Shown: positions 1 through 64,000 of the stretch, piece after piece | How positions within the stretch are numbered: position 1 is the first letter of the stretch | Layout of the letters: each line of letters starts with the position of its first letter | From: Paenisporosarcina sp. HGH0030 | GTDB taxonomy: Bacteria > Bacillota > Bacilli > Bacillales_A > Planococcaceae | Assembly (NCBI RefSeq): GCF_000411295.1 | Contig: NZ_KE150421.1 | Span: 2,418,329-2,482,328, forward strand | DNA length: 64,000 nt | Direction of reading: 5' to 3' | The notes under the pieces: model-generated | What the model was told of the DNA's origin: nothing | The model's input: the letters and a program-made list of their open reading frames with translations, nothing else | The model's database searches: none | Program-made: the position numbers and the translations under genes

Positions 1-425
1 AAAGGAGATGGTGGATGCGGGTGACACTTTTTATCTTGTACAGCCAACAACTTTGTAACTTTTACATCAAACCCTGATTCTTCTTTTACTTCTTTAACTG
101 CTACCTCACTTGGGGTTAATCCGATGTCAGCCCAACCACCTGGTAATGACCAATCTCCATCAAGCTTCTCTCTAACCATTAATATTTTATTGTCTTTGAA
201 AACAACCGCCCTGATATCTACTTTAGGTGTAGCGTAACCAGTTTCATTTGCAAATAAGTCTTTTATATTTTCCATTTTCACGCCAGTTTGTTCTGACAGA
301 ATTTCAATACTTATTTGTCTTATTAATTCAAACCGTTCCAAGTCATAAACATCATTTGAATAAGTCAATCCCGCCTGTGCAATTGATTGAAGTTGTTTCG
401 CCCAATCAAGCCACTTATGTTCCAT
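1..425 (-). CDS. NUDIX hydrolase, N-terminal part (runs off left edge)
   Basis: Translating leftward from the ATG at 423-425 gives about 141 residues before the window ends. An N-terminal helical region (MEHKWLDWAKQLQSIAQAG) typical of NUDIX hydrolases with an added N-terminal domain is followed by the NUDIX fold. The NUDIX box lies near residues 97-119 (GGWADIGL then KEVKEESGF). NUDIX enzymes hydrolyse nucleoside diphosphates linked to another group, using Mg2+ held by the REUxEE glutamates. The KEVKEE glutamates are intact, but the first Glu of the consensus is Leu and the Arg is Lys. The substrate cannot be told from the sequence. A ggtgg-like ribosome binding site precedes the ATG. Confidence 0.8.
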   Translation of the reverse strand, partial: MEHKWLDWAKQLQSIAQAGLTYSNDVYDLERFELIRQISIEILSEQTGVKMENIKDLFANETGYATPKVDIRAVVFKDNKILMVREKLDGDWSLPGGWADIGLTPSEVAVKEVKEESGFDVKVTKLLAVQDKKCHPHPPSP

Positions 426-465
426 TAACACCACCCCTTATTTATCAAATTTTACCATATTAGTA

Positions 466-660
466 TCAAGAGTAAGGAGTTCTTATTGAACTAACCTGCC
501 TCGTTATTATAAAAATTCCCATAAGAAGAATGACAAGTCCAACAAGAAATAGAAGTGGGAACATTAACATCATTAATGCGGCCGATGCAAACCCCTCACC
601 CTCATTTATCCCATACAAAATAGAAACAACCCATGAAAATAAAGGAGCTATTGCTAACAT
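466..660 (-). CDS. small putative membrane protein (64 aa)
   Basis: I do not recognise this protein. It has two hydrophobic stretches (around residues 1-16 and 29-53) separated by a short polar loop, then a basic tail. The frame stays open upstream of the ATG for about 17 more codons (ending SWYITWGITT before the Met), so the real product may be longer or may be the 3' part of a decayed gene. There is no convincing ribosome binding site at the ATG. The upstream extension runs into the direct repeat at 689-750, so that repeat may have truncated the gene. Confidence 0.35.
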   Translation of the reverse strand: MLAIAPLFSWVVSILYGINEGEGFASAALMMLMFPLLFLVGLVILLMGIFIITRQVSSIRTPYS

Positions 661-688
661 TGTAGTTATTCCCCAAGTTATATACCAA

Positions 689-750
689 CTGGATTGTATG
701 CAGCATGCATCCTAGGTTGATATAACAACCGATTAGGAAGTAATCAACTT
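689..750 (+). repeat. direct repeat copy 1 flanking the ECF sigma operon
   Basis: About 60 bp that aligns with 2354-2415 in the same orientation. Shared blocks are GATTGTAT, CATCCTAGGTTGA, ATAAC and TAGGAAGTAATCA. The two copies bracket the sigma/anti-sigma pair. I could not assign them to a named element. Confidence 0.55.
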
Positions 751-769
751 AATTACTCTTTAATTCAAA

Positions 770-804
770 AAGAACCGACTTCCATAGAAAGGAAGCTGGT
801 TCTT
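770..804 (-). terminator. intrinsic terminator of the anti-sigma gene
   Basis: Inverted repeat AAGAACCGACTTCC / GGAAGCTGGTTCTT (one mismatch, 7-nt loop) directly downstream of the anti-sigma stop. A T-rich stretch follows on the minus strand. Confidence 0.75.
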
Positions 805-818
805 CAAAATATGATTTT

Positions 819-1556
819 TTACCAATTAATTGTTTTTGCTATTTCGATCATTTCTTCTTCTGATATCGCAGTTATCTTGCTTTTTCCATCACTAGCGTCT
901 GCGAATCCAGAAATAATCATTTTCCAGTCACCTTTTTCAATATAAATATGATAGCCATTCATATCGTAAATACCGAGCAACCTTGCAGGTACACCTTTAA
1001 TAAAAATTTCTTTATCAATTGCTGTATCTTTTTTTGTATCTGCAAAAAAAATCGGTTTTTCCTTTATTACATTAGAAGCAGATACATGATACATTCTTTC
1101 TTCTGTCCGAAGTGTATAAAGGTATGATTGTAATTGTCCATTTTCTGTACTTACACTGTATTCGCTCAGTTCTGCGCCCTTTTCGGCTGCTATCAATTTT
1201 TGAGGAAATGGAATATCCATATCATGAACTTTTTCGACTTCTGATAATGATTTATAAACCTTAGACTCATCACCCACCGTTGTCCAACTCCATCCTATCC
1301 CAACCTCTTCATTTTTCTCGACATTAGTAAATTCAAATAACCCTTCAAACACTGCTTTTACTGAAGGAGTGAGAAATAAAGTAATAGCAAGGACAGCAAC
1401 CATCGCTAGGGAGAATAATGGTTTTTTAAATGATCTTTTTTCCTCTTTGGAATGTGCTGTATTCCATACTTTTTGAAATGAAGAAGATGGATAATAATTA
1501 TCCAAATTTCTTTGCAAAGTGTGTTTGATATCAGAGCGATTAGAATTTTCCTCCAT
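819..1556 (-). CDS. membrane-anchored anti-sigma factor (DUF4367-like sensor domain)
   Basis: 245 aa. A short cytoplasmic part (residues 1-45) is followed by one membrane segment (about 47-65, FSLAMVAVLAITLFLTP) and a large extracytoplasmic domain. The C-terminal half (ARLLGIYDMNGYHIYIEKGDWKMIISGF) resembles DUF4367/DUF4179 sensor domains of Bacillus anti-sigma proteins. The ATG follows the sigma factor TAG directly (TAGATG on the minus strand) with an AGGAGGG ribosome binding site inside the end of the sigma gene, so the two are translationally coupled. By analogy with SigV/RsiV-type pairs it should hold the cognate ECF sigma factor at the membrane until a cell-envelope signal releases it. 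The signal itself is unknown. Confidence 0.8.
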   Translation of the reverse strand: MEENSNRSDIKHTLQRNLDNYYPSSSFQKVWNTAHSKEEKRSFKKPLFSLAMVAVLAITLFLTPSVKAVFEGLFEFTNVEKNEEVGIGWSWTTVGDESKVYKSLSEVEKVHDMDIPFPQKLIAAEKGAELSEYSVSTENGQLQSYLYTLRTEERMYHVSASNVIKEKPIFFADTKKDTAIDKEIFIKGVPARLLGIYDMNGYHIYIEKGDWKMIISGFADASDGKSKITAISEEEMIEIAKTINW

Positions 1557-2096
1557 CTAAATTCCCTCCTTTAATTTTTGTTTAACTTTTAAAATTTCTT
1601 TATCAGACATACTTTTCCGTAATTTCGTGAGTGCATAATTCAACCTGGACTTACAAGTACCTATTGGAACGTCTAAGGAATTTGCCACTTCAACAAGTGT
1701 TAGTTCTGAATAGAAATGCAGAATAATCACTTCCTTGCTTTTATGAGACAATCGATTTATCTCTTTCCAAAGGTCATCTTTCCGTTCGTTTTGTAAAATA
1801 GTGGTTTCAATCACTTTTCCTTCTGGAATGTCTGAAGGAATACGAATAAGATTTAACAATTTTTGTTTACGCAACATATTACGTGTAATGTTAATTGTTA
1901 TTCTATAAATCCACGGTTCAATTGGCTTTTCAGAGTCATATAAGTGGATTTTTTTTATCATGCGGATAAATGTTTCTTGTGTAATATCATCAGCCATTGC
2001 TCTTGATTTCGTTAAAAAGTAAGCAGTTCGATATACCATAGAAGAATGCTTGTTAAATAATTCTTCCATAAATTCTTTCCGATTATTTTCTGTCAC
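1557..2096 (-). CDS. ECF-type RNA polymerase sigma factor
   Basis: 179 aa, the usual size for ECF (group 4) sigma factors. Region 2 is at about residues 10-80 (HSSMVYRTAYFLTKSRAMADDITQETFIRM, then EPWIYRITINITRNMLR). Region 4 is at about 115-165 (LSHKSKEVIILHFYSELTLVEVANSLDVPIGTCKSRLNYAL), with the helix-turn-helix that reads the -35 element. It is the first gene of a two-gene operon with its membrane anti-sigma factor. Upstream on the minus strand there is a GAAC element about 17 nt before a GTGTATA box, compatible with ECF autoregulation, though I cannot prove that promoter. It resembles the SigW/SigM/SigV group without matching one of them well enough to name. Confidence 0.92.
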   Translation of the reverse strand: MTENNRKEFMEELFNKHSSMVYRTAYFLTKSRAMADDITQETFIRMIKKIHLYDSEKPIEPWIYRITINITRNMLRKQKLLNLIRIPSDIPEGKVIETTILQNERKDDLWKEINRLSHKSKEVIILHFYSELTLVEVANSLDVPIGTCKSRLNYALTKLRKSMSDKEILKVKQKLKEGI

Positions 2097-2353
2097 TCGA
2101 TTGCCCCCCTTTCTTTTGAATACACCCTATATACACTTGAAAACAAAGAACAGTTCGGTTTTTTTAGAAATATTTTTATAATCACTTAGTAAATTATTTT
2201 TTTCCCACAAAAAAACCTTGCCATAAACCAACAAGGGATTAATTATTCACTATCTAAAATTAGCCTATTTTATTCAACAAATGTTCCGTTAGTAAAAGAA
2301 GAAAATAGATCTAGCAACAAGAGATCCGTTTCACATTTATGCTATGGCTGAAT

Positions 2354-2415
2354 CAGATTGTATATCGCATACATCCTAGGTTGACATAACACTACAACTA
2401 GGAAGTAATCACCTT
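2354..2415 (+). repeat. direct repeat copy 2 flanking the ECF sigma operon
   Basis: Same orientation as the copy at 689-750, with the shared core CATCCTAGGTTGA then TAGGAAGTAATCA. Between this copy and the sigma gene (2097-2353) the sequence is AT-rich and I see no gene. The whole gap 2097-2619 holds only this repeat, the sigma promoter region and the terminator at 2478-2505. Confidence 0.55.
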
Positions 2416-2477
2416 CGATTTGAAATTAAAGAGAACATTAAAAAAATGGATAAAATAGTATAGTAAGGTGAACTAAA

Positions 2478-2505
2478 AAACCGCAGGCACGAATGCCAAC
2501 GGTTT
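2478..2505 (-). terminator. intrinsic terminator downstream of the sensor kinase
   Basis: Nested stem AAACCG/CGGTTT and GGCA/TGCC around a CGAA tetraloop. On the minus strand it is followed by a run of T (CGGTTTTTTAG). It lies about 115 bp after the kinase stop codon. Confidence 0.65.
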
Positions 2506-2619
2506 CATAAATAGGTTTGTTGCTACAATAGCGGTTCGCTTTCCCAGTTCAATGAATAAATGTCCAATCTGTCTTGGGGATTTAGCCAAATAAAAGTGAA
2601 ACACAGTCAGGCTCTTTTA

Positions 2620-3879
2620 TTATGAAGGAATAATAATTGAAAAACATGTTCCCTTCCCTTTTTCACTTTTTATTTCTATATCCCCGTTTAATTCTTTAAT
2701 AATTCCATATGCAATCATAGTGCCGAGCCCAGTCCCCTCTTCTTTTAATGAATAAAACGGCATGGCGATTCGCTTTACCTCCTCAGGAGACATTCCAATA
2801 CCAGAATCGATAATCTCAATTACAATACTATTCTTTCTCTTTTTTACATTAATTCGTAGCATCCCGCCATTTGCCATGGCTTCAATCCCGTTTTTTATTA
2901 TGTTAATTAAACACTGTTTAATTTTATCGGCATTTGCATTTATAGAAAGTGAATCATTAATACTGCTTTTGATTTCAATATTATGTAAGCTTGCTAGCGG
3001 TGAAATATTATTTATTACTTGATTGACAATTAGCCTAATATCTAACGAGTCTTTTATAACATTATTTTGTGGTTTTCCTAATGATAAATAATCGTCAATA
3101 ATGAGCTGTGCCTTTTCTAACTCCTGCTGAACGACTTGTAAATACTCATCCTTATGTGTTTCCGAGATTTCATCTTTATGAACCAACTGTATAAATCCAG
3201 ATATAGTTGTTAGTGGATTTCGAATCTCGTGAGCAAAAGAGGCGGCCAATTCACTTATTATATAAAATTTTTCTGCCCTTTGAATTTTTTCTTTCATTTT
3301 ATACTTTTCAATCATTCCTTCAATTAAATAAATAGAAAATAATCCCGTAAGGATATTGATTACTATATAACTGCATAAAAATTGTATACGAACAGAGCCG
3401 GCCGTTCCATCTATTTTTATTTCGGTCATTATAGCAAAAACAGAAAAAGTAATAGTGCTAATAAGAATTAGCAGTGTGCCGAAGAATTTTCTCCTTTTCT
3501 CTAACTTTGCCGGTTTAACAAAATAAACTATTACAATAATAGAAACGAACAAAATAACCATAATAATAAATGATGGGAAAAAGCCGTTTCCTCCTAAGTA
3601 AAAACGGTAAGAAAGATATACAAAGGTGACAAAAATAAAGCTTCTTAAACCTCCATATAGAAAAGCTAAAAGGATAGGAATAAGCCGTAAATCATAAATA
3701 TATCCCAAATGAAAACTAAAGGGGAACGTTATACAAAGAACAGTAGAAATTGATGAAAGAAAGGAAATCAATACCTTATTACGTACTTTATTACTATCTT
3801 TATCTAACCAAAATATTTGATAGCAAAAAATACAAAGGATAATAATGAATGCATTTAATAACAGTGTATGTATCCACAT
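2620..3879 (-). CDS. membrane sensor histidine kinase, KinB-like
   Basis: 419 aa. About six membrane segments in residues 1-190 form a 5TM/LYT-like sensor. A HisKA dimerisation helix carries the phospho-acceptor His217 in SFAHEIRNPLTTISGFIQL. The HATPase domain has an N box (IKNGIEAMANGG), a G1 box (DSGIGMS) and a G2 box (EEGTGLGT). In Bacillus, kinases with this layout (KinB) feed phosphate into the Spo0F-Spo0B-Spo0A phosphorelay. No response regulator lies beside it, as is usual for orphan sporulation kinases. It stands alone between terminators, so it is probably monocistronic. The sporulation role is inferred from the architecture only. Confidence 0.85.
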   Translation of the reverse strand: MWIHTLLLNAFIIILCIFCYQIFWLDKDSNKVRNKVLISFLSSISTVLCITFPFSFHLGYIYDLRLIPILLAFLYGGLRSFIFVTFVYLSYRFYLGGNGFFPSFIIMVILFVSIIVIVYFVKPAKLEKRRKFFGTLLILISTITFSVFAIMTEIKIDGTAGSVRIQFLCSYIVINILTGLFSIYLIEGMIEKYKMKEKIQRAEKFYIISELAASFAHEIRNPLTTISGFIQLVHKDEISETHKDEYLQVVQQELEKAQLIIDDYLSLGKPQNNVIKDSLDIRLIVNQVINNISPLASLHNIEIKSSINDSLSINANADKIKQCLINIIKNGIEAMANGGMLRINVKKRKNSIVIEIIDSGIGMSPEEVKRIAMPFYSLKEEGTGLGTMIAYGIIKELNGDIEIKSEKGKGTCFSIIIPS

Positions 3880-4136
3880 GCTCTATCCCCTTCTTTCCAT
3901 TAAAATAAATGTCTATTAAGTATAATTAACAAAATATTATTATGATTATACATGATTTTACCCAGATGAAAAGTATGAATATTGCGAAATTTATATTAAA
4001 TTTTTTTAAAAAATTATGAAAGGAGGAAATAAATAAATTCGTAAGTAGGGGGCTGGACAGTTTAGTTCACGGGATCATCGTCCCACGCACCCGTACGTCC
4101 TACCCTGGCTACTGATATCTTAAATCCTATAAAAAT

Positions 4137-4166
4137 AAGGTCAACCAGTAAAAACTGGTTGACCTT
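4137..4166 (-). terminator. strong intrinsic terminator
   Basis: Perfect 13-bp stem (AAGGTCAACCAGT with its complement) around an AAAA loop. A T-rich tail follows on the minus strand (ATTTTTATAGG), just after the small membrane gene at 4198. The rest of the gap 3880-4197 shows no gene. Confidence 0.85.
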
Positions 4167-4197
4167 ATAATACGAACGTACCCGTTAGGATAATAAG

Positions 4198-4458
4198 TTA
4201 TTTATTAAATTCTTCTAATTCCTTTTCTATTTCTTCGTTAGAATACTCATACTCAGCTTCATTGTCCTTATTTCCACCACCAGAAAAAAACAATGCAAGA
4301 CCTATTACAAAAACAATTATAACTAAAACCACAGTCATAGTAGGCGGATCTCCACCATCTGTCCTAGAATTTTGTGAAATAATGGCACCCGCAAGCAATG
4401 ACAAACTAATTATTAAAATACCGAATAACCTATTAAATACATTTATCATTTGACTCAC
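4198..4458 (-). CDS. small membrane protein with two membrane helices
   Basis: 86 aa and not recognised by family. Residues about 9-29 and 43-60 are hydrophobic. Between them lies a short Asp/Pro-rich loop (NSRTDGGDPP). The tail is strongly acidic (NKDNEAEYEYSNEEIEKELEEF). Translation starts at a GTG at 4456-4458 with a good ribosome binding site (GGAGGG, 5 nt spacing). It has its own terminator at 4137-4166, so it is probably a single-gene transcript. No function can be given. Confidence 0.7.
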   Translation of the reverse strand: MSQMINVFNRLFGILIISLSLLAGAIISQNSRTDGGDPPTMTVVLVIIVFVIGLALFFSGGGNKDNEAEYEYSNEEIEKELEEFNK

Positions 4459-4539
4459 TTTAACCCTCCACTATTTAATTCTATTCTGCTTTGTAAAATG
4501 GCTGTGTAGGCTAAATCTAGGTTACGATGGGCTCTTTAA

Positions 4540-4866
4540 AGCGACCACTCGCCGTAGGCTCTGACGCTGGTCATGATAAAAAATTGCCGTACGGTATGCA
4601 ACACCACGGTCGTTGAACTGACCTTTCGCATCGGTTGGATTGATTTGTTTCCAAAACAAATCAATCCAATTTTCGTATGAGAAGTCAGTTGGATTATATG
4701 TTATTTATACCGCTGCATAATGACCAGTTGTGTGCATGTGCACGTCTTCATATGTAGGGTTCTAAACGGTGCCACCTGTATAATCTGAGACCACATCAAG
4801 AATACCCGGCTGCTCATCAAATGGCGACATCATGCACCAGAAACACCCACCGCAAACGTTACGAGA
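4540..4866 (-). pseudogene. msrA: decayed peptide methionine sulfoxide reductase (msrA)
   Basis: Leftward translation gives a clear MsrA series. It begins [18 protein letters not shown] with the catalytic Cys motif GCFWC. It continues SDYTGG, NPTYEDV, TTGHYAAV, LFWKQINPTDAKGQFNDRG and AYRTAIFYHDQRQ. The frame is broken by an in-frame TAG at 4762-4764 (where families have Glu, before NPTYE) and a TAA at 4705-4707 (usually Gln). No start codon lies in frame near the usual beginning, and the last third of the protein is missing. MsrA repairs oxidised methionine, but this copy cannot make a full enzyme. It sits in the gap between the small membrane gene and the phosphotransferase gene. Confidence 0.88.
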
Positions 4867-4881
4867 TTCGTATGTTAGTCT

Positions 4882-5907
4882 CTATTTGTTTAATTGGGGA
4901 CGTAAGGATTGTTCCCAAATCGCCCGGTAATCCAAGTCGACGATCGGTTCGTCCTTAATTAGACGATTGCGGATACCGACTACGAGCTCATTTACACGTT
5001 CATTATTGGCTAGGTCAACCTTCTTGTGGAAAACACCATACAATGTATAGTCGCGCATCTTCAAGAATAAAGGCAAACGCTCAATCCATTCTAGCGGTAT
5101 GGCTCTTACATTCATATAACCTTTCAGGAAATGGGTCAATACTTCAGTCCCAAAAGCTGAACGTGTTTCAAGCGATTCTTCTCCGTACTTCCACCATGTT
5201 GTGTAATAGACCGGTATGGCAATATCGCTAACAAAATAAAAATACATAGCATCATCGAAATCAAATACGTGAATATCGCCATCATGGTAGAAGAAGTTGC
5301 CAGGATGTATGTCCGAGTGAATCAAGCCAAATGTTTCCTTTGTTTGTGGCAATTGTTGAATCTCCGCTACAAGATTGCGATTGCCTTCAACAATTGCTTG
5401 ATCTTTTACGGGATCAATATATTTGTCGAGCTCAATTAAATCATCCTGTTCCCAACTTAAACGCTCTGTCCCCGACACTTCATAATCTTCGGTAACTAAG
5501 TGCATTTTCGCTGTAATAGCTCCCCATTTTTCAAAAAGTTCCGGCCCGAATTGAGGATCCTTAACTGAAGTTCCAGGTGCCTTATCAAACAAGCAGACAT
5601 AGAAATAAGAATCTCCAACCGATAATTCTTCGACGAGGTCACCATTTACTGACTTATGTACAAGTGACACGTTGATTCCGTGCCCGTTCAGAAAGTTAAT
5701 CCACGTCAGTTCGCCTTCTACTTCCGATTTTGAACGATGCGAGGAGTGTGTCAGCCTTAATATAAATGGTTTGCCATCCCGTTTTACTTCATATACATAA
5801 TTCTCGAAATCCCCTAGCTTCTTAGCGTCAGTTGCATCCGCTCCGTATCGTGTTGCCGCATCCTCCAAAACCTCTTTTGTAAAAAGATTTTCCACCCATT
5901 GTTCCAT
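4882..5907 (-). CDS. APH-family phosphotransferase
   Basis: 341 aa, of the aminoglycoside/choline/homoserine kinase-like fold (APH, PF01636). The N-lobe includes DFENYVYEV and the ATP-contacting lysine region (GKPFILRLTHSS). The catalytic Brenner motif is HSDIHPGNFF at about 214-223, followed by the metal-binding DFDDA. Such proteins phosphorylate small hydroxylated compounds, and members of this branch often sit in Bacillus genomes as unassigned kinases rather than true antibiotic-resistance enzymes. There is no resistance gene context, and the substrate is unknown. Start: ATG at 5907, with a GGGG-type ribosome binding site about 9 nt upstream. Confidence 0.82.
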   Translation of the reverse strand: MEQWVENLFTKEVLEDAATRYGADATDAKKLGDFENYVYEVKRDGKPFILRLTHSSHRSKSEVEGELTWINFLNGHGINVSLVHKSVNGDLVEELSVGDSYFYVCLFDKAPGTSVKDPQFGPELFEKWGAITAKMHLVTEDYEVSGTERLSWEQDDLIELDKYIDPVKDQAIVEGNRNLVAEIQQLPQTKETFGLIHSDIHPGNFFYHDGDIHVFDFDDAMYFYFVSDIAIPVYYTTWWKYGEESLETRSAFGTEVLTHFLKGYMNVRAIPLEWIERLPLFLKMRDYTLYGVFHKKVDLANNERVNELVVGIRNRLIKDEPIVDLDYRAIWEQSLRPQLNK

Positions 5908-5964
5908 AATTTATTCCCCCGTTAATCTTTATTTATTGTTGTGATGAACCATCACAATAGCCAT

Positions 5965-6393
5965 TCATGAAATTTCAGGATACATGTTTTGTAAAAATGT
6001 GATGGATTGATGGATCAACTCTTTCATTACGTCCACGTCAATATCGTCTAGTTTATTAATATACACGCAGGCTTTTCCTGACGTGTGTTTGCCAAACTTT
6101 TCGAGCAGCTGCTCACGTTCGGTATCACCCGTCGCAAAGTACAAGCTGATTTTCGCTTTGCGTGGTGAAAATCCTACGAGAGGGGCATCACCTTCATGTC
6201 CTGTCGGATATTTATAATGGTATCTACCGAATCCAATTATGCTCGGTCCCCACATTTTCGCCTCATAGCCTGAAGTTTCTGTGAAGATGTCGAGCAATTT
6301 GTATGCATCTTCCCGCTTTTTCGGATGATCCACTCCTTCAATGAACTCAATTACACTGCGATCAGTTTCCTTCGTTTTCAATTCATATGTCAT
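5965..6393 (-). CDS. DUF1801-domain protein
   Basis: 142 aa from the ATG at 6391-6393, chosen because AAGGAAGG lies 8-10 nt upstream. The frame could extend 10 residues further without a ribosome binding site. The sequence matches DUF1801 (YdhG/YdeI-like): a helical start (VIEFIEGVDHPKKREDAYKLLDIFTETSGYEAKMWGPSIIGFGRY), a small beta core with GFSPRKAKISLYF, and the C-terminal CVYINKLDDIDVDVMKELI. Functions of this family are poorly known. It is next to the phosphotransferase gene on the same strand with 57 bp between them, so co-transcription is possible. Confidence 0.8.
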   Translation of the reverse strand: MTYELKTKETDRSVIEFIEGVDHPKKREDAYKLLDIFTETSGYEAKMWGPSIIGFGRYHYKYPTGHEGDAPLVGFSPRKAKISLYFATGDTEREQLLEKFGKHTSGKACVYINKLDDIDVDVMKELIHQSITFLQNMYPEIS

Positions 6394-6662
6394 CTGTTCG
6401 TCCTTCCTTTTCACTAAAAACATGTGCCGTCAAATCTGGTTATGTACTTCCTTTTCGATTTTACAAGTATGAAATCCTTTATTTTTGAAACATACCTTTC
6501 AGAAAGCTGACAAAAGATTTCATCTTATTGTATTTTCACGAAAACCTTTGCTACTAGAATTTCAAATGCTCTGAAGTAGGATATGGGTTATACTTTTTAT
6601 TATCAAAGTGTTGAATCTTTTCTGGGATTCACCGAATTCGGCAAAGGAAGGATGATGTTGAA

Positions 6663-6896
6663 ATGGAAAATAAAAAAAATCCGAACGACAAAGGATTAAG
6701 ATTACTGTTAATTGGACCGAACATTCTTATGTGGGTGTTATTTTTAGGACTGTTATTGTGGTTTGGACTACATTTGGAAGAAATCAAAGAAAACAATCGC
6801 TTAATTGTTTATTTAATTTTGCTTGGCGCACTGTTATTCGTTTCGATATTTGGTGCCTTTCGTAATTGGCTTTGGATTAAAGAAGGCAAAATGTAA
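6663..6896 (+). CDS. small membrane protein (77 aa)
   Basis: Not recognised. A polar, basic N-terminus is followed by two hydrophobic helices (about residues 16-33 and 46-65) joined by a charged loop (HLEEIKENNR). It is the only rightward gene in this stretch and ends just before the strong bidirectional terminator at 6928-6960. A GGAAGG element lies about 12 nt before the ATG, slightly far for an ideal ribosome binding site. Confidence 0.6.
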   Translation: MENKKNPNDKGLRLLLIGPNILMWVLFLGLLLWFGLHLEEIKENNRLIVYLILLGALLFVSIFGAFRNWLWIKEGKM

Positions 6897-6927
6897 GGTT
6901 TTCTGTATCAAACGATAGAAAATATTA

Positions 6928-6960
6928 AATCCCTCCAATCATTTACTGATTGGAGGGATT
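6928..6960. terminator. bidirectional intrinsic terminator
   Basis: A 14-bp stem (AATCCCTCCAATCA with its complement) with a T run on the plus side and a complementary A run on the other. It lies between the convergent genes at 6663-6896 (+) and 6969-7841 (-) and can serve both. Confidence 0.88.
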
Positions 6961-6968
6961 TTTTGTGC

Positions 6969-7841
6969 TTATTTTGCCTGACTGTTTAAAAACGCTCTTA
7001 CTACTTTTGCATATTCTTGAGGCTCTTCAACTCCTGGCATATGAGAGCTGTTTTCGAATACATGAAACTCAGAATCTGGAACTAAGCTCGAATAGTATTC
7101 CGTTGTATTCGGTGTTGCTTCATCATAGCGTCCACACGTAAAGAGGCTTGGCATGTCGATTTCATGCAATCTATCGGTGACATCAAAGCTTTTTAATGTT
7201 CCTGTCACGGTAAATTCTGACGCGCCCCACATGTAGCCATAGATTTGATGATTGCTTTTCGACATATTTGCCAGAAGTTCTTCAGGCCAAGGCAATAATC
7301 TGCAGACATGTCGTTCATAAAATTGAATCATCGCTTGATGATACTCTGCTGAATCAGTTGTATTCTCCCGTTCGCTTCTTCCGATGATATCCTGTGATTC
7401 TCGAGGTAACTGTTTCAAGTATTCGCGCTGGTCGCGTTCCCACATGCTTGAATTAAGACACGGGCTTGAGAAAATAACACTTTTAACGCCTTTCGGTTGT
7501 TCAAGAAGGTATGCAGCGGCCAGCATAGTTCCCCATGAATGTCCGAGAATATGCACTTCATCCAATCCAAGAGCTTCTCTCACTTGAGCTAATTCTTCCA
7601 CATAGCGTTCAACCGTCCATAATGAAAGATCTTCCGGACGATCTGAATTTCCACATCCCAATTGATCATAATGAATGACCGGCCTGTCGTCACCCAGTTC
7701 TCTAAGCGGATCAGATTCCCGGCTCATTCCGCCTGGTCCCCCATGTAAAACCAGCAGTGGAACTCCAGGTCCATCCCCTGTCTTGCGATAATAAACATTT
7801 CCTCCTGTAACAGGAATGAATCCTTCTGAGAGATGCTTCAT
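6969..7841 (-). CDS. pip: proline iminopeptidase-like alpha/beta hydrolase (S33)
   Basis: 290 aa. The oxyanion region HGGPGG is at about 34-39, the nucleophile elbow GHSWGT at about 104-109 (Ser106), the acid Asp in CGRYDEATP near 243, and the catalytic His in SSHMPG near 270. HGGPGGMS and YDQLGCGNSDRP are hallmarks of the prolyl aminopeptidase branch, which releases N-terminal proline from peptides in the cytoplasm. The length is normal for the Bacillus enzyme. There is no signal peptide. Specificity is inferred, since other S33 peptidases and epoxide-hydrolase-like enzymes share the fold. It probably forms a single-gene transcript ended by the hairpin at 6928-6960. Confidence 0.85.
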   Translation of the reverse strand: MKHLSEGFIPVTGGNVYYRKTGDGPGVPLLVLHGGPGGMSRESDPLRELGDDRPVIHYDQLGCGNSDRPEDLSLWTVERYVEELAQVREALGLDEVHILGHSWGTMLAAAYLLEQPKGVKSVIFSSPCLNSSMWERDQREYLKQLPRESQDIIGRSERENTTDSAEYHQAMIQFYERHVCRLLPWPEELLANMSKSNHQIYGYMWGASEFTVTGTLKSFDVTDRLHEIDMPSLFTCGRYDEATPNTTEYYSSLVPDSEFHVFENSSHMPGVEEPQEYAKVVRAFLNSQAK

Positions 7842-7925
7842 GTGATAACCCCTTTTGTATTTGTTTCTGTTAAGTTACTACTATTTTTAGTATAGAACAA
7901 TAGCTGCAAACGTTTTATAAGGTCT

Positions 7926-8210
7926 TCATGAAAAATTAACCATCAACAGTAATACGCCAAGACCCGCAACCCATAGCATTGGAATCAAATTGATGATAAT
8001 GGCGGTTCGTTTTCTCTGTATATGCAGAATCCAGGAAAAAATGGAACAGAGGATAACGGCTATCGGGTAAAATCCAATAGCGAGAACAAATGAAACGTTC
8101 CATACGCTAAACCCATTATCAAAACTCATAAACGACAAGCCCCAAATCACGAACCAAGGAATCAGACACAGCACATAAAGAATCTGACTGCCAATTAAAA
8201 ACCCCTTCAT
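7926..8210 (-). CDS. small three-helix membrane protein
   Basis: 94 aa with hydrophobic segments at about residues 5-27, 38-62 and 70-92, and basic residues (HIQRKRT) before the last one. I cannot assign a family. The start at 8210 has a near-perfect ribosome binding site (AAGGAGGGTAGA before ATG). It follows the nucleotidyltransferase gene by 27 bp on the same strand, so the two are probably one transcript. Confidence 0.65.
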   Translation of the reverse strand: MKGFLIGSQILYVLCLIPWFVIWGLSFMSFDNGFSVWNVSFVLAIGFYPIAVILCSIFSWILHIQRKRTAIIINLIPMLWVAGLGVLLLMVNFS

Positions 8211-8237
8211 TCTACCCTCCTTACCTATTTGAAATCT

Positions 8238-9017
8238 TCACTCGGCTACACATAAATTGGCCAAACGTCTAATTTCTTCACCCATCCTCTGATTGATAGG
8301 AAAAACATCTTCTAAATACTTTAATATATGCAACGCTGATTCAGGGACATGATGATACCCTTGCATCATGTCACCAATCGTCTGTGCAAAACGTGGAAAT
8401 CTTTTTTCCAAGCGTCTTTCATTGTTAAATACGTCTGGAAAGTACTCTACTTCTGGTTCAATCAAATGCAGCACATTCAGAATATTATCGATGGCCTCAC
8501 CTTGAACAAACTTCAAAGCAGATAGTTTCTCCCCTCTTGCATAACGGCACAATCCCACATACAAATTAGTTAGCGCCTCATTCAATGAATAGTTCAGTGA
8601 GTGATCTTTTTTGAGCGAAACATTTTGAACGATAGGTATGTGCAAGCCTTTATTTATGAAATGTGCCTCTTGCCAAACAATTCGTCCCTCAGAAAACGAA
8701 ATATGGTCCATTTCTTTTTCTTCAAAAATGGCAAACTCAGCATAAATCCCGTCTTCAAATAAGATTTTATGCCCGTCTTTCGTATTCTTAAAAGAAAACG
8801 CTAACGGATAAACCGTTTCTAACCAATCCAAACGGTCAATAAATCTGGATTTTAACTCGGGTCTTGCAATCACGAAGAAATCCAAATCCGAATAGTCATC
8901 GAGCCGCTCAAGCTCAATCCCCACTGAACCGAGTCCAAACAGCAACAACGCACCTCCCGTTGATTCCAAACTCTGACCAATTTCATCTAATCTGCTTAAT
9001 AATTTCTGTTTTCTCAA
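8238..9017 (-). CDS. nucleotidyltransferase-domain protein
   Basis: 259 aa from a TTG at 9015-9017. I prefer this start because AGGGGAGG lies 9 nt upstream, while the more distal GTG at 9057-9059 falls inside the terminator of the previous gene. The pattern FGLGSVGIE followed by DDYSDLDFFVI is the GSxG..DxSDxD signature of pol-beta-type (minimal) nucleotidyltransferases such as those modifying antibiotics or proteins. Two Asp residues for metal binding are present (SDLD). The C-terminal half is helical. The acceptor is unknown, and no antibiotic-resistance context is visible. Confidence 0.75.
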   Translation of the reverse strand: MRKQKLLSRLDEIGQSLESTGGALLLFGLGSVGIELERLDDYSDLDFFVIARPELKSRFIDRLDWLETVYPLAFSFKNTKDGHKILFEDGIYAEFAIFEEKEMDHISFSEGRIVWQEAHFINKGLHIPIVQNVSLKKDHSLNYSLNEALTNLYVGLCRYARGEKLSALKFVQGEAIDNILNVLHLIEPEVEYFPDVFNNERRLEKRFPRFAQTIGDMMQGYHHVPESALHILKYLEDVFPINQRMGEEIRRLANLCVAE

Positions 9018-9047
9018 TCGCCCATTCCTCCCCTTTGAATAGAAAAA

Positions 9048-9080
9048 GGGTCCAACCACCGTATTTACGAGGTTGAACCC
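9048..9080 (-). terminator. intrinsic terminator of the MATE gene
   Basis: GGGTCCAACC and GGTTGAACCC form a stem with one mismatch, followed by TTTTTC on the minus strand. Its position rules out the long form of the nucleotidyltransferase gene. Confidence 0.8.
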
Positions 9081-9155
9081 AATCGTTACATTGCCTTTAG
9101 TTTTCTTAACTTGAAATTATCATTGTGCGTAAAGTCTGTCAACTTCATAAATATA

Positions 9156-10538
9156 TTACGTTTGTGTTGTCTCTGAAACTTCAGGAGGAACAAGGGCATA
9201 TTTCTCCCAAGCCCTGCTCTTCCATCGGAAATACATAATGATGCCTCTTGTCCACTCGTCTGCAGCAATGGCCAACCAAATTCCTGGCAGCCCCATATTC
9301 AAATGGAAAACGAAGAGATAGCCTAAAGGCAAACTCATCAACACCATTGAAAAGACTCCTATTAGTACTGGGAATTTAGCATCTCCCGCAGCGCGCAAGG
9401 AATTGATGATGACGATATTCATTGTCCGTCCCGTTTCCAGAAGGATACTGAGCAACAGAACAGTGGACGCTATTTTGATGACTTCTGGATTATCCGTAAA
9501 CAACCCGATTAGCTGATTGCGGAAAATCATAACAAGAATGACCATACATAGCGTAAATATAAGAGCTGATTTTAAACTCTTCCATAATCGCGAATATGCT
9601 TCTTCTTTTTCATTTGCCCCGACCAATCGCCCAACGATGATGGCAGTTCCCATACCAATCGCGATGGCAAATAAGAATGTGAACATGGAAATATTCATCG
9701 CATATTGTCTGGCAGCTAAAGCTTCCGCTCCTAGATAAGTCGCATAATACAAGAAGACAATTTGACACGCTTGATACATGACTTGCTCAAACGCTGCCGG
9801 AATCCCGATGTGCAGGATTTTGCCAATGTATTCTTTGGACAGGTTAATGTAATAGTGAAATTTCACTCTATATTCCATGACTTGATAGAGTAACCAGAAG
9901 AACACAATGAGTGCAAGGAAGCGACTGATGACTGACGAGATGGCGGCACCTTGAACCCCCATTTCAGGGAATCCGAATTTCCCGAAAATCAGCAAATAGT
10001 TACCGATTACGTGAATGATGTTCATGCCCAACGAAACATACATCGTTTGTTTGGTCCACCCGTGTACACGTATAATAGCCGCTAATGAATTAATGATGGC
10101 CTGAAGAAAAATTGCGCCTCCTACAATGGACAAATATTGTTCTGCATACGCCAATACCTCGCCTTGTAAATTCATGGCCGACATCATGCTTCGGGCAAAC
10201 AACAAGTATCCAGCGCTTATTACAAGACCAATCCCAAGATTTAATGTAACGGCTAGCCCGGATATTTTTGATGCTTCGATATACCTCTTGGAACCGAGAT
10301 ATTGTGAAACCACAATCGCAGCACCAGTTCCGACAACTTCGAGTACTAAAATGGCAATGTGTATATATTGATTTGCTGCACCGACTCCCGATACGGCATC
10401 ATCCGAAAGGGCACTCAGCATGAACGTATCTACAATTCCCATTAACATAAAAAGAAAAATTTCTAAAAAAATAGGCCATGTCAGGCTGAATAATTTCAAC
10501 TTCTCCATTGGCTTGTTCTCTGCTTTAATTGTTGCCAT
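9156..10538 (-). CDS. MATE-family multidrug/Na+ efflux transporter
   Basis: 460 aa with about 12 hydrophobic segments in two related halves, the usual size for MatE proteins. Typical features are WPIFLEIFLFMLMGIVDTFMLS at the first helix and GIPAAFEQVMYQ at the start of the second half. It is an inner-membrane antiporter that exports cationic compounds using H+ or Na+; the exact substrate cannot be predicted. The start ATG at 10538 has AGGTGAAAAA in front. It is probably monocistronic, ended by the hairpin at 9048-9080. It is similar in layout to B. subtilis YisQ-type MATE proteins. Confidence 0.88.
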   Translation of the reverse strand: MATIKAENKPMEKLKLFSLTWPIFLEIFLFMLMGIVDTFMLSALSDDAVSGVGAANQYIHIAILVLEVVGTGAAIVVSQYLGSKRYIEASKISGLAVTLNLGIGLVISAGYLLFARSMMSAMNLQGEVLAYAEQYLSIVGGAIFLQAIINSLAAIIRVHGWTKQTMYVSLGMNIIHVIGNYLLIFGKFGFPEMGVQGAAISSVISRFLALIVFFWLLYQVMEYRVKFHYYINLSKEYIGKILHIGIPAAFEQVMYQACQIVFLYYATYLGAEALAARQYAMNISMFTFLFAIAIGMGTAIIVGRLVGANEKEEAYSRLWKSLKSALIFTLCMVILVMIFRNQLIGLFTDNPEVIKIASTVLLLSILLETGRTMNIVIINSLRAAGDAKFPVLIGVFSMVLMSLPLGYLFVFHLNMGLPGIWLAIAADEWTRGIIMYFRWKSRAWEKYALVPPEVSETTQT

Positions 10539-10598
10539 TTTTTCACCTACTTCCCAAGTAACAATATGTTATCTTATCAATTACTAGGACAAAAAGAA

Positions 10599-10626
10599 AG
10601 ACAAGTAACACAGTGGTTACTTGTCT
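10599..10626 (-). terminator. intrinsic terminator of the nucleoside transporter gene
   Basis: An 11-bp perfect stem (AGACAAGTAAC with its complement), then CTTTCTTTTTG on the minus strand. Confidence 0.85.
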
Positions 10627-10667
10627 CAACTATTTTTCAGATAGGTCATTTCTTCAGCAAAGTTGTG

Positions 10668-11855
10668 TTAGATGAATAGTCCAACGACTGTAGCTGTTAG
10701 TACCGATGCCATTGTAGCAACTAACAACATCTTGAGGCCAAACTTGGCTACAACCCCTGATTGTTTTTCATCAATTGCCTGTACTGTTCCGATGATGATT
10801 CCAATGGAACTAAAGTTAGCAAATGAGATTAAGAATGCTGATACAACGCCTACAGTTTTAGCAGACAAGTTAGGGATCATTTCTTGGAAGCCCAACATGG
10901 CTACAAACTCATTAGAGATGATCTTTGTTCCCATTACACCGCCTGCTTGTACCATTTCATTAGCTGGTACACCCATTAACCAAGCTACAGGTGATAATAC
11001 AAACCCCATAATTGTAGTCAAGTCTATACCAATAGTTGATGTAAGAACAAAGTTAACCATTGCAATAAGAGAGATGTATGCAATAAGCATAGCTCCTACA
11101 ATTCCTGCAACTTTCATCCCATCGATGGCACCATTGCCAATTGCCTCGAATAGAGACTTATCATTAATCATATCTTTAACTCTTATTTCTTCACCTTCAA
11201 CTGATTGAGCCGGAGCCACCATAGAGGCAAGTAGTAAACCTGACATTATATTAAGAGGTAGAGCTACCAGTACGTATTCAGAAGGTATCATCGTCATATA
11301 AGCTCCTACAATGGATGCTGATACACTTGTCAGAGATGCTGTAGTAGCAATAAATAATCTGTTCTTATTCATTTTAGGAATATGGTTCTTTACTGCGATT
11401 AAAGCTCCTGTATCTCCAAAGATTGAAGAGGCTACAGTAGAGAAAGATTCAATTACAGGAAGACCTGTTAATTTAGAAACTGCTCCTCCAAGATACTTGA
11501 TCATAAGAGGTAAAATTCTGATGTAAGTCAATACACTTAGCAAAGTGGATGTAAATACAATCAGCAATAAAACCGAGATAAAGAATACCGGTCTGTCATT
11601 CTCAAACACAAAGCCACCAAAGACAAAAGCGATCCCTTCATTACCAAATACCATCAACTTAGCGAAAAAGTCAGTAACTGCTTTTACTACCTGTCCACCA
11701 ATTGCTGTATTAAGCATGGCATAAGCTGTAACAAGCTGAGCTACAAACAAGATTACGACTGCTCTATAGTTGATGTTTTTCTTATCATTCGACATTAAGA
11801 ATGCCGCTCCAAGTAATACAATAACTGATAAGATCGCTGTTAATATTCCTGTCAT
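10668..11855 (-). CDS. nupC: NupC-type concentrative nucleoside transporter (CNT family)
   Basis: 395 aa from the ATG at 11853-11855, where GGGGAG sits 9 nt upstream; longer readings have no ribosome binding site. Hydrophobic throughout, with CNT hallmarks: VIESFSTVASSIFGDTGALIAVK, MTMIPSEYVLVALPLNIMSGLLLASM, the conserved KIISNEFVAM element, and ISFANFSSIGIIIGTVQA near the end. CNT proteins import pyrimidine or purine nucleosides with H+ or Na+. The gene stands alone, with neither pdp nor dra following, so it is not the full B. subtilis deoxyribonucleoside operon. A candidate CcpA site lies about 175 bp upstream. Confidence 0.88.
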   Translation of the reverse strand: MTGILTAILSVIVLLGAAFLMSNDKKNINYRAVVILFVAQLVTAYAMLNTAIGGQVVKAVTDFFAKLMVFGNEGIAFVFGGFVFENDRPVFFISVLLLIVFTSTLLSVLTYIRILPLMIKYLGGAVSKLTGLPVIESFSTVASSIFGDTGALIAVKNHIPKMNKNRLFIATTASLTSVSASIVGAYMTMIPSEYVLVALPLNIMSGLLLASMVAPAQSVEGEEIRVKDMINDKSLFEAIGNGAIDGMKVAGIVGAMLIAYISLIAMVNFVLTSTIGIDLTTIMGFVLSPVAWLMGVPANEMVQAGGVMGTKIISNEFVAMLGFQEMIPNLSAKTVGVVSAFLISFANFSSIGIIIGTVQAIDEKQSGVVAKFGLKMLLVATMASVLTATVVGLFI

Positions 11856-12028
11856 GTTGATTACTCCCCATTTCATCAGTTTATTATTTTTCATCCTCTG
11901 ATTTGTTAAACAATGTGTGTCATTACATATCCAATGTAGATTATCCATGTCACCATGGAATTTTCAATTCCTATGATATCCCTTAAAATTTAGCTTTTCC
12001 TATACTTTTAACTAAATACATTGATAAA

Positions 12029-12042
12029 TGAAATCGTTTTCT
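12029..12042 (-). promoter_or_regulatory. candidate cre (CcpA) site upstream of nupC
   Basis: TGAAATCGTTTTCT fits the cre consensus TGWNANCGNTNWCA at all but the last position. It overlaps an inverted repeat CGTTTT-CTT-AAAACG. Catabolite repression of nucleoside uptake is known in B. subtilis. Binding here is inferred only. Confidence 0.4.
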
Positions 12043-12679
12043 TAAAACGGTACACGATTGGAAAAGCATAATTTTTTTAAAAAAATTAAGTGATGGTACA
12101 GAGCATTTTACACACTCGTTTAGGATTACGATGAATCGCTGAATAGAGTTATGTTTAACATAATCAAGAGGTTTTATATACGTGCTCCAAAAACCAAAGC
12201 TACGGACGATTATAAAGTTGCAACAAAAAAAGCATCTCTAGGGAGACACTTAAACAATATACTATATCAAATTGGATTCTCTTTAATTTTGAAAACTTAT
12301 ACTTAACTGATTTTAATTGCCGTTTCAATTAGGAAATGGACATAATGACAACAACCGAGCAGAAAGAACAGGTGCCAGAACACTGTTTCTCTTTGATAAC
12401 CCAATGCTCATCTTTCAACTTTGATTGTTGCCATTTTTCCATCTATTTCTTGGTTAACAAGATTTTACTTTAAAATTACTCGGTTTTTTTATGATTTTAA
12501 CTTTTTAACAATCAAACTTTCTTCCTTAACGATCGAGCAATCGAAGAAGGCACAACCAATTATTTTCAGTATATAATCCTCATCCAGAACTCAGAGGAAG
12601 CAACCCCTTATTTGGCGTTCGAACGATTTCGCATAACTCCCCATACTTTGTCATAACGTGGAGGTATGGGGGGAATAAA
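12043..12679. other. intergenic stretch without a recognisable gene
   Basis: AT-rich, with stops in all frames at short spacing. I see no RNA gene, repeat or conserved coding segment here. Confidence 0.6.
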
Positions 12680-12859
12680 ATTACAAAGGTACAGAAAACT
12701 GCAGATGTCGTAAAGAAAGGAATCGGTTTTGGAACTTGCCTTTCGATGGTTATCTCGTACACAGCTTATAAGTCTATTGGTTGGGCCATTGTACACGGGT
12801 TTTTTAGTTGGTTTTATGTCCTTTATTATTTAATAAAGAATTCAACAGATTTATTTTAA
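12680..12859 (+). CDS. small membrane protein with a possible ATT start (59 aa)
   Basis: The plus-strand frame reads ITKVQKTADVVKKGIGFGTC then LSMVISYTAYKSIGWAIVHG then FFSWFYVLYYLIKNSTDLF and a TAA. It has an amphipathic basic N-terminus and two hydrophobic helices, and looks like a real bacterial small membrane protein. There is no ATG, GTG or TTG in a sensible place. A strong purine-rich site (GGGGGGAATAAA) lies 6 nt before an ATT codon at 12680-12682. Either ATT is used, as in infC, or the start codon was lost and the gene is silent. No function is known to me. Confidence 0.45.
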   Translation: MTKVQKTADVVKKGIGFGTCLSMVISYTAYKSIGWAIVHGFFSWFYVLYYLIKNSTDLF

Positions 12860-12867
12860 AAAACCAA

Positions 12868-12896
12868 AGACAGACTTCTGAAAACGAAGTCTGTCT
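12868..12896 (-). terminator. intrinsic terminator-like hairpin
   Basis: Perfect 11-bp stem (AGACAGACTTC with its complement) around a 7-nt loop. A long T run follows on the minus strand. It directly follows the 59-aa reading frame on the other strand, so it may act on transcripts from either side. Confidence 0.7.
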
Positions 12897-12967
12897 AGAC
12901 TGTAGACAAAAAATAAAAAGAGTGAATATAACTGTATACTAATGAAAAAGAGCGTATGCAAGAAAAT

Positions 12968-13155
12968 GTTGATTTCCTTTGCGACGGACGCGTTTCGCGG
13001 GCACGGCTTTAGTCTCCTCGTCACTACGTTCCTGCGGGGCCTTCAGCTCGTGCTGTTCCCGCTGAAAAGATTGGGACCAAAGGCAATTTGGTCCTAATCT
13101 TTGCGACGAGTAACCGCAGGAGCAGTTGTTTTCTGCCGCCTCCACTCCAATCAAC
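12968..13155 (+). repeat. GC-rich interspersed repeat with inverted ends
   Basis: About 188 bp of clearly higher GC than its surroundings, with ends GTTGATTT / AATCAAC inverted. Its body (GCGTTTCGCGGGCACGG, CTCCTCGTCACTACG, CTGCGGGGCCTTCAG) resembles a non-coding repeat found many times in Bacillaceae and Planococcaceae chromosomes, as far as I recall. It carries an internal hairpin at 13066-13102. A second partial copy of the family lies at 39058-39120. The long reading frame across it is not a gene. Confidence 0.7.
13066..13102. repeat. hairpin inside the interspersed repeat
   Basis: 16-bp inverted repeat AAAGATTGGGACCAAA / TTTGGTCCTAATCTTT (one mismatch) around GGCAA. It interrupts the usual body of the repeat, just before the final GCAGGAG...AATCAAC part. 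Confidence 0.7.
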
Positions 13156-13316
13156 GGATTTCGCTTCTGTTTGCGTATCTCTTCATATGATTTCATTAGT
13201 AAGATGGTCGGCAATTTCTGAAGACTCCTGCGAAAAAACGAAATAAGAAGAAAATTCGACACTAATCCATAATGCAAAAGCGGTTAGACTTTCAAAGTGA
13301 ATTTAGGCAACTTTTT

Positions 13317-13365
13317 AAGGCCGTAATATACAAGGATTGTTCTGAATCCTGTATATTACGGCCTT
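13317..13365 (+). terminator. long intrinsic terminator
   Basis: About 21 bp of stem (AAGGCCGTAATATACA, then GGATT) with one bulged A. The T-rich tail (TTTTTAATTT) is on the plus strand. No plus-strand gene ends directly before it. The nearest gene (13448-14497) reads leftward into it and would see A residues. Confidence 0.75.
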
Positions 13366-13447
13366 TTTAATTTATTTATATAATGATTTCGTACACCAAT
13401 GACATAAACAAACATTCTCTAGACCATGAATCTGTAGCAATAGATGC

Positions 13448-14497
13448 TTACTGTGTGTCTTCCCATTTGGCGACTTCTTCCCGAACGATCGGTGCCACTT
13501 CCGTTCCTAACAGTTCAATGGCCTTCATCACATCAGCATGAGGCATCGTCCCAACGGGTACATGTAGCATAAAGCGTGTAATCCCTACATTTTTACGCAG
13601 GTGTATGATCTTTTGGGCAACGGTTTCCGAATCCCCTACATACAATGCCCCTTTAAAACTCCGAGCTGCATCGAATGCCGCACGGTCGTAATGACCCCAG
13701 CCTCTCTCCCGTCCAAGGACGTTCATGACTTGCTGGGTCGGTGGGAAAAATTTATCTGCTGCCGTCTCATTATCCTCTGCAATAAACCCGTGTGAATGGG
13801 AGGCAATCGGTAATTTTGATACGTCATGACCTGCCTTAGCCGCCGCTTGTTTATAGAGCTGAACAAGTGGGGCAAACTGCACGGGGCGTCCTCCTATTAT
13901 TGCCAAAACAAGTGGCAGTCCCAAAAGTCCTGCGCGGACGACCGATTCACTATTACCCCCACTGCCAATCCATATAGGCAAAGGATCTTGAACAGGACGC
14001 GGATATATACCAACATTATCAATGGCTGGGCGATGCTTTCCAGACCATGACACGATTTCGGACTTCTGTAATTTCAGCAGCAAGTCCAACTTTTCTTCAA
14101 ACAGTTCGTGATAGTCCTCTAAATCATAGCCAAACAGTGGAAAGGATTCGATAAAAGAACCCCGTCCAGCCATAATTTCCGCACGCCCATTCGAGATACC
14201 ATCAAGTGTGGCAAAGTCCTGGAATACCCGGACTGGATCTGCAGATGAAAGCACAGTGACCGCACTCGTCAATCGGATTCTCTTTGTCTGTGATGCTGCA
14301 GCTGCCAACACTACTGCTGGAGAAGAGGCCGCAAAATCATGACGATGATGCTCTCCAACCCCAAATACATCCAATCCAACTTGATCGGCAAACACAATTT
14401 CCTCCACGACTTCACGCAACCGTTGTGCGTGGCTGATTACTTTACCGGTTTTAACATCAGGTGTTGTTTCTACAAACGTGCTGATTCCTATCTCCAT
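13448..14497 (-). CDS. LLM-class (luciferase-like) flavin-dependent oxidoreductase
   Basis: 349 aa from the ATG at 14495-14497 (GGAGG 8 nt upstream; a TTG two codons earlier is also possible). Motifs of the bacterial luciferase-like TIM barrel are present: GVGEHHRHDFAASSPAVVLAA, RIRLTSAVTVLSSADPVRV, and GRAEIMAGRGSFIESFPLFGYD. The last is characteristic of the F420/FMN LLM group. It probably uses FMNH2 or F420H2 supplied by a partner. The substrate cannot be predicted and no partner reductase is adjacent. It lies divergently from the laccase-domain gene at 14703. Confidence 0.88.
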   Translation of the reverse strand: MEIGISTFVETTPDVKTGKVISHAQRLREVVEEIVFADQVGLDVFGVGEHHRHDFAASSPAVVLAAAASQTKRIRLTSAVTVLSSADPVRVFQDFATLDGISNGRAEIMAGRGSFIESFPLFGYDLEDYHELFEEKLDLLLKLQKSEIVSWSGKHRPAIDNVGIYPRPVQDPLPIWIGSGGNSESVVRAGLLGLPLVLAIIGGRPVQFAPLVQLYKQAAAKAGHDVSKLPIASHSHGFIAEDNETAADKFFPPTQQVMNVLGRERGWGHYDRAAFDAARSFKGALYVGDSETVAQKIIHLRKNVGITRFMLHVPVGTMPHADVMKAIELLGTEVAPIVREEVAKWEDTQ

Positions 14498-14702
14498 TAA
14501 CAAGACCTCCTATATAATTCACCGTTTTCTCAAATGAATAAATTTTATATTTTCTTTAATATACTTCATTTTCGAGATATTTTCCTTTCGAAGAATTTCT
14601 TTCAGATACACGTAAATGTCACTATCCTGCTTAGGAAAAACCATACTTATACTGTCCTATACATTAGCAATTCACTGCTATATAGTAAAATCAGGTGATG
14701 AT

Positions 14703-15476
14703 ATGAAATCAAACATATACTTAAACAATGAAAAATTCATTGCAGGAATGACCATGAAAAATGAAGTCGAACTGGAACACAACAATATGGCTCTCCACGC
14801 CTGTGAATCCACGGCTGATATAGTAGAAAACCGCAAGAAATTAGCTGCCTTCTTACATTGCGAACTGGATAATTTCGTTTGTGCGAATCAGACACATAGT
14901 GCGAATTTCCATCGGGTAACGCTTGATGATAAAGGACGCGGCGCGAATCAGGTTGATACAGCCATTCCGGATACAGATGCCCTGTATACGTATGAGCCTA
15001 ATATCTTGCTAAGCAGCTTCACAGCTGATTGTGTCCCTGTGATTTTTTACAATGAAGTGACTGGCCTGATAGGCGTTATTCATTCCGGCTGGCAAGGTAC
15101 CGTCAAAGAAATCTCATTAAAACTTTTTGAGCATTTAAATCAAGTTGAACGTTGTAACCCAAGTGATTTACATGTCCAGATTGGTGCAGCGCTGAGCCAG
15201 GAAAAATTTGAAGTTGATGAAAATGTGTATGTAAAATTCAAAGACCTTGGCTACGCCGATGATTTTATGTATTACAATGATCAAACCCACAAGTATCACA
15301 TTGACAATCAGTTGACCGTGAAAAAGCAATGTGAATTAGCAGGCATCCCGTCAGAGCAAATTACGATTGACCGTACGTGCACGTTTGTTAGTCCGGATGG
15401 CTTCTCTTATCGCCAAGACAAACAAAGCGGAAGACATTTGAGCTTTATTATGAAAAAAGGGAATGACCCGGAATAA
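14703..15476 (+). CDS. laccase-domain protein, YfiH/PgeF family
   Basis: 257 aa from the ATG at 14703-14705, chosen because AGGTGATG precedes it; longer readings have no ribosome binding site. Metal-binding family motifs are visible: NQTHSANF, TADCVPVIF and IGVIHSGWQGT, followed by RTCTFVSPDGFSYRQDKQSGR near the end. Family members were described as polyphenol oxidases and later as purine nucleoside phosphorylase/adenosine deaminase-like (FLACC1-type) or peptidoglycan-editing (PgeF) enzymes. This protein is a second-type copy outside the ylm cell-division cluster, so the exact role is uncertain. A clear terminator follows at 15482-15515. Confidence 0.85.
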   Translation: MKSNIYLNNEKFIAGMTMKNEVELEHNNMALHACESTADIVENRKKLAAFLHCELDNFVCANQTHSANFHRVTLDDKGRGANQVDTAIPDTDALYTYEPNILLSSFTADCVPVIFYNEVTGLIGVIHSGWQGTVKEISLKLFEHLNQVERCNPSDLHVQIGAALSQEKFEVDENVYVKFKDLGYADDFMYYNDQTHKYHIDNQLTVKKQCELAGIPSEQITIDRTCTFVSPDGFSYRQDKQSGRHLSFIMKKGNDPE

Positions 15477-15481
15477 TTTTA

Positions 15482-15515
15482 AAAGCACATCAACATTAAA
15501 AAGTTGATGTGCTTT
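15482..15515 (+). terminator. intrinsic terminator
   Basis: A 13-bp perfect stem (AAAGCACATCAAC with its complement) with a short T-rich tail, directly after the laccase-domain gene. Confidence 0.8.
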
Positions 15516-15683
15516 CTTATTGTTACTTCTCGACCTCGCTTAATGCTCCTATTTCAATGGAAATTCATCTTGTTTGACAGTCATTTAATTCCCATTTTTC
15601 AAAATGGAATCAATATACATTTCACACACCGACAAGTGTACGCATAGCATAAGAGATAATTTCATAACGACGGAGGTACAAAT

Positions 15684-16175
15684 TTGGTCAATTTTTTATC
15701 TTTCCAGGGAACGGTCATGGAAATCAGTGATTTCATGATAGGAGCAAATGGTGAAGGAGAAGGTTGCTATACGTTGATGTCAGTAGATAATGGTGCTGGA
15801 GCTTCAGTAAATTTCGTGGTATCGCCGACCACTTATTTTGTTAACCAGGAGATGGTCGCTGTGGGAGACCGGGTAACCGGGTACTATGATGGAAATGCCC
15901 CTGTTCCTCTCATTTATCCACCGCAATACCGGGCACTTATCATCGTGAAAGATAATCCTTATCAAGATGTGAAAGTCGATTACTTCAATAGCCAATTGGA
16001 AAGCAAGGATGGACAATTAAAATTAAATCTTACTCCTTATACTCCGATTATATCTAGGAATGGGCAACCATTCACACGGAGTATTACGAACCGAAACCTG
16101 ATTGTCATCTATGGTCCAACTACGAGAAGCATTCCGGCACAGACCACGCCATATGGAATTATTGTTTGGTGTTGA
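15684..16175 (+). CDS. hypothetical beta-rich protein (163 aa)
   Basis: The TTG start at 15684 has GGAGGT 6-8 nt upstream. There is no signal peptide or membrane segment. The sequence is rich in beta-type stretches (FQGTVMEISDFM, GASVNFVVSPTTYFVN, VGDRVTGYYDGNAPVPLIYPPQYRALIIV) and looks like a small beta-barrel protein related to unnamed Bacillus hypothetical proteins. The N-terminal half resembles an OB-like fold in pattern only. Neighbours give no clue. Function is unknown. Confidence 0.65.
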   Translation: MVNFLSFQGTVMEISDFMIGANGEGEGCYTLMSVDNGAGASVNFVVSPTTYFVNQEMVAVGDRVTGYYDGNAPVPLIYPPQYRALIIVKDNPYQDVKVDYFNSQLESKDGQLKLNLTPYTPIISRNGQPFTRSITNRNLIVIYGPTTRSIPAQTTPYGIIVWC

Positions 16176-16553
16176 ATTTAAAGGAATCCGCATGGAACTT
16201 GCGATTTTTATTTATTCGTTCATGGTAGGGTTCATCGAAATAATGTAAGAGGCAAAAAAGACGGGAGATTTTTTCTTCCGTTTTTTTGTTTGGATATAAG
16301 TGTTTTCTTATTAGAAGAGAAATTACATTTAGTCTGCCTTTTATCCTCTTGGAGTTAATGCACCTATGCTTCTAATTCATTGTGTTTTGTATATTTTAAA
16401 ATTAAAAAGCTAAGTCACGAAGCCATATAACTGAAAAACCACGGTCTTCTGGATTGTGAGATTCCAGTTTTGATTGAATGACTAATATTCAGGTAGTAAT
16501 TTTTTGGAGGTTTGTAACATTTAGCCACTAAAAGTTTTTAGAAGAGAACGCCA
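16176..16553. other. intergenic stretch without a recognisable gene
   Basis: Holds a weak hairpin with a T run near 16260-16290 (ACGGGAGA...TCTTCCGT), a possible terminator of the 15684-16175 gene. Nothing else is recognised. Confidence 0.5.
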
Positions 16554-16592
16554 AAAAACGGACTCACCGCAATAGGCGGCGTATCCGTTTTT
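16554..16592. terminator. bidirectional intrinsic terminator of the opp operon
   Basis: Stem AAAAACGGA / TCCGTTTTT enclosing a second small stem (CCGC/GGCGG). T runs are present on both strands. It is the first terminator after the last gene of the leftward opp operon. Confidence 0.75.
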
Positions 16593-16634
16593 ATTATGAT
16601 AAATAGCTATTTAATCGGATAAGAAAATTTCCCT

Positions 16635-17012
16635 TTATAAGTTAAATGACCAAACTGTCGACAACAGGAGTATTCCTGTGCCTATGCCGAGTGAATATGT
16701 CATCAATTGTGTTGAAAGCTTGTTCTTCCACTCTTTAAAAACATTATCCGCATCAATCAGTTCATCCACTTCTTTCATTGAAGCAGAGTTTTTGATGGTC
16801 ATGTTGCTTAATGTTTTAAATCCTTGAAAAAACAAATCGAAAAACCCCGTCTTCAACACGTACATAGATGCACCGACTAATAAAGATATGATTCCAATCA
16901 GAAACAGTTTATTCAAATCTGCCTCTGAAACAATTTGGATCTTTTGGAAAAATGCCAAGAAAATCACCACAATAGCGACAGAACCATCAGAATAAAAATA
17001 TCGTTTTACCAT
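16635..17012 (-). CDS. DUF3899-like small membrane protein, last gene of the opp operon
   Basis: 125 aa with hydrophobic segments at about 11-30, 36-53 and 104-122. The central GASMYVLKTGFFDLFFQGFKTLSNM corresponds to the GGFFDxFxxGFR pattern of DUF3899. The start has AAAGGAGAAATATAA in front of the ATG. It follows the oppA stop by 17 bp and has no promoter of its own that I can see, so it should be under the same S-box control. Its role is unknown; placement suggests an accessory to peptide uptake. Confidence 0.7.
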   Translation of the reverse strand: MVKRYFYSDGSVAIVVIFLAFFQKIQIVSEADLNKLFLIGIISLLVGASMYVLKTGFFDLFFQGFKTLSNMTIKNSASMKEVDELIDADNVFKEWKNKLSTQLMTYSLGIGTGILLLSTVWSFNL

Positions 17013-17029
17013 TTATATTTCTCCTTTAT

Positions 17030-18655
17030 TTATTCTGACACCTTCTCGGCATATCTGAGGTCTGGTTTTGATAATACATCAAGACGAATTCCTTCAATCT
17101 TTTTGCTTATGAGGGTATTTTGTGCAGAGAAGAGGATTGGAATAACTGGCATTTCTTCCATCAATACTGTTTCTGCTTCATGTAATAATTCAAATCGCTT
17201 ATTTTCATCCTGTTCAACGAGTGATTTTTCTACCAACTCATCAAATTTACTATTGCTCCAATTTGTGAAGTTACTTGAGCTTTTCGAAGTATACAAGTTT
17301 AAAACTGGATATGGATCAAGGAAATCTCCGCCCCATCCCATGCGTGCTAACTGGAAGTTTTTTTGCTTGAACGTATCAATATATGTTTTCCATTCCTGAT
17401 TTTCAATCTTCACATCTAAATCAAGATTTTGTTTGAACATTTCTTGCAGGACCTCGGCGATTTTCTTATGATTGCCTTCTGAATTGTATTTCAACGTGAA
17501 TTCAGGAAGCTTGTCCCAACCCTCTTCTTTCAATCCTTCTTCTAACAATTCCTTTGCTTTTTTAGGATCAAATTTAAAGTACTCAGGGGCTTCATCTCTA
17601 AAATCTTTACCTGATGGAGATTCAACACCGTATGCAACGTAGCCATATGCAGGCTTTTCTCCCCCTTTAAGGATATTTTCAGTAAGGGCTTCTCTATCAA
17701 TTGCAAATGATAATGCTCTTCTGATTTTTGCATTAGTGAACGGTTCTTCCTCAACATTAAATGTATAGGTATATATGCTAAAGGATGGAAAATTCTCGTA
17801 TTCTTCATTACTTTTCTCTTGTTCAACTGTCTCTGCAGGTAATGCTGCTACTAAATCAAGTTCGCCTGCTTTATACATTTGGTATTCAGTTGTTGCATCA
17901 GCGACCATTTTGAAATGAACGGTTTCCATTATAATCTGATCTGCATTCCAAAAACTCTCACTTTTTTTAATCGTCAATTGTTCATTATGCTTCCATTCTG
18001 ACACTGTATATGCCCCATTTGTGACAATTCCTTCTGCTTCTGCAGCCCAATCTTTATTAGCTTCAACAACCTTTTGATTAACTGGTAAGAAACCTTCTCC
18101 CAATACTACTTTCGGGAAAAATTTCACAGGGTTATTCAATTCAACAACAAGCGTTTGATCGTCTTTAGCTGTAATTGCTACATTTTCTACAGTCCCTTTT
18201 CCTGTGTTGTAATCCTCCGCGCCTTTAATATAATAAAATTGTGAAGGGTCATAAGCAGCTGTTTCTGGATTCAAAACTCGTTTCCATGAGAATTCAAAGT
18301 CTTTTGCTGTTAAAGGATCTCCATTGGACCACTTAACATTATCTCGAATTGTAAATGTATAGGTTTTTCCATCTTCTGATACACCTACTTTACTTGCTAC
18401 ACCATCCACAACCTCTCCATCCTTATCATAAGTAAATAACCCTTGATATAGATGGCTAATAACCCAAAAGGAAGTGGTATCAGATGCAAATGCTGGGTCC
18501 AATGTATAAGGCTCTCCACCAAGGTTTGCAGTGATTTCTTGTTTAATATCTTTTTTTAACTTACCTGATGTAGCTTGTTCTGGATTGTTACATCCAGCTA
18601 ATGCTGTCACTATCAATAACATGGTGGCGATGAAAGCTAACGATATTTTTTTCAT
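17030..18655 (-). CDS. oppA: oligopeptide ABC transporter substrate-binding lipoprotein
   Basis: 541 aa. A lipoprotein signal peptide is present (MKKISLAFIATMLLIVTALAGC, lipidated Cys22). The rest is an SBP_bac_5 fold: LYQGLFTYDKDGEVVDGVA, YTFTIRDNVKWSNGDPLTAKDFEFSWKR, and AFNVEEEPF/ALSFAIDREALTENIL-type family blocks near residue 310. It captures peptides outside the cell and delivers them to OppBC. It lies last among the five transporter genes, 34 bp after oppF, with a GGAGG ribosome binding site. The S-box leader of the operon suggests that methionine-containing peptides, or methionine supply by peptide uptake, matter here. That is inference. Confidence 0.92.
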   Translation of the reverse strand: MKKISLAFIATMLLIVTALAGCNNPEQATSGKLKKDIKQEITANLGGEPYTLDPAFASDTTSFWVISHLYQGLFTYDKDGEVVDGVASKVGVSEDGKTYTFTIRDNVKWSNGDPLTAKDFEFSWKRVLNPETAAYDPSQFYYIKGAEDYNTGKGTVENVAITAKDDQTLVVELNNPVKFFPKVVLGEGFLPVNQKVVEANKDWAAEAEGIVTNGAYTVSEWKHNEQLTIKKSESFWNADQIIMETVHFKMVADATTEYQMYKAGELDLVAALPAETVEQEKSNEEYENFPSFSIYTYTFNVEEEPFTNAKIRRALSFAIDREALTENILKGGEKPAYGYVAYGVESPSGKDFRDEAPEYFKFDPKKAKELLEEGLKEEGWDKLPEFTLKYNSEGNHKKIAEVLQEMFKQNLDLDVKIENQEWKTYIDTFKQKNFQLARMGWGGDFLDPYPVLNLYTSKSSSNFTNWSNSKFDELVEKSLVEQDENKRFELLHEAETVLMEEMPVIPILFSAQNTLISKKIEGIRLDVLSKPDLRYAEKVSE

Positions 18656-18689
18656 GTTCTTTCCTCCGATTCATTCTCTAAGTTTGTTG

Positions 18690-19643
18690 TTAATACAGAT
18701 GGCATGCTACCCAATGATTTTCCTTTACTTCTTTCCATTCAGGCATTTCCATAGCACAGTGCTCCATTGCTGAAGGGCATCTGGTTCTGAATGGGCATCC
18801 ACTAGGAGGGTTGATTGGACTTGGTGGATCTCCTCCGAGAACTATTCTTTCGCGAGTCCCTCTGAGTTTAGGCGCTGAAACTGGAATGGCTGAAAGAAGA
18901 GCATTTGTATAAGGGTGAAGAGGATCTTGGAAAAGAGTTTGGCTATCTGCCAATTCCATCATTTTCCCTAAGTACATCACTCCAATCCGGTCACTGATGT
19001 GTTTCACCATTGCTAAATCATGCGCGATAAACAAATAGGTCAGATCCTCTTCCTTTTGCAGATCCTCCAATAAATTCACTACTTGCGCCTGGATAGAAAC
19101 ATCAAGGGCGGAAATGGGTTCATCCGCTACAATAAACGATGGTTGTACCGCAAGCGCTCTTGCGATTCCGATTCTTTGCCTTTGTCCTCCACTGAATTCA
19201 TGGGGAAAACGCTTGGCATGATCCGGATTCAAGCCTACTCTTTCTAGAAGCTGAAACACTCTTTCCTGCTTCGCTTTTCCTTTTGCAAGGCCGTATGCAT
19301 CAATACCTTCTGCAATAATTTCTCCCACCCTCATCCGGGGATTAAGGGAGGCGTGTGGATCCTGGAAAATCATTTGCATCTTACGGTTAAATTCCCGCTT
19401 TCCTTTTCGATCCAGCTGTGAAATATCCTTTCCTTCAAACATCACCTTTCCAGCAGTCGCTTCGTACAAACCGACAATTGTTCTGCCTATTGTGGATTTT
19501 CCACTTCCACTCTCCCCAACAATGCCAAGAGTTTCTCCCTTTTTTATTGAAAAGGAAATACCGTCGACTGATTTGATAACCTGCTTATGACCCACATCGA
19601 AGTGTTTTTTCACGTCATGAATTTCTAATACATTTTCAGACAA
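18690..19643 (-). CDS. oppF: oligopeptide ABC transporter ATP-binding protein OppF
   Basis: 317 aa from a TTG at 19641-19643, preferred because AAGGAG is 8 nt upstream; the GTG three codons earlier touches the ribosome binding site. Walker A GESGSGKST, signature LSGGQ-type FSGGQRQRIGIARAL, Walker B FIVADEPISALDVS and the H-loop AHDLAMVKHI are complete. The C-terminal OppD/F extension includes cysteines (GCPFRTRCP) typical of the Fe-S/cysteine-containing oligo_HPY tail. It pairs with OppD to power peptide import. The gene overlaps the end of oppD by a few bases. Confidence 0.92.
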   Translation of the reverse strand: MSENVLEIHDVKKHFDVGHKQVIKSVDGISFSIKKGETLGIVGESGSGKSTIGRTIVGLYEATAGKVMFEGKDISQLDRKGKREFNRKMQMIFQDPHASLNPRMRVGEIIAEGIDAYGLAKGKAKQERVFQLLERVGLNPDHAKRFPHEFSGGQRQRIGIARALAVQPSFIVADEPISALDVSIQAQVVNLLEDLQKEEDLTYLFIAHDLAMVKHISDRIGVMYLGKMMELADSQTLFQDPLHPYTNALLSAIPVSAPKLRGTRERIVLGGDPPSPINPPSGCPFRTRCPSAMEHCAMEMPEWKEVKENHWVACHLY

Positions 19644-20658
19644 GTTGCTCACTCCTTGCTGTATTTAACTCTTTCACTTTCACGGCACGGTGATCATTCA
19701 ACCAGCACTTGGCATAATGATGGTTTGAGAATGTTTCTGTCTTTGGCATATGTAAAACGCACATTTCCATTGCAAAAGGACACCTGGAAGAAAATGGACA
19801 TCCTTTTGGTGTGGCGAATAAATCCGGGGGTGATCCTTCAATGGGAATGAGTCTTTCTCTCTCGGGAGAATCTAGGTTAGGAACTGATTTAAGAAGTCCC
19901 CATGTATATGGATGTTTTGGGCTTTCGAAAATTTCCTCAACTGTCCCACTCTCCACTACCAGTCCGGCATACATGACTGCAACACGATCGGCAACTTCTG
20001 CCACGACTCCCAAGTCATGCGTGATTAATATAATTGAAGAATTTCGCTTTTGCTGAATATCTTTTAACAAATCCAAAATTTGTGCCTGAATGGTTACATC
20101 AAGCGCTGTTGTTGGTTCGTCTGCAATAATAAGTTTAGGATTACAGGCAAGTGCAATCGCTATAACTACTCGTTGCCGCATTCCTCCACTGAACTCATGT
20201 GGATACTGTGAATATCTTTTTGCAACATCCGGAATCCCGACTAGTTCCAGGAGTTCAAGGACTTTTTTCTTCGCTTCATTCTTTGATAACTTTTGATGTT
20301 TCAAAATGCCTTCGCGGATCTGGTCTCCTATTTTCATCGTTGGGTTCAAAGATGTCATCGGATCTTGAAAAATCATGCCAATTTCAGATCCGCGTATTTG
20401 TTGCAGCTTCTTTTTTGAAAGTTTTGTAATGTCCCGGTTTCCAAAAGTTATCTGCCCATTCTGCACTATTCCATGTGGAGTGGGAACCATTCCCATAACA
20501 GCCTGTGCTGTCACACTTTTCCCGCATCCGCTTTCCCCGACAATCGCTAAGGTCTCCCCTTCGTCAATGTAAAATGAAACTCCTCTTACAGATTGGATTT
20601 CTCCACCATACGTTCGAAAAGACACTTTTAAATTCTTCACTTCTAGTAGCTGACTCAT
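19636..20658 (-). CDS. oppD: oligopeptide ABC transporter ATP-binding protein OppD
   Basis: 340 aa. Walker A GESGCGKSVT, signature FSGGMRQRVVIAIAL, Walker B LIIADEPTTALDVT and H-loop THDLGVVAEV are present. The oligo_HPY tail carries the cysteine set GCPFSSRCP. It forms the ATPase heterodimer with OppF. The start ATG at 20658 has TAAGGAGGTTAGGTCAT in front. It lies 14 bp after oppC, clearly in the same operon. Confidence 0.93.
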   Translation of the reverse strand: MSQLLEVKNLKVSFRTYGGEIQSVRGVSFYIDEGETLAIVGESGCGKSVTAQAVMGMVPTPHGIVQNGQITFGNRDITKLSKKKLQQIRGSEIGMIFQDPMTSLNPTMKIGDQIREGILKHQKLSKNEAKKKVLELLELVGIPDVAKRYSQYPHEFSGGMRQRVVIAIALACNPKLIIADEPTTALDVTIQAQILDLLKDIQQKRNSSIILITHDLGVVAEVADRVAVMYAGLVVESGTVEEIFESPKHPYTWGLLKSVPNLDSPERERLIPIEGSPPDLFATPKGCPFSSRCPFAMEMCVLHMPKTETFSNHHYAKCWLNDHRAVKVKELNTARSEQLV

Positions 20659-20672
20659 ATGACCTAACCTCC

Positions 20673-21629
20673 TTAATTTTTCGATCTCGGATCCAAAGCA
20701 TCTTGTAATCCATCGCCGAAAGCGTTAAAAGCGAACATCGTTAATGAAATCATGAGAGCTGGGAAGAATAATCTCCACCATTGTCCGCTTAAAATGATAC
20801 CAAGAGAGTCATTTGCCATTGTTCCCCAGCTCGCAGTAGGTGCCTGTACCCCAAGTCCGAGAAAACTTAAAAAGGATTCTGCAAAAATGGCTTGAGGAAT
20901 AGTAAATGTTAAGGTCACAATAATGATTCCCATCATATTCGGCAGTAAGTGTTTAATAATGATTTTGCTATGGGAAGTCCCAAGCTTTTCAGCGGCTAAA
21001 ACATATTCTTGCTGTTTCAACTGAAGTATTTGTCCTCTCACAATTCTTGCCATTCCCACCCAGCCTGTAATGGACAGTGCAATAATCATGGTGATCAAGC
21101 CTGGTTCCATAATGACCATAAGCAGTATGACTACTAAAAGATACGGAATTCCATACAGGACTTCGACAATTCTCATCAAGAAACTGTCAATTTGGTCTCC
21201 CGTCTTGCCTCTTCCGGCCATATATCCTGAAACACCGCCGACTGCGATACCGATTACAAGATCAATAATTGCTGAAGCAATTCCGATGATTAAGGAAATC
21301 CGTGCCCCGGCCCAAATTCTTGCCCACATATCACGGCCGAGATCGTCTGTGCCGAACCAGTGTTTACCAGACAAAGGAAGATTTCCTTCTGTCAATGACT
21401 GTTCGCTCTGGCTATATGGAACCAAATAAGGACCGATAATAGACAGTAGAATGATAGCAGTCAATAAAACAAAACCAAGGACAGCCATTTTGTTTTTAAA
21501 TATTTTTAATACAGCATCCTGCCAAAAGCTCAAACTTGGCCGTGAAATTTGCGTATTATCAAAATGAGCAGGATTTGCTGGCCGAAATAATGAATCCGTT
21601 TCCGGTAGAGAATTTGTCACATTATTCAC
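20673..21629 (-). CDS. oppC: oligopeptide ABC transporter permease OppC
   Basis: 318 aa. A cytoplasmic N-terminus is followed by six membrane segments. The OppC_N domain is at about 35-85 (FKNKMAVLGFVLLTAIILLSIIGPYLVPY). The permease domain has the coupling (EAA) loop EYVLAAEKLGTSHSKIIIKHLLPN. The region LSGKHWFGTDDLGRDMWARIWAGARISL is the family hallmark. The start overlaps the stop of oppB by 8 bp, so translation is coupled. It forms the channel with OppB. Confidence 0.93.
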   Translation of the reverse strand: MNNVTNSLPETDSLFRPANPAHFDNTQISRPSLSFWQDAVLKIFKNKMAVLGFVLLTAIILLSIIGPYLVPYSQSEQSLTEGNLPLSGKHWFGTDDLGRDMWARIWAGARISLIIGIASAIIDLVIGIAVGGVSGYMAGRGKTGDQIDSFLMRIVEVLYGIPYLLVVILLMVIMEPGLITMIIALSITGWVGMARIVRGQILQLKQQEYVLAAEKLGTSHSKIIIKHLLPNMMGIIIVTLTFTIPQAIFAESFLSFLGLGVQAPTASWGTMANDSLGIILSGQWWRLFFPALMISLTMFAFNAFGDGLQDALDPRSKN

Positions 21630-22548
21630 CCCTGCTTGTGAGTTTAATTCTAGGATCGACGAATCGATAAGCTAGATCGATGATAAATAAGGTAATGATT
21701 AAGATAATGCTGTAAAAAATTGTGGTACCGAGAATAACTGGATAATCCCGGTTGAAGATACTGTCAACAAAATACTTTCCGATACCAGGAATAGCAAAAA
21801 TCTTTTCGATGACAAACGTTCCTGTAATGATGGCTGCAAATAAAGGACCGATAAAGGAAATAACCGGTATAAGTGCGTTTCTAATTCCGTGATTCACAGC
21901 AACAGAAAATGTTGAAAGTCCTTTGGCTTCAGCAGTTTTTATATAATTTTGGTTATAAACTTCAAGCATGCTGGTCCGGACAAATCTCGCGATGATCGCT
22001 AACGGTCCCAAAGCTAAAGCGAAGGAAGGCAAGATGGTGTGCTGCCATGTTCCCCAGGATGCCACCGGAAATATGCCCCACTCAACACCAAAATATTTGA
22101 TTAATAACGGAGCTAAGATAAAACTTGGAATGGAAATGCCGATAATCGCGATAAACATAGATATATAGTCGAGCATCCGGTTATGGTTCAAAGCAGCAAT
22201 CACTCCCAACCCGATTCCCAAAACAAGTGCCATTACAAGAGACTGGAGTCCTAGCAATGCCGATGGACCAAAGCCCTCTGCAATCAGCGTATTTACATCC
22301 CTTGTTTTTGATTGGATAGATGGTCCAAGATCGAATTGGGCCAAGTCTTTCAAATACAGAAAATATTGTTCCGCCAAAGGCTTATCTAAATTATATTTAG
22401 CTCGCATATTCTCCAGGATTTCATCCGGTAGCATTTTCGCGTCGCTCGCAAAAGGATCTCCCGGAATAAAATGCATCATAATAAAAGTTAAAGTTGCAAT
22501 TATCCATAAGGTTACAATCATGGTAAACAAGCGTTTGACTATGTACAC
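21622..22548 (-). CDS. oppB: oligopeptide ABC transporter permease OppB, first gene of the operon
   Basis: 308 aa from a GTG at 22546-22548, chosen because GGAGG lies 8 nt upstream and the protein then begins at the typical YIVKRLFTMIVTLWIIATLTF. Six membrane helices are present. The EAA-type loop NYIKTAEAKGLSTFSVAVNHGIRNALIPV and the N-terminal MMHFIPGDPF are characteristic. It is the first gene after the tandem S-box leader at 22662-23016, and the order oppB-C-D-F-A-DUF3899 follows. The operon is transcribed leftward. Confidence 0.92.
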   Translation of the reverse strand: MYIVKRLFTMIVTLWIIATLTFIMMHFIPGDPFASDAKMLPDEILENMRAKYNLDKPLAEQYFLYLKDLAQFDLGPSIQSKTRDVNTLIAEGFGPSALLGLQSLVMALVLGIGLGVIAALNHNRMLDYISMFIAIIGISIPSFILAPLLIKYFGVEWGIFPVASWGTWQHTILPSFALALGPLAIIARFVRTSMLEVYNQNYIKTAEAKGLSTFSVAVNHGIRNALIPVISFIGPLFAAIITGTFVIEKIFAIPGIGKYFVDSIFNRDYPVILGTTIFYSIILIITLFIIDLAYRFVDPRIKLTSRGE

Positions 22549-22661
22549 TTTTACTTCCTCCAATTCTAGATTTATAACCAATCAATCAAACCTGAATACT
22601 AGGTTTTATTAATGTGTTATTCACTTACTCAATTTGAATTTCCCTCCTTAAATACCGAAAA

Positions 22662-22812
22662 CCCCTCAACAAAGATAAGTTGAGGGGCAGATTTAACCAT
22701 AAACTTATCTTATCTGTTCAGAATTGATTCTGATGGAATTGGCACAGTGTTCTGCAAAAGAACCTGTTGCCGAGGTTTCATAGGGCCAGTCCCTCCACCT
22801 CTCTGGATAAGA
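22662..22812 (-). promoter_or_regulatory. SAM-I (S-box) riboswitch 2, proximal to oppB, with terminator
   Basis: On the minus strand the aptamer runs from 22811 with CTTATCCAGAGAGGTGGAGG, then GACTGGCCCTATGAAACC, CGGCAAC and GTGCCAATTCC, the conserved SAM-I core. It closes with GATAAG. The terminator stem CCCCTCAAC with its complement (22662-22687) is followed by TTTTCGG. The 3' side of P1 (AAGATAAGTT) is a perfect 10-nt complement of AACTTATCTT inside the terminator (22672-22681), giving an anti-terminator when SAM is absent. So it should be an OFF switch in high SAM. Confidence 0.95.
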
Positions 22813-22856
22813 TTGATATTCAGTTTTCAAAATTTTGCTTTATGTACATATAAAAA

Positions 22857-23016
22857 AGCCTCTTCCAATAAACAAGAAGAGGCTCATCATAAATATATCG
22901 ATTCAGCTCTTCTTATCTGTCAAGTTTACACCTGATGGAAGTAGCACAGTATTCTACAATAGAACCTGTTGCCGAGGTTTCAAAGGGCCATGTCCCTCCA
23001 CCTCTCTGGATAAGAA
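22857..23016 (-). promoter_or_regulatory. SAM-I (S-box) riboswitch 1, distal copy, with its own terminator
   Basis: The aptamer runs leftward from 23014 with CTTATCCAGAGAGGTGGAGG, GGCCCTTTGAAACC, CGGCAAC, TGTGCTACTTCC and GATAAG. Its own terminator is AGCCTCTTC / GAAGAGGCT (22857-22884) followed by TTTTTTATATG. The sequence AAGAAGAG after P1 is complementary to CTCTTCTT in the terminator, so a separate anti-terminator exists. It lies about 30 nt after the predicted transcription start of the opp promoter. The RNA polymerase must pass this switch and the one at 22662-22812 before reaching oppB. Confidence 0.95.
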
Positions 23017-23046
23017 AAGTTATTAAGTTATGTTCGGCTACAAATT

Positions 23047-23075
23047 ACTATAGTGCTCTAATGTTTTACTGTCAA
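23047..23075 (-). promoter_or_regulatory. sigma-A promoter of the opp operon
   Basis: Minus strand TTGACA (23070-23075), exactly 17 nt, then TATAGT (23047-23052). Transcription would start near 23040, about 25 nt before the first S-box aptamer. Confidence 0.85.
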
Positions 23076-23317
23076 CACAAATTATATAAATATTTTAAAT
23101 AGATTTGTTTTTTTACAAACCGTGATCCATATAAGTACGGTTTTTATTAGTTTGATTTTGAAAGTATCACCTATATTTATAATGTAGGTATTTAGCAATT
23201 TTCAAGGTTTCTTGTAGCATCATTTACGTGAATTCAGATCTATTAACTAAACCCAAGTCCTTTAAATTCAGCTTCGTCCAATCAAAATCCCATCAGGATA
23301 CTACACTTGATTTTCTG

Positions 23318-23400
23318 TTTTCTCTAAAAACTGACCCCTACATTTTCCGCTAAACTGATACTTTTAAATAGTCCAGCCCTTTGCTACTGTTATCAGTGAA
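23318..23400 (+). repeat. dispersed repeat copy 1, possible insertion-sequence end
   Basis: About 80 bp that aligns with 33489-33570 in the same orientation. Shared blocks are GATACTTTT/AATACTTTT, AATAG, CCTTTGCTA and GTTATCAGT. The run CTGACCCCTACATTTTCCGC resembles, from memory, the ends of IS21-type elements. No transposase is next to either copy. Confidence 0.5.
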
Positions 23401-23429
23401 TTCAAAAAAACGCAAAGAAGGGTTAAACT

Positions 23430-23975
23430 ATGCAAAATACACAAAGTTATTCAAGCTCAATCTCACGCACTCGCACATTTGATTTAATTTTAACGTCTAT
23501 GTTAATTGCACTTGTATTCGTTGCTACACTCTTATTAAATATCAAACTACCGATTACGGCGAATGGCGGTTTAGTTCATCTTGGAACAGCTATGCTCTTC
23601 ATTGCCTCCATTTTATTTGGTCCTAAAAAAGCAGCCATCGCTGGTGCTGTTGGGATGGGGTTATTCGACTTAGTTTCTAATTGGACATTGTGGGCACCCT
23701 TCACCATTGTGGCTCGCGGCTTACAAGGATATATAGTTGGAAAAATTGCTTGGTCGAACGGTCGCAATGGTAACAGTGTTGCTTTCAATCTACTCGCTAC
23801 TATTGTTTCTATTCCTGTGATGTTAGCGGTTTATTACCTTTGTGAAGGGGTTCTATATGGTAACTGGATTGCACCTGTGGCCTCTATTCCTGGAAACATC
23901 GTTCAAAATGTTGTCGGGATCATTGTAGCCATTCCTGTAGCTAGTGCACTGAAAAAGGTTCCTTTTTTTAAGTAG
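23430..23975 (+). CDS. ECF transporter S component (HmpT/PdxU-like, COG4720 type)
   Basis: 181 aa with about five or six membrane segments. The pattern LVHLGTAMLFIASILFGPKKAAIAGAVGMGLFDL and WAPFTIVARGLQGYIVGKIAW fits substrate-specific S components of energy-coupling-factor vitamin transporters, most like those proposed for hydroxymethylpyrimidine or pyridoxine. It needs the shared EcfAA'T module encoded elsewhere. No riboswitch is recognised upstream, so the vitamin cannot be assigned. The start at 23430 has AAGAAGGG in front. Confidence 0.75.
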   Translation: MQNTQSYSSSISRTRTFDLILTSMLIALVFVATLLLNIKLPITANGGLVHLGTAMLFIASILFGPKKAAIAGAVGMGLFDLVSNWTLWAPFTIVARGLQGYIVGKIAWSNGRNGNSVAFNLLATIVSIPVMLAVYYLCEGVLYGNWIAPVASIPGNIVQNVVGIIVAIPVASALKKVPFFK

Positions 23976-24017
23976 TACTATTGTTAAACACCATATAACA
24001 ATTTTTATATAACCTAA

Positions 24018-24052
24018 AAAGGGGAAGGCTTTGTTATTAAGCCTTCCCCTTT
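24018..24052. terminator. bidirectional intrinsic terminator
   Basis: Stem AAAGGGGAAGGCTT / AAGCCTTCCCCTTT between the convergent ECF-S gene and the permease gene. Its sequence is nearly the same as the terminator at 25886-25927. Confidence 0.85.
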
Positions 24053-24075
24053 ACTATTGTTTTTTAGAAAGTGAA

Positions 24076-25467
24076 TTATCGGTTAGTCACTTGATCATCT
24101 TTTTGAGTATCTATTGGAACACGCTTGCCGATTCGAAAAGCGTAAAAACTAATGACAACAAGACATAAGAACACAATACCTGCAATAAGCGACATCCGTG
24201 TGTCCTCATTAAACCACATGCCAACTAAAACTATAATTAAAAAGGCGATGGTAATGTAGTTTGTCACCGGTGCAAAAGGCATTTTGAATGGATGATTATC
24301 CATTTCAGCCCCTTTTCTTTTTCGGAATTGAATTTGACTAATTAGAATGACAAACCACGGAATCATACCAGGCAGTACACTTGCACTGTATACATACACA
24401 AATAAATTTTCTGGTGCAATGTAACTTAGCACAACGCCAACTATTAAACCAAGCATTACACCAAGCAAACTAAATATAGGCACTCCATTACGAGAGAGTT
24501 TTGTAAAGAACTTTGGTGCTTGTCCATTTATCCCTAATGTATAAAGCATACGTCCTGCACTATAAATACCACTGTTACAGCCTGACAACGCCGCTGTGAT
24601 GACGACAAAGTTAATAAGTCCGGCGGCGGCTGTAATACCCACTTTCGCAAAAGTTGCTACAAATGGGCTACCAATCGAACTCAGCTGATCCCAAGGATAA
24701 ACTGTTACTATAACAAAAATCGCACCAATGTAGAAAATTAAAATACGCCAAATAAGACTTTGAATGGCTTTCGTTAATGTTTTTTGCGGATCTTTCGCTT
24801 CACCAGCTGTAATCCCAATTAGTTCGACACCTTGATAAGCCCCAATAACTAGTGATAGCGCAAAGAAGAAGCCTGTCCAGCCACCTGTAAAGAAGCCGCC
24901 ATGTTCCCAAAGGTTAGATAATCCGATTGCATTTCCTCCATTACCAAATCCGAAGAAAATAAGGCCAAACCCAGCAATAATCATCAATACAATTGTAACG
25001 ATTTTAATCATCGCAAACCAAAATTCAAATTCACCAAATACTTTAACAGAAACTAAGTTAGCTGCACCCAGAATCACTATTGCGATAAGACCTGGTATCC
25101 AAGCAGGCAGGTCTGGGAACCAGTACTTCATGTATGCCCCAACAGCTATAATTTCTGACATCCCAACAATTACCCACTGGAACCAGTTACTCCATGCCGT
25201 CATATACCCCGCTAAGGGATGAATGTACTTATGGCCAAATGTCGCATATGAACCTGTACTTGGCTCTAAATATAACATTTCTCCCATTGCACGCATTATG
25301 AAAAAGATAAAAATCCCTGTGATTGCATAAGCAAGCATTACAGACGGACCCGTCCATTTAATTGTGCTGGCTGAACCCATAAATAAACCAACACCAATTG
25401 TACCTCCCAAAGCAATCATCTGAATATGACGCGCTTCCAAGCCTCTCTTTAATTCTTTGTTTGCCAT
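24076..25467 (-). CDS. amino acid permease (APC superfamily, AAT family)
   Basis: 463 aa with 12 membrane segments. The N-terminal [32 protein letters not shown] is the amino acid permease signature. Other family blocks are [38 protein letters not shown] and [26 protein letters not shown]. Closest in pattern to AapA/ProY/YbgF-type permeases of Bacillus; substrate (Gly/Ala/Pro or similar) is not decidable. It is a proton symporter in the cytoplasmic membrane. It is monocistronic with a strong terminator, and has a GGAGG ribosome binding site before the ATG at 25467. Confidence 0.88.
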
Positions 25468-25885
25468 TCAATTTCCTCCTCTTAGACTATAAAATTGCTT
25501 CAATTAACAGCAAGCTACTAATATCTCTATTCGGTATTAAAAATGATGAAGGGAGCGTCACTTTCAATATATTTTAAAAGTAATTTACTTGTCTTATAAT
25601 AATAAATTATCCGACAGAATACAAATGTATTTTTCAGGAAAACACTGGTATAATCAGTATCTTTCGACTATATTTAAAACAGTAACTATGTTAGAAATAA
25701 AATAATTTTTATTTCTAAATAGTAATAATATTATACAGATTCTTTCTATTGTATTCTTTCCCTCGATAAATATCTTTTCTTTATTGGATAAAAAATCAAA
25801 CTTAAAAAATATATTGAATTTCACTTTCAGTAAACAGACATAGCTCCAGAGTTGTCGGAATCATTGTAGTTATTTTAGCTAAAAT
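25468..25885. other. intergenic stretch without a recognisable gene
   Basis: Very AT-rich region between the permease start and the terminator of mqo. It presumably holds the permease promoter, but I see no convincing boxes. Confidence 0.5.
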
Positions 25886-25927
25886 AAAAAAGGGGAAGGC
25901 TTAGTATATCAAGCCTTCCCCTTTTTT
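25886..25927 (-). terminator. intrinsic terminator of mqo
   Basis: A 17-bp stem (AAAAAAGGGGAAGGCTT with its complement) around TAGTATATC-type loop bases. It is nearly identical in stem to the terminator at 24018-24052. Confidence 0.88.
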
Positions 25928-25984
25928 ATTGTTTTTAAATGCTATGTTAAAGAAAGTATGAAAATTCCATATCCAAAATTAACT

Positions 25985-27478
25985 TTAGACTTGTTCTTTT
26001 TCACTTAGACCAAGCTTCTCTGCTATTGAAATATTTATTTCGTGCAGAAGCTCTGGATTTTCCATTAGTGACACGCCATAAGAAGGAATCATTTCTTTGA
26101 TTTTTGGTTCCCATTCTTCCATATGTTGCGGGAAGCATTTTTTAATTACTTCGAGCATAACGTGAACTGCCGTAGAAGCACCGGGAGAAGCCCCTAGTAA
26201 TGCTGCAATAGAGCCATCAGCAGCACTAACAACTTCCGTACCAAATTGAAGCGTTCCTTTGCCTTCAGAAGTATCTTTGATCACTTGTACACGTTGACCA
26301 GCTACAACTAAATCCCAATCCTCGCTCTTGGCGTTCGGGATAAACTCTCGTAACTCATCCATACGCTGTTCTTTCGATAACATAACTTGCTGAATCAGGT
26401 ATTTTGTCAATGACATCTCTTTTGCGCCTGCCGCCAACATGGTTAAGATATTATTCGGTTTTACAGAGGTCACTAGATCCAAATTTGAACCGGTTTTTAA
26501 GAACTTAGGTGAGAAGCCGGCAAATGGTCCAAATAACAACGATTTTTTATTGTCAATAAATCGTGTATCAAGATGCGGAACAGACATTGGTGGAGCACCA
26601 ACTTTAGCTTTTCCGTATACTTTTGCATGATTTTGAGCAATAACTTCTGGATTATTACACACCATGAAGATTCCGCTTACTGGGAATCCTCCAATTTGTC
26701 TACCTTCAGGAATGCCGGATTTTTGCAGTAAATGCACGCTTCCGCCTCCGCCTCCGATAAAGACGAATTTTGCAGTATGGTGTTCCACGATACCGCTGTA
26801 GACATTACTCACTTTTAATTCCCATGAACCATCGCCATTCTGGTACAAATTATCTACATTGTGGTTATATTTGATACGGACGTTCTTATTCTGTAAGTGG
26901 TCAAACAACATGCGCGTTAAAGCACCAAAGTTAACATCCGTTCCAGAGTCGATTTTTGTTGCCGCTATGACTTCATCCGAAGGACGATCTTGCATAATGA
27001 GCGGAATCCATTCCATCAGTTTTGCTGGGTCATCAGAAAATTCCATTCCTTGGAACAGCGGATTTTTTGATAGCGCTTCAAAACGTTTCTTTAAGAACGC
27101 CACATTTTGTTCCCCTTGTACCATACTCATATGAGGCAATGGCATGATAAAGTCTTCTGGATTATTTATCAACCCGTTTTTTACAAGATGTGACCAAAAC
27201 TGCGTGGACAGCCGAAACTGTTCATTTATTTTAATCGCTTTGCTAATATCAATAGATCCGTCTGGTTTTTCAGTTGTATAGTTAAGCTCACACAGGGCCG
27301 CATGACCTGTTCCTGCATTATTCCATTCGTTTGAGCTTTCCTCTCCTGCATTGTCGAGCTTCTCAATCACTGTAATTTTCAATTCCGGCGCTAATTCTTT
27401 CAAAAGTGTCCCTAAAGTGGCACTCATGACTCCGGCACCAATTAAGATAACGTCTGTATTAGTTTCTCTCATGTTCAT
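25985..27478 (-). CDS. mqo: malate:quinone oxidoreductase
   Basis: 497 aa from the ATG at 27476-27478 (AAGGA 8 nt upstream; a second ATG three codons earlier touches the ribosome binding site). FAD-binding [16 protein letters not shown] opens the protein. Mqo hallmarks follow: [20 protein letters not shown]-like (here NYTTEKPDG), [30 protein letters not shown] and the C-terminal [16 protein letters not shown]. It oxidises malate to oxaloacetate at the membrane and passes electrons to quinone, bypassing NAD-dependent malate dehydrogenase. It is a peripheral membrane flavoprotein and appears monocistronic. Confidence 0.96.
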
Positions 27479-27515
27479 TTTTACCATCCTTAGTCCCTAA
27501 AATTGCAGAAAGGAT

Positions 27516-27562
27516 CTAGGCGCTCTTGCTTAGAAAGCATAATAAGCCAAGGCGAGACCTAG
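27516..27562 (-). repeat. imperfect inverted repeat in the mqo 5' region
   Basis: CTAGGCGCTCTTGCTTA on the plus strand faces a partly complementary arm ending GGCGAGACCTAG. It lies between the mqo start and the terminator of the UvrA-like gene. It may be a leader hairpin or a member of an interspersed repeat family. Confidence 0.45.
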
Positions 27563-27802
27563 TCACACACCTTTTCTGTTTAAAATATATCCATATTATA
27601 GTGTAATACAATTATTTAAACATTAATATATATTTACTATTACCTAATAATTATAAGCTAAATAAAAGCAGGTTAACAGTGAGAAGTCCTTCCATAAGGC
27701 TATGGAACATCCCAGTGTGTGCTGCACTGAAAAAATTCTATTTTATATAGTTAATTATAGTGATTTACAGTTTGACTTAAATCGATTCATTCTATATGAC
27801 AC

Positions 27803-27848
27803 AAAAAAGGGAGAACGCTTCGTATAACAAGCATTCTCCTTCTTTTTT
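27803..27848 (-). terminator. intrinsic terminator of the UvrA-like gene
   Basis: Stem AAGGGAGAACGCTT / AAGCATTCTCCTT with a few mismatches. Long A and T runs lie on either side. The loop (CGTATAAC) resembles that of the mqo terminator. Confidence 0.8.
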
Positions 27849-27956
27849 GATTTAACTTCAAGTTTAAATTACCTCTTTGAAAGATTACCTTGCTCATTCA
27901 ATGAAGTATTAATTCACACCATCTGTTGCTAGTTTGCACAAAACCATCAAGATAAG

Positions 27957-30900
27957 TTAATTATTTTGCTCAAGACTTTGATAAACGGAAATCATGTCTT
28001 GTTTATCCAGCTCACGAATACGATTGAAAATAGGTATATCTTCCACACCATCTGTAAGTAATCTTTCAGCCACTACATCCCTTACTTTACCGGTCAGCCA
28101 GGTTTGTACGTCGAAGCCTTCGATGATTTCCTTCCGACCTTCATTATTGATACCACTAGCATGACAACTCACACAGGGCACCGACAATTTATACACGCCG
28201 TCATGAAGACCATCTTCGGAAATGACTTTCTTCCCTGCACAGAATGGACATTTATGACTTGCTTTAACTTTATTGATTTGGGTAACAATTTTTTTGTATC
28301 CAAACGCTTCGTACACATAAGTTAGCTTTTTATATTTTCCATTGGTGAAATACTTATCGATAATGGTTTCTCTCGTTTCGGTAATATTGGCGAAATCACA
28401 GATTGTGATCTGGTTTTTACAGCTTATTGCTTCGATTTTGCTTCCAATACTGTCCCAGAATGGGAAAGCATTCTGTAAAACGATCTCGTAGTCAATAAAG
28501 CTTGCCTGTTCCAGTTCTAGCATTTTCAGTGCTACTTGCGTTCCCCTAGAAAGGATGGAAACATCTTCAGTAAGCGACATATCGCCGCCAACAACCGCTT
28601 TTAGTTTTTCCAGTTCCGGCAACTTCCCTACTGTTTTTATGACTTGATCGATTGGCTGTTGAATGAGTTCACGAATATCGATCCCACCAAACAATAGTTT
28701 TTTATGATGGTTCAGCACGGTTCCTTCACAAACTGGACAGGTAATCAGTTCTTTTGAAGCTTTCATATGATCTTTAATGATTGATTTCGAAATGAACATA
28801 TAGCGTCCAATGATCAAATTAAAGCCTTCCCATGTTCTCGATGCCTTGCCAGCTTTATCATAAAACGACTTTTCCCAATAACCATATAAAAAAGTATGCT
28901 TTTCCGAGTTAGTCATCTCATTGAAGCTTTTGCTGATATCTTGTCCGAGTTCATTCTTGATCTCATCAAACAGGAATTGCAACTTTGGATATTGATAATA
29001 TTTCAAAACTTCCATGACGTCGGAATGTAATAAGCCATCCCAGAATGGCACAGTTTTGTCCTGAATGACCACATCAAAATTGAATTTCTCAATGACCCGA
29101 CGGCCGGAACAACATGGACAATGGTTTTCTTGATTATAGAAATCGAAGTTTCTTGTATCTTTATTGGTCGGATGGGCAGCAACGATATGGTTGATCAGCC
29201 CGCCCATTTCATAGAGGAAACTATATTGACTATACAAGTGCCTTTCAAGATCAATGGCGATAACGGGTGCGATGGTGTCGGATTCATATTCACCATAAAT
29301 CAACCGAGCCATAGGTGAAAGGCTTTTTAGAATGCCGCCCTTGTAGATATTTTCTGCATTTTTAAAGTAGACCAAATGATTTTCTTCTAAGTAGTGAATA
29401 CCGTTTCGCTGCTTGAGTGTTGAAGAAATGTGCAATGGAGCAACTTCTTCACTATTTTTTTGACAGTAATACTCTTCATGACTGACAACATCAAGATGTT
29501 GAACAGGCGCAAGCTGTCTTTTACCGAAATCAACAATAAAATCAGAGCTTTCTAGCATATATGCATTATGTTCAATCATCATGATGGAGACAGATTCATT
29601 CTCTAGAATGACCCTAACACTATCAATAAATTGGTTTAAAATATTTTGTGACAACCCTTTTGAAGGCTCGTCAAAAATAAACAAAGTATGTGGATTTTTG
29701 GCATTCGTAAACAACTCAGAAACTAAATGAACACATTGAAATTCACCTGTTGATAAAGTTTGTGTTTTTCTTTCTAACGTCAAATAACCAAGTCCAAGTT
29801 TGATCAATAAGCTCAAGCGTTTATGAGCGATGTCTTCCTTAGGGAGTTCATCAATAATATCTTCTATCGAACGTAGAAAAATATCATCTATCTCGTCACT
29901 ATATTTAGTGAGTTTCTTCTTAATATCAAGAAACGTCGCAACGGTTGACCGGCTCGTAATCGATTGATTCCGATCTTGCCCAACCATGACTAGTTTATCT
30001 TTTGGATATCGCTTCATAAAATCTTTGGTGATACACTCATTGACGAGAGTGGATTTACCACATCCAGACTCACCGGTAAAAGTGACAAGTCTATTTTTGG
30101 GAATTCGGATTTCATCTATTTGAATATTTCGGCAGTAAAGATCCTGGAATTGATAGTATCCTGTTGGCATAGCCTGATTTCGTTTCCAGATGATTGGTTT
30201 TGGACGTGGGGATTCTTCTACAATTTTGCCGCCATACTTGCCACTTCCTGGTCCAAAGAACAATTGCTCATCTGTTGCATCGAGTACCGTGTCAGAATGA
30301 TCGATGAGCCAGATTTGATTCTTATACCCTAATTGTTTTATCTGTTCTAAAATTTTCAATAGTGTTTCGTGATCAAGGCCAACCGAGATTTCATCAATAA
30401 TAATAACGGTATTTTCACTGGCTGCCATGAACTCGGCCAAGTAAAGCCGTGTTAATTCCCCGCCTGATAAAGTCCCCATTATCCGATTCAATGTTAAATA
30501 ACCAATATTCATATTGATGATATTTTGGAGAATATGCTGCTTCGCTTCACTAATGTGCAAAACTTCAGCTAATGAGAGAATGGTTTCTATGCTTAAGTCG
30601 TTGAGTTCGGAAATACTATGTGGTTTTCCAAGTAATTCAATCGTATATTGCTCAACTTCTTGGTTATAACGACTGCCCTTGCACTTTTTACATTCCACAT
30701 TTTTGGTCGTGCCACGTCCTTTACAATCCCGACACCAGCCTAATTCATTATTAAATGAAAAAACTTCTGGAGAAAGATTAAATTTTTCAGCAAGGCGAAC
30801 TCGAATTTCTTTAAAAACGCCCGTATGGGTGCCAATGGTAGACCGCGGATTAGAAGAAATCGATGCTCTTCCGAGAAAAAGCACTAAAGGCATGTCTTCC

Positions 30901-31124
30901 ATTTTGATGGCACTGAAATTTGTTTCCATAATTTTAGAAAACAAATACTGATATTCTGCCTTTGGCAATAATGAAACGAGACGCTTCTTGGACTCTTCAC
31001 CAATGGTTTGACTAAAAGTGGTTTTTCCGGACCCAGACAAACCTGCAATTCCTAACGATTGATTTAATGGCAGTACGGCATCTAATTGATTAATGTTATT
31101 AGCAATTAATCGATTTATTTTCAT
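27957..31124 (-). CDS. UvrA-like ABC ATPase with an extra zinc-rich C-terminal half
   Basis: 1055 aa. ABC domain 1: Walker A GLSGSGKTTF (28-37), zinc module CRDCKGRG..CKKCKG (131-149), signature LSGGELTRL (219-227), Walker B IIIDEISVGL. ABC domain 2: Walker A GESGCGKST (351-359), signature LSTGE (457-461), Walker B LFIFDEPSKGL (481-491). This layout is that of UvrA-family ATPases, which bind damaged DNA or, in self-resistance paralogues, drug-bound DNA. Residues 540-1055 are unusual, with CPCC (669), CPVC (796), CPFC (959) and CVSC (984) knuckles and a degenerate signature LSRG (858). It is not the housekeeping uvrA, because no uvrB is nearby and the length and C-terminus differ. Function is unknown. 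Confidence 0.82.
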   Translation of the reverse strand: MKINRLIANNINQLDAVLPLNQSLGIAGLSGSGKTTFSQTIGEESKKRLVSLLPKAEYQYLFSKIMETNFSAIKMEDMPLVLFLGRASISSNPRSTIGTHTGVFKEIRVRLAEKFNLSPEVFSFNNELGWCRDCKGRGTTKNVECKKCKGSRYNQEVEQYTIELLGKPHSISELNDLSIETILSLAEVLHISEAKQHILQNIINMNIGYLTLNRIMGTLSGGELTRLYLAEFMAASENTVIIIDEISVGLDHETLLKILEQIKQLGYKNQIWLIDHSDTVLDATDEQLFFGPGSGKYGGKIVEESPRPKPIIWKRNQAMPTGYYQFQDLYCRNIQIDEIRIPKNRLVTFTGESGCGKSTLVNECITKDFMKRYPKDKLVMVGQDRNQSITSRSTVATFLDIKKKLTKYSDEIDDIFLRSIEDIIDELPKEDIAHKRLSLLIKLGLGYLTLERKTQTLSTGEFQCVHLVSELFTNAKNPHTLFIFDEPSKGLSQNILNQFIDSVRVILENESVSIMMIEHNAYMLESSDFIVDFGKRQLAPVQHLDVVSHEEYYCQKNSEEVAPLHISSTLKQRNGIHYLEENHLVYFKNAENIYKGGILKSLSPMARLIYGEYESDTIAPVIAIDLERHLYSQYSFLYEMGGLINHIVAAHPTNKDTRNFDFYNQENHCPCCSGRRVIEKFNFDVVIQDKTVPFWDGLLHSDVMEVLKYYQYPKLQFLFDEIKNELGQDISKSFNEMTNSEKHTFLYGYWEKSFYDKAGKASRTWEGFNLIIGRYMFISKSIIKDHMKASKELITCPVCEGTVLNHHKKLLFGGIDIRELIQQPIDQVIKTVGKLPELEKLKAVVGGDMSLTEDVSILSRGTQVALKMLELEQASFIDYEIVLQNAFPFWDSIGSKIEAISCKNQITICDFANITETRETIIDKYFTNGKYKKLTYVYEAFGYKKIVTQINKVKASHKCPFCAGKKVISEDGLHDGVYKLSVPCVSCHASGINNEGRKEIIEGFDVQTWLTGKVRDVVAERLLTDGVEDIPIFNRIRELDKQDMISVYQSLEQNN

Positions 31125-31180
31125 ATGTACATCCTCTCTATTTATGTAAACTCAGTCTTTCCACGTTAGAACATCGACAA

Positions 31181-31228
31181 ACTCTTTTATGATACGGGTT
31201 TACCGTGATACTCCAAAATGAGGTTTTA
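31181..31228 (-). repeat. rlmH-end repeat, copy 4 (possible left end of the island)
   Basis: Shares TTATGATACGG with the 3' end of rlmH, then ACCGTGA and AAAATGAGGTTT in the same order as the copy at 33725-33776. It is more diverged than the others. It lies 57 bp upstream of the UvrA-like start codon. Confidence 0.6.
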
Positions 31229-31404
31229 CCATTCAAATAAGTTTTTTTATTTGATTTATAAAACTTCTTAAAAATCTCTGGAAAATACAAATGTAAACCA
31301 AGCTCTATTAATCAGTTACTTCCTTCATTTAAATTTATCACTAATTATGGATTATTAAAATAACATCAGAGTTAAACTATGTGATAGCTATTTTGATAAA
31401 GGAT

Positions 31405-31666
31405 GTGTATTATTTGGATTTTTTCAAGGCCAAGAAACACTTACTACCTTTGAGTGGATTCTTCGAGCTATTGTTGCTTTTTTCTTCTTATTAACTGTTA
31501 CTAGAGTATTAGGTCAGCGTGTCATCTCTCAATTAAGACTCTTGATTTCGCTATTGCTTTAGTCATTGGAAACATTATTGCCCATCCACTATCAGATGAA
31601 CATCTTGGGCTTAAAGTGTCTATCGTTACAACCATTGTATTGGATGTACCATTTACAAAAGGCTAA
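31405..31666 (+). pseudogene. decayed DUF421 (YetF/YdfR-like) membrane protein
   Basis: Reading across frames gives FFQGQETLTTFEWILRAIVA, then FFFLLTVTRVLGQRVISQLR, then DFAIALVIGNIIAHPLSDEH and LGLKVSIVTTIVL. These are the N-terminal blocks of DUF421 proteins. At least two frameshifts are needed: one near 31425, where DFFK must become DFFQGQ, and one in the LLDFAIALVIG block near 31545. The rest of the protein (cytoplasmic domain) is absent. It lies between the repeat at 31181 and the XRE operator. Confidence 0.8.
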
Positions 31667-31667
31667 T

Positions 31668-31708
31668 AACAGTGTAATATTACACTATTAGTTTAATTTA
31701 ACACTGTT
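31668..31708 (+). promoter_or_regulatory. palindromic operator upstream of the XRE regulator
   Basis: AGTGTAATATTACACT (31671-31686) is a perfect 16-bp palindrome. The outer bases AACAGTGT (31668-31675) are repeated inverted as ACACTGTT (31701-31708). Three GTGT/ACAC half-sites within 41 bp, 19 bp before the regulator start, suggest autoregulation. The promoter is probably covered by these sites. Confidence 0.6.
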
Positions 31709-31726
31709 GCATGGAGGTGATGTTAT

Positions 31727-32179
31727 TTGAATAAAGAAACTGTAATTGATTTGATTTCTAAGAATGTTCGACTAATTCGTCTTGAAAAAGGATATTCTCA
31801 AGAAAAAATGGCTACTGTTCTAGGGATTTCCAAAAAGACACTGGTTCAAGTTGAAAAAGAAAGAACATCAATTGGTTGGACGAATGCAGTCGTAGTTTGT
31901 GCCTTATTTAAGGATAGTCAAATCATAGAACACATTTTAGGAGAAGAACCTTTTGAAGTAATTGAAACACTAGCTCACGATGGTATCAATACTCCAAAAG
32001 TAAAAACATTAGGAGGAAAAATGTTTTGGAATGAGATTGCGAAAAAAGGAAAATTTCGAGTACAACAAAATGTGATCAGCCAACATTATCGTATTTTAGA
32101 TGGTAGTGATTATAGGTGGTATAGCACGTTTGAAGAAGAAGAAGTTATGAATCGTTTTTACGAATTAACTAATGAGTAA
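31727..32179 (+). CDS. XRE-family transcriptional regulator
   Basis: 150 aa from a TTG start with GGAGGTGATG upstream. The helix-turn-helix is at about residues 11-65 (NVRLIRLEKGYSQEKMATVLGISKKTLVQVEKER). The C-terminal part (KMFWNEIAKKGKFRVQQNVISQHYRILDGSDYRWYSTFEEEEV) is a small domain seen in related Bacillus regulators next to membrane protein genes. It is followed after 24 bp by a four-helix membrane protein gene, so the pair is likely one regulatory unit. The palindrome at 31668-31708 is the obvious candidate target. Confidence 0.85.
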   Translation: MNKETVIDLISKNVRLIRLEKGYSQEKMATVLGISKKTLVQVEKERTSIGWTNAVVVCALFKDSQIIEHILGEEPFEVIETLAHDGINTPKVKTLGGKMFWNEIAKKGKFRVQQNVISQHYRILDGSDYRWYSTFEEEEVMNRFYELTNE

Positions 32180-32203
32180 TTAAATTTTAAAGGAGAAATT
32201 ACA

Positions 32204-32599
32204 ATGGATAAAAACAAGAGAGTCATTATATTAAACAGTATATTAGTAGGAACTATCGTACTAAATCTGTTTATTTTTACTTCACGTATGCGCTTTTTCC
32301 CTTGGTTTATTGAAGATGCATGGGGATATTTAGGATTATTCCTTACTGCACCAATTTTAATAGGTATTTTTTTCATACTAAGACATTTTCACAAGCAACA
32401 ACTAGTCACAAATATAAATAAGACAATTCCATTGTTTGTCGCAATAACATCATTGATTATTGTGTTTGGGCCGACAACTGACTTTTTAAATATTGTTGCC
32501 CTTTTAATTAACGTAGCTTCAGTATTTTTAGCAACAAATTTCCTATTCAATCAAAATGGGGGGAAAAATAATTATGGATTTAGTAGTCTAAAAAATTAG
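32204..32599 (+). CDS. membrane protein paired with the XRE regulator
   Basis: 131 aa with four hydrophobic segments (about residues 7-25, 38-58, 74-93, 97-113). I cannot assign a family. The start has AAAGGAGAAATTACA in front of the ATG. It is in an operon with the XRE gene at 31727-32179. Such pairs (regulator plus small membrane protein) are common in Bacillales, where the membrane protein may sense a signal or be the regulated product. Function is unknown. Confidence 0.7.
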   Translation: MDKNKRVIILNSILVGTIVLNLFIFTSRMRFFPWFIEDAWGYLGLFLTAPILIGIFFILRHFHKQQLVTNINKTIPLFVAITSLIIVFGPTTDFLNIVALLINVASVFLATNFLFNQNGGKNNYGFSSLKN

Positions 32600-32779
32600 A
32601 GTCGAATCTCTAACAAAGCAGGAAATTAGACTCATTTTATATCGAAATTTGTTTAGCGTATATTTTCGTTAAAATGTGGGCGGGACTCCGTAATGGCACT
32701 AAGTGAGGGTATTGATGCTGTAAATTATGTTTAATAAATAGAAGGGCCCCCTTTACCTAATCATAAAATCAGACTATCC

Positions 32780-33226
32780 CTACGAATTGCTTCTGTACGG
32801 CAGACACTCTTTTCCTTGCCTAATGGTTGCTGTACCCTTCGTTGTTGTATAAGGCGGTGTTTTCGGCAAAACGTTCATGACCAATAGCCGGATTGAATGA
32901 TCTTTATAAAATATTTCATCAAACGAAGGGGTTATGTGTGGATCCGTATTTTCAAATATCCTTTTTTGTAATTCTTCTATGTCTATATCAAATGGAATCC
33001 CTATTAAAACATTTTCTATTCCCTGCATTTTGTCGGCCACGCCGAAAACAACGCTGCCCCCGCCGCCATTTGCCATACAAACAGCGTATTTAATCATTTT
33101 ATTGACGTTTTCCTCCACAGCACTAAAATTCCATTGTTTAAAGTCTAGGTCCTGTGCCTCAAAATCATCTGCAATATGATGATCCAATTGCTGAATGATC
33201 TCCATGATTTCGCTTTTATTCTTCAT
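32780..33226 (-). pseudogene. AlbA/Schlafen-type ATP-binding domain, C-terminally truncated
   Basis: 148 aa that begin as a full AlbA_2 domain (PF04326, COG2865). It has LDFKQWNFSAVEENVNKMIKYAVCMANGGGGSVVFGVADK with the family GG core and ends TIRQGKECLPYRSNS. Family members normally continue for 200-400 more residues after RxGxxCLP. Here a stop follows at once, and the downstream DNA does not continue the protein. It is thus a stump rather than a complete gene, although a short product could still be made. The ribosome binding site (AAGGAGGATATTCTT) is intact. Confidence 0.65.
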
Positions 33227-33488
33227 AAGAATATCCTCCTTTCCAGCAAAATCGATCTATATACCTTGCAAATACGTTAACCAATGCTTATACAAAAAAG
33301 GCAGTCCCTTATTACAAATACACTTGTAAGAACTACCTCTTATTATATTTATATGTTTGTTTCGTCATGGCTGTTTATAAAGCTTTTTGAAATTGCACGC
33401 CGGCTCCATACTTGCATAAAGCCCCCGTGGTTCATTGATCCATTCAATCGGCTTCATCATACATTTTTCAACACATGCAATTCCCAAC

Positions 33489-33570
33489 TTTCTCCAAACC
33501 GACACCTGCATTTTTCGCTAAAGTAATACTTTTGAATAGACTAATCCTTTGCTAACGTTATCAGTAAATG
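33489..33570 (+). repeat. dispersed repeat copy 2, possible insertion-sequence end
   Basis: Matches 23318-23400 in the same orientation over about 80 bp at roughly four bases in five. No transposase frame is adjacent. The flanking 33227-33488 shows no gene. Confidence 0.5.
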
Positions 33571-33724
33571 TGAAAACGGATTTATTATGTAAGGATTTCA
33601 AAGGAAGGCTTACGTGCCACTCCTCAATATCTATAAAAGAAGAAAGTTGATGAACAAACATGGAAACTTAAACATTTATCAATACTCCTTGCACAGGTAC
33701 CTGAAATTTTGTTAAACAGATTAG

Positions 33725-33776
33725 AACCTCATTTACTTATGATACGGTTCTCCGTGACTAATCTAAATGAGGATTA
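33725..33776 (-). repeat. rlmH-end repeat, copy 3 (att-like)
   Basis: The first 26 bases (33725-33750) are identical to 42131-42156, the end of rlmH. The core CTTATGATACGG is, on the other strand, the codons for PYHK plus the TAA region. An inverted arm TAAATGAGG (33764-33772) follows and pairs with CCTCATTTA. The stop codon of the histidine kinase gene (33758-33760) lies inside this repeat. Confidence 0.8.
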
Positions 33777-35836
33777 TTCAAATTGTTTTTAGAATAGAAT
33801 TTAACAAAAAAAGTAGTGCCATCTAATCCAGTTTGAATTTCAATTTTCGCATTATGACGAGCAGCAATGGCGTAACAAATGCCTAACCCCAAGCCAGTGC
33901 CATTATCTTTGGTTGTATAGAATGGAGTACCCAGTTTCTCTAATATTTCTTGCCTGATACCTTCTCCTTGATCCCGCACTGCAAGAACCACACAATTTTC
34001 ATCTTCTATGTAGGTACTGATGGATAGCACTTTCCCTGTGCTCATCGCTTCTAAGCCGTTACGGTATAGGTTTATTACTAATTGCCGTATCTCATTACGA
34101 TTTAAAAGCAATTCTGGGATGTCTTTAGTATCGAATTGAATAAGTTTATTTTGATTAAATGTATCAATCTTTATTAAAGGTGAAATATCATAGATAATTG
34201 AATTTAAATCTAACATCTGTAAATCAGATGTCCTTGTATTTCCCATTGAAAGAAATTCAGTAATAATGGCATTGGCACGGTCAAGTTCTTCAATCATTAA
34301 ATTAAAGTGGTCATTATGTTTTTCAAATTCGTCCTCTTTTTTTAATAACTGTAAGAATCCTCGTACCGTTGTCATTGGATTTCTAATCTCATGGCTGATA
34401 CCTGCTGCCATTTGCCCTATTAATTCTAAGTTGGAAAACCTTCTCAGTTCATTTTCATATTTCTTTTTTTCCGATACATTTTTAAATAGGCAACAGATAC
34501 CCTCGTCATACGGGTAAGCCACTACTTCGTAACAATAATCTTCAGAGGTTGCGGGAATATCGAAATGTACAGGAACTCGCTCTAACATCGCACGATGAAA
34601 TTCTTTATACATGACGGTATCTATACTTTTCGGGAAGATCTCCCATATATTTTTGCCTAATACATCTTTTGCTGCTTTCTTTTGTGGTAGATATTGATGT
34701 TTATTTATGTAAATAAATTCCCATTCTTTATTCAAAGCAAAGAACCCATCCGTAATACTTTCAATAACACTTGTAACTTTTTCATTAGCAGCGGCTAGTT
34801 CCCTTGTTCGCTCTTCCACCATGTTTTCAAGTTTGTCCATATCTAACAAGTTTGAAAACGTAGGAGCTGTGGCATCAACTATAGATTGTGCCAGTTGAAT
34901 TTGGGATTCATCGTAACTGTGAGTTTTTCTCACCAAATCCACAACTGTTATTACCCCTAATACTTCTCCCATTGAAACCAATGGAATCATAAGCAGCCCC
35001 TTTATATCTTCACTTGGGATTTGAATTATATTTTTAGTTATAATAACCTCTTGGATCATGGCTTCATAGCTATGGTCCATTCTTATGTTATTAAGGGTTT
35101 CACTCCACTCTGCTTCCGTCCAATTACAGTCTTTACTTAACTTCGTTAATGTAATTGTTTTTTTTTCTAACGGTTCTAGGAGGTGGGCAGCAATATTTTT
35201 GCTATCTAAAATCTTTCCTAAGTAGAAAAAGCATTTATCGAGACTTTCCTGTATCGAGGAACACATCGATAAATCACGTGTAACATTAAGCAACAACTGC
35301 TTTTCGGCAATAAGGTTTTCCTTTTGTGTTAAATTATTCACGTTTTGAATTGCGACTGCAGCCATATTCACATAAGCTTCAACACTTTGAATTTCCGACT
35401 CTGTCAAGTTCATTGGTGTTCCATAATCAAATAAAAAAACTAGACCAAATAACTCTTTCTCAAATGAAATAGGCAGAACTAATAAGGATTTAATTTTGAA
35501 GGCTTCAACTGTTTTCGGATCCGGTCGATTATCTTTTGAGGTATCCGGGATGTGGATGGTTTTTTTAGTTTCAATCACTTCTTTGGCTAGTAAGTCTATT
35601 TCAGGATCAATTAGTTGCGTATCGAGCGCCATGCCATTCATGAGTTCAGGTTTTCCTGCAAATCCTCTAAATGTTCCATCTTTTTGAGGTAAATAAATAC
35701 CAACGGAATTACATTGAACAATCTCTTCAGATATTGCACTCGTTACACGCTGTAATACTTCACGTAGTTCTAACTTTGTATTTATTATTTTTGTTATATT
35801 TGCAAGCCTAGAATATCTTGTTTGTTCCATTAACAT
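33758..35836 (-). CDS. soluble GAF-GAF-PAS sensor histidine kinase
   Basis: 692 aa without membrane segments. GAF domain 1 lies at about 20-170, GAF domain 2 at about 190-340, then a coiled-coil linker (MVEERTRELAAANEKV) and a PAS domain at about 360-475. HisKA carries His482 in GISHEIRNPMTTVRGFLQL. The HATPase boxes are LYRNGLEAM, DQGEGI and DNGTGLGLG. The kinase core (HEIRNPxTTVRGFLQL) is of the sporulation-kinase type, so it could feed Spo0F, which is inference. Its last codons and stop are made of the att-like repeat at 33725-33776. This suggests that the gene end was fused to the repeat on insertion. Confidence 0.85.
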   Translation of the reverse strand: MLMEQTRYSRLANITKIINTKLELREVLQRVTSAISEEIVQCNSVGIYLPQKDGTFRGFAGKPELMNGMALDTQLIDPEIDLLAKEVIETKKTIHIPDTSKDNRPDPKTVEAFKIKSLLVLPISFEKELFGLVFLFDYGTPMNLTESEIQSVEAYVNMAAVAIQNVNNLTQKENLIAEKQLLLNVTRDLSMCSSIQESLDKCFFYLGKILDSKNIAAHLLEPLEKKTITLTKLSKDCNWTEAEWSETLNNIRMDHSYEAMIQEVIITKNIIQIPSEDIKGLLMIPLVSMGEVLGVITVVDLVRKTHSYDESQIQLAQSIVDATAPTFSNLLDMDKLENMVEERTRELAAANEKVTSVIESITDGFFALNKEWEFIYINKHQYLPQKKAAKDVLGKNIWEIFPKSIDTVMYKEFHRAMLERVPVHFDIPATSEDYCYEVVAYPYDEGICCLFKNVSEKKKYENELRRFSNLELIGQMAAGISHEIRNPMTTVRGFLQLLKKEDEFEKHNDHFNLMIEELDRANAIITEFLSMGNTRTSDLQMLDLNSIIYDISPLIKIDTFNQNKLIQFDTKDIPELLLNRNEIRQLVINLYRNGLEAMSTGKVLSISTYIEDENCVVLAVRDQGEGIRQEILEKLGTPFYTTKDNGTGLGLGICYAIAARHNAKIEIQTGLDGTTFFVKFYSKNNLNNPHLD

Positions 35837-35959
35837 TCACACAGTCTCCAATCAATTGGGTTAGCGTTTATTATTTACGTCTTAGTGATCTTTCAAAGGA
35901 AGGTATCCAAGTTGAAATAAAGAATACTATATTATTAATAAAAAAGATTCCATACTGAA

Positions 35960-36353
35960 TATCTTTTTACATGGGATAGGGATTTGGATTACTTATTTGA
36001 ACCGATTAATGAAAATGTATATGTACTAGCAATATGGGACACAAGTTGGAACTCTTATAACAACTGTTATTTTATTGTACAGGAAGTTGATAGATTTAGG
36101 TAAAAAGGAGCATTCCATATACCTTGAACAAGCTCTAAATAGAATAGGCAAATCACCAGAAGATGTTACTCTCATCTTAGCAACCCACGGTCATAAGGAT
36201 CATGTACAAGAAGCTACTATTTTTAAAAATGCTTCTTTTGAAGAACACGATGTATCCTCTCCGTCCCTTCCAAACGATAGCCTTATCCTGAAAACATTAT
36301 CGAATTGCATGAGTAATAGCCTTGTTTTTTGTTCGATAAAACTCTTTATTTGA
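35960..36353 (+). pseudogene. metallo-beta-lactamase-fold hydrolase remnant
   Basis: Two frames joined by a shift near 36075 give YLFEPINENVYVLAIWDTSW, NSYNNCYFIV, LIDLGKKEHSIYLEQALNRI and VTLILATHGHKDHVQEATIF. THGHKDH is the HxHxDH metal motif. No start codon is seen in frame, and the protein degenerates after the FKNA position, where family members continue for about 150 residues. This is the broken N-terminal part of a gene whose rest is missing. The 36075-36353 reading frame alone is not a real gene. Confidence 0.75.
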
Positions 36354-36690
36354 AATTGGTGTTGTTCCCTACGACCACATTAATTGGTAATTTCCAAACC
36401 AATATCGATTTCTTTAACATAGTAACTACTTCTTGGAGCCCTCCACATTCTCATTAAATATATATTCTTATTATTTCTTTTGATAAAAAAGTATTTATTA
36501 GAACGAGTGTCTACTCAAAACGAAATGTATGAGCATATACATATTGAATATCCAATAATTTGTTACGTTTTCGATGTTAAGAAGATAAGTGTAATTTTAT
36601 TACGCGAGACCATCATTTTCTTCCCTACTGAAGTTTAACCTCTCATTTTTTTGGAGAATAAAATGAATTCGATAAAGGAGGAATAGCAAA
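36354..36690. other. intergenic stretch without a recognisable gene
   Basis: AT-rich, with only short frames. It must contain the promoter of the SET-domain gene, but no convincing boxes are visible. Confidence 0.5.
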
Positions 36691-37290
36691 ATGATGCATC
36701 CGAATACCGAAATTCGGTATGTAAATGAGAAAGTAGGAATTGGAGTTTTTGCAACAAAATTAATTCCTAAAGGAACCATTGTCTGGATTAAAGATGATTT
36801 AGATATTGTTCTTGATGAGTCATATATTGAAAGTCTTGATGATGTTCGAAAAGAGTATATATATAAATACTCATATTTAGATAATGACGGCGAATATGTT
36901 CTCTCTTGTGATCACGCAAAGTATATTAACCATAGCTTCAATCCAAATATAGTAGATACAGTATATGATTTTGAGTTAGCTGCGAGAGACATTCAACCTG
37001 GCGAACAAATAACATGTGATTATGCTGCATTGGGTGAAGATGAAGATTTTGAATGTATACCTGAAGAAGGCACTTCAAGAACAAAAGTGACAGCAGATGA
37101 CTATCTAGTTTTATACGAAGAGTGGGATAAAATGGCAATAGAGGCGTTTAAGTATTTCAACAAGGTGGAACAACCTCTAAAACATATGATCAGTGAGCAA
37201 TATACCGATAAAGTAAATGCGGTTGCTAATGGAACCGAACCACTAGATTCAATCCTTACTTTATTTATCGATGATGATGATGAAGACTGA
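36691..37290 (+). CDS. SET-domain protein (putative protein lysine methyltransferase)
   Basis: 199 aa. SET motifs appear in order: the GIGVFATKLIPKGTIVW start (SAM site), NHSFNPN at about 76-82 (the NHSxxPN motif) and DIQPGEQITCDYA at about 96-108 (the ELxxDY motif with the catalytic Tyr). The C-terminal part is helical and ends in an acidic run (DDDDED). SET proteins transfer methyl groups from SAM to lysine. Bacterial members are scattered and their targets mostly unknown. A strong ribosome binding site (AAAGGAGGAATAGCAAA) precedes the ATG. The gene stands alone inside the rlmH-linked island. Confidence 0.85.
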   Translation: MMHPNTEIRYVNEKVGIGVFATKLIPKGTIVWIKDDLDIVLDESYIESLDDVRKEYIYKYSYLDNDGEYVLSCDHAKYINHSFNPNIVDTVYDFELAARDIQPGEQITCDYAALGEDEDFECIPEEGTSRTKVTADDYLVLYEEWDKMAIEAFKYFNKVEQPLKHMISEQYTDKVNAVANGTEPLDSILTLFIDDDDED

Positions 37291-37348
37291 GATTGAATTT
37301 TCGAAATTAGAATAACAGTTTTAAAGGCTTTAACAAAACACGACCTAA

Positions 37349-37516
37349 AAACAAATTTTTGAATGCTACTATCGAGTTACAAATACCAAAAACGTTCGCG
37401 GCACAGGTCTCGGCATGGCTATTTCTAGAGATATTATTGAGGCACACGGTGGAAATGTTATATTGTCGAGTAAAGTTGGCATCGGTACAACCGTGGAAAT
37501 TCGTTTAAGTGAGTAA
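37349..37516 (+). pseudogene. C-terminal fragment of a sensor histidine kinase
   Basis: The frame reads KQIFECYYRVTNTKNVRGTG, LGMAISRDIIEAHGGNVILS and SKVGIGTTVEIRLSE, then stop. This is the end of a HATPase domain, with the G2 box RGTGLGMAI. Nothing upstream continues it, so only the last 55 codons remain. Confidence 0.85.
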
Positions 37517-37522
37517 AAGATA

Positions 37523-37563
37523 AAAGGGCTATCTAGTTGGAAAAATAACTAAAAAAGCCCTTT
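37523..37563 (+). terminator. intrinsic terminator after the kinase fragment
   Basis: Stem AAAGGGCT / AGCCCTTT with a second inner stem (TAGTT / AACTA) and a TTTCTTATT tail. It probably belonged to the complete kinase gene. Confidence 0.65.
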
Positions 37564-37621
37564 CTTATTGAAAAAAACAGTCCAAGTAAAATAATTAAAC
37601 TGTTCCCTTTATTACTTCCTA

Positions 37622-37672
37622 AACCTCATTTACTTATGGTAAGATTCACCGTAGCAGGGCTAAATGAGGTTT
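37622..37672 (-). repeat. rlmH-end repeat, copy 2 (att-like)
   Basis: AACCTCATTTACTTATG is identical to the rlmH end. The following bases differ at a few positions (GTAAGATTCACCG against ATACGGTTCCCC). The inverted arm TAAATGAGGTTTATT follows, as in the copy at 33725-33776. It lies after the stop of the DUF4317 gene. Confidence 0.75.
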
Positions 37673-37722
37673 ATTCTCTTTTCCATTTTAGATAGCCGGC
37701 TGAAGGACCACCCAACTCTCTC

Positions 37723-38916
37723 CTACTCCAACAGCTCTTCCGGAAGCAGCTTAAATCCTTCAATCATCGTGTCTTCTTCCACCTCGATCAATAGACAGCG
37801 TTTGCCATTGTAATTGATCTGTTTGACATATCTCAAGTCTTGCGGGCTGATCGCAATATTCGCTACTTTCGTGCTGATTTTGATTGACTTGGACGCGTAG
37901 CTTGGAACGACATGGCTTGCTTTCATTTCATAGTTTTTGTCTTCAACCACCTGCTGAAAGGCCATTTCCACTTTTTCCGTACTCACATCTTTTACGCCGC
38001 TCGCCTTCAACACACGTGCAACCTCTATAGAATCCAAAGTAGGAGTACTCCCTACTTCGTCCTCACCCTCTTTTTCCACCAATAACATATTATTGATTTC
38101 ATCATATACACCGGCGAGGGTTTTCGAATTTACTTCATCACCAATTACTGCTTTGACAATTTCTTCAAACACCGCTTTATCTTCCTCGGCAGTCATGATT
38201 TCATTGCCGTTCAACACATTCTCGATAAACTGGAAATCTGGTTTATTCGCTTTGCTCGCAGCATAAAGGACGTGATTGATGTCTGCGGCGTTGTCCGTGA
38301 AGCTAGGGAACAGAAATCCACCAATTGGAGTGGCAAGTTTAATGACGGGATCAGCCAGCAGACTGGACTTAAACTCTTTCTCGACAAAATCAAACACCAG
38401 TGAACGTTTCGGCAGTTCGGTTTGATTCATGCTACTGAGGATAAAAGGAGTGGTATACACTTCATCTCGAGCGTCTATTTCCGTTTCATCGGGATGACGT
38501 TTCGTCGTTTTATAATAGTTTCCACGAATGAATGTGATGACTATGTCCTTTTCATATTGGCTATACTGAACCATCTTCAAGGCGATGCGTTGCATACCCG
38601 CTTTCCATTCCCCGACATCATCTGCATGAAGTCCCTCAAATAAAAGGTGCTGCGTATGGTCCGTTTGCCCCTCTCCTTGACGCTGGAACTTCACCTCAAA
38701 CAGCTTCACATCTAGTTTCCCACCTAAAACCTTTTTAAAGTTGGCAAGGAACAGCTCTTGTTGCTCCCGGTCCAGCAAGGAAAATGAGCGGCTCTCCTCA
38801 TGATAGATTTCACTGCTTTCTTGCTTGATATAAACGTTATAAATATCAGCTATTTTAAGCAAATCAGTATCCATCTTAAAGTGTTTGCGAATCTCTGCTA
38901 TATCCTTATTATTCAT
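37723..38916 (-). CDS. DUF4317-family protein
   Basis: 397 aa from the ATG at 38914-38916 (GGGAG lies about 12 nt upstream; a TTG four codons earlier is possible but too near the site). The sequence follows DUF4317. The N-terminus MNNKDIAEIRKHFKMDTDLLKIADIYNVYI and the block GKLDVKLFEVKF appear first. The middle is a VITFIRGNYYKTTKR domain, then PIGGFLFPSFTDNAADINHVLYAA. These are cytoplasmic proteins of unknown role found in many Firmicutes. It is a lone leftward gene inside the island. Confidence 0.8.
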   Translation of the reverse strand: MNNKDIAEIRKHFKMDTDLLKIADIYNVYIKQESSEIYHEESRSFSLLDREQQELFLANFKKVLGGKLDVKLFEVKFQRQGEGQTDHTQHLLFEGLHADDVGEWKAGMQRIALKMVQYSQYEKDIVITFIRGNYYKTTKRHPDETEIDARDEVYTTPFILSSMNQTELPKRSLVFDFVEKEFKSSLLADPVIKLATPIGGFLFPSFTDNAADINHVLYAASKANKPDFQFIENVLNGNEIMTAEEDKAVFEEIVKAVIGDEVNSKTLAGVYDEINNMLLVEKEGEDEVGSTPTLDSIEVARVLKASGVKDVSTEKVEMAFQQVVEDKNYEMKASHVVPSYASKSIKISTKVANIAISPQDLRYVKQINYNGKRCLLIEVEEDTMIEGFKLLPEELLE

Positions 38917-39057
38917 CTCTAATTCCAACTCCCTGGCAAGTAAGATCCGTGTTATCTACAAAAAAAGAGCATCCAAAGCTACAGTTTAGCTTCTGACACC
39001 CCTTTATTATAACAATATTTAAAATGAAGAAAGGAACACAGTCAATTTTGGATCGAG

Positions 39058-39120
39058 TGACTCCTGTGGGAGCAGCGTAGCGACGTGTCCAGTGAGGCCC
39101 GCGCGGAAAGCGTTTGCCTG
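39058..39120 (-). repeat. partial copy of the GC-rich interspersed repeat
   Basis: On the minus strand it contains ACGCTTTCCGCGCGGGCC and GCTCCCACAGGAGTCAC, the same kind of sequence as 12968-13155. Only part of the unit is present. Confidence 0.55.
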
Positions 39121-39130
39121 TTTCTGTCTC

Positions 39131-39192
39131 TGCATCGCTGTGCTAGCTTCGAGACATGAAAAGGCGTTGCATCGCTGCGCTAGCTTCGAAAC
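39131..39192 (+). repeat. two near-identical 25-bp direct repeats
   Basis: TGCATCGCTG(T/C)GCTAGCTTCGA(G/A)AC occurs at 39131-39155 and 39168-39192. The GC content is higher than in the neighbourhood. It directly adjoins the partial interspersed repeat. The wider gap 38917-39328 shows no gene. Confidence 0.75.
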
Positions 39193-39328
39193 CTAACGAG
39201 AACCATCCCCTGTTTCATAAGCATTCTTGCTTCATCAAACACAAGAAATGTCCCCGTGTCTCAGTCGTAATAATCTCAATTATTTAAAAGGAATTTTATA
39301 GTATATAATGGACATATAATAAAAAAGA

Positions 39329-39351
39329 GAGAAGTGTTGTAAGCACTTCTC
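39329..39351 (-). terminator. intrinsic terminator after the small basic peptide gene
   Basis: An 8-bp stem GAGAAGTG / CACTTCTC, followed by TCTTTTTTATT on the minus strand. Confidence 0.75.
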
Positions 39352-39371
39352 CCCATGTAACCTCTACCGTC

Positions 39372-39440
39372 AGGGTGGTGGTTGTCATTGTGGATTATTT
39401 ATGAGAACCACCCTTTTGCTTGCGACGGCGCAGGGTGGTT
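39372..39440 (-). promoter_or_regulatory. three complementary arms that allow alternative hairpins
   Basis: Plus-strand arms AGGGTGGT (39372-39379), AACCACCCT (39406-39414) and AGGGTGGTT (39432-39440). In the leftward transcript the middle arm can pair with either outer arm. One alternative overlaps the 3' end of the peptide reading frame; the other lies between its stop and the terminator at 39329-39351. Confidence 0.5.
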
Positions 39441-39547
39441 TTCTTGTCTTCTAGAACATTCTTCCGAAAAAAATATGCGCTTACTTCACGCAGAACTCCC
39501 TTCAGAACTTCTCTGAGAATTTCAAGAAATGTTTCCGTGATTATCAC
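39395..39547 (-). CDS. short basic peptide with a perfect SD but no clear start codon
   Basis: About 50 aa in frame: IITETFLEILREVLKGVLRE, then VSAYFFRKNVLEDKKTTLRR and RKQKGGSHK. It has an amphipathic helix followed by a very basic tail. The ribosome binding site AAAGGAGGTGATAA is perfect. In frame after it there are only GTG (inside the site), ATA, ATC and ACG. The GTG at 39545-39547 is given as a formal start; ATC at 39539-39541 would have better spacing. I recall similar short reading frames in other Bacillales genomes but cannot name a family. A type I toxin-like or leader peptide is possible. It is flanked by a terminator and alternative hairpins. Confidence 0.5.
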   Translation of the reverse strand: MIITETFLEILREVLKGVLREVSAYFFRKNVLEDKKTTLRRRKQKGGSHK

Positions 39548-39994
39548 CTCCTTTCCTAACAAAGGAAAAGAAGATTGACAACCCGGCAACCCCAACAATA
39601 TACAGCTAACAACTCCATTCTATCGTTTACTACCTATCTAAAAACCTATCAATCTTCGACAAATATCAGGGAGTGCCAGGAACGAATATTAGAACTTTCT
39701 AATTTCATCGACTGTCTTTCGATCTAATCGTTTAATAATTTTACGCTCTCCCGTTATACGATACGGAGGCAAAAAGAAAATAAAAAAGTTAGCTTTTTTA
39801 GTGATTAACAGTAATTCAATTGAGGCTCATGAGATACACCCTATAGAGCATTTCTTTGTAAAGAGGAATGTTTTTATTTTTGCCTTAATAACTTATTAAC
39901 AATAAAAACATTATAAAAATAAATAAAAATTTATTGTTTATCGATAAATAACATGTTAATATCTAAAAAACAATACTTATGAGAGGTGATTTTC
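39548..39994. other. intergenic stretch, possible gene remnant
   Basis: Mostly AT-rich. On the minus strand at about 39700-39810 a frame reads LLITKKANFFIFFLPPYRIT then GERKIIKRLDRKTVDEIRKF, which looks like the C-terminus of a lost gene. I cannot identify it. No other feature is seen. Confidence 0.3.
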
Positions 39995-40474
39995 ATGAAA
40001 CCTGAAACACTATTTTTAAAGTTAGCGGTTGTTCTTATGGGCTTTCCAGTTCTTGCTTTATGCATCTTTTTGGTACCTGAGTTAGGTAATATTGCAGCAA
40101 AATTGCTTCCAGAGTTTGATTTGATCAAATACCTCGTTACTATCGTTTTTGATGCATCGGCGATTCCCTTTTACTTTGCTTTGTATCAGGCTTTTAAACT
40201 TTTACGCTATATTGATAAAAATAAAGCTTTCTCGCAACTATCTGTATATTCTTTGCGGAATATCAAATTCTGTGCCATCACAATCAGTACCTTGCATGTG
40301 CTAGTCTTGCCACTCTTCTATCTCTTTGCGGATAAAGACGACGCCCCAGGTGTCATCTTTATCGGATTGTTTGTTCCTTTTGCTTCAATGATGATTGCAG
40401 TCTTTGCTGCTGTTCTTCAAAAGCTATTAAAAAATGCCATCGATATAAAATCAGAAAATGATTTAACGATATGA
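39995..40474 (+). CDS. DUF2975 membrane protein, YoaS-like
   Basis: 159 aa from the ATG at 39995 with GAGAGGTGATTTTC in front; the GTG three codons earlier lies in the ribosome binding site. It has four hydrophobic segments, and the block AFSQLSVYSLRNIKFCAITIS matches DUF2975. The stop is followed after 10 bp by the YozG-like regulator gene, as in the B. subtilis yoaS-yozG pair. The membrane protein and the small helix-turn-helix protein are thought to work as a unit, but their target is unknown. Confidence 0.82.
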   Translation: MKPETLFLKLAVVLMGFPVLALCIFLVPELGNIAAKLLPEFDLIKYLVTIVFDASAIPFYFALYQAFKLLRYIDKNKAFSQLSVYSLRNIKFCAITISTLHVLVLPLFYLFADKDDAPGVIFIGLFVPFASMMIAVFAAVLQKLLKNAIDIKSENDLTI

Positions 40475-40484
40475 GGTGAAACCA

Positions 40485-40706
40485 ATGGCTATTATAATCA
40501 ATATTGATGTGATGTTGGCTAAAAGGAAAATGAGCGTAACGGTACTTTCGGAGAAGGTTGGCATCACGATGGCGAATCTTTCAATATTGAAAAATGGAAA
40601 GGCAAAAGCGATTCGATTATCAACTCTAGAGGCGATTTGTAAATCATTAGAATGTCAGCCTGGAGATATTTTAGAATACAAAAGTGACGAAGACAGTCAA
40701 AGGTAA
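40485..40706 (+). CDS. small XRE-type regulator, YozG-like
   Basis: 73 aa from the ATG at 40485 with GAGGTGAAACCA in front. It reads MAIIINIDVMLAKRKMSVTV, LSEKVGITMANLSILKNGKA, KAIRLSTLEAICKSLECQPG and DILEY, a complete Cro/CI-type helix-turn-helix of the HTH_26 kind. It follows the DUF2975 gene by 10 bp and is translated from the same mRNA. It probably regulates this pair or the DUF4153 gene that starts 71 bp further on. Confidence 0.87.
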   Translation: MAIIINIDVMLAKRKMSVTVLSEKVGITMANLSILKNGKAKAIRLSTLEAICKSLECQPGDILEYKSDEDSQR

Positions 40707-40777
40707 GAGAGTTTGATTAATAAACATTGTTGAGGAAAGTAGGACTTAATATGACAATTATTAAGGGAGGTATAATC

Positions 40778-42025
40778 ATGGACAGTAACAATTTAATTAT
40801 TGAAAATATTGCTAATCCCCATGAGCTGGAGAGAATGTTTAGAAATGACCCCAAAGCCTTTAAAAAGTCATTCTCAGACGCATGGGAACAAAATCCTGAT
40901 TCTCAGGTTCTTGGCATTTGGTATGAAAGATTGCATTTCAAGGAGACGGCACATTCAGAAAAATCTTCCTTGCTTCAAAAAGGTTTCTTATTCATGGGCA
41001 TTTTAGCCATTCTGGCCGGGATAAGCACCAGAATCATTTTCCATTTTGTCGAACAAGAAGCAATTGCTCCAATTAACCTGGCTTTTGGTATTATTCCCTT
41101 TATTGCTGCCTATTTTGTTTACAATAATACTCCGAAAAAAAGTGTTATTTATTCCCTTGCAGCGTTGTTCCTAATTTCCGGGTTTTATCTTAATATGCTA
41201 CCATTAAATTATAAAGACAGTATTATCCTTGCTTATTTACACCTTCCCATATTCTTATGGGTATTGGTAGGGCTTGCATTTACAGGAAATGAATATTCAA
41301 AAGGCAGTACAAGATTAGCCTATATTAAATTTAATTTGGAATATTGTATTCTCTACGCCAGCATGGCAGTTAGCGGAATGGTGCTAGCGGCATTAACCAT
41401 GCAGTTATTTAGCTTTGTTGGCTTGGATATAGAAGAATTCTATTTTAGTAATATCGTTTTATTTGGTGCTGCCGCTCTCGCTATTGTGGCTGCATACCTG
41501 GTATCAATGAATCTTAATCTTGCTAAGAATATTACACCATATATAGCTAAAATTTTTAGTCCTCTTGTTCTGATCACATTGTTGGTCTATCTTATAACGG
41601 TTATATGGGTCGGAAAAAATCCATTCTTGGACCGCAATTTCCTGATAGCCTTCAACGGAATACTCCTTGGTGTATTGGCCGTTACCATATTTTCTATTAC
41701 CGAAAGCGACTCAGACGAGAAAAAGAACATTTCAGATTATATAAATTTTTCCTTAATTGTTCTTGCGCTTATCATTGACAGTGTGGCTTTGTCAGCCATC
41801 GTGTTCAGACTTTCTTCTTATGGGATTACACCAAACAGACTTGCTGTTTTAGGTGTAAACATACTTATCTGGGGAAATCTTATTTGGATTATGGTCTCAT
41901 ATATGCGTTTTCTACAAAACAAGACCGGACCTTCACCCATCCAAGATGCGGTCACTAAGTATTTGCCAGTTTACGGACTTTGGGCGGCTTTCGTTACATT
42001 TACTTTTCCTTTCTTTTTTAATTAG
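40778..42025 (+). CDS. DUF4153-like polytopic membrane protein
   Basis: 415 aa from the ATG at 40778-40780, selected because GGGAGG is 8 nt upstream. A soluble N-terminal part of about 70 residues (NPHELERMFRNDPKAFKKSF) precedes about ten membrane segments. The C-terminal SALSAIVFRLSSYG-like block (here DSVALSAIVFRLSSYGITPN, then RLAVLGVNILIWGNLIWI) fits DUF4153. Family function is unknown. It follows the YoaS/YozG-like pair on the same strand and ends at a strong terminator. The pair may control it. Confidence 0.75.
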   Translation: MDSNNLIIENIANPHELERMFRNDPKAFKKSFSDAWEQNPDSQVLGIWYERLHFKETAHSEKSSLLQKGFLFMGILAILAGISTRIIFHFVEQEAIAPINLAFGIIPFIAAYFVYNNTPKKSVIYSLAALFLISGFYLNMLPLNYKDSIILAYLHLPIFLWVLVGLAFTGNEYSKGSTRLAYIKFNLEYCILYASMAVSGMVLAALTMQLFSFVGLDIEEFYFSNIVLFGAAALAIVAAYLVSMNLNLAKNITPYIAKIFSPLVLITLLVYLITVIWVGKNPFLDRNFLIAFNGILLGVLAVTIFSITESDSDEKKNISDYINFSLIVLALIIDSVALSAIVFRLSSYGITPNRLAVLGVNILIWGNLIWIMVSYMRFLQNKTGPSPIQDAVTKYLPVYGLWAAFVTFTFPFFFN

Positions 42026-42069
42026 AAAGGCTATATTAATGTAACGGATGTTGATCTTCCTTATAAACA

Positions 42070-42111
42070 CCAAAAATGAAAAAGTTATACTCATAACTTT
42101 TTCATTTTTGG
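42070..42111. terminator. strong bidirectional terminator between the island and rlmH
   Basis: Perfect 19-bp stem (CCAAAAATGAAAAAGTTAT with its complement) around ACTC. The plus-strand tail is CTTTTTATTTTT. It ends the DUF4153 gene and can also stop transcripts from rlmH. Confidence 0.9.
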
Positions 42112-42130
42112 CTTTTTATTTTTCTAAAAA

Positions 42131-42160
42131 AACCTCATTTACTTATGATACGGTTCCCCT
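42131..42160 (-). repeat. att-like site at the 3' end of rlmH (copy 1)
   Basis: On the minus strand GAACCGTATCATAAGTAA encodes the RlmH C-terminus EPYHK and the stop. It closely resembles the SCC attachment core at the end of staphylococcal rlmH (orfX), GAAGC(A/G)TATCA(T/C)AA. Bases 42131-42156 recur exactly at 33725-33750 and nearly at 37622. Confidence 0.75.
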
Positions 42161-42618
42161 TTAATAATCCGAAAAGCTCGATATACTTGCTCCACCAACA
42201 CCAATTTCATCAATTGGTGTGGCAAGGTCATTTTTGAGAATGACAGCTTTTCATCAGAGCGCTTCATCACGTCTTCATGCAGACCGAGTGATCCTCCGAT
42301 GACGAACGCGATTTTGCTGCGACCATATGTCATGAGTGACTGTAAATCATCCGCTAGTTGTTCAGATGATTTCATTTTGCCCTCGATTGCCAATGCGATG
42401 ACATAAGTGTCCGTTCCGATTTTTGCCAAAATGCGTTCGCCTTCTTTTTTCTTGACGATTTCCATGTCAGCATCACTTAAATTTTCCGGTGCTTTTTCGT
42501 CTGCCACTTCAATCAAATCTATTTTTGCGTAACTTCCCAATCGTTTTGTGTATTCTTCAATACCCATTTTTAAGTACTTTTCTTTTAACTTCCCAACGGA
42601 AATTATTGCGATATTCAC
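42139..42618 (-). CDS. rlmH: 23S rRNA pseudouridine-1915 methyltransferase RlmH
   Basis: 159 aa, the exact family length, from a GTG at 42616-42618 with AAGGTGG upstream. SPOUT-type motifs are [69 protein letters not shown] and the conserved C-terminus KGEPYHK. RlmH methylates pseudouridine 1915 in helix 69 of 23S rRNA on assembled 70S ribosomes. Its 3' end is the known integration site of SCC elements in staphylococci, and here too it carries a repeated sequence. The start lies directly beside the DnaA-box cluster. Confidence 0.97.
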
Positions 42619-42708
42619 AGGTTATCCACCTTTACACTTTATTTACAAACACGCTATCCACAGAAGTTATACACATATCCACAACCACAAACTATATATA
42701 GTAGGCAA

Positions 42709-42873
42709 TCATTCGTTCGCCACTAAATATATTGCAGCGACATCACAGTAATCGCATTTTGTGGATATCTTTTCTTCATCTGTGAGTTCCGTTAAAATCG
42801 GGAAGGTATTTTGCTCAGCCACAAACATGTCCAATGCATGTTCTATATGGGTTTGACAGCATTTAATTTTCAT
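42709..42873 (-). CDS. CxxH/CxxC small zinc-ribbon-like protein
   Basis: 54 aa. Reading leftward from the ATG at 42871-42873: MKIKCCQTHIEHALDMFVAE, then QNTFPILTELTDEEKISTKC, then DYCDVAAIYLVANE. One CQTH (CxxH) and one CDYC (CxxC) pair could bind one metal ion. This is the CxxH/CxxC protein family that sits beside rlmH in Bacillales. AAAGGATG lies about 10 nt before the start. It is too short for many gene finders. The function is unknown. Dense DnaA boxes lie on both sides. Confidence 0.85.
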   Translation of the reverse strand: MKIKCCQTHIEHALDMFVAEQNTFPILTELTDEEKISTKCDYCDVAAIYLVANE

Positions 42874-42961
42874 TTTTCTTCATCCTTTCGGTTTTCGAAC
42901 AATTCAATTAGTTATACACAATTCACACAACTTTATCCACAATCTATTTTAACAAACAAAA

Positions 42962-43001
42962 AGCGAGTAGGAAAGGTACGGGTTCGCACCTTCTACTCGC
43001 T
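42962..43001 (-). terminator. intrinsic terminator of htrA
   Basis: Stem AGCGAGTAG / CTACTCGCT extended by AAGGT / ACCTT. TTTTTGTTTG follows on the minus strand. Confidence 0.85.
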
Positions 43002-43074
43002 GTGTAAATGTTTTGTTAATATAAAATTGTTATCCACAATTCTTTTTGGTCATCCACAACATTGACAAACCTTT

Positions 43075-44301
43075 TTATAGAGCTGAATTGTCTTTCAATT
43101 CTAAGGTCGCTTCTATCAGTTGACCTTTACGATACACTTTCAATTTCAAATCGTCACCGATTTCTTTTTCATTGTATAAGTGTTTACGTAAATCGATCAT
43201 GTTATCGATTTTTTCTCCATCCATTTCAACGATTACATCATATTGTTTCAATTCCGCTTTTTCCGCTGCTGATCCTTCTATTACTTCGTCAACGACCACC
43301 CCTGTTGAAACTTCTTCCGGTAAACGAAGTGTATCTCTCTGATGGTAAGCAGAAACGTTGGTCACATCGACTAATGTTACACCCATTGAAGGACGTTTCA
43401 TTTCGCCGAATTTTTCAAGATCTTCAATGACAGGAATGGCAGAGTTAATTGGAATCGCAAGGCCAATCCCTTCGACTGTCGCCTGAGATATTTTCATGGA
43501 ATTGATTCCTATCAATTGACCAGCTAAATTGACAAGTGCCCCACCACTATTTCCTGGGTTGATGGCTGCATCCGTTTGCAATACTTCAGCCTGCCAATCA
43601 ATTTGGTTATCTCCATTTAAATCAACCGGAATTGCACGGTCTTTACCGGAAACAACTCCTGTCGTTACGGATCCTGAAAAATCCAGACCAAGTGGATTAC
43701 CGATTGCAATGACCGTTTCCCCTTGTTTCAATGAATCTGAATTTCCAAATTCCGCAACTGTTGTCACTTTGGAAGCATCCATTTCTAAAACAGCTAAGTC
43801 TGTCCAAATATCGGCCCCAAGTAATTTGGCATCCACTTTGGCTCCGTCTGCCAATGTCACTTCTATTTGAGTTGCACCTTCAATAACATGATTGTTGGTA
43901 ACAACGTATGCTTTATCTCCTGATTTTTTATAGATGACACCTGAACCTGTTCCCGCTTCTTGTTCTTCACTGGTTGGTCTCAAGAAATCTGACGTGGATT
44001 GAATGTTAGTCACGCCTACAACTGCGTTCGCTGCCTTGTCGACTGCAGATGTGACATCAGTAGTTATATCCGCAGATATTTGCTGATTAGTTGAAGACAC
44101 AGCTGATGAGTCTTTGGCACTTAACTCGGTTCCACCAGGCATCATGCCAACGAGCGAAGGAAGCATCAGCCAAACGATTAGTGCCCCAATCATAACCCCG
44201 ATAAGACCACTGAAAAAGTAGCCACCTTTACTTCCTTTCCTAATAATCCTCGTTTGTTGTTCTTTTTGTGGATCTGATGGTATTTGATCGTAGTAACCCA
44301 T
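43075..44301 (-). CDS. htrA: HtrA/DegP-like membrane-anchored serine protease
   Basis: 408 aa. One N-terminal membrane anchor (about residues 28-50, GGYFFSGLIGVMIGALIVWLML) is followed by a trypsin-like domain. Its triad is His in TNNHVIEG, Asp in WTDLAVLEM and Ser in NPGNSGGALVN. A C-terminal PDZ domain covers about residues 310-400. It degrades or refolds misfolded secreted proteins at the outer face of the membrane. In Bacillales the copy next to the wal operon is HtrC (YycK/YyxA). Ribosome binding site AAGGGAGATTATCT. Confidence 0.94.
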   Translation of the reverse strand: MGYYDQIPSDPQKEQQTRIIRKGSKGGYFFSGLIGVMIGALIVWLMLPSLVGMMPGGTELSAKDSSAVSSTNQQISADITTDVTSAVDKAANAVVGVTNIQSTSDFLRPTSEEQEAGTGSGVIYKKSGDKAYVVTNNHVIEGATQIEVTLADGAKVDAKLLGADIWTDLAVLEMDASKVTTVAEFGNSDSLKQGETVIAIGNPLGLDFSGSVTTGVVSGKDRAIPVDLNGDNQIDWQAEVLQTDAAINPGNSGGALVNLAGQLIGINSMKISQATVEGIGLAIPINSAIPVIEDLEKFGEMKRPSMGVTLVDVTNVSAYHQRDTLRLPEEVSTGVVVDEVIEGSAAEKAELKQYDVIVEMDGEKIDNMIDLRKHLYNEKEIGDDLKLKVYRKGQLIEATLELKDNSAL

Positions 44302-44390
44302 AGATAATCTCCCTTTCTGTTATTCGATACCTTTACTTTACCAAGTCAACATTAAAATTAAATGAAAATGAATTTAAAACTTGCTCAAAA

Positions 44391-44472
44391 TAAAGAAAAG
44401 CGTATAGTGCCACTCAAGCTCGAAGCCATGAAATGTGGAACAGGCCGTGAGCTGGCACTTGGTGCTAGACAC
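44391..44472 (-). repeat. interspersed palindromic repeat, copy A
   Basis: The minus strand begins GTGTCTAGCACC and ends ATACGCTTTTCTT. Inside, AGTGCCA...AGCTC and GAGC-TGGCACT are inverted. The same start (TGTCTAGC.CC) and end (TACGCTTTTCT) occur at 61465-61582 and, more diverged, at 60979-61063. Confidence 0.65.
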
Positions 44473-44496
44473 TACTTAGTTAAAAAAAGCATCAAA

Positions 44497-44520
44497 AAAC
44501 CCCACAAATTTGTGGGGTTT
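44497..44520 (-). terminator. intrinsic terminator at the end of walJ
   Basis: Perfect palindrome AAACCCCACAAA / TTTGTGGGGTTT that overlaps the walJ stop codon. T-rich sequence follows on the minus strand. Confidence 0.85.
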
Positions 44521-45307
44521 AGATAGTCACTAATTCAGTGGCTTTATTGGCATCTGTATCAAAAAGATTCAAATATTCACCGGTAATAATTCCGCATGAT
44601 TCAAGTGTTTGAGTAACACTCATTCGTGCCAGGTCCTTCATGTTATTATCTTTACTCAAATGAGAAAGATAGATACGTGTTGGTTTTTCTTCGACGACTT
44701 CGCTCATTGCGACAGCGGCATCTTCGTTTGACACATGTCCTACGTCGCTTAAAATCCGGCGTTTGACCGACCACGGGTAACGACCCATTTGTAGCATTCC
44801 TACGTCATGATTGCTTTCGAACACAAATGAATCCGCACCTTTGATATGACCCTTCATCCGGTCACTGACATATCCAGTATCCGTGATTAACACCAGTTTA
44901 CGTCCATTTTCATGAAATACGTAAAACATTGGATCTGCAGCATCATGGGATACAGCGAACGATTGAATGTCTAGTGAGCCGAATGTTTTTACAGTCTCCA
45001 TATCAAAATGAAAACGTTGCTCGAGTGGAATGTTTCCGACAAGATGTTCCATTGCCATCCAGGTCTTGGCATTGGCATATATGGGAACTTTATATTTACG
45101 GGCGAGAATTCCAAGCCCTTTTATGTGATCACTATGTTCATGCGTAACCAAAATTCCGCTCAAGTTTTTCACATTGCGGTCAACAGAGGCGAACAACTCC
45201 TCCATTTTACGTCCACTAAGACCAGCATCCACTAAAAATGAATGTTCTTCGTTTTCAACGTAAATGGCATTTCCGCTACTTCCGCTTGCTAGAACACTAA
45301 AACGCAT
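44519..45307 (-). CDS. walJ: WalJ/YycJ metallo-beta-lactamase-fold exonuclease-like protein
   Basis: 262 aa. The MBL motifs [18 protein letters not shown] and SNHDVGML are present, with [12 protein letters not shown] at the N-terminus. YycJ is the conserved last gene of the walRK operon. It is a DNA 5'-3' exonuclease-like protein linked to mismatch repair and to coordination of cell division with replication. The order and spacing after walI (12 bp) are the usual ones. Confidence 0.95.
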
Positions 45308-45319
45308 GATGAAAACTCC

Positions 45320-46135
45320 TTACTCTACTTCTTTTTTCTCGGACTCTTTGTTAAATTCGATAATCTTTCCTTCTACGGCATTTACAAAATAGTCTTCCTT
45401 CGAGCCATCTTGTAATTCTACACGAACTCGCCAAGTCGGTGCAAACACTTGTGTTTCCGTCAATTGAACGAGTGTGGAATATCCTAAACTGATATTTGTA
45501 ATCGTCGAATTTGGTTTCAATAAATTCCGTGTATATAATACTTCAACTGCTTTCTCATCCGGCAATAGGTTTTCGGTTTGCTCAAAATCATCTTCCAGCT
45601 CTTCGAAGGCCGTTTGTTCATATCTATATATTTCATTATCTTCATTCCAATAAATTGTGAGAAGCGCATTTTGGTTAAAGAAGATTTGACGATTATTGAT
45701 AGTTTGGAAAAACACTGCTTTTTTAGCTTCTGCATCAACCTCATACAAGTCGTATGACGAGCCTTCGAATACATGCGTATTAACAAAGTCCTTGAGTGTT
45801 GCCGGGTCTTCCAAACTTGCTAATACCACTGGTTTTTTAAATGTAGCTACAAGTTCAGTACGATCAAATATTTCAAAGGTTTGATTATCCAATGTTTTTA
45901 ACTTTTCAGGAGAGTAGACACGAATGTTGCCGGAAACATATGATTCTTTCAGTGTATTTTCAGGCGCACTCTCATAACGAATGTTATCCGCTTGCAAACG
46001 TTCTTCAATTGTTGTTTCACCCAGCACTTCGACTTCCTGTGCTTCATTGTAACGAGTTAAATATAGTGAATACAAGAAGACGTTTAAAATAGAAAACACG
46101 ATAATGAAGATGGTTTTTGTTTTATTCCAATCCAA
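45320..46135 (-). CDS. walI: WalI (YycI), WalK regulator
   Basis: 271 aa from a TTG at 46133-46135. I prefer it because AGGAGG lies 7 nt upstream and the protein then begins MDWNKTKTIFIIVF, as in YycI. A single N-terminal membrane helix is followed by an extracytoplasmic YycI domain. With WalH it forms a complex with WalK in the membrane and modulates its activity, lowering it in B. subtilis. The gene overlaps the end of walH. Confidence 0.93.
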   Translation of the reverse strand: MDWNKTKTIFIIVFSILNVFLYSLYLTRYNEAQEVEVLGETTIEERLQADNIRYESAPENTLKESYVSGNIRVYSPEKLKTLDNQTFEIFDRTELVATFKKPVVLASLEDPATLKDFVNTHVFEGSSYDLYEVDAEAKKAVFFQTINNRQIFFNQNALLTIYWNEDNEIYRYEQTAFEELEDDFEQTENLLPDEKAVEVLYTRNLLKPNSTITNISLGYSTLVQLTETQVFAPTWRVRVELQDGSKEDYFVNAVEGKIIEFNKESEKKEVE

Positions 46136-47453
46136 ACTTCCCACCTCCTAAAACATCAGGTGAAATGCGAGACCACTGATTGTTTGATAAATAAAACCAG
46201 GATGGTTCCAATGTCAATAATCGTCTTTCGTCATCGCGTGTTAAATAATAGCCCGTGGTAATTTCATCGATATTGTTAAAATCAAGTTCTTTCACGGTTT
46301 TCATGACACGTGAAGCTTTCTCACCTGAAGGCAACGTTGAAATCACGGTATCAAATGCCAACGACAGATCAAGCGTATAGTATGGTCTCCGATAGCGATA
46401 AATCCCGGGGTCTCCCCAAAACGCCGTTATTTTTGTAGATGTTTCATCACTGAATACGGGATATCCCAACAAATATAATTGGTAATCTATTTGCTGCTTG
46501 TCCGGGTTGATACTTGCAAAACGAAATTCATCTGTCCAGCCCCCGTGTTCATTTACATAATCCAAGCTATCAAAAATCAACTTAGATGGCTCGGCTGGTA
46601 CAAAAGTTTCAGCAGAAGGATTCACAAAACTTAATGTGCGTTCAAGCAAGTTCACATTCATTAATGAGGTTCCATCTGAATATTCTTCATTTGTTGCGCC
46701 TACAGGACTTTGACGAACTAGATTTGGGTCACTGAACAGGGCGTCCCTGAAGCGATTGGGATCTATTTCTTGCAGGTAATATGTGTAACGGATACTTTCC
46801 ACATCTTTTGCTGTAACAAAAAGTGAAGACCTTCCTTTTCGTTCAATTTCCGTGAACTGTGTAAAATTAGCCGTCGGTGATACTACTTCTTGCTTCAATA
46901 AATTCATATCAACATTACCTGCAATTGCTGAATACAGTTTTTTGGATTTTGAACTGGCAAAGTAGATTTTCAGTTCATTATTATCAATACGATTCCAATT
47001 GACAATTAAGCGATCAAATTCATTTTCAGGTATGTTTGTCATCGAAAATGGCAAAATGATATCATATACCGGAAACGGCACATCATCCGGGAAGAATAGG
47101 GTAAAGCGATCAGGCGCATGAATTAGTTCATTTAAATCCATTTCACTTAAATTATTGTTCTCTAATTTCAACTCACTGACTTCCCAGTCCTTCATGACAT
47201 TAATAACACGATCCAAGTCAAACGGAGACATAGAACCAGTCATTTTGTTTTCCCGACTCGCTATCATTTTATATGGTTTGATTACATCATCTACACGTTT
47301 TTGATCTGCAATTGATATATTGAGTACCGGTGCTTGTTTAATGGTTTCATAGTTCGGTGTATAGGTCCATATTGTAAACGTCAGTGTCACACTTAAAACG
47401 ACAAGCAAGGTGAGGACAATCGATTTAATTTGCTCTACATACTTCAATCCCAT
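46122..47453 (-). CDS. walH: WalH (YycH), WalK regulator
   Basis: 443 aa. One membrane helix near the N-terminus (about residues 10-29, SIVLTLLVVLSVTLTFTIW) is followed by a long extracytoplasmic YycH domain (YPVFSDETSTKITAFWGDPGIYRYRRPYYTLDL). It acts with WalI on WalK. The start overlaps the end of walK by a few bases, so translation is coupled. The ATG has a short spacing to AGGTGA. Confidence 0.93.
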   Translation of the reverse strand: MGLKYVEQIKSIVLTLLVVLSVTLTFTIWTYTPNYETIKQAPVLNISIADQKRVDDVIKPYKMIASRENKMTGSMSPFDLDRVINVMKDWEVSELKLENNNLSEMDLNELIHAPDRFTLFFPDDVPFPVYDIILPFSMTNIPENEFDRLIVNWNRIDNNELKIYFASSKSKKLYSAIAGNVDMNLLKQEVVSPTANFTQFTEIERKGRSSLFVTAKDVESIRYTYYLQEIDPNRFRDALFSDPNLVRQSPVGATNEEYSDGTSLMNVNLLERTLSFVNPSAETFVPAEPSKLIFDSLDYVNEHGGWTDEFRFASINPDKQQIDYQLYLLGYPVFSDETSTKITAFWGDPGIYRYRRPYYTLDLSLAFDTVISTLPSGEKASRVMKTVKELDFNNIDEITTGYYLTRDDERRLLTLEPSWFYLSNNQWSRISPDVLGGGKFGLE

Positions 47454-49261
47454 TCACCTGCCTCATCCAACTCAAATGGCAACGTAAAGAATATCGTCGT
47501 CCCATGTCCTTCTTCACTCTCTGCCCAAATGGCTCCACCGTGTGCTTCAATCATTTCCCGGGCAATAGCTAGTCCAAGTCCTGAGCCCCCCATTGACCTT
47601 GCACGCGCGCGGTCCACACGATAAAAACGGTCAAAAATTCGTTCTACATTTTCTTTTGGAATTCCCATGCCATCATCCGATACCATCACTTTTAAGAATC
47701 CTTCTTGCACAATAATGCCAAAACGAATATTACCGCCATCCGGCGAATATTTTAAAGCATTCGAAATGATATTATCAATGACTTGTGTTAATTTATCAGC
47801 ATCGATTTCCACAAAGAATTGTGAATCTGGCAATAATCGTTGGAAATGAACTTGTTGTGATTTCGACATTTCAAAACGATCGATGATTCGATTGAAGAAT
47901 TTAATGAACTCAACAAACTCTTTATTCAAATCGTAAGAACGGCTGTCCATTTTCGATAACTGTAACAGGTCATTAACCAAACGAATCATACGCTCAGTTT
48001 CCGTCTGCGTAACATTCAGGAATGAAGGTGCTAATTCCTGGTCTCGCCACGCGCCATCCGCAAGGGCTTCTAAGTAGCTGCGCATCGTCGTTAATGGTGT
48101 CCGTAGTTCGTGTGATACGTTGGCTACGAATTCACGACGCTCCATATCAATTTTCTCTTGTTCGGTATTGTCATGAAGAACTGTAATCAGGCCATTTACG
48201 AATCCTGTTTCTTTCTGAATGACCGAGAAATTTGCTCGCAGAATATACGGACGTTCTGGTGAGCTGAAGTCCAAGTTAATGGACTCTTTCATATGAATTA
48301 AATCTTCAAATGCATATTCCGCTTCTATTCCAAGAACGGATGAAATGGGACGATGTAATACCAGTTCTCTTGATACTCTCAACAGTCTCAGAGCTGGATC
48401 ATTGATTAAAATAATGCGCCCTTTTCGATCCGTTGCAATTACGCCATCCGTCATGTTAGAAAGGACTGACGCTAGTTTGCGTCGTTCACCTTCCGTAGTG
48501 GACTGGGCTTCTTGCAGACGGTTGGTCAAGTGATTGAAGGCAATTGCCAATTGCCCAATTTCATCATTTCCGTAAACGCGCACTTTACGGGAGAAGTTCC
48601 CTTTTGCCATAGCCTGTGCTTGTCTGCGCATATCCGAAATCGGCCGTGTGATGGTCTGGGCAATCAAAATCCCCAAAATGATGGTGATGGCAAGTGACAT
48701 CGCTGTACCACCAGCAAGAATTCGGTTAATTTCATTCATCTGCTCAAAAACTGTTTCGATATTTGATTCCAAGTAAATCGTACCGAGTACTTCACCTTGA
48801 TCTATTATAGGTGAAGTGAGAACCCAAATACGATCGCCTTTTTTTAATGAAATTTTATTGTCTGGTGTTTCAGAAGATATGGATCGACGGACCATCGCAT
48901 CTGTTGAACGTTGACCAACAATGGATTGATTGGTCGTTTCGGATGTTGCTAGAATACGAAAATTGGGATCAATCACACTAATTTCATTAATATCTTCCGA
49001 ACGGATACTGAATAGAACAGAACGTAAACTTTGCTCTAAAGTGGGGTCTTCTTCTCCCCGCTTCTTTATAATTTCTTCACGCACACTAAACTCCACCAAA
49101 TCCACTCGTTCTTTAATGGAATTGGTGAAGCTCTCTTTAAGCGTATGTTCTAATTCACGCGCAAAATATATTCCTATGATTTGCATTGCCAATATAATAA
49201 GCAATATATAAACAAGGACAATTTTGACGTGAATTGATTTAAAAAAGCCAACCTTTTGCAT
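47444..49261 (-). CDS. walK: WalK cell-wall sensor histidine kinase
   Basis: 605 aa. A membrane helix (about 9-29) is followed by an extracytoplasmic Cache/PDC-like domain (about 30-180). A second helix (about 183-203), a HAMP region, a PAS domain near 265-330 and HisKA with NVSHELRTPLTTMRSYLEAL follow. The HATPase carries DDGMGIPKENVERIFDRFYRVD and GGSGLGLAI. It phosphorylates WalR to set expression of cell-wall hydrolases and is essential in most Firmicutes. It follows walR by 5 bp. Confidence 0.97.
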   Translation of the reverse strand: MQKVGFFKSIHVKIVLVYILLIILAMQIIGIYFARELEHTLKESFTNSIKERVDLVEFSVREEIIKKRGEEDPTLEQSLRSVLFSIRSEDINEISVIDPNFRILATSETTNQSIVGQRSTDAMVRRSISSETPDNKISLKKGDRIWVLTSPIIDQGEVLGTIYLESNIETVFEQMNEINRILAGGTAMSLAITIILGILIAQTITRPISDMRRQAQAMAKGNFSRKVRVYGNDEIGQLAIAFNHLTNRLQEAQSTTEGERRKLASVLSNMTDGVIATDRKGRIILINDPALRLLRVSRELVLHRPISSVLGIEAEYAFEDLIHMKESINLDFSSPERPYILRANFSVIQKETGFVNGLITVLHDNTEQEKIDMERREFVANVSHELRTPLTTMRSYLEALADGAWRDQELAPSFLNVTQTETERMIRLVNDLLQLSKMDSRSYDLNKEFVEFIKFFNRIIDRFEMSKSQQVHFQRLLPDSQFFVEIDADKLTQVIDNIISNALKYSPDGGNIRFGIIVQEGFLKVMVSDDGMGIPKENVERIFDRFYRVDRARARSMGGSGLGLAIAREMIEAHGGAIWAESEEGHGTTIFFTLPFELDEAGEWD

Positions 49262-49266
49262 TCTGT

Positions 49267-49974
49267 CTACTCCTGTTCAGGATTACGCAAATAATACCCT
49301 ACGCCGCGACGTGTCACAATCCATGCAGGGTGACTTGGGTTATCCTCAATTTTTTCACGAAGGCGACGAATGGTTACGTCTACAGTACGAACATCCCCAA
49401 AATAATCATAACCCCATACAGTTTGCAGTAAATGTTCGCGTGTCATCACTTGACCGATATGTTTTGCCAAGTAATGTAGCAGTTCAAACTCACGGTGTGT
49501 CAGTTCAATTGATTCCTCTCTTTTCAAAACTAAATACGCATCTGGCTGAATAATTAATGAGCCAACCGCAATATCATTTGACGCATCTTCTGCATCTTCT
49601 GATTGTACGGTTTGATGGCGACGCATATTGGCTTTCACACGGGCAATCAATTCACGAGTACTGAACGGTTTTGTTACATAATCATCTGCACCTAATTCCA
49701 AACCAAGAACTTTATCAATTTCCGAGTCTTTCGCTGTCAGCATGATAATAGGAAAATCGTGTTTTTTACGAATCTCACGACAGACTTCCATTCCATCCCG
49801 GTTTGGTAACATAATATCCAGTAACATCAAATCGGGTTTGATTTCTTCTGCTTTTGCTAAAGCTTCATCACCGTCATAAGCACAAACGACATTGTAGCCT
49901 TCTTTCTTTAAATTGAATTGTAGAATGTCCGCAATCGGCTTCTCGTCATCTACTACTAAAATTGTTTTACTCAT
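49267..49974 (-). CDS. walR: WalR response regulator (OmpR family)
   Basis: 235 aa. The receiver domain has phospho-acceptor Asp53 in [18 protein letters not shown]. The C-terminal winged helix includes [59 protein letters not shown]. It is an essential regulator of peptidoglycan remodelling genes. It is the first gene of walR-K-H-I-J. The upstream gap (49975-50165) must hold the operon promoter. Confidence 0.98.
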
Positions 49975-50165
49975 TGTTCGTCATCCTCTCTTGCCATCTA
50001 TCTATTTAAATATGAATTGACCTCTTTATACTACTTACTCTATCACGCTTTACTATGTTACGCACCTATCGACTAGAGGAATCAGAATGTTGAATATTTC
50101 CCGGGTAATATTTCGACAAGATTCTTAGATAAACTAACACTCTATTGTCGATGAATATAAAAAAA

Positions 50166-50189
50166 CGGCCAACTCTGTCGAATTGACCG
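50166..50189 (-). terminator. intrinsic terminator of the M23 peptidase gene
   Basis: CGGCCAA / TTGACCG (one mismatch), followed by TTTTTTATATTC on the minus strand. Confidence 0.65.
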
Positions 50190-50201
50190 CTTCCGCGTAT
50201 A

Positions 50202-51677
50202 TTATTTTTTTAAAAACTTAAGAGGATTTACGTTTACACCATTATGTTCTACTTCAAAGTGTAAATGTGTTCCAGTAGATCTACCTGTTGACCCCATTAC
50301 ACCTATTTTTGAACCGACAGGAACAGTTTCTCCTACGTTAACATTAATTGATGCTAAGTGAGCATATGTTGTTTCATAACCATTTTGATGATCAATAACT
50401 ACTTTGTTACCGAATGTACCATCTGCTCCAGCAAATTTCACAACGCCGTTATCAGCTGCTTTAATTGCAAAGCCGTCAGGACGTGCAATATCGATTCCAC
50501 GGTGCATTCGTCCCCACCGTTGTCCCATCCCACTAGATATGTAGCCACCTTCTGCCGGCCATGCGAACATACCTGACCCACGAGATGGAACGACTTTAAT
50601 ACCTTTTAAAATAATATTGTTTTTCACTTCTTTTACTACTGCTTCATCTTTAATTGATTTGCCCACGCGTGTCCCGTTATTCTCACGGATAACGTATGTC
50701 ATTTCTTTGGCACCATTGCTGCCTTCTTGAATGACTTTGGAATCCCCTTTAAGCATATCTTTCGATTCGCGTACTTGGTTTTCAAATTGAATTGCTTCTG
50801 TCACTCTTTTCTCGCGAACAACTTCAATGTTCACTAAAGGTTTTAAAGCTGTTACCTTCAATTTCTCTCCAATTTGAAGAACGCTATTTTCATTGACACT
50901 TTTGTTCAGCTTTGTTAAATCCGCTGTAGTCAAATCATGGTTTGCTGCTATTTTGCTGAATACATCTCCAGATTTTACGGTATATGTTTTCTCTTCCAAA
51001 GCACCTTTTTGAAGGTAATCTACTGCTTGATCAACAGTTAAAACCTTTTCTGGTTTTGCTTGTTTCGTAACACCTGAAATTGATTCTTTTAAATTAATAT
51101 CCAAAACTCGTGTTTCATTGTTCTTTAATGGGGGTAAAGAATTGTTAGAATCTTTTCGATTTTCCAATTCGGTGAGTTCTTTTTCAGAAACGGTCTGAAG
51201 TTTCAGTTTGCGGATTACTTCATGATATGCTTCCAAGTCTTTGACGTAGACGGCAATCTCGTCATTGACCGACAAGGCAAATGCATCCGCTGTGACAGTT
51301 ACCAGATTGTCCAGCTTGTCTAATGTTTCCTTATCATTTGTTTCTGCATTAAAAACTTGTTCTGAGATGATGGATAAATTGGAGCCACTTAGATTTAGAT
51401 CTTTGTATTGGGAGCTTGACTCAGTAATTTTTTCATTAACAAGCTCTTTTACTGCTTTTTCATCTGAAACCGTACCTACATATTCGTCATTTGCATATAT
51501 ATGAAAAATTTCCTGTAATTGACTGTCCTCTTTGTCTTTTGCAAAACTGATATTAAATGTAAAGCTTGAAGCAAGCACTGCTGTTATGGCTGCTTTTTTC
51601 ATTATATTTGATGTGCGGTTTGGCTTGCGGTCGGATGAAATCTTATCCCCATCACCAGTATTCCTTTTCAAATGCAT
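50202..51677 (-). CDS. secreted LysM-G5-M23 peptidoglycan endopeptidase
   Basis: 491 aa. An unusually long basic N-terminus (about 25 residues) is followed by a signal-like helix (KKAAITAVLASSFTFNISFA). A LysM domain lies near 230-275 (YTVKSGDVFSKIAANHDLTTADL), a G5 domain near 278-350 (VNIEVVREKRVTEAIQFENQ) and an M23 domain near 380-490. The M23 zinc ligands are in HRGIDIA and THLHFEV. It cleaves cross-link peptides in the wall. It sits upstream of walR, whose product controls such hydrolases, which fits a WalR-linked role. The ribosome binding site GAGAGGGG lies 8 nt before the ATG. Confidence 0.9.
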   Translation of the reverse strand: MHLKRNTGDGDKISSDRKPNRTSNIMKKAAITAVLASSFTFNISFAKDKEDSQLQEIFHIYANDEYVGTVSDEKAVKELVNEKITESSSQYKDLNLSGSNLSIISEQVFNAETNDKETLDKLDNLVTVTADAFALSVNDEIAVYVKDLEAYHEVIRKLKLQTVSEKELTELENRKDSNNSLPPLKNNETRVLDINLKESISGVTKQAKPEKVLTVDQAVDYLQKGALEEKTYTVKSGDVFSKIAANHDLTTADLTKLNKSVNENSVLQIGEKLKVTALKPLVNIEVVREKRVTEAIQFENQVRESKDMLKGDSKVIQEGSNGAKEMTYVIRENNGTRVGKSIKDEAVVKEVKNNIILKGIKVVPSRGSGMFAWPAEGGYISSGMGQRWGRMHRGIDIARPDGFAIKAADNGVVKFAGADGTFGNKVVIDHQNGYETTYAHLASINVNVGETVPVGSKIGVMGSTGRSTGTHLHFEVEHNGVNVNPLKFLKK

Positions 51678-52033
51678 GATAAAGCCCCTCTCAAAATTTC
51701 ATCCGTAAAACGAATGGTTCTTTTTATTGTGAAAAATTTCACGCCCCTTTAATTTAACATATCCTTTTTAACACTGGTAAAGAAATGTCATTTTGTAAAG
51801 AAAATGACTCATTCTTACCATCAATTGCATTTAATTGTTTTATTTTGTAAGTTTACACGGGCTTTTCTCTTAAATCAATTGAAGATTCAACATATTTTTT
51901 CTATCTTTCGACCCTTCTCATTCATATTTCATGTACTTTTTTGTCATTTTTGTAATAATAATAGCGTTCTTCTATCGAATATCCTTAATATAGGGTAAAA
52001 TAAGAGTATTCAAGGCGAAATGAGGTATCCCAT

Positions 52034-52939
52034 TTGACAGACGAACAACAAGAGAGAAATGCCAAAATAAAAACCGCATACGTACATCGTCGGGCTTCCA
52101 AAACCGTAATAGCGAAGCGCATCTTCATGATTATTATTGGTGCCGTATTTATGGCAATGGGAATTGAGTTGTTTTTGGTACCGAATCATTTATTGGATGG
52201 TGGAATTGTCGGTATATCCATTATCTTGTCTCACCTGACTGGTCTTCAAATTGGATTATTTATTTTCCTATTAAACATCCCCTTCTTTTTTTTCGGGTAT
52301 AAACAAATTGGGAAAACATTTGCCCTTTCTACTGTATTAGGAATTACGGTTCTTTCTATTTGTACATACTTTTTACATCCAGTTGCACGTTTTACTGATG
52401 ACTTGTTACTTGCTACCGTCTTTGGCGGCATTGTACTTGGCATTGGTGTCGGTCTTGTCATTCGCTACGGTGGCTCATTGGATGGAACTGAAATTTTAGC
52501 TATTTTGTTCAGTACGAAAAGCGTTTTTTCCGTCGGGGAAATCATTATGTTCTTCAATTTGATAATCTTTACTGTCGCTGGTTTTGTCTTTACTTGGGAG
52601 CAAGCTATGTATTCCGTACTCGCTTATTTCATCGCTTATAAAATGATCGATATTGTCATTCAAGGCTTTGATGAATCCAAGTCGGTTTATATTATTAGTG
52701 ATCTTGTAGATGAAGTCGGCGAAGCGATTATGGATCGTCTCGGTCGTGGAGTCACTTATTTACATGGAGAAGGCGCATACACAGGTGATGATAAAAAAGT
52801 TATTTTCACCGTTATTACACGTCTGGAAGAAGCAAAATTAAAAACAATCGTGGAAGATATTGATCAACAAGCGTTCGTCGCCATTGGCAATATTGCTGAA
52901 GTACGCGGTGGACGATTCAAGAAACGTAATATTCACTAA
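52034..52939 (+). CDS. YitT-family membrane protein (DUF161/DUF2179)
   Basis: 301 aa from a TTG at 52034 with GAGG upstream. It has five or six membrane segments from about residue 30 (IFMIIIGAVFMAMGIELFLV), the YitT hallmark LDGGIVGISIILSHLTGLQIG, and RYGGSLDGTEILAI. The C-terminal DUF2179 domain is at about 225-290 (GRGVTYLHGEGAYTGDDKKVIFTVITR). The function is not established. It is divergent from the M23 peptidase gene and has a strong terminator. Confidence 0.88.
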   Translation: MTDEQQERNAKIKTAYVHRRASKTVIAKRIFMIIIGAVFMAMGIELFLVPNHLLDGGIVGISIILSHLTGLQIGLFIFLLNIPFFFFGYKQIGKTFALSTVLGITVLSICTYFLHPVARFTDDLLLATVFGGIVLGIGVGLVIRYGGSLDGTEILAILFSTKSVFSVGEIIMFFNLIIFTVAGFVFTWEQAMYSVLAYFIAYKMIDIVIQGFDESKSVYIISDLVDEVGEAIMDRLGRGVTYLHGEGAYTGDDKKVIFTVITRLEEAKLKTIVEDIDQQAFVAIGNIAEVRGGRFKKRNIH

Positions 52940-52953
52940 TATGCACTCTATAT

Positions 52954-52990
52954 AAAAATGCGCTGCCCAATATTGGGACAGCGCATTTTT
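52954..52990. terminator. bidirectional intrinsic terminator
   Basis: AAAAATGCGCTG / CAGCGCATTTTT with an inner CCCAAT / ATTGGG stem. It lies between convergent genes (the YitT gene and the gene at 52998). Confidence 0.9.
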
Positions 52991-52997
52991 AATTGGG

Positions 52998-53582
52998 TCA
53001 TTCCATTGGATATACCCGTCCCTGGTCGGGTGGGAAGGTTTTCTGTAGATTACGGAGAGTGATAATAAACGCGACATGAACACTGAGCGTCAACACAATA
53101 ATAGCTACCGCAACTGTAGACTGAACATCCTGTTTCATATTAATTAAAAACGACTGAATAAACGTTGAAGTGAGTGTTATGGTCATATAGACAATCATAA
53201 TTTTTTTAATGCCATTCTGTTTTTCAGCCGCTTCAATTGGATAATCCACTTCATGCATCAGCATTCTGAATACATAATACATCAAAATTAAGTCAATCAG
53301 CGTGACACTAAAGCCATATACCAGCCAAGATGTACTGTTAACTTGCATTTGAGTGAGTACTTCTCCTGATAAAAACAGTGTAGGAATGGATAGAGCCATT
53401 AGGACAAAAGCAGTTATTACAGCTTTTTTAGCATTCGGCTTTCCTGCGGCAAGTTGATGAATGCCTGATGCGATCATCATATATCCCAGTGGGTCAGGAA
53501 GAAAATCGAAAAAAATATGAACGTCCAGCAAAACCAATAAGAACCCGGCAATCATATACTTGAATGCTCTTCTATTTTCCAT
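52998..53582 (-). CDS. membrane protein of unknown function
   Basis: 194 aa from the ATG at 53580-53582; longer readings run into the neighbouring gene. It has six hydrophobic segments. The N-terminal FLLVLLDVHIFFDFLPDPLGYMMIASGIHQLA pattern recurs in small Bacillus membrane proteins of unknown role. The start overlaps the last codons of the gene at 53572-54495 (GATGGA), so the two are translated from one mRNA. Confidence 0.75.
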   Translation of the reverse strand: MENRRAFKYMIAGFLLVLLDVHIFFDFLPDPLGYMMIASGIHQLAAGKPNAKKAVITAFVLMALSIPTLFLSGEVLTQMQVNSTSWLVYGFSVTLIDLILMYYVFRMLMHEVDYPIEAAEKQNGIKKIMIVYMTITLTSTFIQSFLINMKQDVQSTVAVAIIVLTLSVHVAFIITLRNLQKTFPPDQGRVYPME

Positions 53583-54495
53583 CTTTAACCACTTTCTCCA
53601 ACATGCTCCGTAGATCTTCATCTGAAAGCTGTGGAATATGATGCAAGGGAAATGAAGCCGTAAAAAACTGTCCAGCAGCCGTTTCCCCTTCCCATGGAAT
53701 CCATGCATCGATTGCCTTATTATTAGTCGACTCTATTTGTATGTATAAGCCGACACTACCTTGTGGTTCCAATACGATGGGCCAATTGACGTCTTTGGCA
53801 AGAGGTTGTTTTACATCGCTCCAATTAGGCATAACTTCTGCTTGATAGATAGGATCGGGAATTCGGGCTTCTTCTCCTTCATAATGTACTTTAACTTGAA
53901 CATCCTTCGCAATATTTTCAGGCACAACGAATTCTTTCATTTTTAACTGTTCTTCTGCAGAATATATGCTGGAATGAAGACCGTCTGAAGTACTTCCAGT
54001 CGATATGCCCTTCAATTTAGGATCTTGTCTGAGCGTTGACGGCGTGATTCGAATTTCTCCGATGTCAAAATGTCCAGCCGTTCCGTCACTGAATTGTAGG
54101 AATACATTGGTCCCTATATAGGACTTATCTTCTTCGCCTTCAAGAGACAGCATGGATGGGTCAAATTCAGCTTTCAGTAGAAGATGTTGATTGAACTCCT
54201 GGACGATATTTGGTGAGTTGTATATCGAATTCTGATTTCCATGTAACCACATGTCATTGCTCGGTGAGACGTTCGGGAGCGAGAATCCATCCACTTCAAT
54301 CGTTTGGAGAATTGCCGGATTGTTTTTATTGGTCAAATAGTAAATGTTGAATAGGTGTGTCTGGTCCATTGGTCGTTCGATATAATGTTCCAGAACAATG
54401 GGTTCATCCAAAAATTTCGCCTCGTAAGTGGTTATATTAATCGTCCAAGCCACAATGATTGCCAGCAGTGCTCCCCAAAACCAAAATCTCTTCAT
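53572..54495 (-). CDS. membrane-anchored extracytoplasmic protein, unknown
   Basis: 307 aa. One N-terminal hydrophobic helix (RFWFWGALLAIIVAWTINITT) is followed by a long beta-rich extracytoplasmic part (LQTIEVDGFSLPNV, GTNVFLQFSDGTAGHFDIGEI, VLEPQGSVGLYIQIEST). I do not recognise the family. No catalytic motif is visible. It is co-translated with the membrane protein at 52998-53582, suggesting a two-component envelope unit. It lies downstream of purA on the same strand, beyond the purA terminator. Confidence 0.72.
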   Translation of the reverse strand: MKRFWFWGALLAIIVAWTINITTYEAKFLDEPIVLEHYIERPMDQTHLFNIYYLTNKNNPAILQTIEVDGFSLPNVSPSNDMWLHGNQNSIYNSPNIVQEFNQHLLLKAEFDPSMLSLEGEEDKSYIGTNVFLQFSDGTAGHFDIGEIRITPSTLRQDPKLKGISTGSTSDGLHSSIYSAEEQLKMKEFVVPENIAKDVQVKVHYEGEEARIPDPIYQAEVMPNWSDVKQPLAKDVNWPIVLEPQGSVGLYIQIESTNNKAIDAWIPWEGETAAGQFFTASFPLHHIPQLSDEDLRSMLEKVVKDGK

Positions 54496-54550
54496 TTATT
54501 TTCAACCCCAAATCGTATGAAAATTCACATTACTTTTACATACGAAAAAG

Positions 54551-54576
54551 AACGGGAAAAGATTCCTTTTCCCGTT
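54551..54576 (-). terminator. intrinsic terminator of purA
   Basis: Perfect 10-bp stem AACGGGAAAA / TTTTCCCGTT, then CTTTTTCG on the minus strand. Confidence 0.85.
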
Positions 54577-54585
54577 CAATAAAAT

Positions 54586-55872
54586 TTAGCGCCAAACGCT
54601 CGCAATGATATTTGTTTGATTTCGATCTGGTCCTACTGAGAAAATCGAAATTGGAACACCAGTTAATTGTGAAATGCGTTCCAGGTAGTGTCGTGCATTT
54701 TCCGGAAGCTCATCGAGTGATTTACAAGATGTCACATCTTCGCTCCAACCTGGCAATTCTTCATAGACAGGTTTACAGTCAGCCAGCATACGTAAGTTTG
54801 CTGGGTATTCCGTAATCAGTTCCCCGTTGTAACTGTAAGCTGTACAAATCTTCACTGTTTCCAAACCAGTTAACACATCAATCGAATTGACCGTTAGATC
54901 TGTTAAACCACTCACACGACGTGCATGACGTACAACTACACTGTCGAACCAACCGATGCGACGTGGACGACCAGTTGTTGTCCCATACTCTTTACCGACT
55001 TCACGAATTTGATTGCCGACTTCGTCAAACAATTCCGTTGGGAACGGACCGTCTCCAACACGAGAAGTATATGCTTTACATACACCAACCACATGGTGAA
55101 TTTTCGTTGGTCCGACTCCGGCACCGATTGTAACGCCACCCGCTACTGGGTTAGATGATGTTACAAAAGGATAAGTACCTTGGTCGATATCAAGCATAAC
55201 GCCTTGTGCACCTTCAAACAGTACGCGGCGGCCTTCATCCAATGCATCGTTCAATACTTTAGATGTATCTGTTACGTACTTCGCAATTTCTTGCCCGTAG
55301 CCGTAATACTCTTCAAGAATTTCTTCTTTTGTAAAACCTTCTGTCTCATAGAACTTATCGAACAAACGATTTTTCTCTTCTAGATTACGTTCAAGTTTTT
55401 CTTCAAATACTACTTTATCAAGTAAGTCGGCCATACGAATACCTACACGTGCTGCTTTATCCATGTAAGCCGGTCCGATTCCTTTACCTGTAGTTCCAAT
55501 CTTGTTTTCACCACGACGAGCTTCTTCCACTTCGTCTTGCTTCAAGTGGTAAGGTAAAATGACGTGTGCGCGGTTAGAAATACGTAAGTTTTCTGTCGTT
55601 ACCCCACGTTCATGTAATCCTTTTAACTCTTTCACTAATGCTTTAGGATCGACAACCATACCGTTACCGATTACTGAGATTTTGTCTTTATAAAAAATAC
55701 CTGATGGAATCAAGTGAAGCTTATACGTTTCTCCACCGAAAATAATGGTGTGTCCAGCATTATTCCCACCTTGATAACGTGCAATTACTTCTGAATTCTC
55801 GGATAGGAAGTCGGTAATTTTCCCTTTACCTTCGTCTCCCCATTGTGTTCCTACTACTACAACTGATGTCAT
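54586..55872 (-). CDS. purA: adenylosuccinate synthetase
   Basis: 428 aa from the ATG at 55870-55872 (GGAGG 8 nt upstream; the usual [19 protein letters not shown] start). The GTP-binding GDEGKGK, the IMP-site NAGHTI and the C-terminal GPDRNQTNI are family hallmarks. It converts IMP and aspartate with GTP to adenylosuccinate, the first step to AMP. The position between dnaC and the wal region is the standard Bacillales one. Confidence 0.98.
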
Positions 55873-55962
55873 AATCAGCACCTCCGTCAGACGCTGTCAC
55901 GCGTCCTGAATCAAACAGTGTTATTGTATCAACTGAAACGGCTGAAGTCAACCAAAAACAAG

Positions 55963-56012
55963 AAAAAACACGAACGGAAAAATGTTTTCAGACATTTATC
56001 GTTCGTGTTTTT
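55963..56012 (-). terminator. intrinsic terminator of the helicase gene
   Basis: AAAAACACGAACG / CGTTCGTGTTTTT with a second inner pair AATGT / ACATT. T-rich flanks are on both strands. Confidence 0.82.
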
Positions 56013-56052
56013 GCATCAATCACAATTTAGAGATATTTGCTGCTTCGCTTTT

Positions 56053-57414
56053 CTAGTAATCCGGGGTAGGTTGTTGGTGCTGGCTCCAGTCAATGTTAAC
56101 GAATTTGTTGAACTCTTTAACAAAAGCCAGGGTTACCGTCCCTGTCGGACCATTACGTTGTTTTGCGATGATGATTTCAATCATGTTTTGATTCTCGGTT
56201 TCTTTATCGTAGTAATCCTCACGATATAGGAACGAAACAATATCGGCATCTTGCTCAATACTTCCGGATTCACGTAAATCGGACATCATCGGACGCTTGT
56301 CCTGACGTTGTTCCACACCACGGGAAAGCTGTGACAAGGCGATAACTGGAACTTGGAGTTCACGAGCAAGGGATTTTAATGAACGGGAAATTTCCGATAC
56401 TTCTTGCTGACGGTTTTCTTTCCCATTCCCGCTTCCTACAATCAGTTGCAAGTAATCAATCAAAATCATGCCAAGTCCATACTCTTGTTTCAAACGACGG
56501 CACTTCGAACGGATTTCATTAATCCGAATACCCGGTGTATCGTCAATAAAAATACCTGCGTTGGATAAACTCCCCATCGCCATTGTTAGTTTGCGCCAAT
56601 CTTCAGCAGTTAATGCACCTGTACGTAAAACTTGGGCATCAATATTTCCTTCTGCACACAGCATACGCATGACAAGCTGCTCAGCACCCATCTCCAAACT
56701 GAAGATGGCTACGTTCTCTTCTGTCTTCGTTGCTACGTTTTGCGCTACGTTTAACGCAAACGCTGTTTTACCAACAGACGGACGTGCGGCTACAATAATT
56801 AAATCGTTCCGCTGGAAACCGGCTGTAATACGGTCTAAATCACGGAATCCTGTGGGAACCCCTGTTATATCGCCCTTACGTGAATGGAGAAGTTCAATGT
56901 TGTCATACGTTTGAACAAGTACATCTTTAATGTGCCTGAAATCACCCGCATTTTTTCGATTGGAAACTTCCATCATTTTCTTTTCGGCTTCAGATAACAA
57001 GGCCTCGACTTCGTCTTCACGTGTAAAGCCATCTTCGACGATATTGGTCGCTACACGAATTAATCGTCGCAGTAACGCCTTTTCTTCAACAATCCGTGCA
57101 TAATGTGCGATGTTTGCGGCAGTTGGTACTGAATTTGCAATTTCCGATAAATACGAAAGTCCACCGACATCTTCAAGTTCTTTTTTCGATGCTAACTCTT
57201 CCGTCACTGTTACAACGTCAATTGGTTTTCCTTGATCACTGAGGCGATTCATCGTTTGGAAAATCTTTTGATGTGCCACGCGATAAAAGTCTTCGTATTG
57301 TAGAATTTCTGCTGCCGTAATGAGCGCTTGAGGCTCTAAAAAGATGGCCCCTATCACGGACTGCTCGGCTTCTTGGTTGTGAGGGGGTATCCGGTCCATC
57401 ATGGGCTCGCTCAT
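56053..57414 (-). CDS. dnaC: replicative DNA helicase (DnaB family; dnaC in Bacillus)
   Basis: 453 aa from the ATG at 57412-57414 (AAGGAG upstream). The N-terminal DnaB domain begins PPHNQEAEQSVIGAIFLEPQAL. The RecA-like helicase domain carries Walker A ARPSVGKTAFAL, NVAIFSLEMGAEQLVMRML and the Walker B ILIDYLQLI. The arginine finger region QQEVSEISRSLKSLARELQVPVIALSQLSR follows. It is the hexameric helicase at the replication fork. It ends the rplI-dnaC operon. Confidence 0.97.
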   Translation of the reverse strand: MSEPMMDRIPPHNQEAEQSVIGAIFLEPQALITAAEILQYEDFYRVAHQKIFQTMNRLSDQGKPIDVVTVTEELASKKELEDVGGLSYLSEIANSVPTAANIAHYARIVEEKALLRRLIRVATNIVEDGFTREDEVEALLSEAEKKMMEVSNRKNAGDFRHIKDVLVQTYDNIELLHSRKGDITGVPTGFRDLDRITAGFQRNDLIIVAARPSVGKTAFALNVAQNVATKTEENVAIFSLEMGAEQLVMRMLCAEGNIDAQVLRTGALTAEDWRKLTMAMGSLSNAGIFIDDTPGIRINEIRSKCRRLKQEYGLGMILIDYLQLIVGSGNGKENRQQEVSEISRSLKSLARELQVPVIALSQLSRGVEQRQDKRPMMSDLRESGSIEQDADIVSFLYREDYYDKETENQNMIEIIIAKQRNGPTGTVTLAFVKEFNKFVNIDWSQHQQPTPDY

Positions 57415-57426
57415 TAACGTCACTCC

Positions 57427-57876
57427 TTACGCTTCTTCTGTTACATGTACTTTCAATGTTGCTGTTACTTCTTGATGTAATTTAACTGGAATGTTTGTAT
57501 ATCCAAGTCCACGAATGGCATCGTCCAATTCCATTTTACGTTTGTCGATTTTAATACCTGTTGTTTTCTGAAGTTGTTCCGCGACTTGTTTCGTTGTTAT
57601 CGAACCAAACAAACGGCCACCTTCACCTGATTTTGCTTTTAGTTCTACCGTAATTTGCTCTAACTTCTCTTTTAACTTTTTCGCTTCTTCATGCACTTGT
57701 TCTGCATGTTTATCTTCTTTACGTTTTTGACCATCTAATGCGCTGATTGTCGCTTGATTAGCTTCAGTCGCCAAATTGTTTTTCAATAAAAAGTTATGCG
57801 CATAGCCATCTGCTACATTTTTGATTTCGCCTTTTTTCCCTTTGCCTTTAACATCTTTCAAGAAAATTACTTTCAT
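57427..57876 (-). CDS. rplI: 50S ribosomal protein L9
   Basis: 149 aa, standard length. N-terminal [36 protein letters not shown] is the L9 signature, followed by the long connecting helix and the C-terminal domain. It binds 23S rRNA and helps keep reading frame. The ATG overlaps the gdpP stop codon by the ATGA pattern, with GGAGGCC upstream. Confidence 0.98.
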
Positions 57877-59849
57877 GTTATTTGGCCTCCTTCGACAATT
57901 TCAATGATTGCTAATTTTAGTTGTTCAATGGCACTTTCAATCTCTTTATCATGAATCTGACAAGCAGCATTGGTTAAATGACCACCGCCACCGAGCTTCT
58001 CCATAATTAATTGGACATTGATTTCACCCATAGAACGGGCGCTGATGCCAACGTCTCCATTATTTTTTCTTGCGACCACAAATGATGCAGAAACATCCTT
58101 CATTGTCAGTAAAATATCTGCGGTTTGTGCTATAAGCACCTGGCTATAGGAATTTGTTTCTTCCCCATGTGCTATCGCAATGCCTTCTCGGAAAAACTCA
58201 ACTGTCTGGACAATTTTAGAACGTTCAATATATGTTGCAATATCTTCTTTTAGTAAGCGCTGAACTAGCACCGTGTCCGCTCCGTTTGTACGTAAATACG
58301 AGGCTGCTTCAAACGTTCGTGCACCCGTTCGAAGGGTAAAGCTCTTCGTATCGACAATTATACCGGCAAGCATTGCAGTTGCTTCTAGCATCGTTATTTT
58401 ATCATGTTTCGGTTGATATTCGAGCAATTCCGTTACAAGCTCTGCTGTTGATGATGCATATGGCTCCATGTAAACAAGCATTGTATTCGAAATAAATTCT
58501 TCTCCACGGCGATGATGATCAATCACTACTACTTTTTCAGCTCGATTCAACAGTTTTTCATCAATGACCATACTTGGTTTATGCGTGTCCACGACCACAA
58601 GCAATGTACGATCGGTTAATTTAGATAAAGCTTCTTCAGGTGAAATAAAGCGTTCAAATAATTGTGGCTTGTTTTTCACTTCTTCCATCAACCTGGTCAC
58701 ACTTTGGTCGAGTTCATCAAAATTGATGACGACATAGCCATTGATCTGATTCATCTCTGCCATTTTCCGTACGCCGACAGCTGCACCGATTGCATCCATA
58801 TCGGGCAATTGATGCCCCATGACAAACACTTGGTCACTATCCTGAATTAAATCACGCAGCGCATGTGAAATGACGCGTGCCCTAACTCTCGTTCTTTTTT
58901 CAACCGGGTTGGTTTTTCCGCCGTAAAATTTCACTTTTCCACTTGGTTGTTTAATGGCTACTTGATCTCCGCCACGTCCCAATACCAAATCCAGACCCGA
59001 CTGCGCAAGTTGGCCAAGTTCTACCAATGAGGATGACCCGGCACCCACACCGATACTCAGTGTTAATGCCAAATTCAATTTGGAGGTTGCTTCTCTAATA
59101 TCATCCAAAATAGAAAACTTCGTTTTTTCAAGTTCCAGTAATATGGATTCATTCAATACAGCTAGGAATCGGTCAGATGAAATTCTTTTGACATAAATGC
59201 CGTGTCCCGCTCCCCAATTATTGACGAGCGACGTTACCAAACTATTTAACTGACCGCGCGTCTGGTCATCCATTCCTTGTGCCAGCTCATCGTAATTATC
59301 AATGAACAGCACACCAATTACGCTGCGATCTGAATAGTAAAGCGTCTCAATTTCTGTTTGCTCGGTGATATCAAAGAAATAAAGAAGTTTTTCTTCTTGT
59401 TTGTAAAATACTTTAAATTTCTTACCGGACAAGCTGACGGTCTGCTCTTTATTATCTTCTTGCTTTACAAGTGAATGGAATTCATCTGACAACGTAAATA
59501 AATCTTCACCAATGAGTGAATCAAATTCAAGCTCTCTCGACATGTACGGGTTCGCCCATTCAATGGTCCAATTTTCATTGACCAATATTATTCCTATGGG
59601 CATTTCAAGTAATGCTTCTTCGCCAACCCGTTTCATGCGATATGAAAGTGTTTCAATATGTTTTTCGGTCTCTTCGTATAAACGTTTCTCCATTTGCCAG
59701 CCAATAACCAAGACAATGAGGAAAAGAGCAGCAACAATGCTTCCTATCCACATTTGCCAGTATAGGAGCAAAAAAGCGCTTATCAGGCCTAGCACTGATA
59801 GAAAAAATAAAGGGACACGAATGGGTCTTTTTCTAAAGAATGCTGACAT
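57873..59849 (-). CDS. gdpP: cyclic-di-AMP phosphodiesterase GdpP (YybT)
   Basis: 658 aa. Two N-terminal membrane helices (about 12-50) are followed by a degenerate PAS domain (about 75-150) and a degenerate GGDEF domain (about 170-300). The DHH domain carries [16 protein letters not shown] and [10 protein letters not shown]. The DHHA1 domain ends [13 protein letters not shown]. It hydrolyses c-di-AMP to pApA and so affects wall stress, potassium and beta-lactam responses. Overlaps the rplI start. Confidence 0.97.
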
Positions 59850-59861
59850 TTGTTCAGCTCC

Positions 59862-60803
59862 TTACTTTTTGTTCTTGTCTTTGACAAATGAACGAATGTT
59901 GAAACCTAAATCGAATATGCCTAATAACACCGTTAACGATTGTAAAGGGAACGCTAAAAATGTTGCAACAATTGCAACCCATTTCGGCCATCCTTTTTCA
60001 TGGATGTAAAAATGGATGAAAGATATTCCCTGTAAAGTAAGCAATACACGGAGCATCATAGTTACGTTGGCTAATACCATAAAAGCAAATGTTCCCTGAG
60101 TTAATTCAACAAATAAAGTTACGACCATGACAATCATGTAGTACCATAATATGGATTTCGGTAACCGCATGTGTCTAATTGCCGGAAACTTTGGTACGTC
60201 CAAGCCTAATTTTCGCAAAACTGGCAACTGGATATTGATGAATACAAATACAAAGCAGAAAACTCCAAGTATCAGGAGAGTTGGCATGACAGTTTCGAAC
60301 ATGAATAAAACATCCGAAATGGTCTGATCGTAATTTTTAGGTAAAGTATTATAACTTTCCAGGAACGTACCCAATTGATCATATTGATCTTTCGTGTATA
60401 CTAACATTTCTTTCACAGGATTGAATTTGAAGAGCAGTACAAGGATTACATATTCAATGACGATGCTTACTATCAAGACAATCGCCGAAGCCATTAACAT
60501 GAACAGCTTACTTTTCTTCAAACGAATCGTATCTCCGATAATAAAACCGAGCAAGACATGAATCAGAGCAAACGGTATGGCCATTAACCCTCCAATGAAA
60601 TAGGAAATACCCATACTTAGTACAACAACATAAATAGAAGCAGCCCGACTAAATTTCGCACTATACCAAGCTATTGGCAGAGCGAGAAAGAGTATTGTAA
60701 TCAAGTTCAGCACAGGCACATAAAAAGAAACAGCCAACAAAATAGAAAACAGCGCAATTATCATTGCACCTAATGTCAGCTGTTTCGTTTGTTCATTCGG
60801 CAT
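59862..60803 (-). CDS. yybS: YybS-family membrane protein (DUF2232)
   Basis: 313 aa with about eight membrane segments. The N-terminus LTLGAMIIALFSILLAVSFYVPVLNLITILFLALPIAWYS and the C-terminal GISFIHFYIHEKGWPKWVAI match DUF2232. The gene precedes gdpP by 12 bp, as in B. subtilis. The function is unknown; a transporter-like role is suggested by its S-component-like fold. The ribosome binding site is AGGAAGG. Confidence 0.93.
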   Translation of the reverse strand: MPNEQTKQLTLGAMIIALFSILLAVSFYVPVLNLITILFLALPIAWYSAKFSRAASIYVVVLSMGISYFIGGLMAIPFALIHVLLGFIIGDTIRLKKSKLFMLMASAIVLIVSIVIEYVILVLLFKFNPVKEMLVYTKDQYDQLGTFLESYNTLPKNYDQTISDVLFMFETVMPTLLILGVFCFVFVFINIQLPVLRKLGLDVPKFPAIRHMRLPKSILWYYMIVMVVTLFVELTQGTFAFMVLANVTMMLRVLLTLQGISFIHFYIHEKGWPKWVAIVATFLAFPLQSLTVLLGIFDLGFNIRSFVKDKNKK

Positions 60804-60978
60804 TCAAAATCCTTCCTAACTTAAAAAACATGTATTCACTATCAGTTGTCCCAATCACATAGTCATTATCAAAGCTGTTTTACTACTTATCTAATTTTTC
60901 AAGAGAATGGACAACTATATCTTCCTATTGTATCATGTCGGACCAGTTGCAACAAAAGTTCCAAATGAATTGATTTAG

Positions 60979-61063
60979 GCACATAAGAAACGCTCAAAGT
61001 ACGATGTCGACCCACCTGTGCCCAAGCTTAGATGCGAGCTGGCGACCGGAGCTAGACATAACG
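60979..61063 (-). repeat. interspersed palindromic repeat, copy B
   Basis: The minus strand begins TATGTCTAGCTCCGG and ends GAGCGTTTCTTATG. It is similar in design to the copies at 44391-44472 and 61465-61582. It lies between rpsR and yybS. Confidence 0.6.
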
Positions 61064-61118
61064 TATCTTGAAAGAATAAGAAATATTGTCAAAAATTCAT
61101 ACTTTCTTATAATATAAA

Positions 61119-61142
61119 AAAAGACCGGTTTCCCGGTCTTTT
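61119..61142 (-). terminator. intrinsic terminator of the rpsF-ssb-rpsR operon
   Basis: Perfect 10-bp stem AAAAGACCGG / CCGGTCTTTT around a 4-nt loop, followed by TTTATATTAT on the minus strand. Confidence 0.9.
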
Positions 61143-61161
61143 AAGCGTTCAAAAGCATTTC

Positions 61162-61398
61162 TTATCTCTCTTCAGTAGAGAATGGAAGTAATGCCATGAT
61201 ACGTGATAATTTGATTGCTGAAGTCAGTTTGCGTTGGTATTTCGCGCTTGTTCCAGTAACTCGACGTGGAAGAATTTTTCCGCGTTCTGATACGAACTTT
61301 TTAAGCAAATCAACATCTTTATAGTCGATATGCGTAATATTGTTAGACGTGAAATAGCAAACCTTTTTGCGTCTTTTGCCTCCGCGACGTGGTGCCAT
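61162..61398 (-). CDS. rpsR: 30S ribosomal protein S18
   Basis: 78 aa, standard length. The sequence [20 protein letters not shown] and [39 protein letters not shown] is diagnostic. It binds 16S rRNA as a dimer with S6. The ribosome binding site GGAGGCGAAACGAT precedes the ATG. It is separated from ssb by 186 bp that hold the palindromic repeat at 61465-61582. Confidence 0.98.
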
Positions 61399-61464
61399 AT
61401 CGTTTCGCCTCCTTAGTGTTTGGTTTTATTTTGGGTGTGCGTTAAAGTCAATTCGCTATCTGGT

Positions 61465-61582
61465 AATGTCTAGCTCCGAAGGCCAGACCGTACCTCCGTT
61501 TCACCACTTCATTCGAAAACGGGTTTTCGATTTGTTGGTTCCAACGTCGGAGTCGGTCTATCATGGCCTTCTACGCTTTTCT
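61465..61582 (+). repeat. interspersed palindromic repeat, copy C, between ssb and rpsR
   Basis: Plus strand begins TGTCTAGCTCCG and ends TACGCTTTTCT. Arms AAGGCCAGACC / GGTCT...GGCCTT and CTCCG / CGGAG are inverted. It lies between two co-transcribed genes, so it is part of their mRNA. The reading frame across it is not a gene. Confidence 0.7.
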
Positions 61583-61584
61583 AA

Positions 61585-62091
61585 TTAGAATGGTAAATCG
61601 TCGTCTGATACTTCGATTGGGCCGCTTCCAGAAGAGAAAGGATCTTCATCTACACGTGTATAGTTTTGCTGATTTGGTGATTGATTCTGTTGATAAGATG
61701 GATATTGATTGTTTTGGTTTGAACCGCCACCATAAGGTTGTCCTTGTTGTGGACGATCTCCGCCAGAACTATTACGTGGTTCAAGGAATTGAACACTATC
61801 AGCTACAACTTCAGTCGTGTAAACACGCTTTCCATCTTGGCCTTCATAGCTCCCAGTTTGAATACGCCCTTCTACACCTGCCAAACTACCTTTTTTAAGG
61901 AAGTTTGCCGTGTTTTCAGCTGGCTTTCTCCAAACAGTACAGTTAATAAAATCCGCTTCCTTTTCACCTGACTGGTTAGAGAATGAACGATTTACAGCTA
62001 GTGTAAAACGCGCAACTGCTACACCACTTGGTGTATAACGAAGCTCCGGATCTTTTGTCAGTCTTCCGACTAATACGACTCGGTTAATCAT
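61585..62091 (-). CDS. ssb: single-stranded DNA-binding protein
   Basis: 168 aa. The OB fold covers about residues 1-105 ([37 protein letters not shown]). A Gly/Gln/Asn-rich linker follows, and the acidic tip DDDLPF recruits partner proteins. It protects single-stranded DNA at the fork. It is the middle gene of rpsF-ssb-rpsR. Ribosome binding site GAGGGAGG. Confidence 0.98.
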
Positions 62092-62147
62092 CAGAATACA
62101 ACCTCCCTCGTCTGCAAGTTGTTTCGAGTATACTCGATGCTAAATTC

Positions 62148-62438
62148 TTATTTATCTTCTACGTTGACAGCTACAAAACGAATAATATCTTCGTTAATGT
62201 TAGCAAGACGGATGTATTCATCGATTGCTCTTGAATCAGCGTTTGCTTTCACGATTTGGTAGAAACCTTCGCGGAAGTCATTGATTTCGTAAGCTAAGCG
62301 GCGTTTGCCCCACTCTTTAGACTCGATGATTTCAGCACCATTCGTAGTCAAGATTTCGTCGAAACGAGCTGTAAGAGCTTTTTTCGCGTCATCTTCGATT
62401 GTTGGTCGAATGATGTACATTAATTCGTACTTTTTCAT
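62148..62438 (-). CDS. rpsF: 30S ribosomal protein S6
   Basis: 96 aa, standard length. [20 protein letters not shown] and [46 protein letters not shown] are diagnostic. It pairs with S18 on the small subunit. It is the first gene of the operon, with AAGGAGGTGCAAAA upstream. The hairpin at 62465-62485 lies in its leader. Confidence 0.98.
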
Positions 62439-62464
62439 CTTTTTGCACCTCCTTATGGACTTAG

Positions 62465-62485
62465 GCCTGACTGTTGACAGTAGGC
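62465..62485 (-). promoter_or_regulatory. leader hairpin of rpsF (candidate S6:S18 autoregulatory site)
   Basis: The mRNA can form GCCU-ACUG / CAGU-C-AGGC with a UCAA loop and one bulged C, 27 nt before the start codon. S6:S18 binding to rpsF leaders is known in many bacteria. Whether this hairpin has the needed motif cannot be judged without an alignment. Confidence 0.35.
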
Positions 62486-62610
62486 AAGGAGCAAGTAACG
62501 TTCATTACTCACATCAATTGATTGTAACACACACAATGACCACGTGCAACTACTGATTTGGTAGACAACTTAGGCTTTTCAGCTATACTACCTATTATGA
62601 GGTGAGAATA

Positions 62611-63159
62611 ATGAATGATTTCGATACACCCACTAAAATCATTGATTTGGACATTCAAAAAATCGGCAAAACAAGCTTAGTATTAACGGTCGTTTTAAGC
62701 GTGGTACTTTTGCTATTAACTAGTATTGTGCATCAAGATTTTACATTTGAACCATCCTGGCTAGGATTGCTCCTATTCATCATTGGCTATATCCTATTAA
62801 TTATTTTGCATGAAGCAGCACATCTAGTCGGCTTTGTCATATTTGCTAAAGTTCCATGGCGTTCGCTTGACTATGGCTTTAATTTGAAACTGGGTGTTGC
62901 CTACGCGACAACTACTGAACCTGTTCAAAACAAAGCGATGAAAAGAGTGTTAATCCTGCCATTTTGGACAACAGGTGTATTACCGGCCGTCATTGCTATT
63001 TTCCTTAATAGTCCGCTTCTCGCATTACTAGGAGCCTGGCTGATTGCTGGTGCCGCTGGTGATTTTGCCATGATTAAAGAATTACGGACTGTACGCGATG
63101 ATGCTTGGATCAAGGATGACCCAGAACGACCAAAATTATATGTGTTTGAACAACAATAA
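62611..63159 (+). CDS. DUF3267 membrane protein (putative metalloprotease-like)
   Basis: 182 aa from the ATG at 62611 with GAGGTGAGAATA upstream. Hydrophobic segments are at about 25-42, 50-68, 110-128 and 130-150. HEAAHLVGF near residue 69 is an HExxH motif as in DUF3267. VYATTTEP-like (here LGVAYATTTEPVQNKAMKRV) follows, as in M50-type relatives. It may be an intramembrane metallopeptidase-like protein, but the function is unproven. It diverges from rpsF. Confidence 0.8.
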   Translation: MNDFDTPTKIIDLDIQKIGKTSLVLTVVLSVVLLLLTSIVHQDFTFEPSWLGLLLFIIGYILLIILHEAAHLVGFVIFAKVPWRSLDYGFNLKLGVAYATTTEPVQNKAMKRVLILPFWTTGVLPAVIAIFLNSPLLALLGAWLIAGAAGDFAMIKELRTVRDDAWIKDDPERPKLYVFEQQ

Positions 63160-63189
63160 AGCTGCTTCCATTCGAAATGGAGCAGCTTT
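63158..63189. terminator. bidirectional intrinsic terminator
   Basis: AAAGCTGCT / AGCAGCTTT with an inner TCCATT / AAATGGA pair. It overlaps the stop codons of the two convergent genes on either side. Confidence 0.82.
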
Positions 63190-63577
63190 ACTTTATTTCT
63201 TGAGTTTTACGATAAGCAATCCAGTCTCCGGATGAAATCACAACTTTCTTCATCGTTTCATCACAAACAGTGTACACAATTGCTTCTAAGATGCTTTCTC
63301 TTGTTTTTATATTCACCATTTGTTTCGTATACAGATCCGTTTCAGGGTCCCCTGTATAACCTTCAAGCTCATCTAAATCCCCCCACATATAATCGGGTAC
63401 TTCGTAAACATCCCCTATTACTATTGATTCCTGGGCCAGCTCGATTGCAGGATAACCATCTCCTGTATCATACATAATCGCCGGAAGCGTAACCTTCTCA
63501 TATAAAAGTTGTGCACCTTCGAGAACATGATGATTCTTTTCTCCATAAAGCAACGTCCCATATGCAAATAACTTCAT
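63188..63577 (-). CDS. gamma-glutamylcyclotransferase-like protein (YtfP family)
   Basis: 129 aa. FAYGTLLYGEKNH at the N-terminus is the substrate-loop signature (YGSLxxGxxN) of the BtrG/GGCT fold. Glu in DLDELEGY near residue 71 is the usual catalytic acid. Members act on gamma-glutamyl compounds. The true substrate of YtfP-type proteins is unknown. The ribosome binding site AAAAGGGG lies before the ATG. It follows the ychF terminator. Confidence 0.85.
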   Translation of the reverse strand: MKLFAYGTLLYGEKNHHVLEGAQLLYEKVTLPAIMYDTGDGYPAIELAQESIVIGDVYEVPDYMWGDLDELEGYTGDPETDLYTKQMVNIKTRESILEAIVYTVCDETMKKVVISSGDWIAYRKTQEIK

Positions 63578-63612
63578 ACGACATTCCCCTTTTGTCTCTA
63601 TAATTCAAAAAA

Positions 63613-63638
63613 GGGTCAGCCGACAAGTCGACTAACCC
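63613..63638 (-). terminator. intrinsic terminator of ychF
   Basis: GGGTCAGCCGAC / GTCGACTAACCC with two bulges, followed by TTTTTTGAATT on the minus strand. Confidence 0.7.
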
Positions 63639-63647
63639 GAAAATATT

Positions 63648-64000
63648 TTATACGTTGAAACGGAATAACATAACGTCGCCGTCTTGTACGATGTATTCTT
63701 TACCTTCCAAACGCACTTTCCCTGCTTCTTTTGCAGAAGCCATTGAACCGTTTGTAACCAAGTCATCATAAGAAACAGTCTCGGCACGGATGAAACCACG
63801 TTCGAAGTCTGTATGGATGACGCCTGCACATTGAGGTGCTTTCATGCCTTTACGGAATGTCCAAGCACGAACTTCCTGCACGCCTGCTGTAAAGTATGTT
63901 GCAAGTCCCAATAATTGATATGCGGCTTTTACAAGCTGATCCAGACCTGATTCTTTAATCCCCAACTCGTCAAGGAACATCGCTTTCTCTTCCTCGTCAA
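63648..64000 (-). CDS. ychF: redox-regulated ATPase YchF, C-terminal part (runs off right edge)
   Basis: At least 117 residues in frame, continuing beyond the window ([14 protein letters not shown] before the first internal Met). The TGS domain is complete: [40 protein letters not shown], ending [10 protein letters not shown], the diagnostic C-terminus of YchF/OLA1. It is an Obg-like ATPase that binds ribosomes and affects the oxidative stress response. Confidence 0.95.

Follow-up and report, generated by a model that had tools for sequence, protein, structure and literature searches.

A probable composite SCC-like island without ccr, built stepwise at the 3' end of rlmH in Paenisporosarcina sp. 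HGH0030

The DNA downstream of rlmH in Paenisporosarcina sp. HGH0030 is most probably (about 80%, in our estimate) a composite, ccr-less SCC-like island of the pseudo-SCC type that was built stepwise at the 3' end of rlmH by a large serine recombinase (LSR) of the Ccr type. An SCC element is located at rlmH, is flanked by repeats, and carries its own ccr. In the window, which is the whole 64,000-nucleotide stretch analyzed here, copies of the rlmH end delimit segments that occur in other genera at higher identity than the core (the rlmH neighborhood), and the site is empty in relatives; together these observations lead to the above reading. A preliminary description of this DNA had proposed an rlmH-anchored, SCC-like island assembled stepwise without ccr, and the copies, their palindromy, the empty sites, and the common segments all support that proposal.

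The identities of rlmH (42139–42618, minus strand; 159 aa) and mqo (25985–27487, minus strand) were confirmed by family matches to SPOUT_MTase (199.7 bits) and Mqo, respectively, and the 3' end of rlmH represents an attB-type site (42128–42161, minus strand). A renewed search reproduced the repeats described before: the 26 bp at 42131–42156 recur exactly at 33725–33750 and nearly at 37622–37651, each followed by the arm TAAATGAGG, and all copies, including a diverged fourth one at 31187, share a single orientation. We searched the window and 20 other loci with a profile that was trained only on the copies of other genomes and allowed indels. It detected the third copy (33774–33724, E = 3e-14), the second copy (37672–37621, E = 5.6e-13), the rlmH end (42161–42128, E = 1.4e-8), and the fourth copy (31226–31186, E = 0.006), all on the minus strand, while the top unrelated match within the window had E = 0.23. 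Judged by these values, the fourth copy is probably real, though weak. It has one additional base in the core, is missed by an ungapped profile, and contains no exact match to the search pattern, which demands the GA and the C of TATCATAA and leaves the arms free; the diverged copy previously placed at 31181–31228 was recovered in this weak form. A possible half site at 32686–32710 (minus strand), consisting of an element-end arm and TTACGGAG, is weak (E = 0.51) and may be a chance match.

The distal copies are quasi-palindromes centered on the dinucleotide GA (17 of 24 positions paired in the second copy and 16 of 24 in the third), whereas the rlmH end is not palindromic (6 of 24). The central GA, symmetric half-sites, and TATCATAA with an essential C reported for Ccr att sites are all present, and the symmetry of the copies is maximal at GA. 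For the relatives, we used the best 80 of 508 rlmH loci. The sequence analyzed beyond rlmH did not exceed 10 kb per locus, which leads to an underestimate of long elements and of those with an LSR. In these loci, a degenerate 17-mer had 49 direct and no inverted copies downstream of rlmH and none on either strand of 779 kb of upstream DNA; the reversed pattern was absent downstream. The profile at 16 bits, trained on the very loci counted and controlled by the upstream DNA, gave 78 forward and 4 reverse matches downstream and none upstream, and all 10 reverse-strand matches of at least 12 bits overlapped a forward copy. Palindromy about GA averaged 13.2 of 24 positions in the 49 copies, compared with 6.7 in 77 rlmH ends and 4.3–7.6 for the same copies at 16 other centers. 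Copies of one direction, palindromic everywhere except at rlmH, would arise from displaced old rlmH ends joined to the left arm of a cassette. In the whole genome of the window, the 17-mer matched six times and its reversed-pattern control not at all. This 17-mer and the profile replaced the 14-base core with two mismatches, which was unspecific as a genome probe (34 matches versus 32 in the control).

Between these copies lie segments of different content. Segment 1a (39785–42117) holds a DUF2975 gene (39986–40474), an HTH_26 regulator gene (40476–40706), and a membrane protein gene (40727–42025), and segment 1b (37633–39049, minus strand), with a DUF4317 gene (37723–38928), terminates at the second copy (37621–37672). 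Segment 2a (35855–37620) encodes a SET-domain protein (36691–37290) and a metallo-beta-lactamase-fold fragment (36075–36353). Segment 2b (33733–35854, minus strand) is a GAF-GAF-histidine kinase cassette (gene at 33758–35836), and the outer arm of the third copy (33724–33774) falls within the 3' end of the kinase gene. Segment 3 (31227–33723) encodes an HTH protein (31727–32179), a membrane protein (32204–32599), and a Schlafen AlbA_2 protein (32780–33226). Of the three modules proposed earlier, the first two each consist of at least two segments, so the island has at least five. A gene for a UvrA-like ABC ATPase (27957–31124, minus strand; 1055 aa) lies between the last copy (31186–31226) and mqo; it had no tblastn match at E 1e-10 in the best 80 of 508 rlmH loci and is possibly another insert, one that lacks a recognizable att site. 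No known RNA family was found in 27000–43000. PADLOC recognized no complete defense system among nine window proteins. Only two of them gave matches: the UvrA-like ATPase to mad3 (106 bits) and, less strongly, to other ATPase models, and the HTH protein to HTH_VI (29 bits). No resistance gene was recognized among the family matches of the island. In the relatives, the three cassettes examined contained anti-phage genes, namely DzbA/DzbB with a SIR2-domain gene (L050), Shedu SduA (L026), and a type II methyltransferase (L061), and the rlmH site is thus at least partly a defense locus in these relatives.

Comparison of the relatives' rlmH loci revealed empty sites. mqo adjoins rlmH in site-empty relatives, and the rlmH–mqo distance, taken from the starts of tblastn alignments in the relatives, is ca. 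0.3 kb in L010 and L065 and 0.7 kb in L079 versus 14.7 kb in the window; what separates the two genes therefore varies among genomes. The DNA following the att copies L050:14599 (after a 4.1-kb insert without an LSR match) and L061:18726 (after an 8.3-kb insert with a CcrB-like LSR) corresponds to the DNA after rlmH in L042, L052, L053, L031, L080, and L015, all site-empty, with the match beginning within the first 16 bases. Likewise, the rlmH–mqo DNA of L010 resumes after the kinase cassette of L041. Measured against these empty sites, insertion at the 3' end of rlmH is precise. Like an SCC element, the island sits at this position and is bounded by direct repeats that carry inverted arms at the element ends; like a pseudo-SCC or composite island, it consists of att-bounded, ccr-less tandem segments at rlmH, with empty sites in relatives.

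Neither ccrAB nor ccrC was found in the window's genome. The genome had no PF07508 match and only three matches to the CcrB model, the best of 50.5 bits in a 244-aa frame, and a search with 18 LSR proteins taken from 30 loci found no LSR except a C-terminal scrap (L125:12035–12367; tblastn E = 1e-13; DUF4368 match below the cut-off), extending the earlier remark that no ccr was visible. No LSR like that of L026 was found at E 1e-60 in any of nine genomes of the genus. LSR-bearing elements do occur at rlmH of relatives (9.4 kb in L026; 8.3 kb in L061, with the LSR split in two frames), and LSRs adjoin rlmH in L043, L047, L063, and L085; in L043, L047, and L063, the downstream piece examined had no second att copy. 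The best NCBIfam match of the six LSR stretches scanned at rlmH loci was CcrB, far below the equivalog cut-off (454 bits in L026, the highest, versus 900). These elements, the scrap beside the second array of the window's genome, and junctions away from att would fit a history, which we regard as a serious though less probable alternative, in which full-size SCC-like elements, each with its own ccr, lost that gene by deletion and left the present pieces behind, no cassette having moved alone. Against it, there are small units that recur singly with an att at either end. L058 contains the 779-bp single-gene cassette of L062 at 91% identity (core 76%), and no other match of at least 500 bp between these two loci was among those listed; in L036, the 2.2-kb kinase cassette is bounded by the rlmH att and a distal att and has no LSR match, as in L041. 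The insert of L050 is also clean and has no LSR match.

Segments of the island are common to other genera. Segment 1a occurs after an att copy in Psychrobacillus sp. OK028 (L019) at 92% DNA identity versus 71–72% for the core (this comparison covers 17 of the 20 listed locus pairs). Segment 1b occurs in L020, att-terminated there as well, and in G003, where it is part of a second array remote from rlmH; segment 2b ends at att in L036, L039, and L041 too. Among the 134 common segments whose identity exceeded that of the core by at least 10 points, 25 had an att boundary in both genomes, not counting those that begin at rlmH in both; the null means were 0.014 and 0.028, with maxima of 1 and 2 in 500. 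These 25 cases are not independent: 12 concern one Planococcus/Planomicrobium flank (L050, L061, L067, and L029), five the kinase cassette, and eight others. The remaining 109 without such boundaries, and the high identity of the common segments, would be compatible with a spread by natural transformation or conjugation, followed by homologous recombination between rlmH-flanking arrays, in which the att copies were inherited boundaries. We consider this unlikely given the 25 boundaries against ca. 0.04 expected, including joins to different flanks in each genome. An ordinary terminator or dispersed repeat was rejected on the one-sided distribution of the copies and the only six genome matches of the 17-mer. 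Two copies can fold, the one at 33725 with −15 kcal/mol (z −3.6) and the one at 37622 with −16.8 kcal/mol (z −2.9), but the rlmH end folds like its shuffles (z −0.05), and rlmH is followed by another strong hairpin at 42070–42111. A terminator scan listed 13 sites, with no site at any of the four copies, though it allows loops of 3–8 only and so cannot list a long-looped hairpin.

A second genome of the species contains an island of identical arrangement (98.7–99.4% identity), from which 683 bp at 40006–40688 are missing; no movement was therefore seen, and the island looks settled in the species from these two strains. A 2757-bp strain difference near the copy at C1:100 kb ends ca. 37 bp from att and resembles a short-homology deletion, so it was not used as evidence of mobility. 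The second array of G003 shows a 1.5-kb difference and a DUF4317 junction, neither ending at att. Other deletions and fusions thus also shape these islands. The 7-kb stretch 16293–23327, missing from G061, was likewise rejected as proof of mobility; its end lies some tens of bases away from a weak att-like match. A plasmid search with 37600–42120 returned 34 records, all at 60–80% identity and none covering 80% of the query. Viral contigs gave one att-pattern match (L145), on a 6.2-kb piece in which neither the LSR set nor any window protein, that of rlmH among them, had a match.

SCC biology outside Staphylococcaceae had been called little described, which holds only in part: enterococcal ECC and Bacillales islands are published (PMC6222049, PMC10061031). 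Islands of the latter kind, mostly at rlmH and some in tandem composites, occur in Bacillus, Planococcus antarcticus, and others; the search that uncovered them started from a Pol-SSB pair next to a helicase and a recombinase, and empty sites were confirmed for three (PMC10061031). They resemble the present island in their usual site, rlmH-end repeats, tandem composites, empty sites, and conflict-system cargo; unlike them, the window cassettes show no Pol-SSB, helicase, or recombinase in family searches. As in pseudo-SCC and composite elements of Staphylococcus, the island is anchored at rlmH (orfX), with several terminal repeats, no ccr, and mixed origins; the S. haemolyticus WCH1 island, in contrast, carries mecA and five copies of IS431 and spans 40 kb, versus 11 kb and small units recurring singly across genera here (PMC3637587). 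ECC, with a 32-kb example carrying ccrAB_Ent and multiple attR in 16 of 32, shares the rlmH 3' end, an att of ca. 50 bp, the TATCATAA core, and inverted repeats (in its attR and circular form), and differs in having ccr and other cargo (PMC6222049). The ccrDE islands, located at rimL and carrying ccr, illustrate that Ccr islands can use other sites, and ccrDE is reported to move an SCC from rlmH without traveling along (PMC10581047, citing Xiao et al.). IME8 of L. sphaericus uses yolD, not rlmH (PMC13239906).

In the stepwise reading that we prefer, a Ccr-type LSR would join the palindromic att site of a circular cassette to the rlmH end, with crossover presumably at the central GA by analogy with CcrAB, and cassettes would enter one by one. 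Each insertion would give rlmH new but equivalent last codons, a stop, and a right arm, and would displace the old end outward, preceded by the cassette's left arm (AACCKCAYTTAG-n6-TTACGG). The enzyme was presumably either provided in trans, in which case the cassettes would have moved without a recombinase of their own, or encoded by an element that has meanwhile disappeared.

What the Planococcaceae add to the published systems is scale: 46 of 76 loci are concerned, the median bounded cassette is 2.3 kb, 65 of 70 have no recombinase match, and a second array exists away from rlmH. It is conceivable, by a tentative analogy, that the rlmH end in this family serves as the platform of an integron-like, serine-recombinase gene-cassette system, in which small cassettes of one or a few genes, with a Ccr-type half-site at either end, form ordered same-direction arrays in many genera, are shuffled between genera, and are moved by Ccr-like enzymes on rarer elements that visit only occasionally. 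SCC elements have been studied for the methicillin resistance that they carry. To find their site, arms, and central dinucleotide again across Planococcaceae, for the most part on small cassettes that lack a recombinase match, would give a picture of the wider pool of SCC-type cassettes and make it testable whether one Ccr-like enzyme moves many unrelated cassettes in trans.

rlmH of Paenisporosarcina sp. HGH0030 (42139–42618, minus strand) is closest to rlmH genes of Paenisporosarcina, a genus of the Planococcaceae (97% and 96% identity with the relatives' loci L009 and L010, respectively). As noticed in the preliminary description, its last codons and stop are repeated at 37622, 33725, and, diverged, 31187, toward mqo and in one direction throughout. 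All four window copies were picked up by a profile derived exclusively from other genomes' copies, 31187 being a weak match (E=0.006) with one extra base. The same island was found on one contig of G061, the other genome of this species, at 98.7–99.4% identity; therefore, it is not an assembly artefact and is common to both strains of the species seen. Window 40006–40688 (683 bp) is missing from the G061 island. Also missing from G061 is a region of ca. 7 kb (16293–23327; genes 16635–22581); a weak att-like match, att being a copy of the rlmH 3′ end, is situated some tens of bases from its junction (E=4e-4 in G061; E=0.77 at 16248–16222 in the window).

A degenerate 17-mer representing the rlmH end was used to search the rlmH loci of relatives (the best 80 of 508). 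The 80 loci contained 49 further matches, every one downstream and in the rlmH direction, with no inverted match and none on either strand of 779 kb of upstream DNA; the reversed pattern, used as a control, had no match downstream of rlmH. Of the 75 loci represented by more than 3 kb, 34 had at least one further match. A 44-column profile gave 78 downstream and no upstream matches at 16 bits; because it was trained on the same loci, the control is the zero upstream, not the downstream count. All ten reverse-strand matches of 12 bits or more overlapped a forward copy, owing to the near-palindromic nature of the site. At 20 bits, a copy was present in 45 of 75 loci (among them Lysinibacillus 13/17, Sporosarcina 8/13, Psychrobacillus 6/11, Planococcus 4/9, Planomicrobium 4/5, Paenisporosarcina 3/4, and Viridibacillus 2/3). 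Additionally, a single att-like site (L145:3560–3586) was seen on one IMG/VR contig, a piece matching neither rlmH nor the large serine recombinase (LSR) set.

The copies can be read as AACCKCAYTTAG-n6-TTACGGNGAACCGTATCATAAGTAARTGMGGTT. Only the central 17 bases were constrained by the search pattern; the arms could vary, and their conservation therefore counts as independent evidence. Inverted repeats flank the dinucleotide GA, with a mean of 13.2 of 24 positions paired in 49 distal copies versus 6.7 in 77 rlmH ends, and the distal copies gave 4.3–7.6 pairs at 16 other centres. In the window, 17 and 16 positions were paired in the distal copies and 6 in the rlmH end. The same layout, with inverted repeats both in attR and in the circular form, is described for the Enterococcus cassette chromosome ECC (PMC6222049), and a central GA is reported for CcrAB (PMC10581047). 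Crossover in the present sites would thus probably occur at GA.

The preliminary description had proposed looking for empty sites in relatives. Nine of the 80 loci had a visible mqo, and the order of genes between it and rlmH varied; the two are neighbours in L010 and L065 (ca. 0.3 kb apart) and L079 (0.7 kb), and are separated by 2.5 kb in L038, L041, and L033, by 6–8 kb in L087, L077, and L024, and by 14.7 kb in the window. The L010 rlmH–mqo stretch resumes after a kinase cassette in L041 (81% identity; 70% in the rlmH neighbourhood, the core), and the window holds the same cassette. DNA past the att at L050:14599 and L061:18726 corresponds to DNA directly 3′ of rlmH in L042, L052, L053, L031, L080, and L015, the matches beginning within the first 16 bases (ca. 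80–92% over 600 bp). The precise 4.1-kb insert at rlmH in L050 (10585–14256) has no LSR match and contains genes for DzbA, DzbB, and a SIR2-domain protein, and the 8.3-kb insert of L061 encodes a type II methyltransferase as well as a CcrB-like LSR whose sequence is split between two frames. In the window, a UvrA-like 1055-aa ABC ATPase (27957–31124) lies between the last att copy and mqo and has no match in any of the 80 loci; among curated NCBIfam models, UvrA matches it best, at a score far below the cut-off, and PADLOC mad3 scores 106 bits. By eye, 31420–31680 is presumably a decayed YetF/DUF421-like coding sequence.

Segment 1a (DUF2975, HTH_26, and a membrane protein) shares 92% identity across 2.4 kb with its counterpart in Psychrobacillus sp. 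OK028, which starts at the second distal att there; identity is 79% in rlmH and 71% across the 7.3 kb that could be aligned in the 10 kb preceding rlmH. The DUF4317 segment (1b) ends at an att in both the window and L020. The kinase segment (2b) is 84–88% identical to Lysinibacillus L036, Sporosarcina L038, L039, and L041, and Viridibacillus L077 (core 70–73%); its end coincides with an att in the window, L036, L039, and L041, not in L038 and L077, and in L036 it constitutes the entire 2.2-kb unit from the rlmH att to a distal att. The preliminary description had three modules (ca. 4.5, 3.9, and 2.5 kb) inserted stepwise; stepwise insertion is supported, and the count was too low, because the first two modules comprise at least two units each, which with segment 3 gives at least five. 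Between segments 1a and 1b, a small basic open frame (39395–39598) has no Pfam match, with hairpins nearby (39326–39354) and no Rfam match in the region; 39131–39192 holds two near-identical 25-bp direct repeats starting 37 bp apart.

Generally, among 134 stretches shared between downstream regions at 10 points or more above core identity, 25 had one boundary no more than 40 bp from an att in both genomes (7 ends and 18 starts, the latter not at rlmH in both genomes), and 109 had none. Random placement gave means of 0.014 ends and 0.028 starts, with maxima of 1 and 2 in 500. The 25 cases are not independent (12 Planococcus/Planomicrobium flank, 5 kinase cassette, and 8 others). Bounded cassettes numbered 70 in 46 of 76 loci, window included (median 2.3 kb, range 0.3–9.7 kb), 5 of them with an LSR match. 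The 779-bp cassette of L062, one 209-codon open frame, recurs in L058 at 91% (core 76%); among the matches listed, it is the only one of at least 500 bp between these loci.

Further att-like copies in the source genome lie at C1:100892, C2:410957, and C2:415266. C1:100892 and 415266 are strong profile matches; 410957 (E=0.095) and one near C2:416296 (E=0.38) are weak. On C2, they delimit two units, one of 4.3 kb (M24 peptidase, EutH family permease, and cupin regulator) and one of 1 kb (a single protein, whose FG-GAP match is below threshold), and this second array adjoins a scrap of an LSR C-terminus. In the congener G003, the rlmH site is empty and the second array contains the 4.3-kb unit and the DUF4317 segment; thus, DUF4317 occurs in the rlmH array of one species and the second array of another. 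The 1-kb unit is also on another G003 contig, where homology ends inside the att core. In G005, the flanking genes are 1.5 kb apart versus 8.2 kb in the source genome. Some second-array junctions lie away from att sites. In the second strain, 2757 bp (L169:4718–7474) missing in the source genome are joined at short homology, not at the nearby att.

No LSR domain match was found in the source genome, in agreement with the earlier remark that no ccr is visible. Over nine genomes of the genus, the CcrB model gave only weak matches (best 87 bits versus a 900-bit cut-off) in open frames no longer than 253 aa, save an LSR frame of 532 aa in G003 (72 bits). PF07508 matched only G001, G003, G006, and G007 of eight genomes searched, and an LSR like that of L026 (E 1e-60) was present in 18 of 151 family genomes and none of nine of the genus. 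At rlmH, 9 of the 80 loci had LSR matches, three of them partial (L037, L059, and L066). CcrB was the best match of the six LSR stretches scanned; since their scores are under the cut-off (L026, 454 bits), the relatives' LSRs are Ccr-like, not CcrB in NCBI's sense. The L026 element also holds a D5-type helicase and Shedu.

Among the open-licence literature matches listed, no title or abstract deals with arrays of this kind in Paenisporosarcina or describes them as a trait of the Planococcaceae as a whole; the closest match, PMC10061031, includes one Planococcus, with tandem composites elsewhere. In its anatomy, the array corresponds to an SCC-type composite island of units without ccr; having no ccr of its own, by which SCC is defined, the island fits the description of pseudo-SCC. 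It most likely arose by Ccr-type insertion at rlmH, for which another element would have supplied the enzyme.
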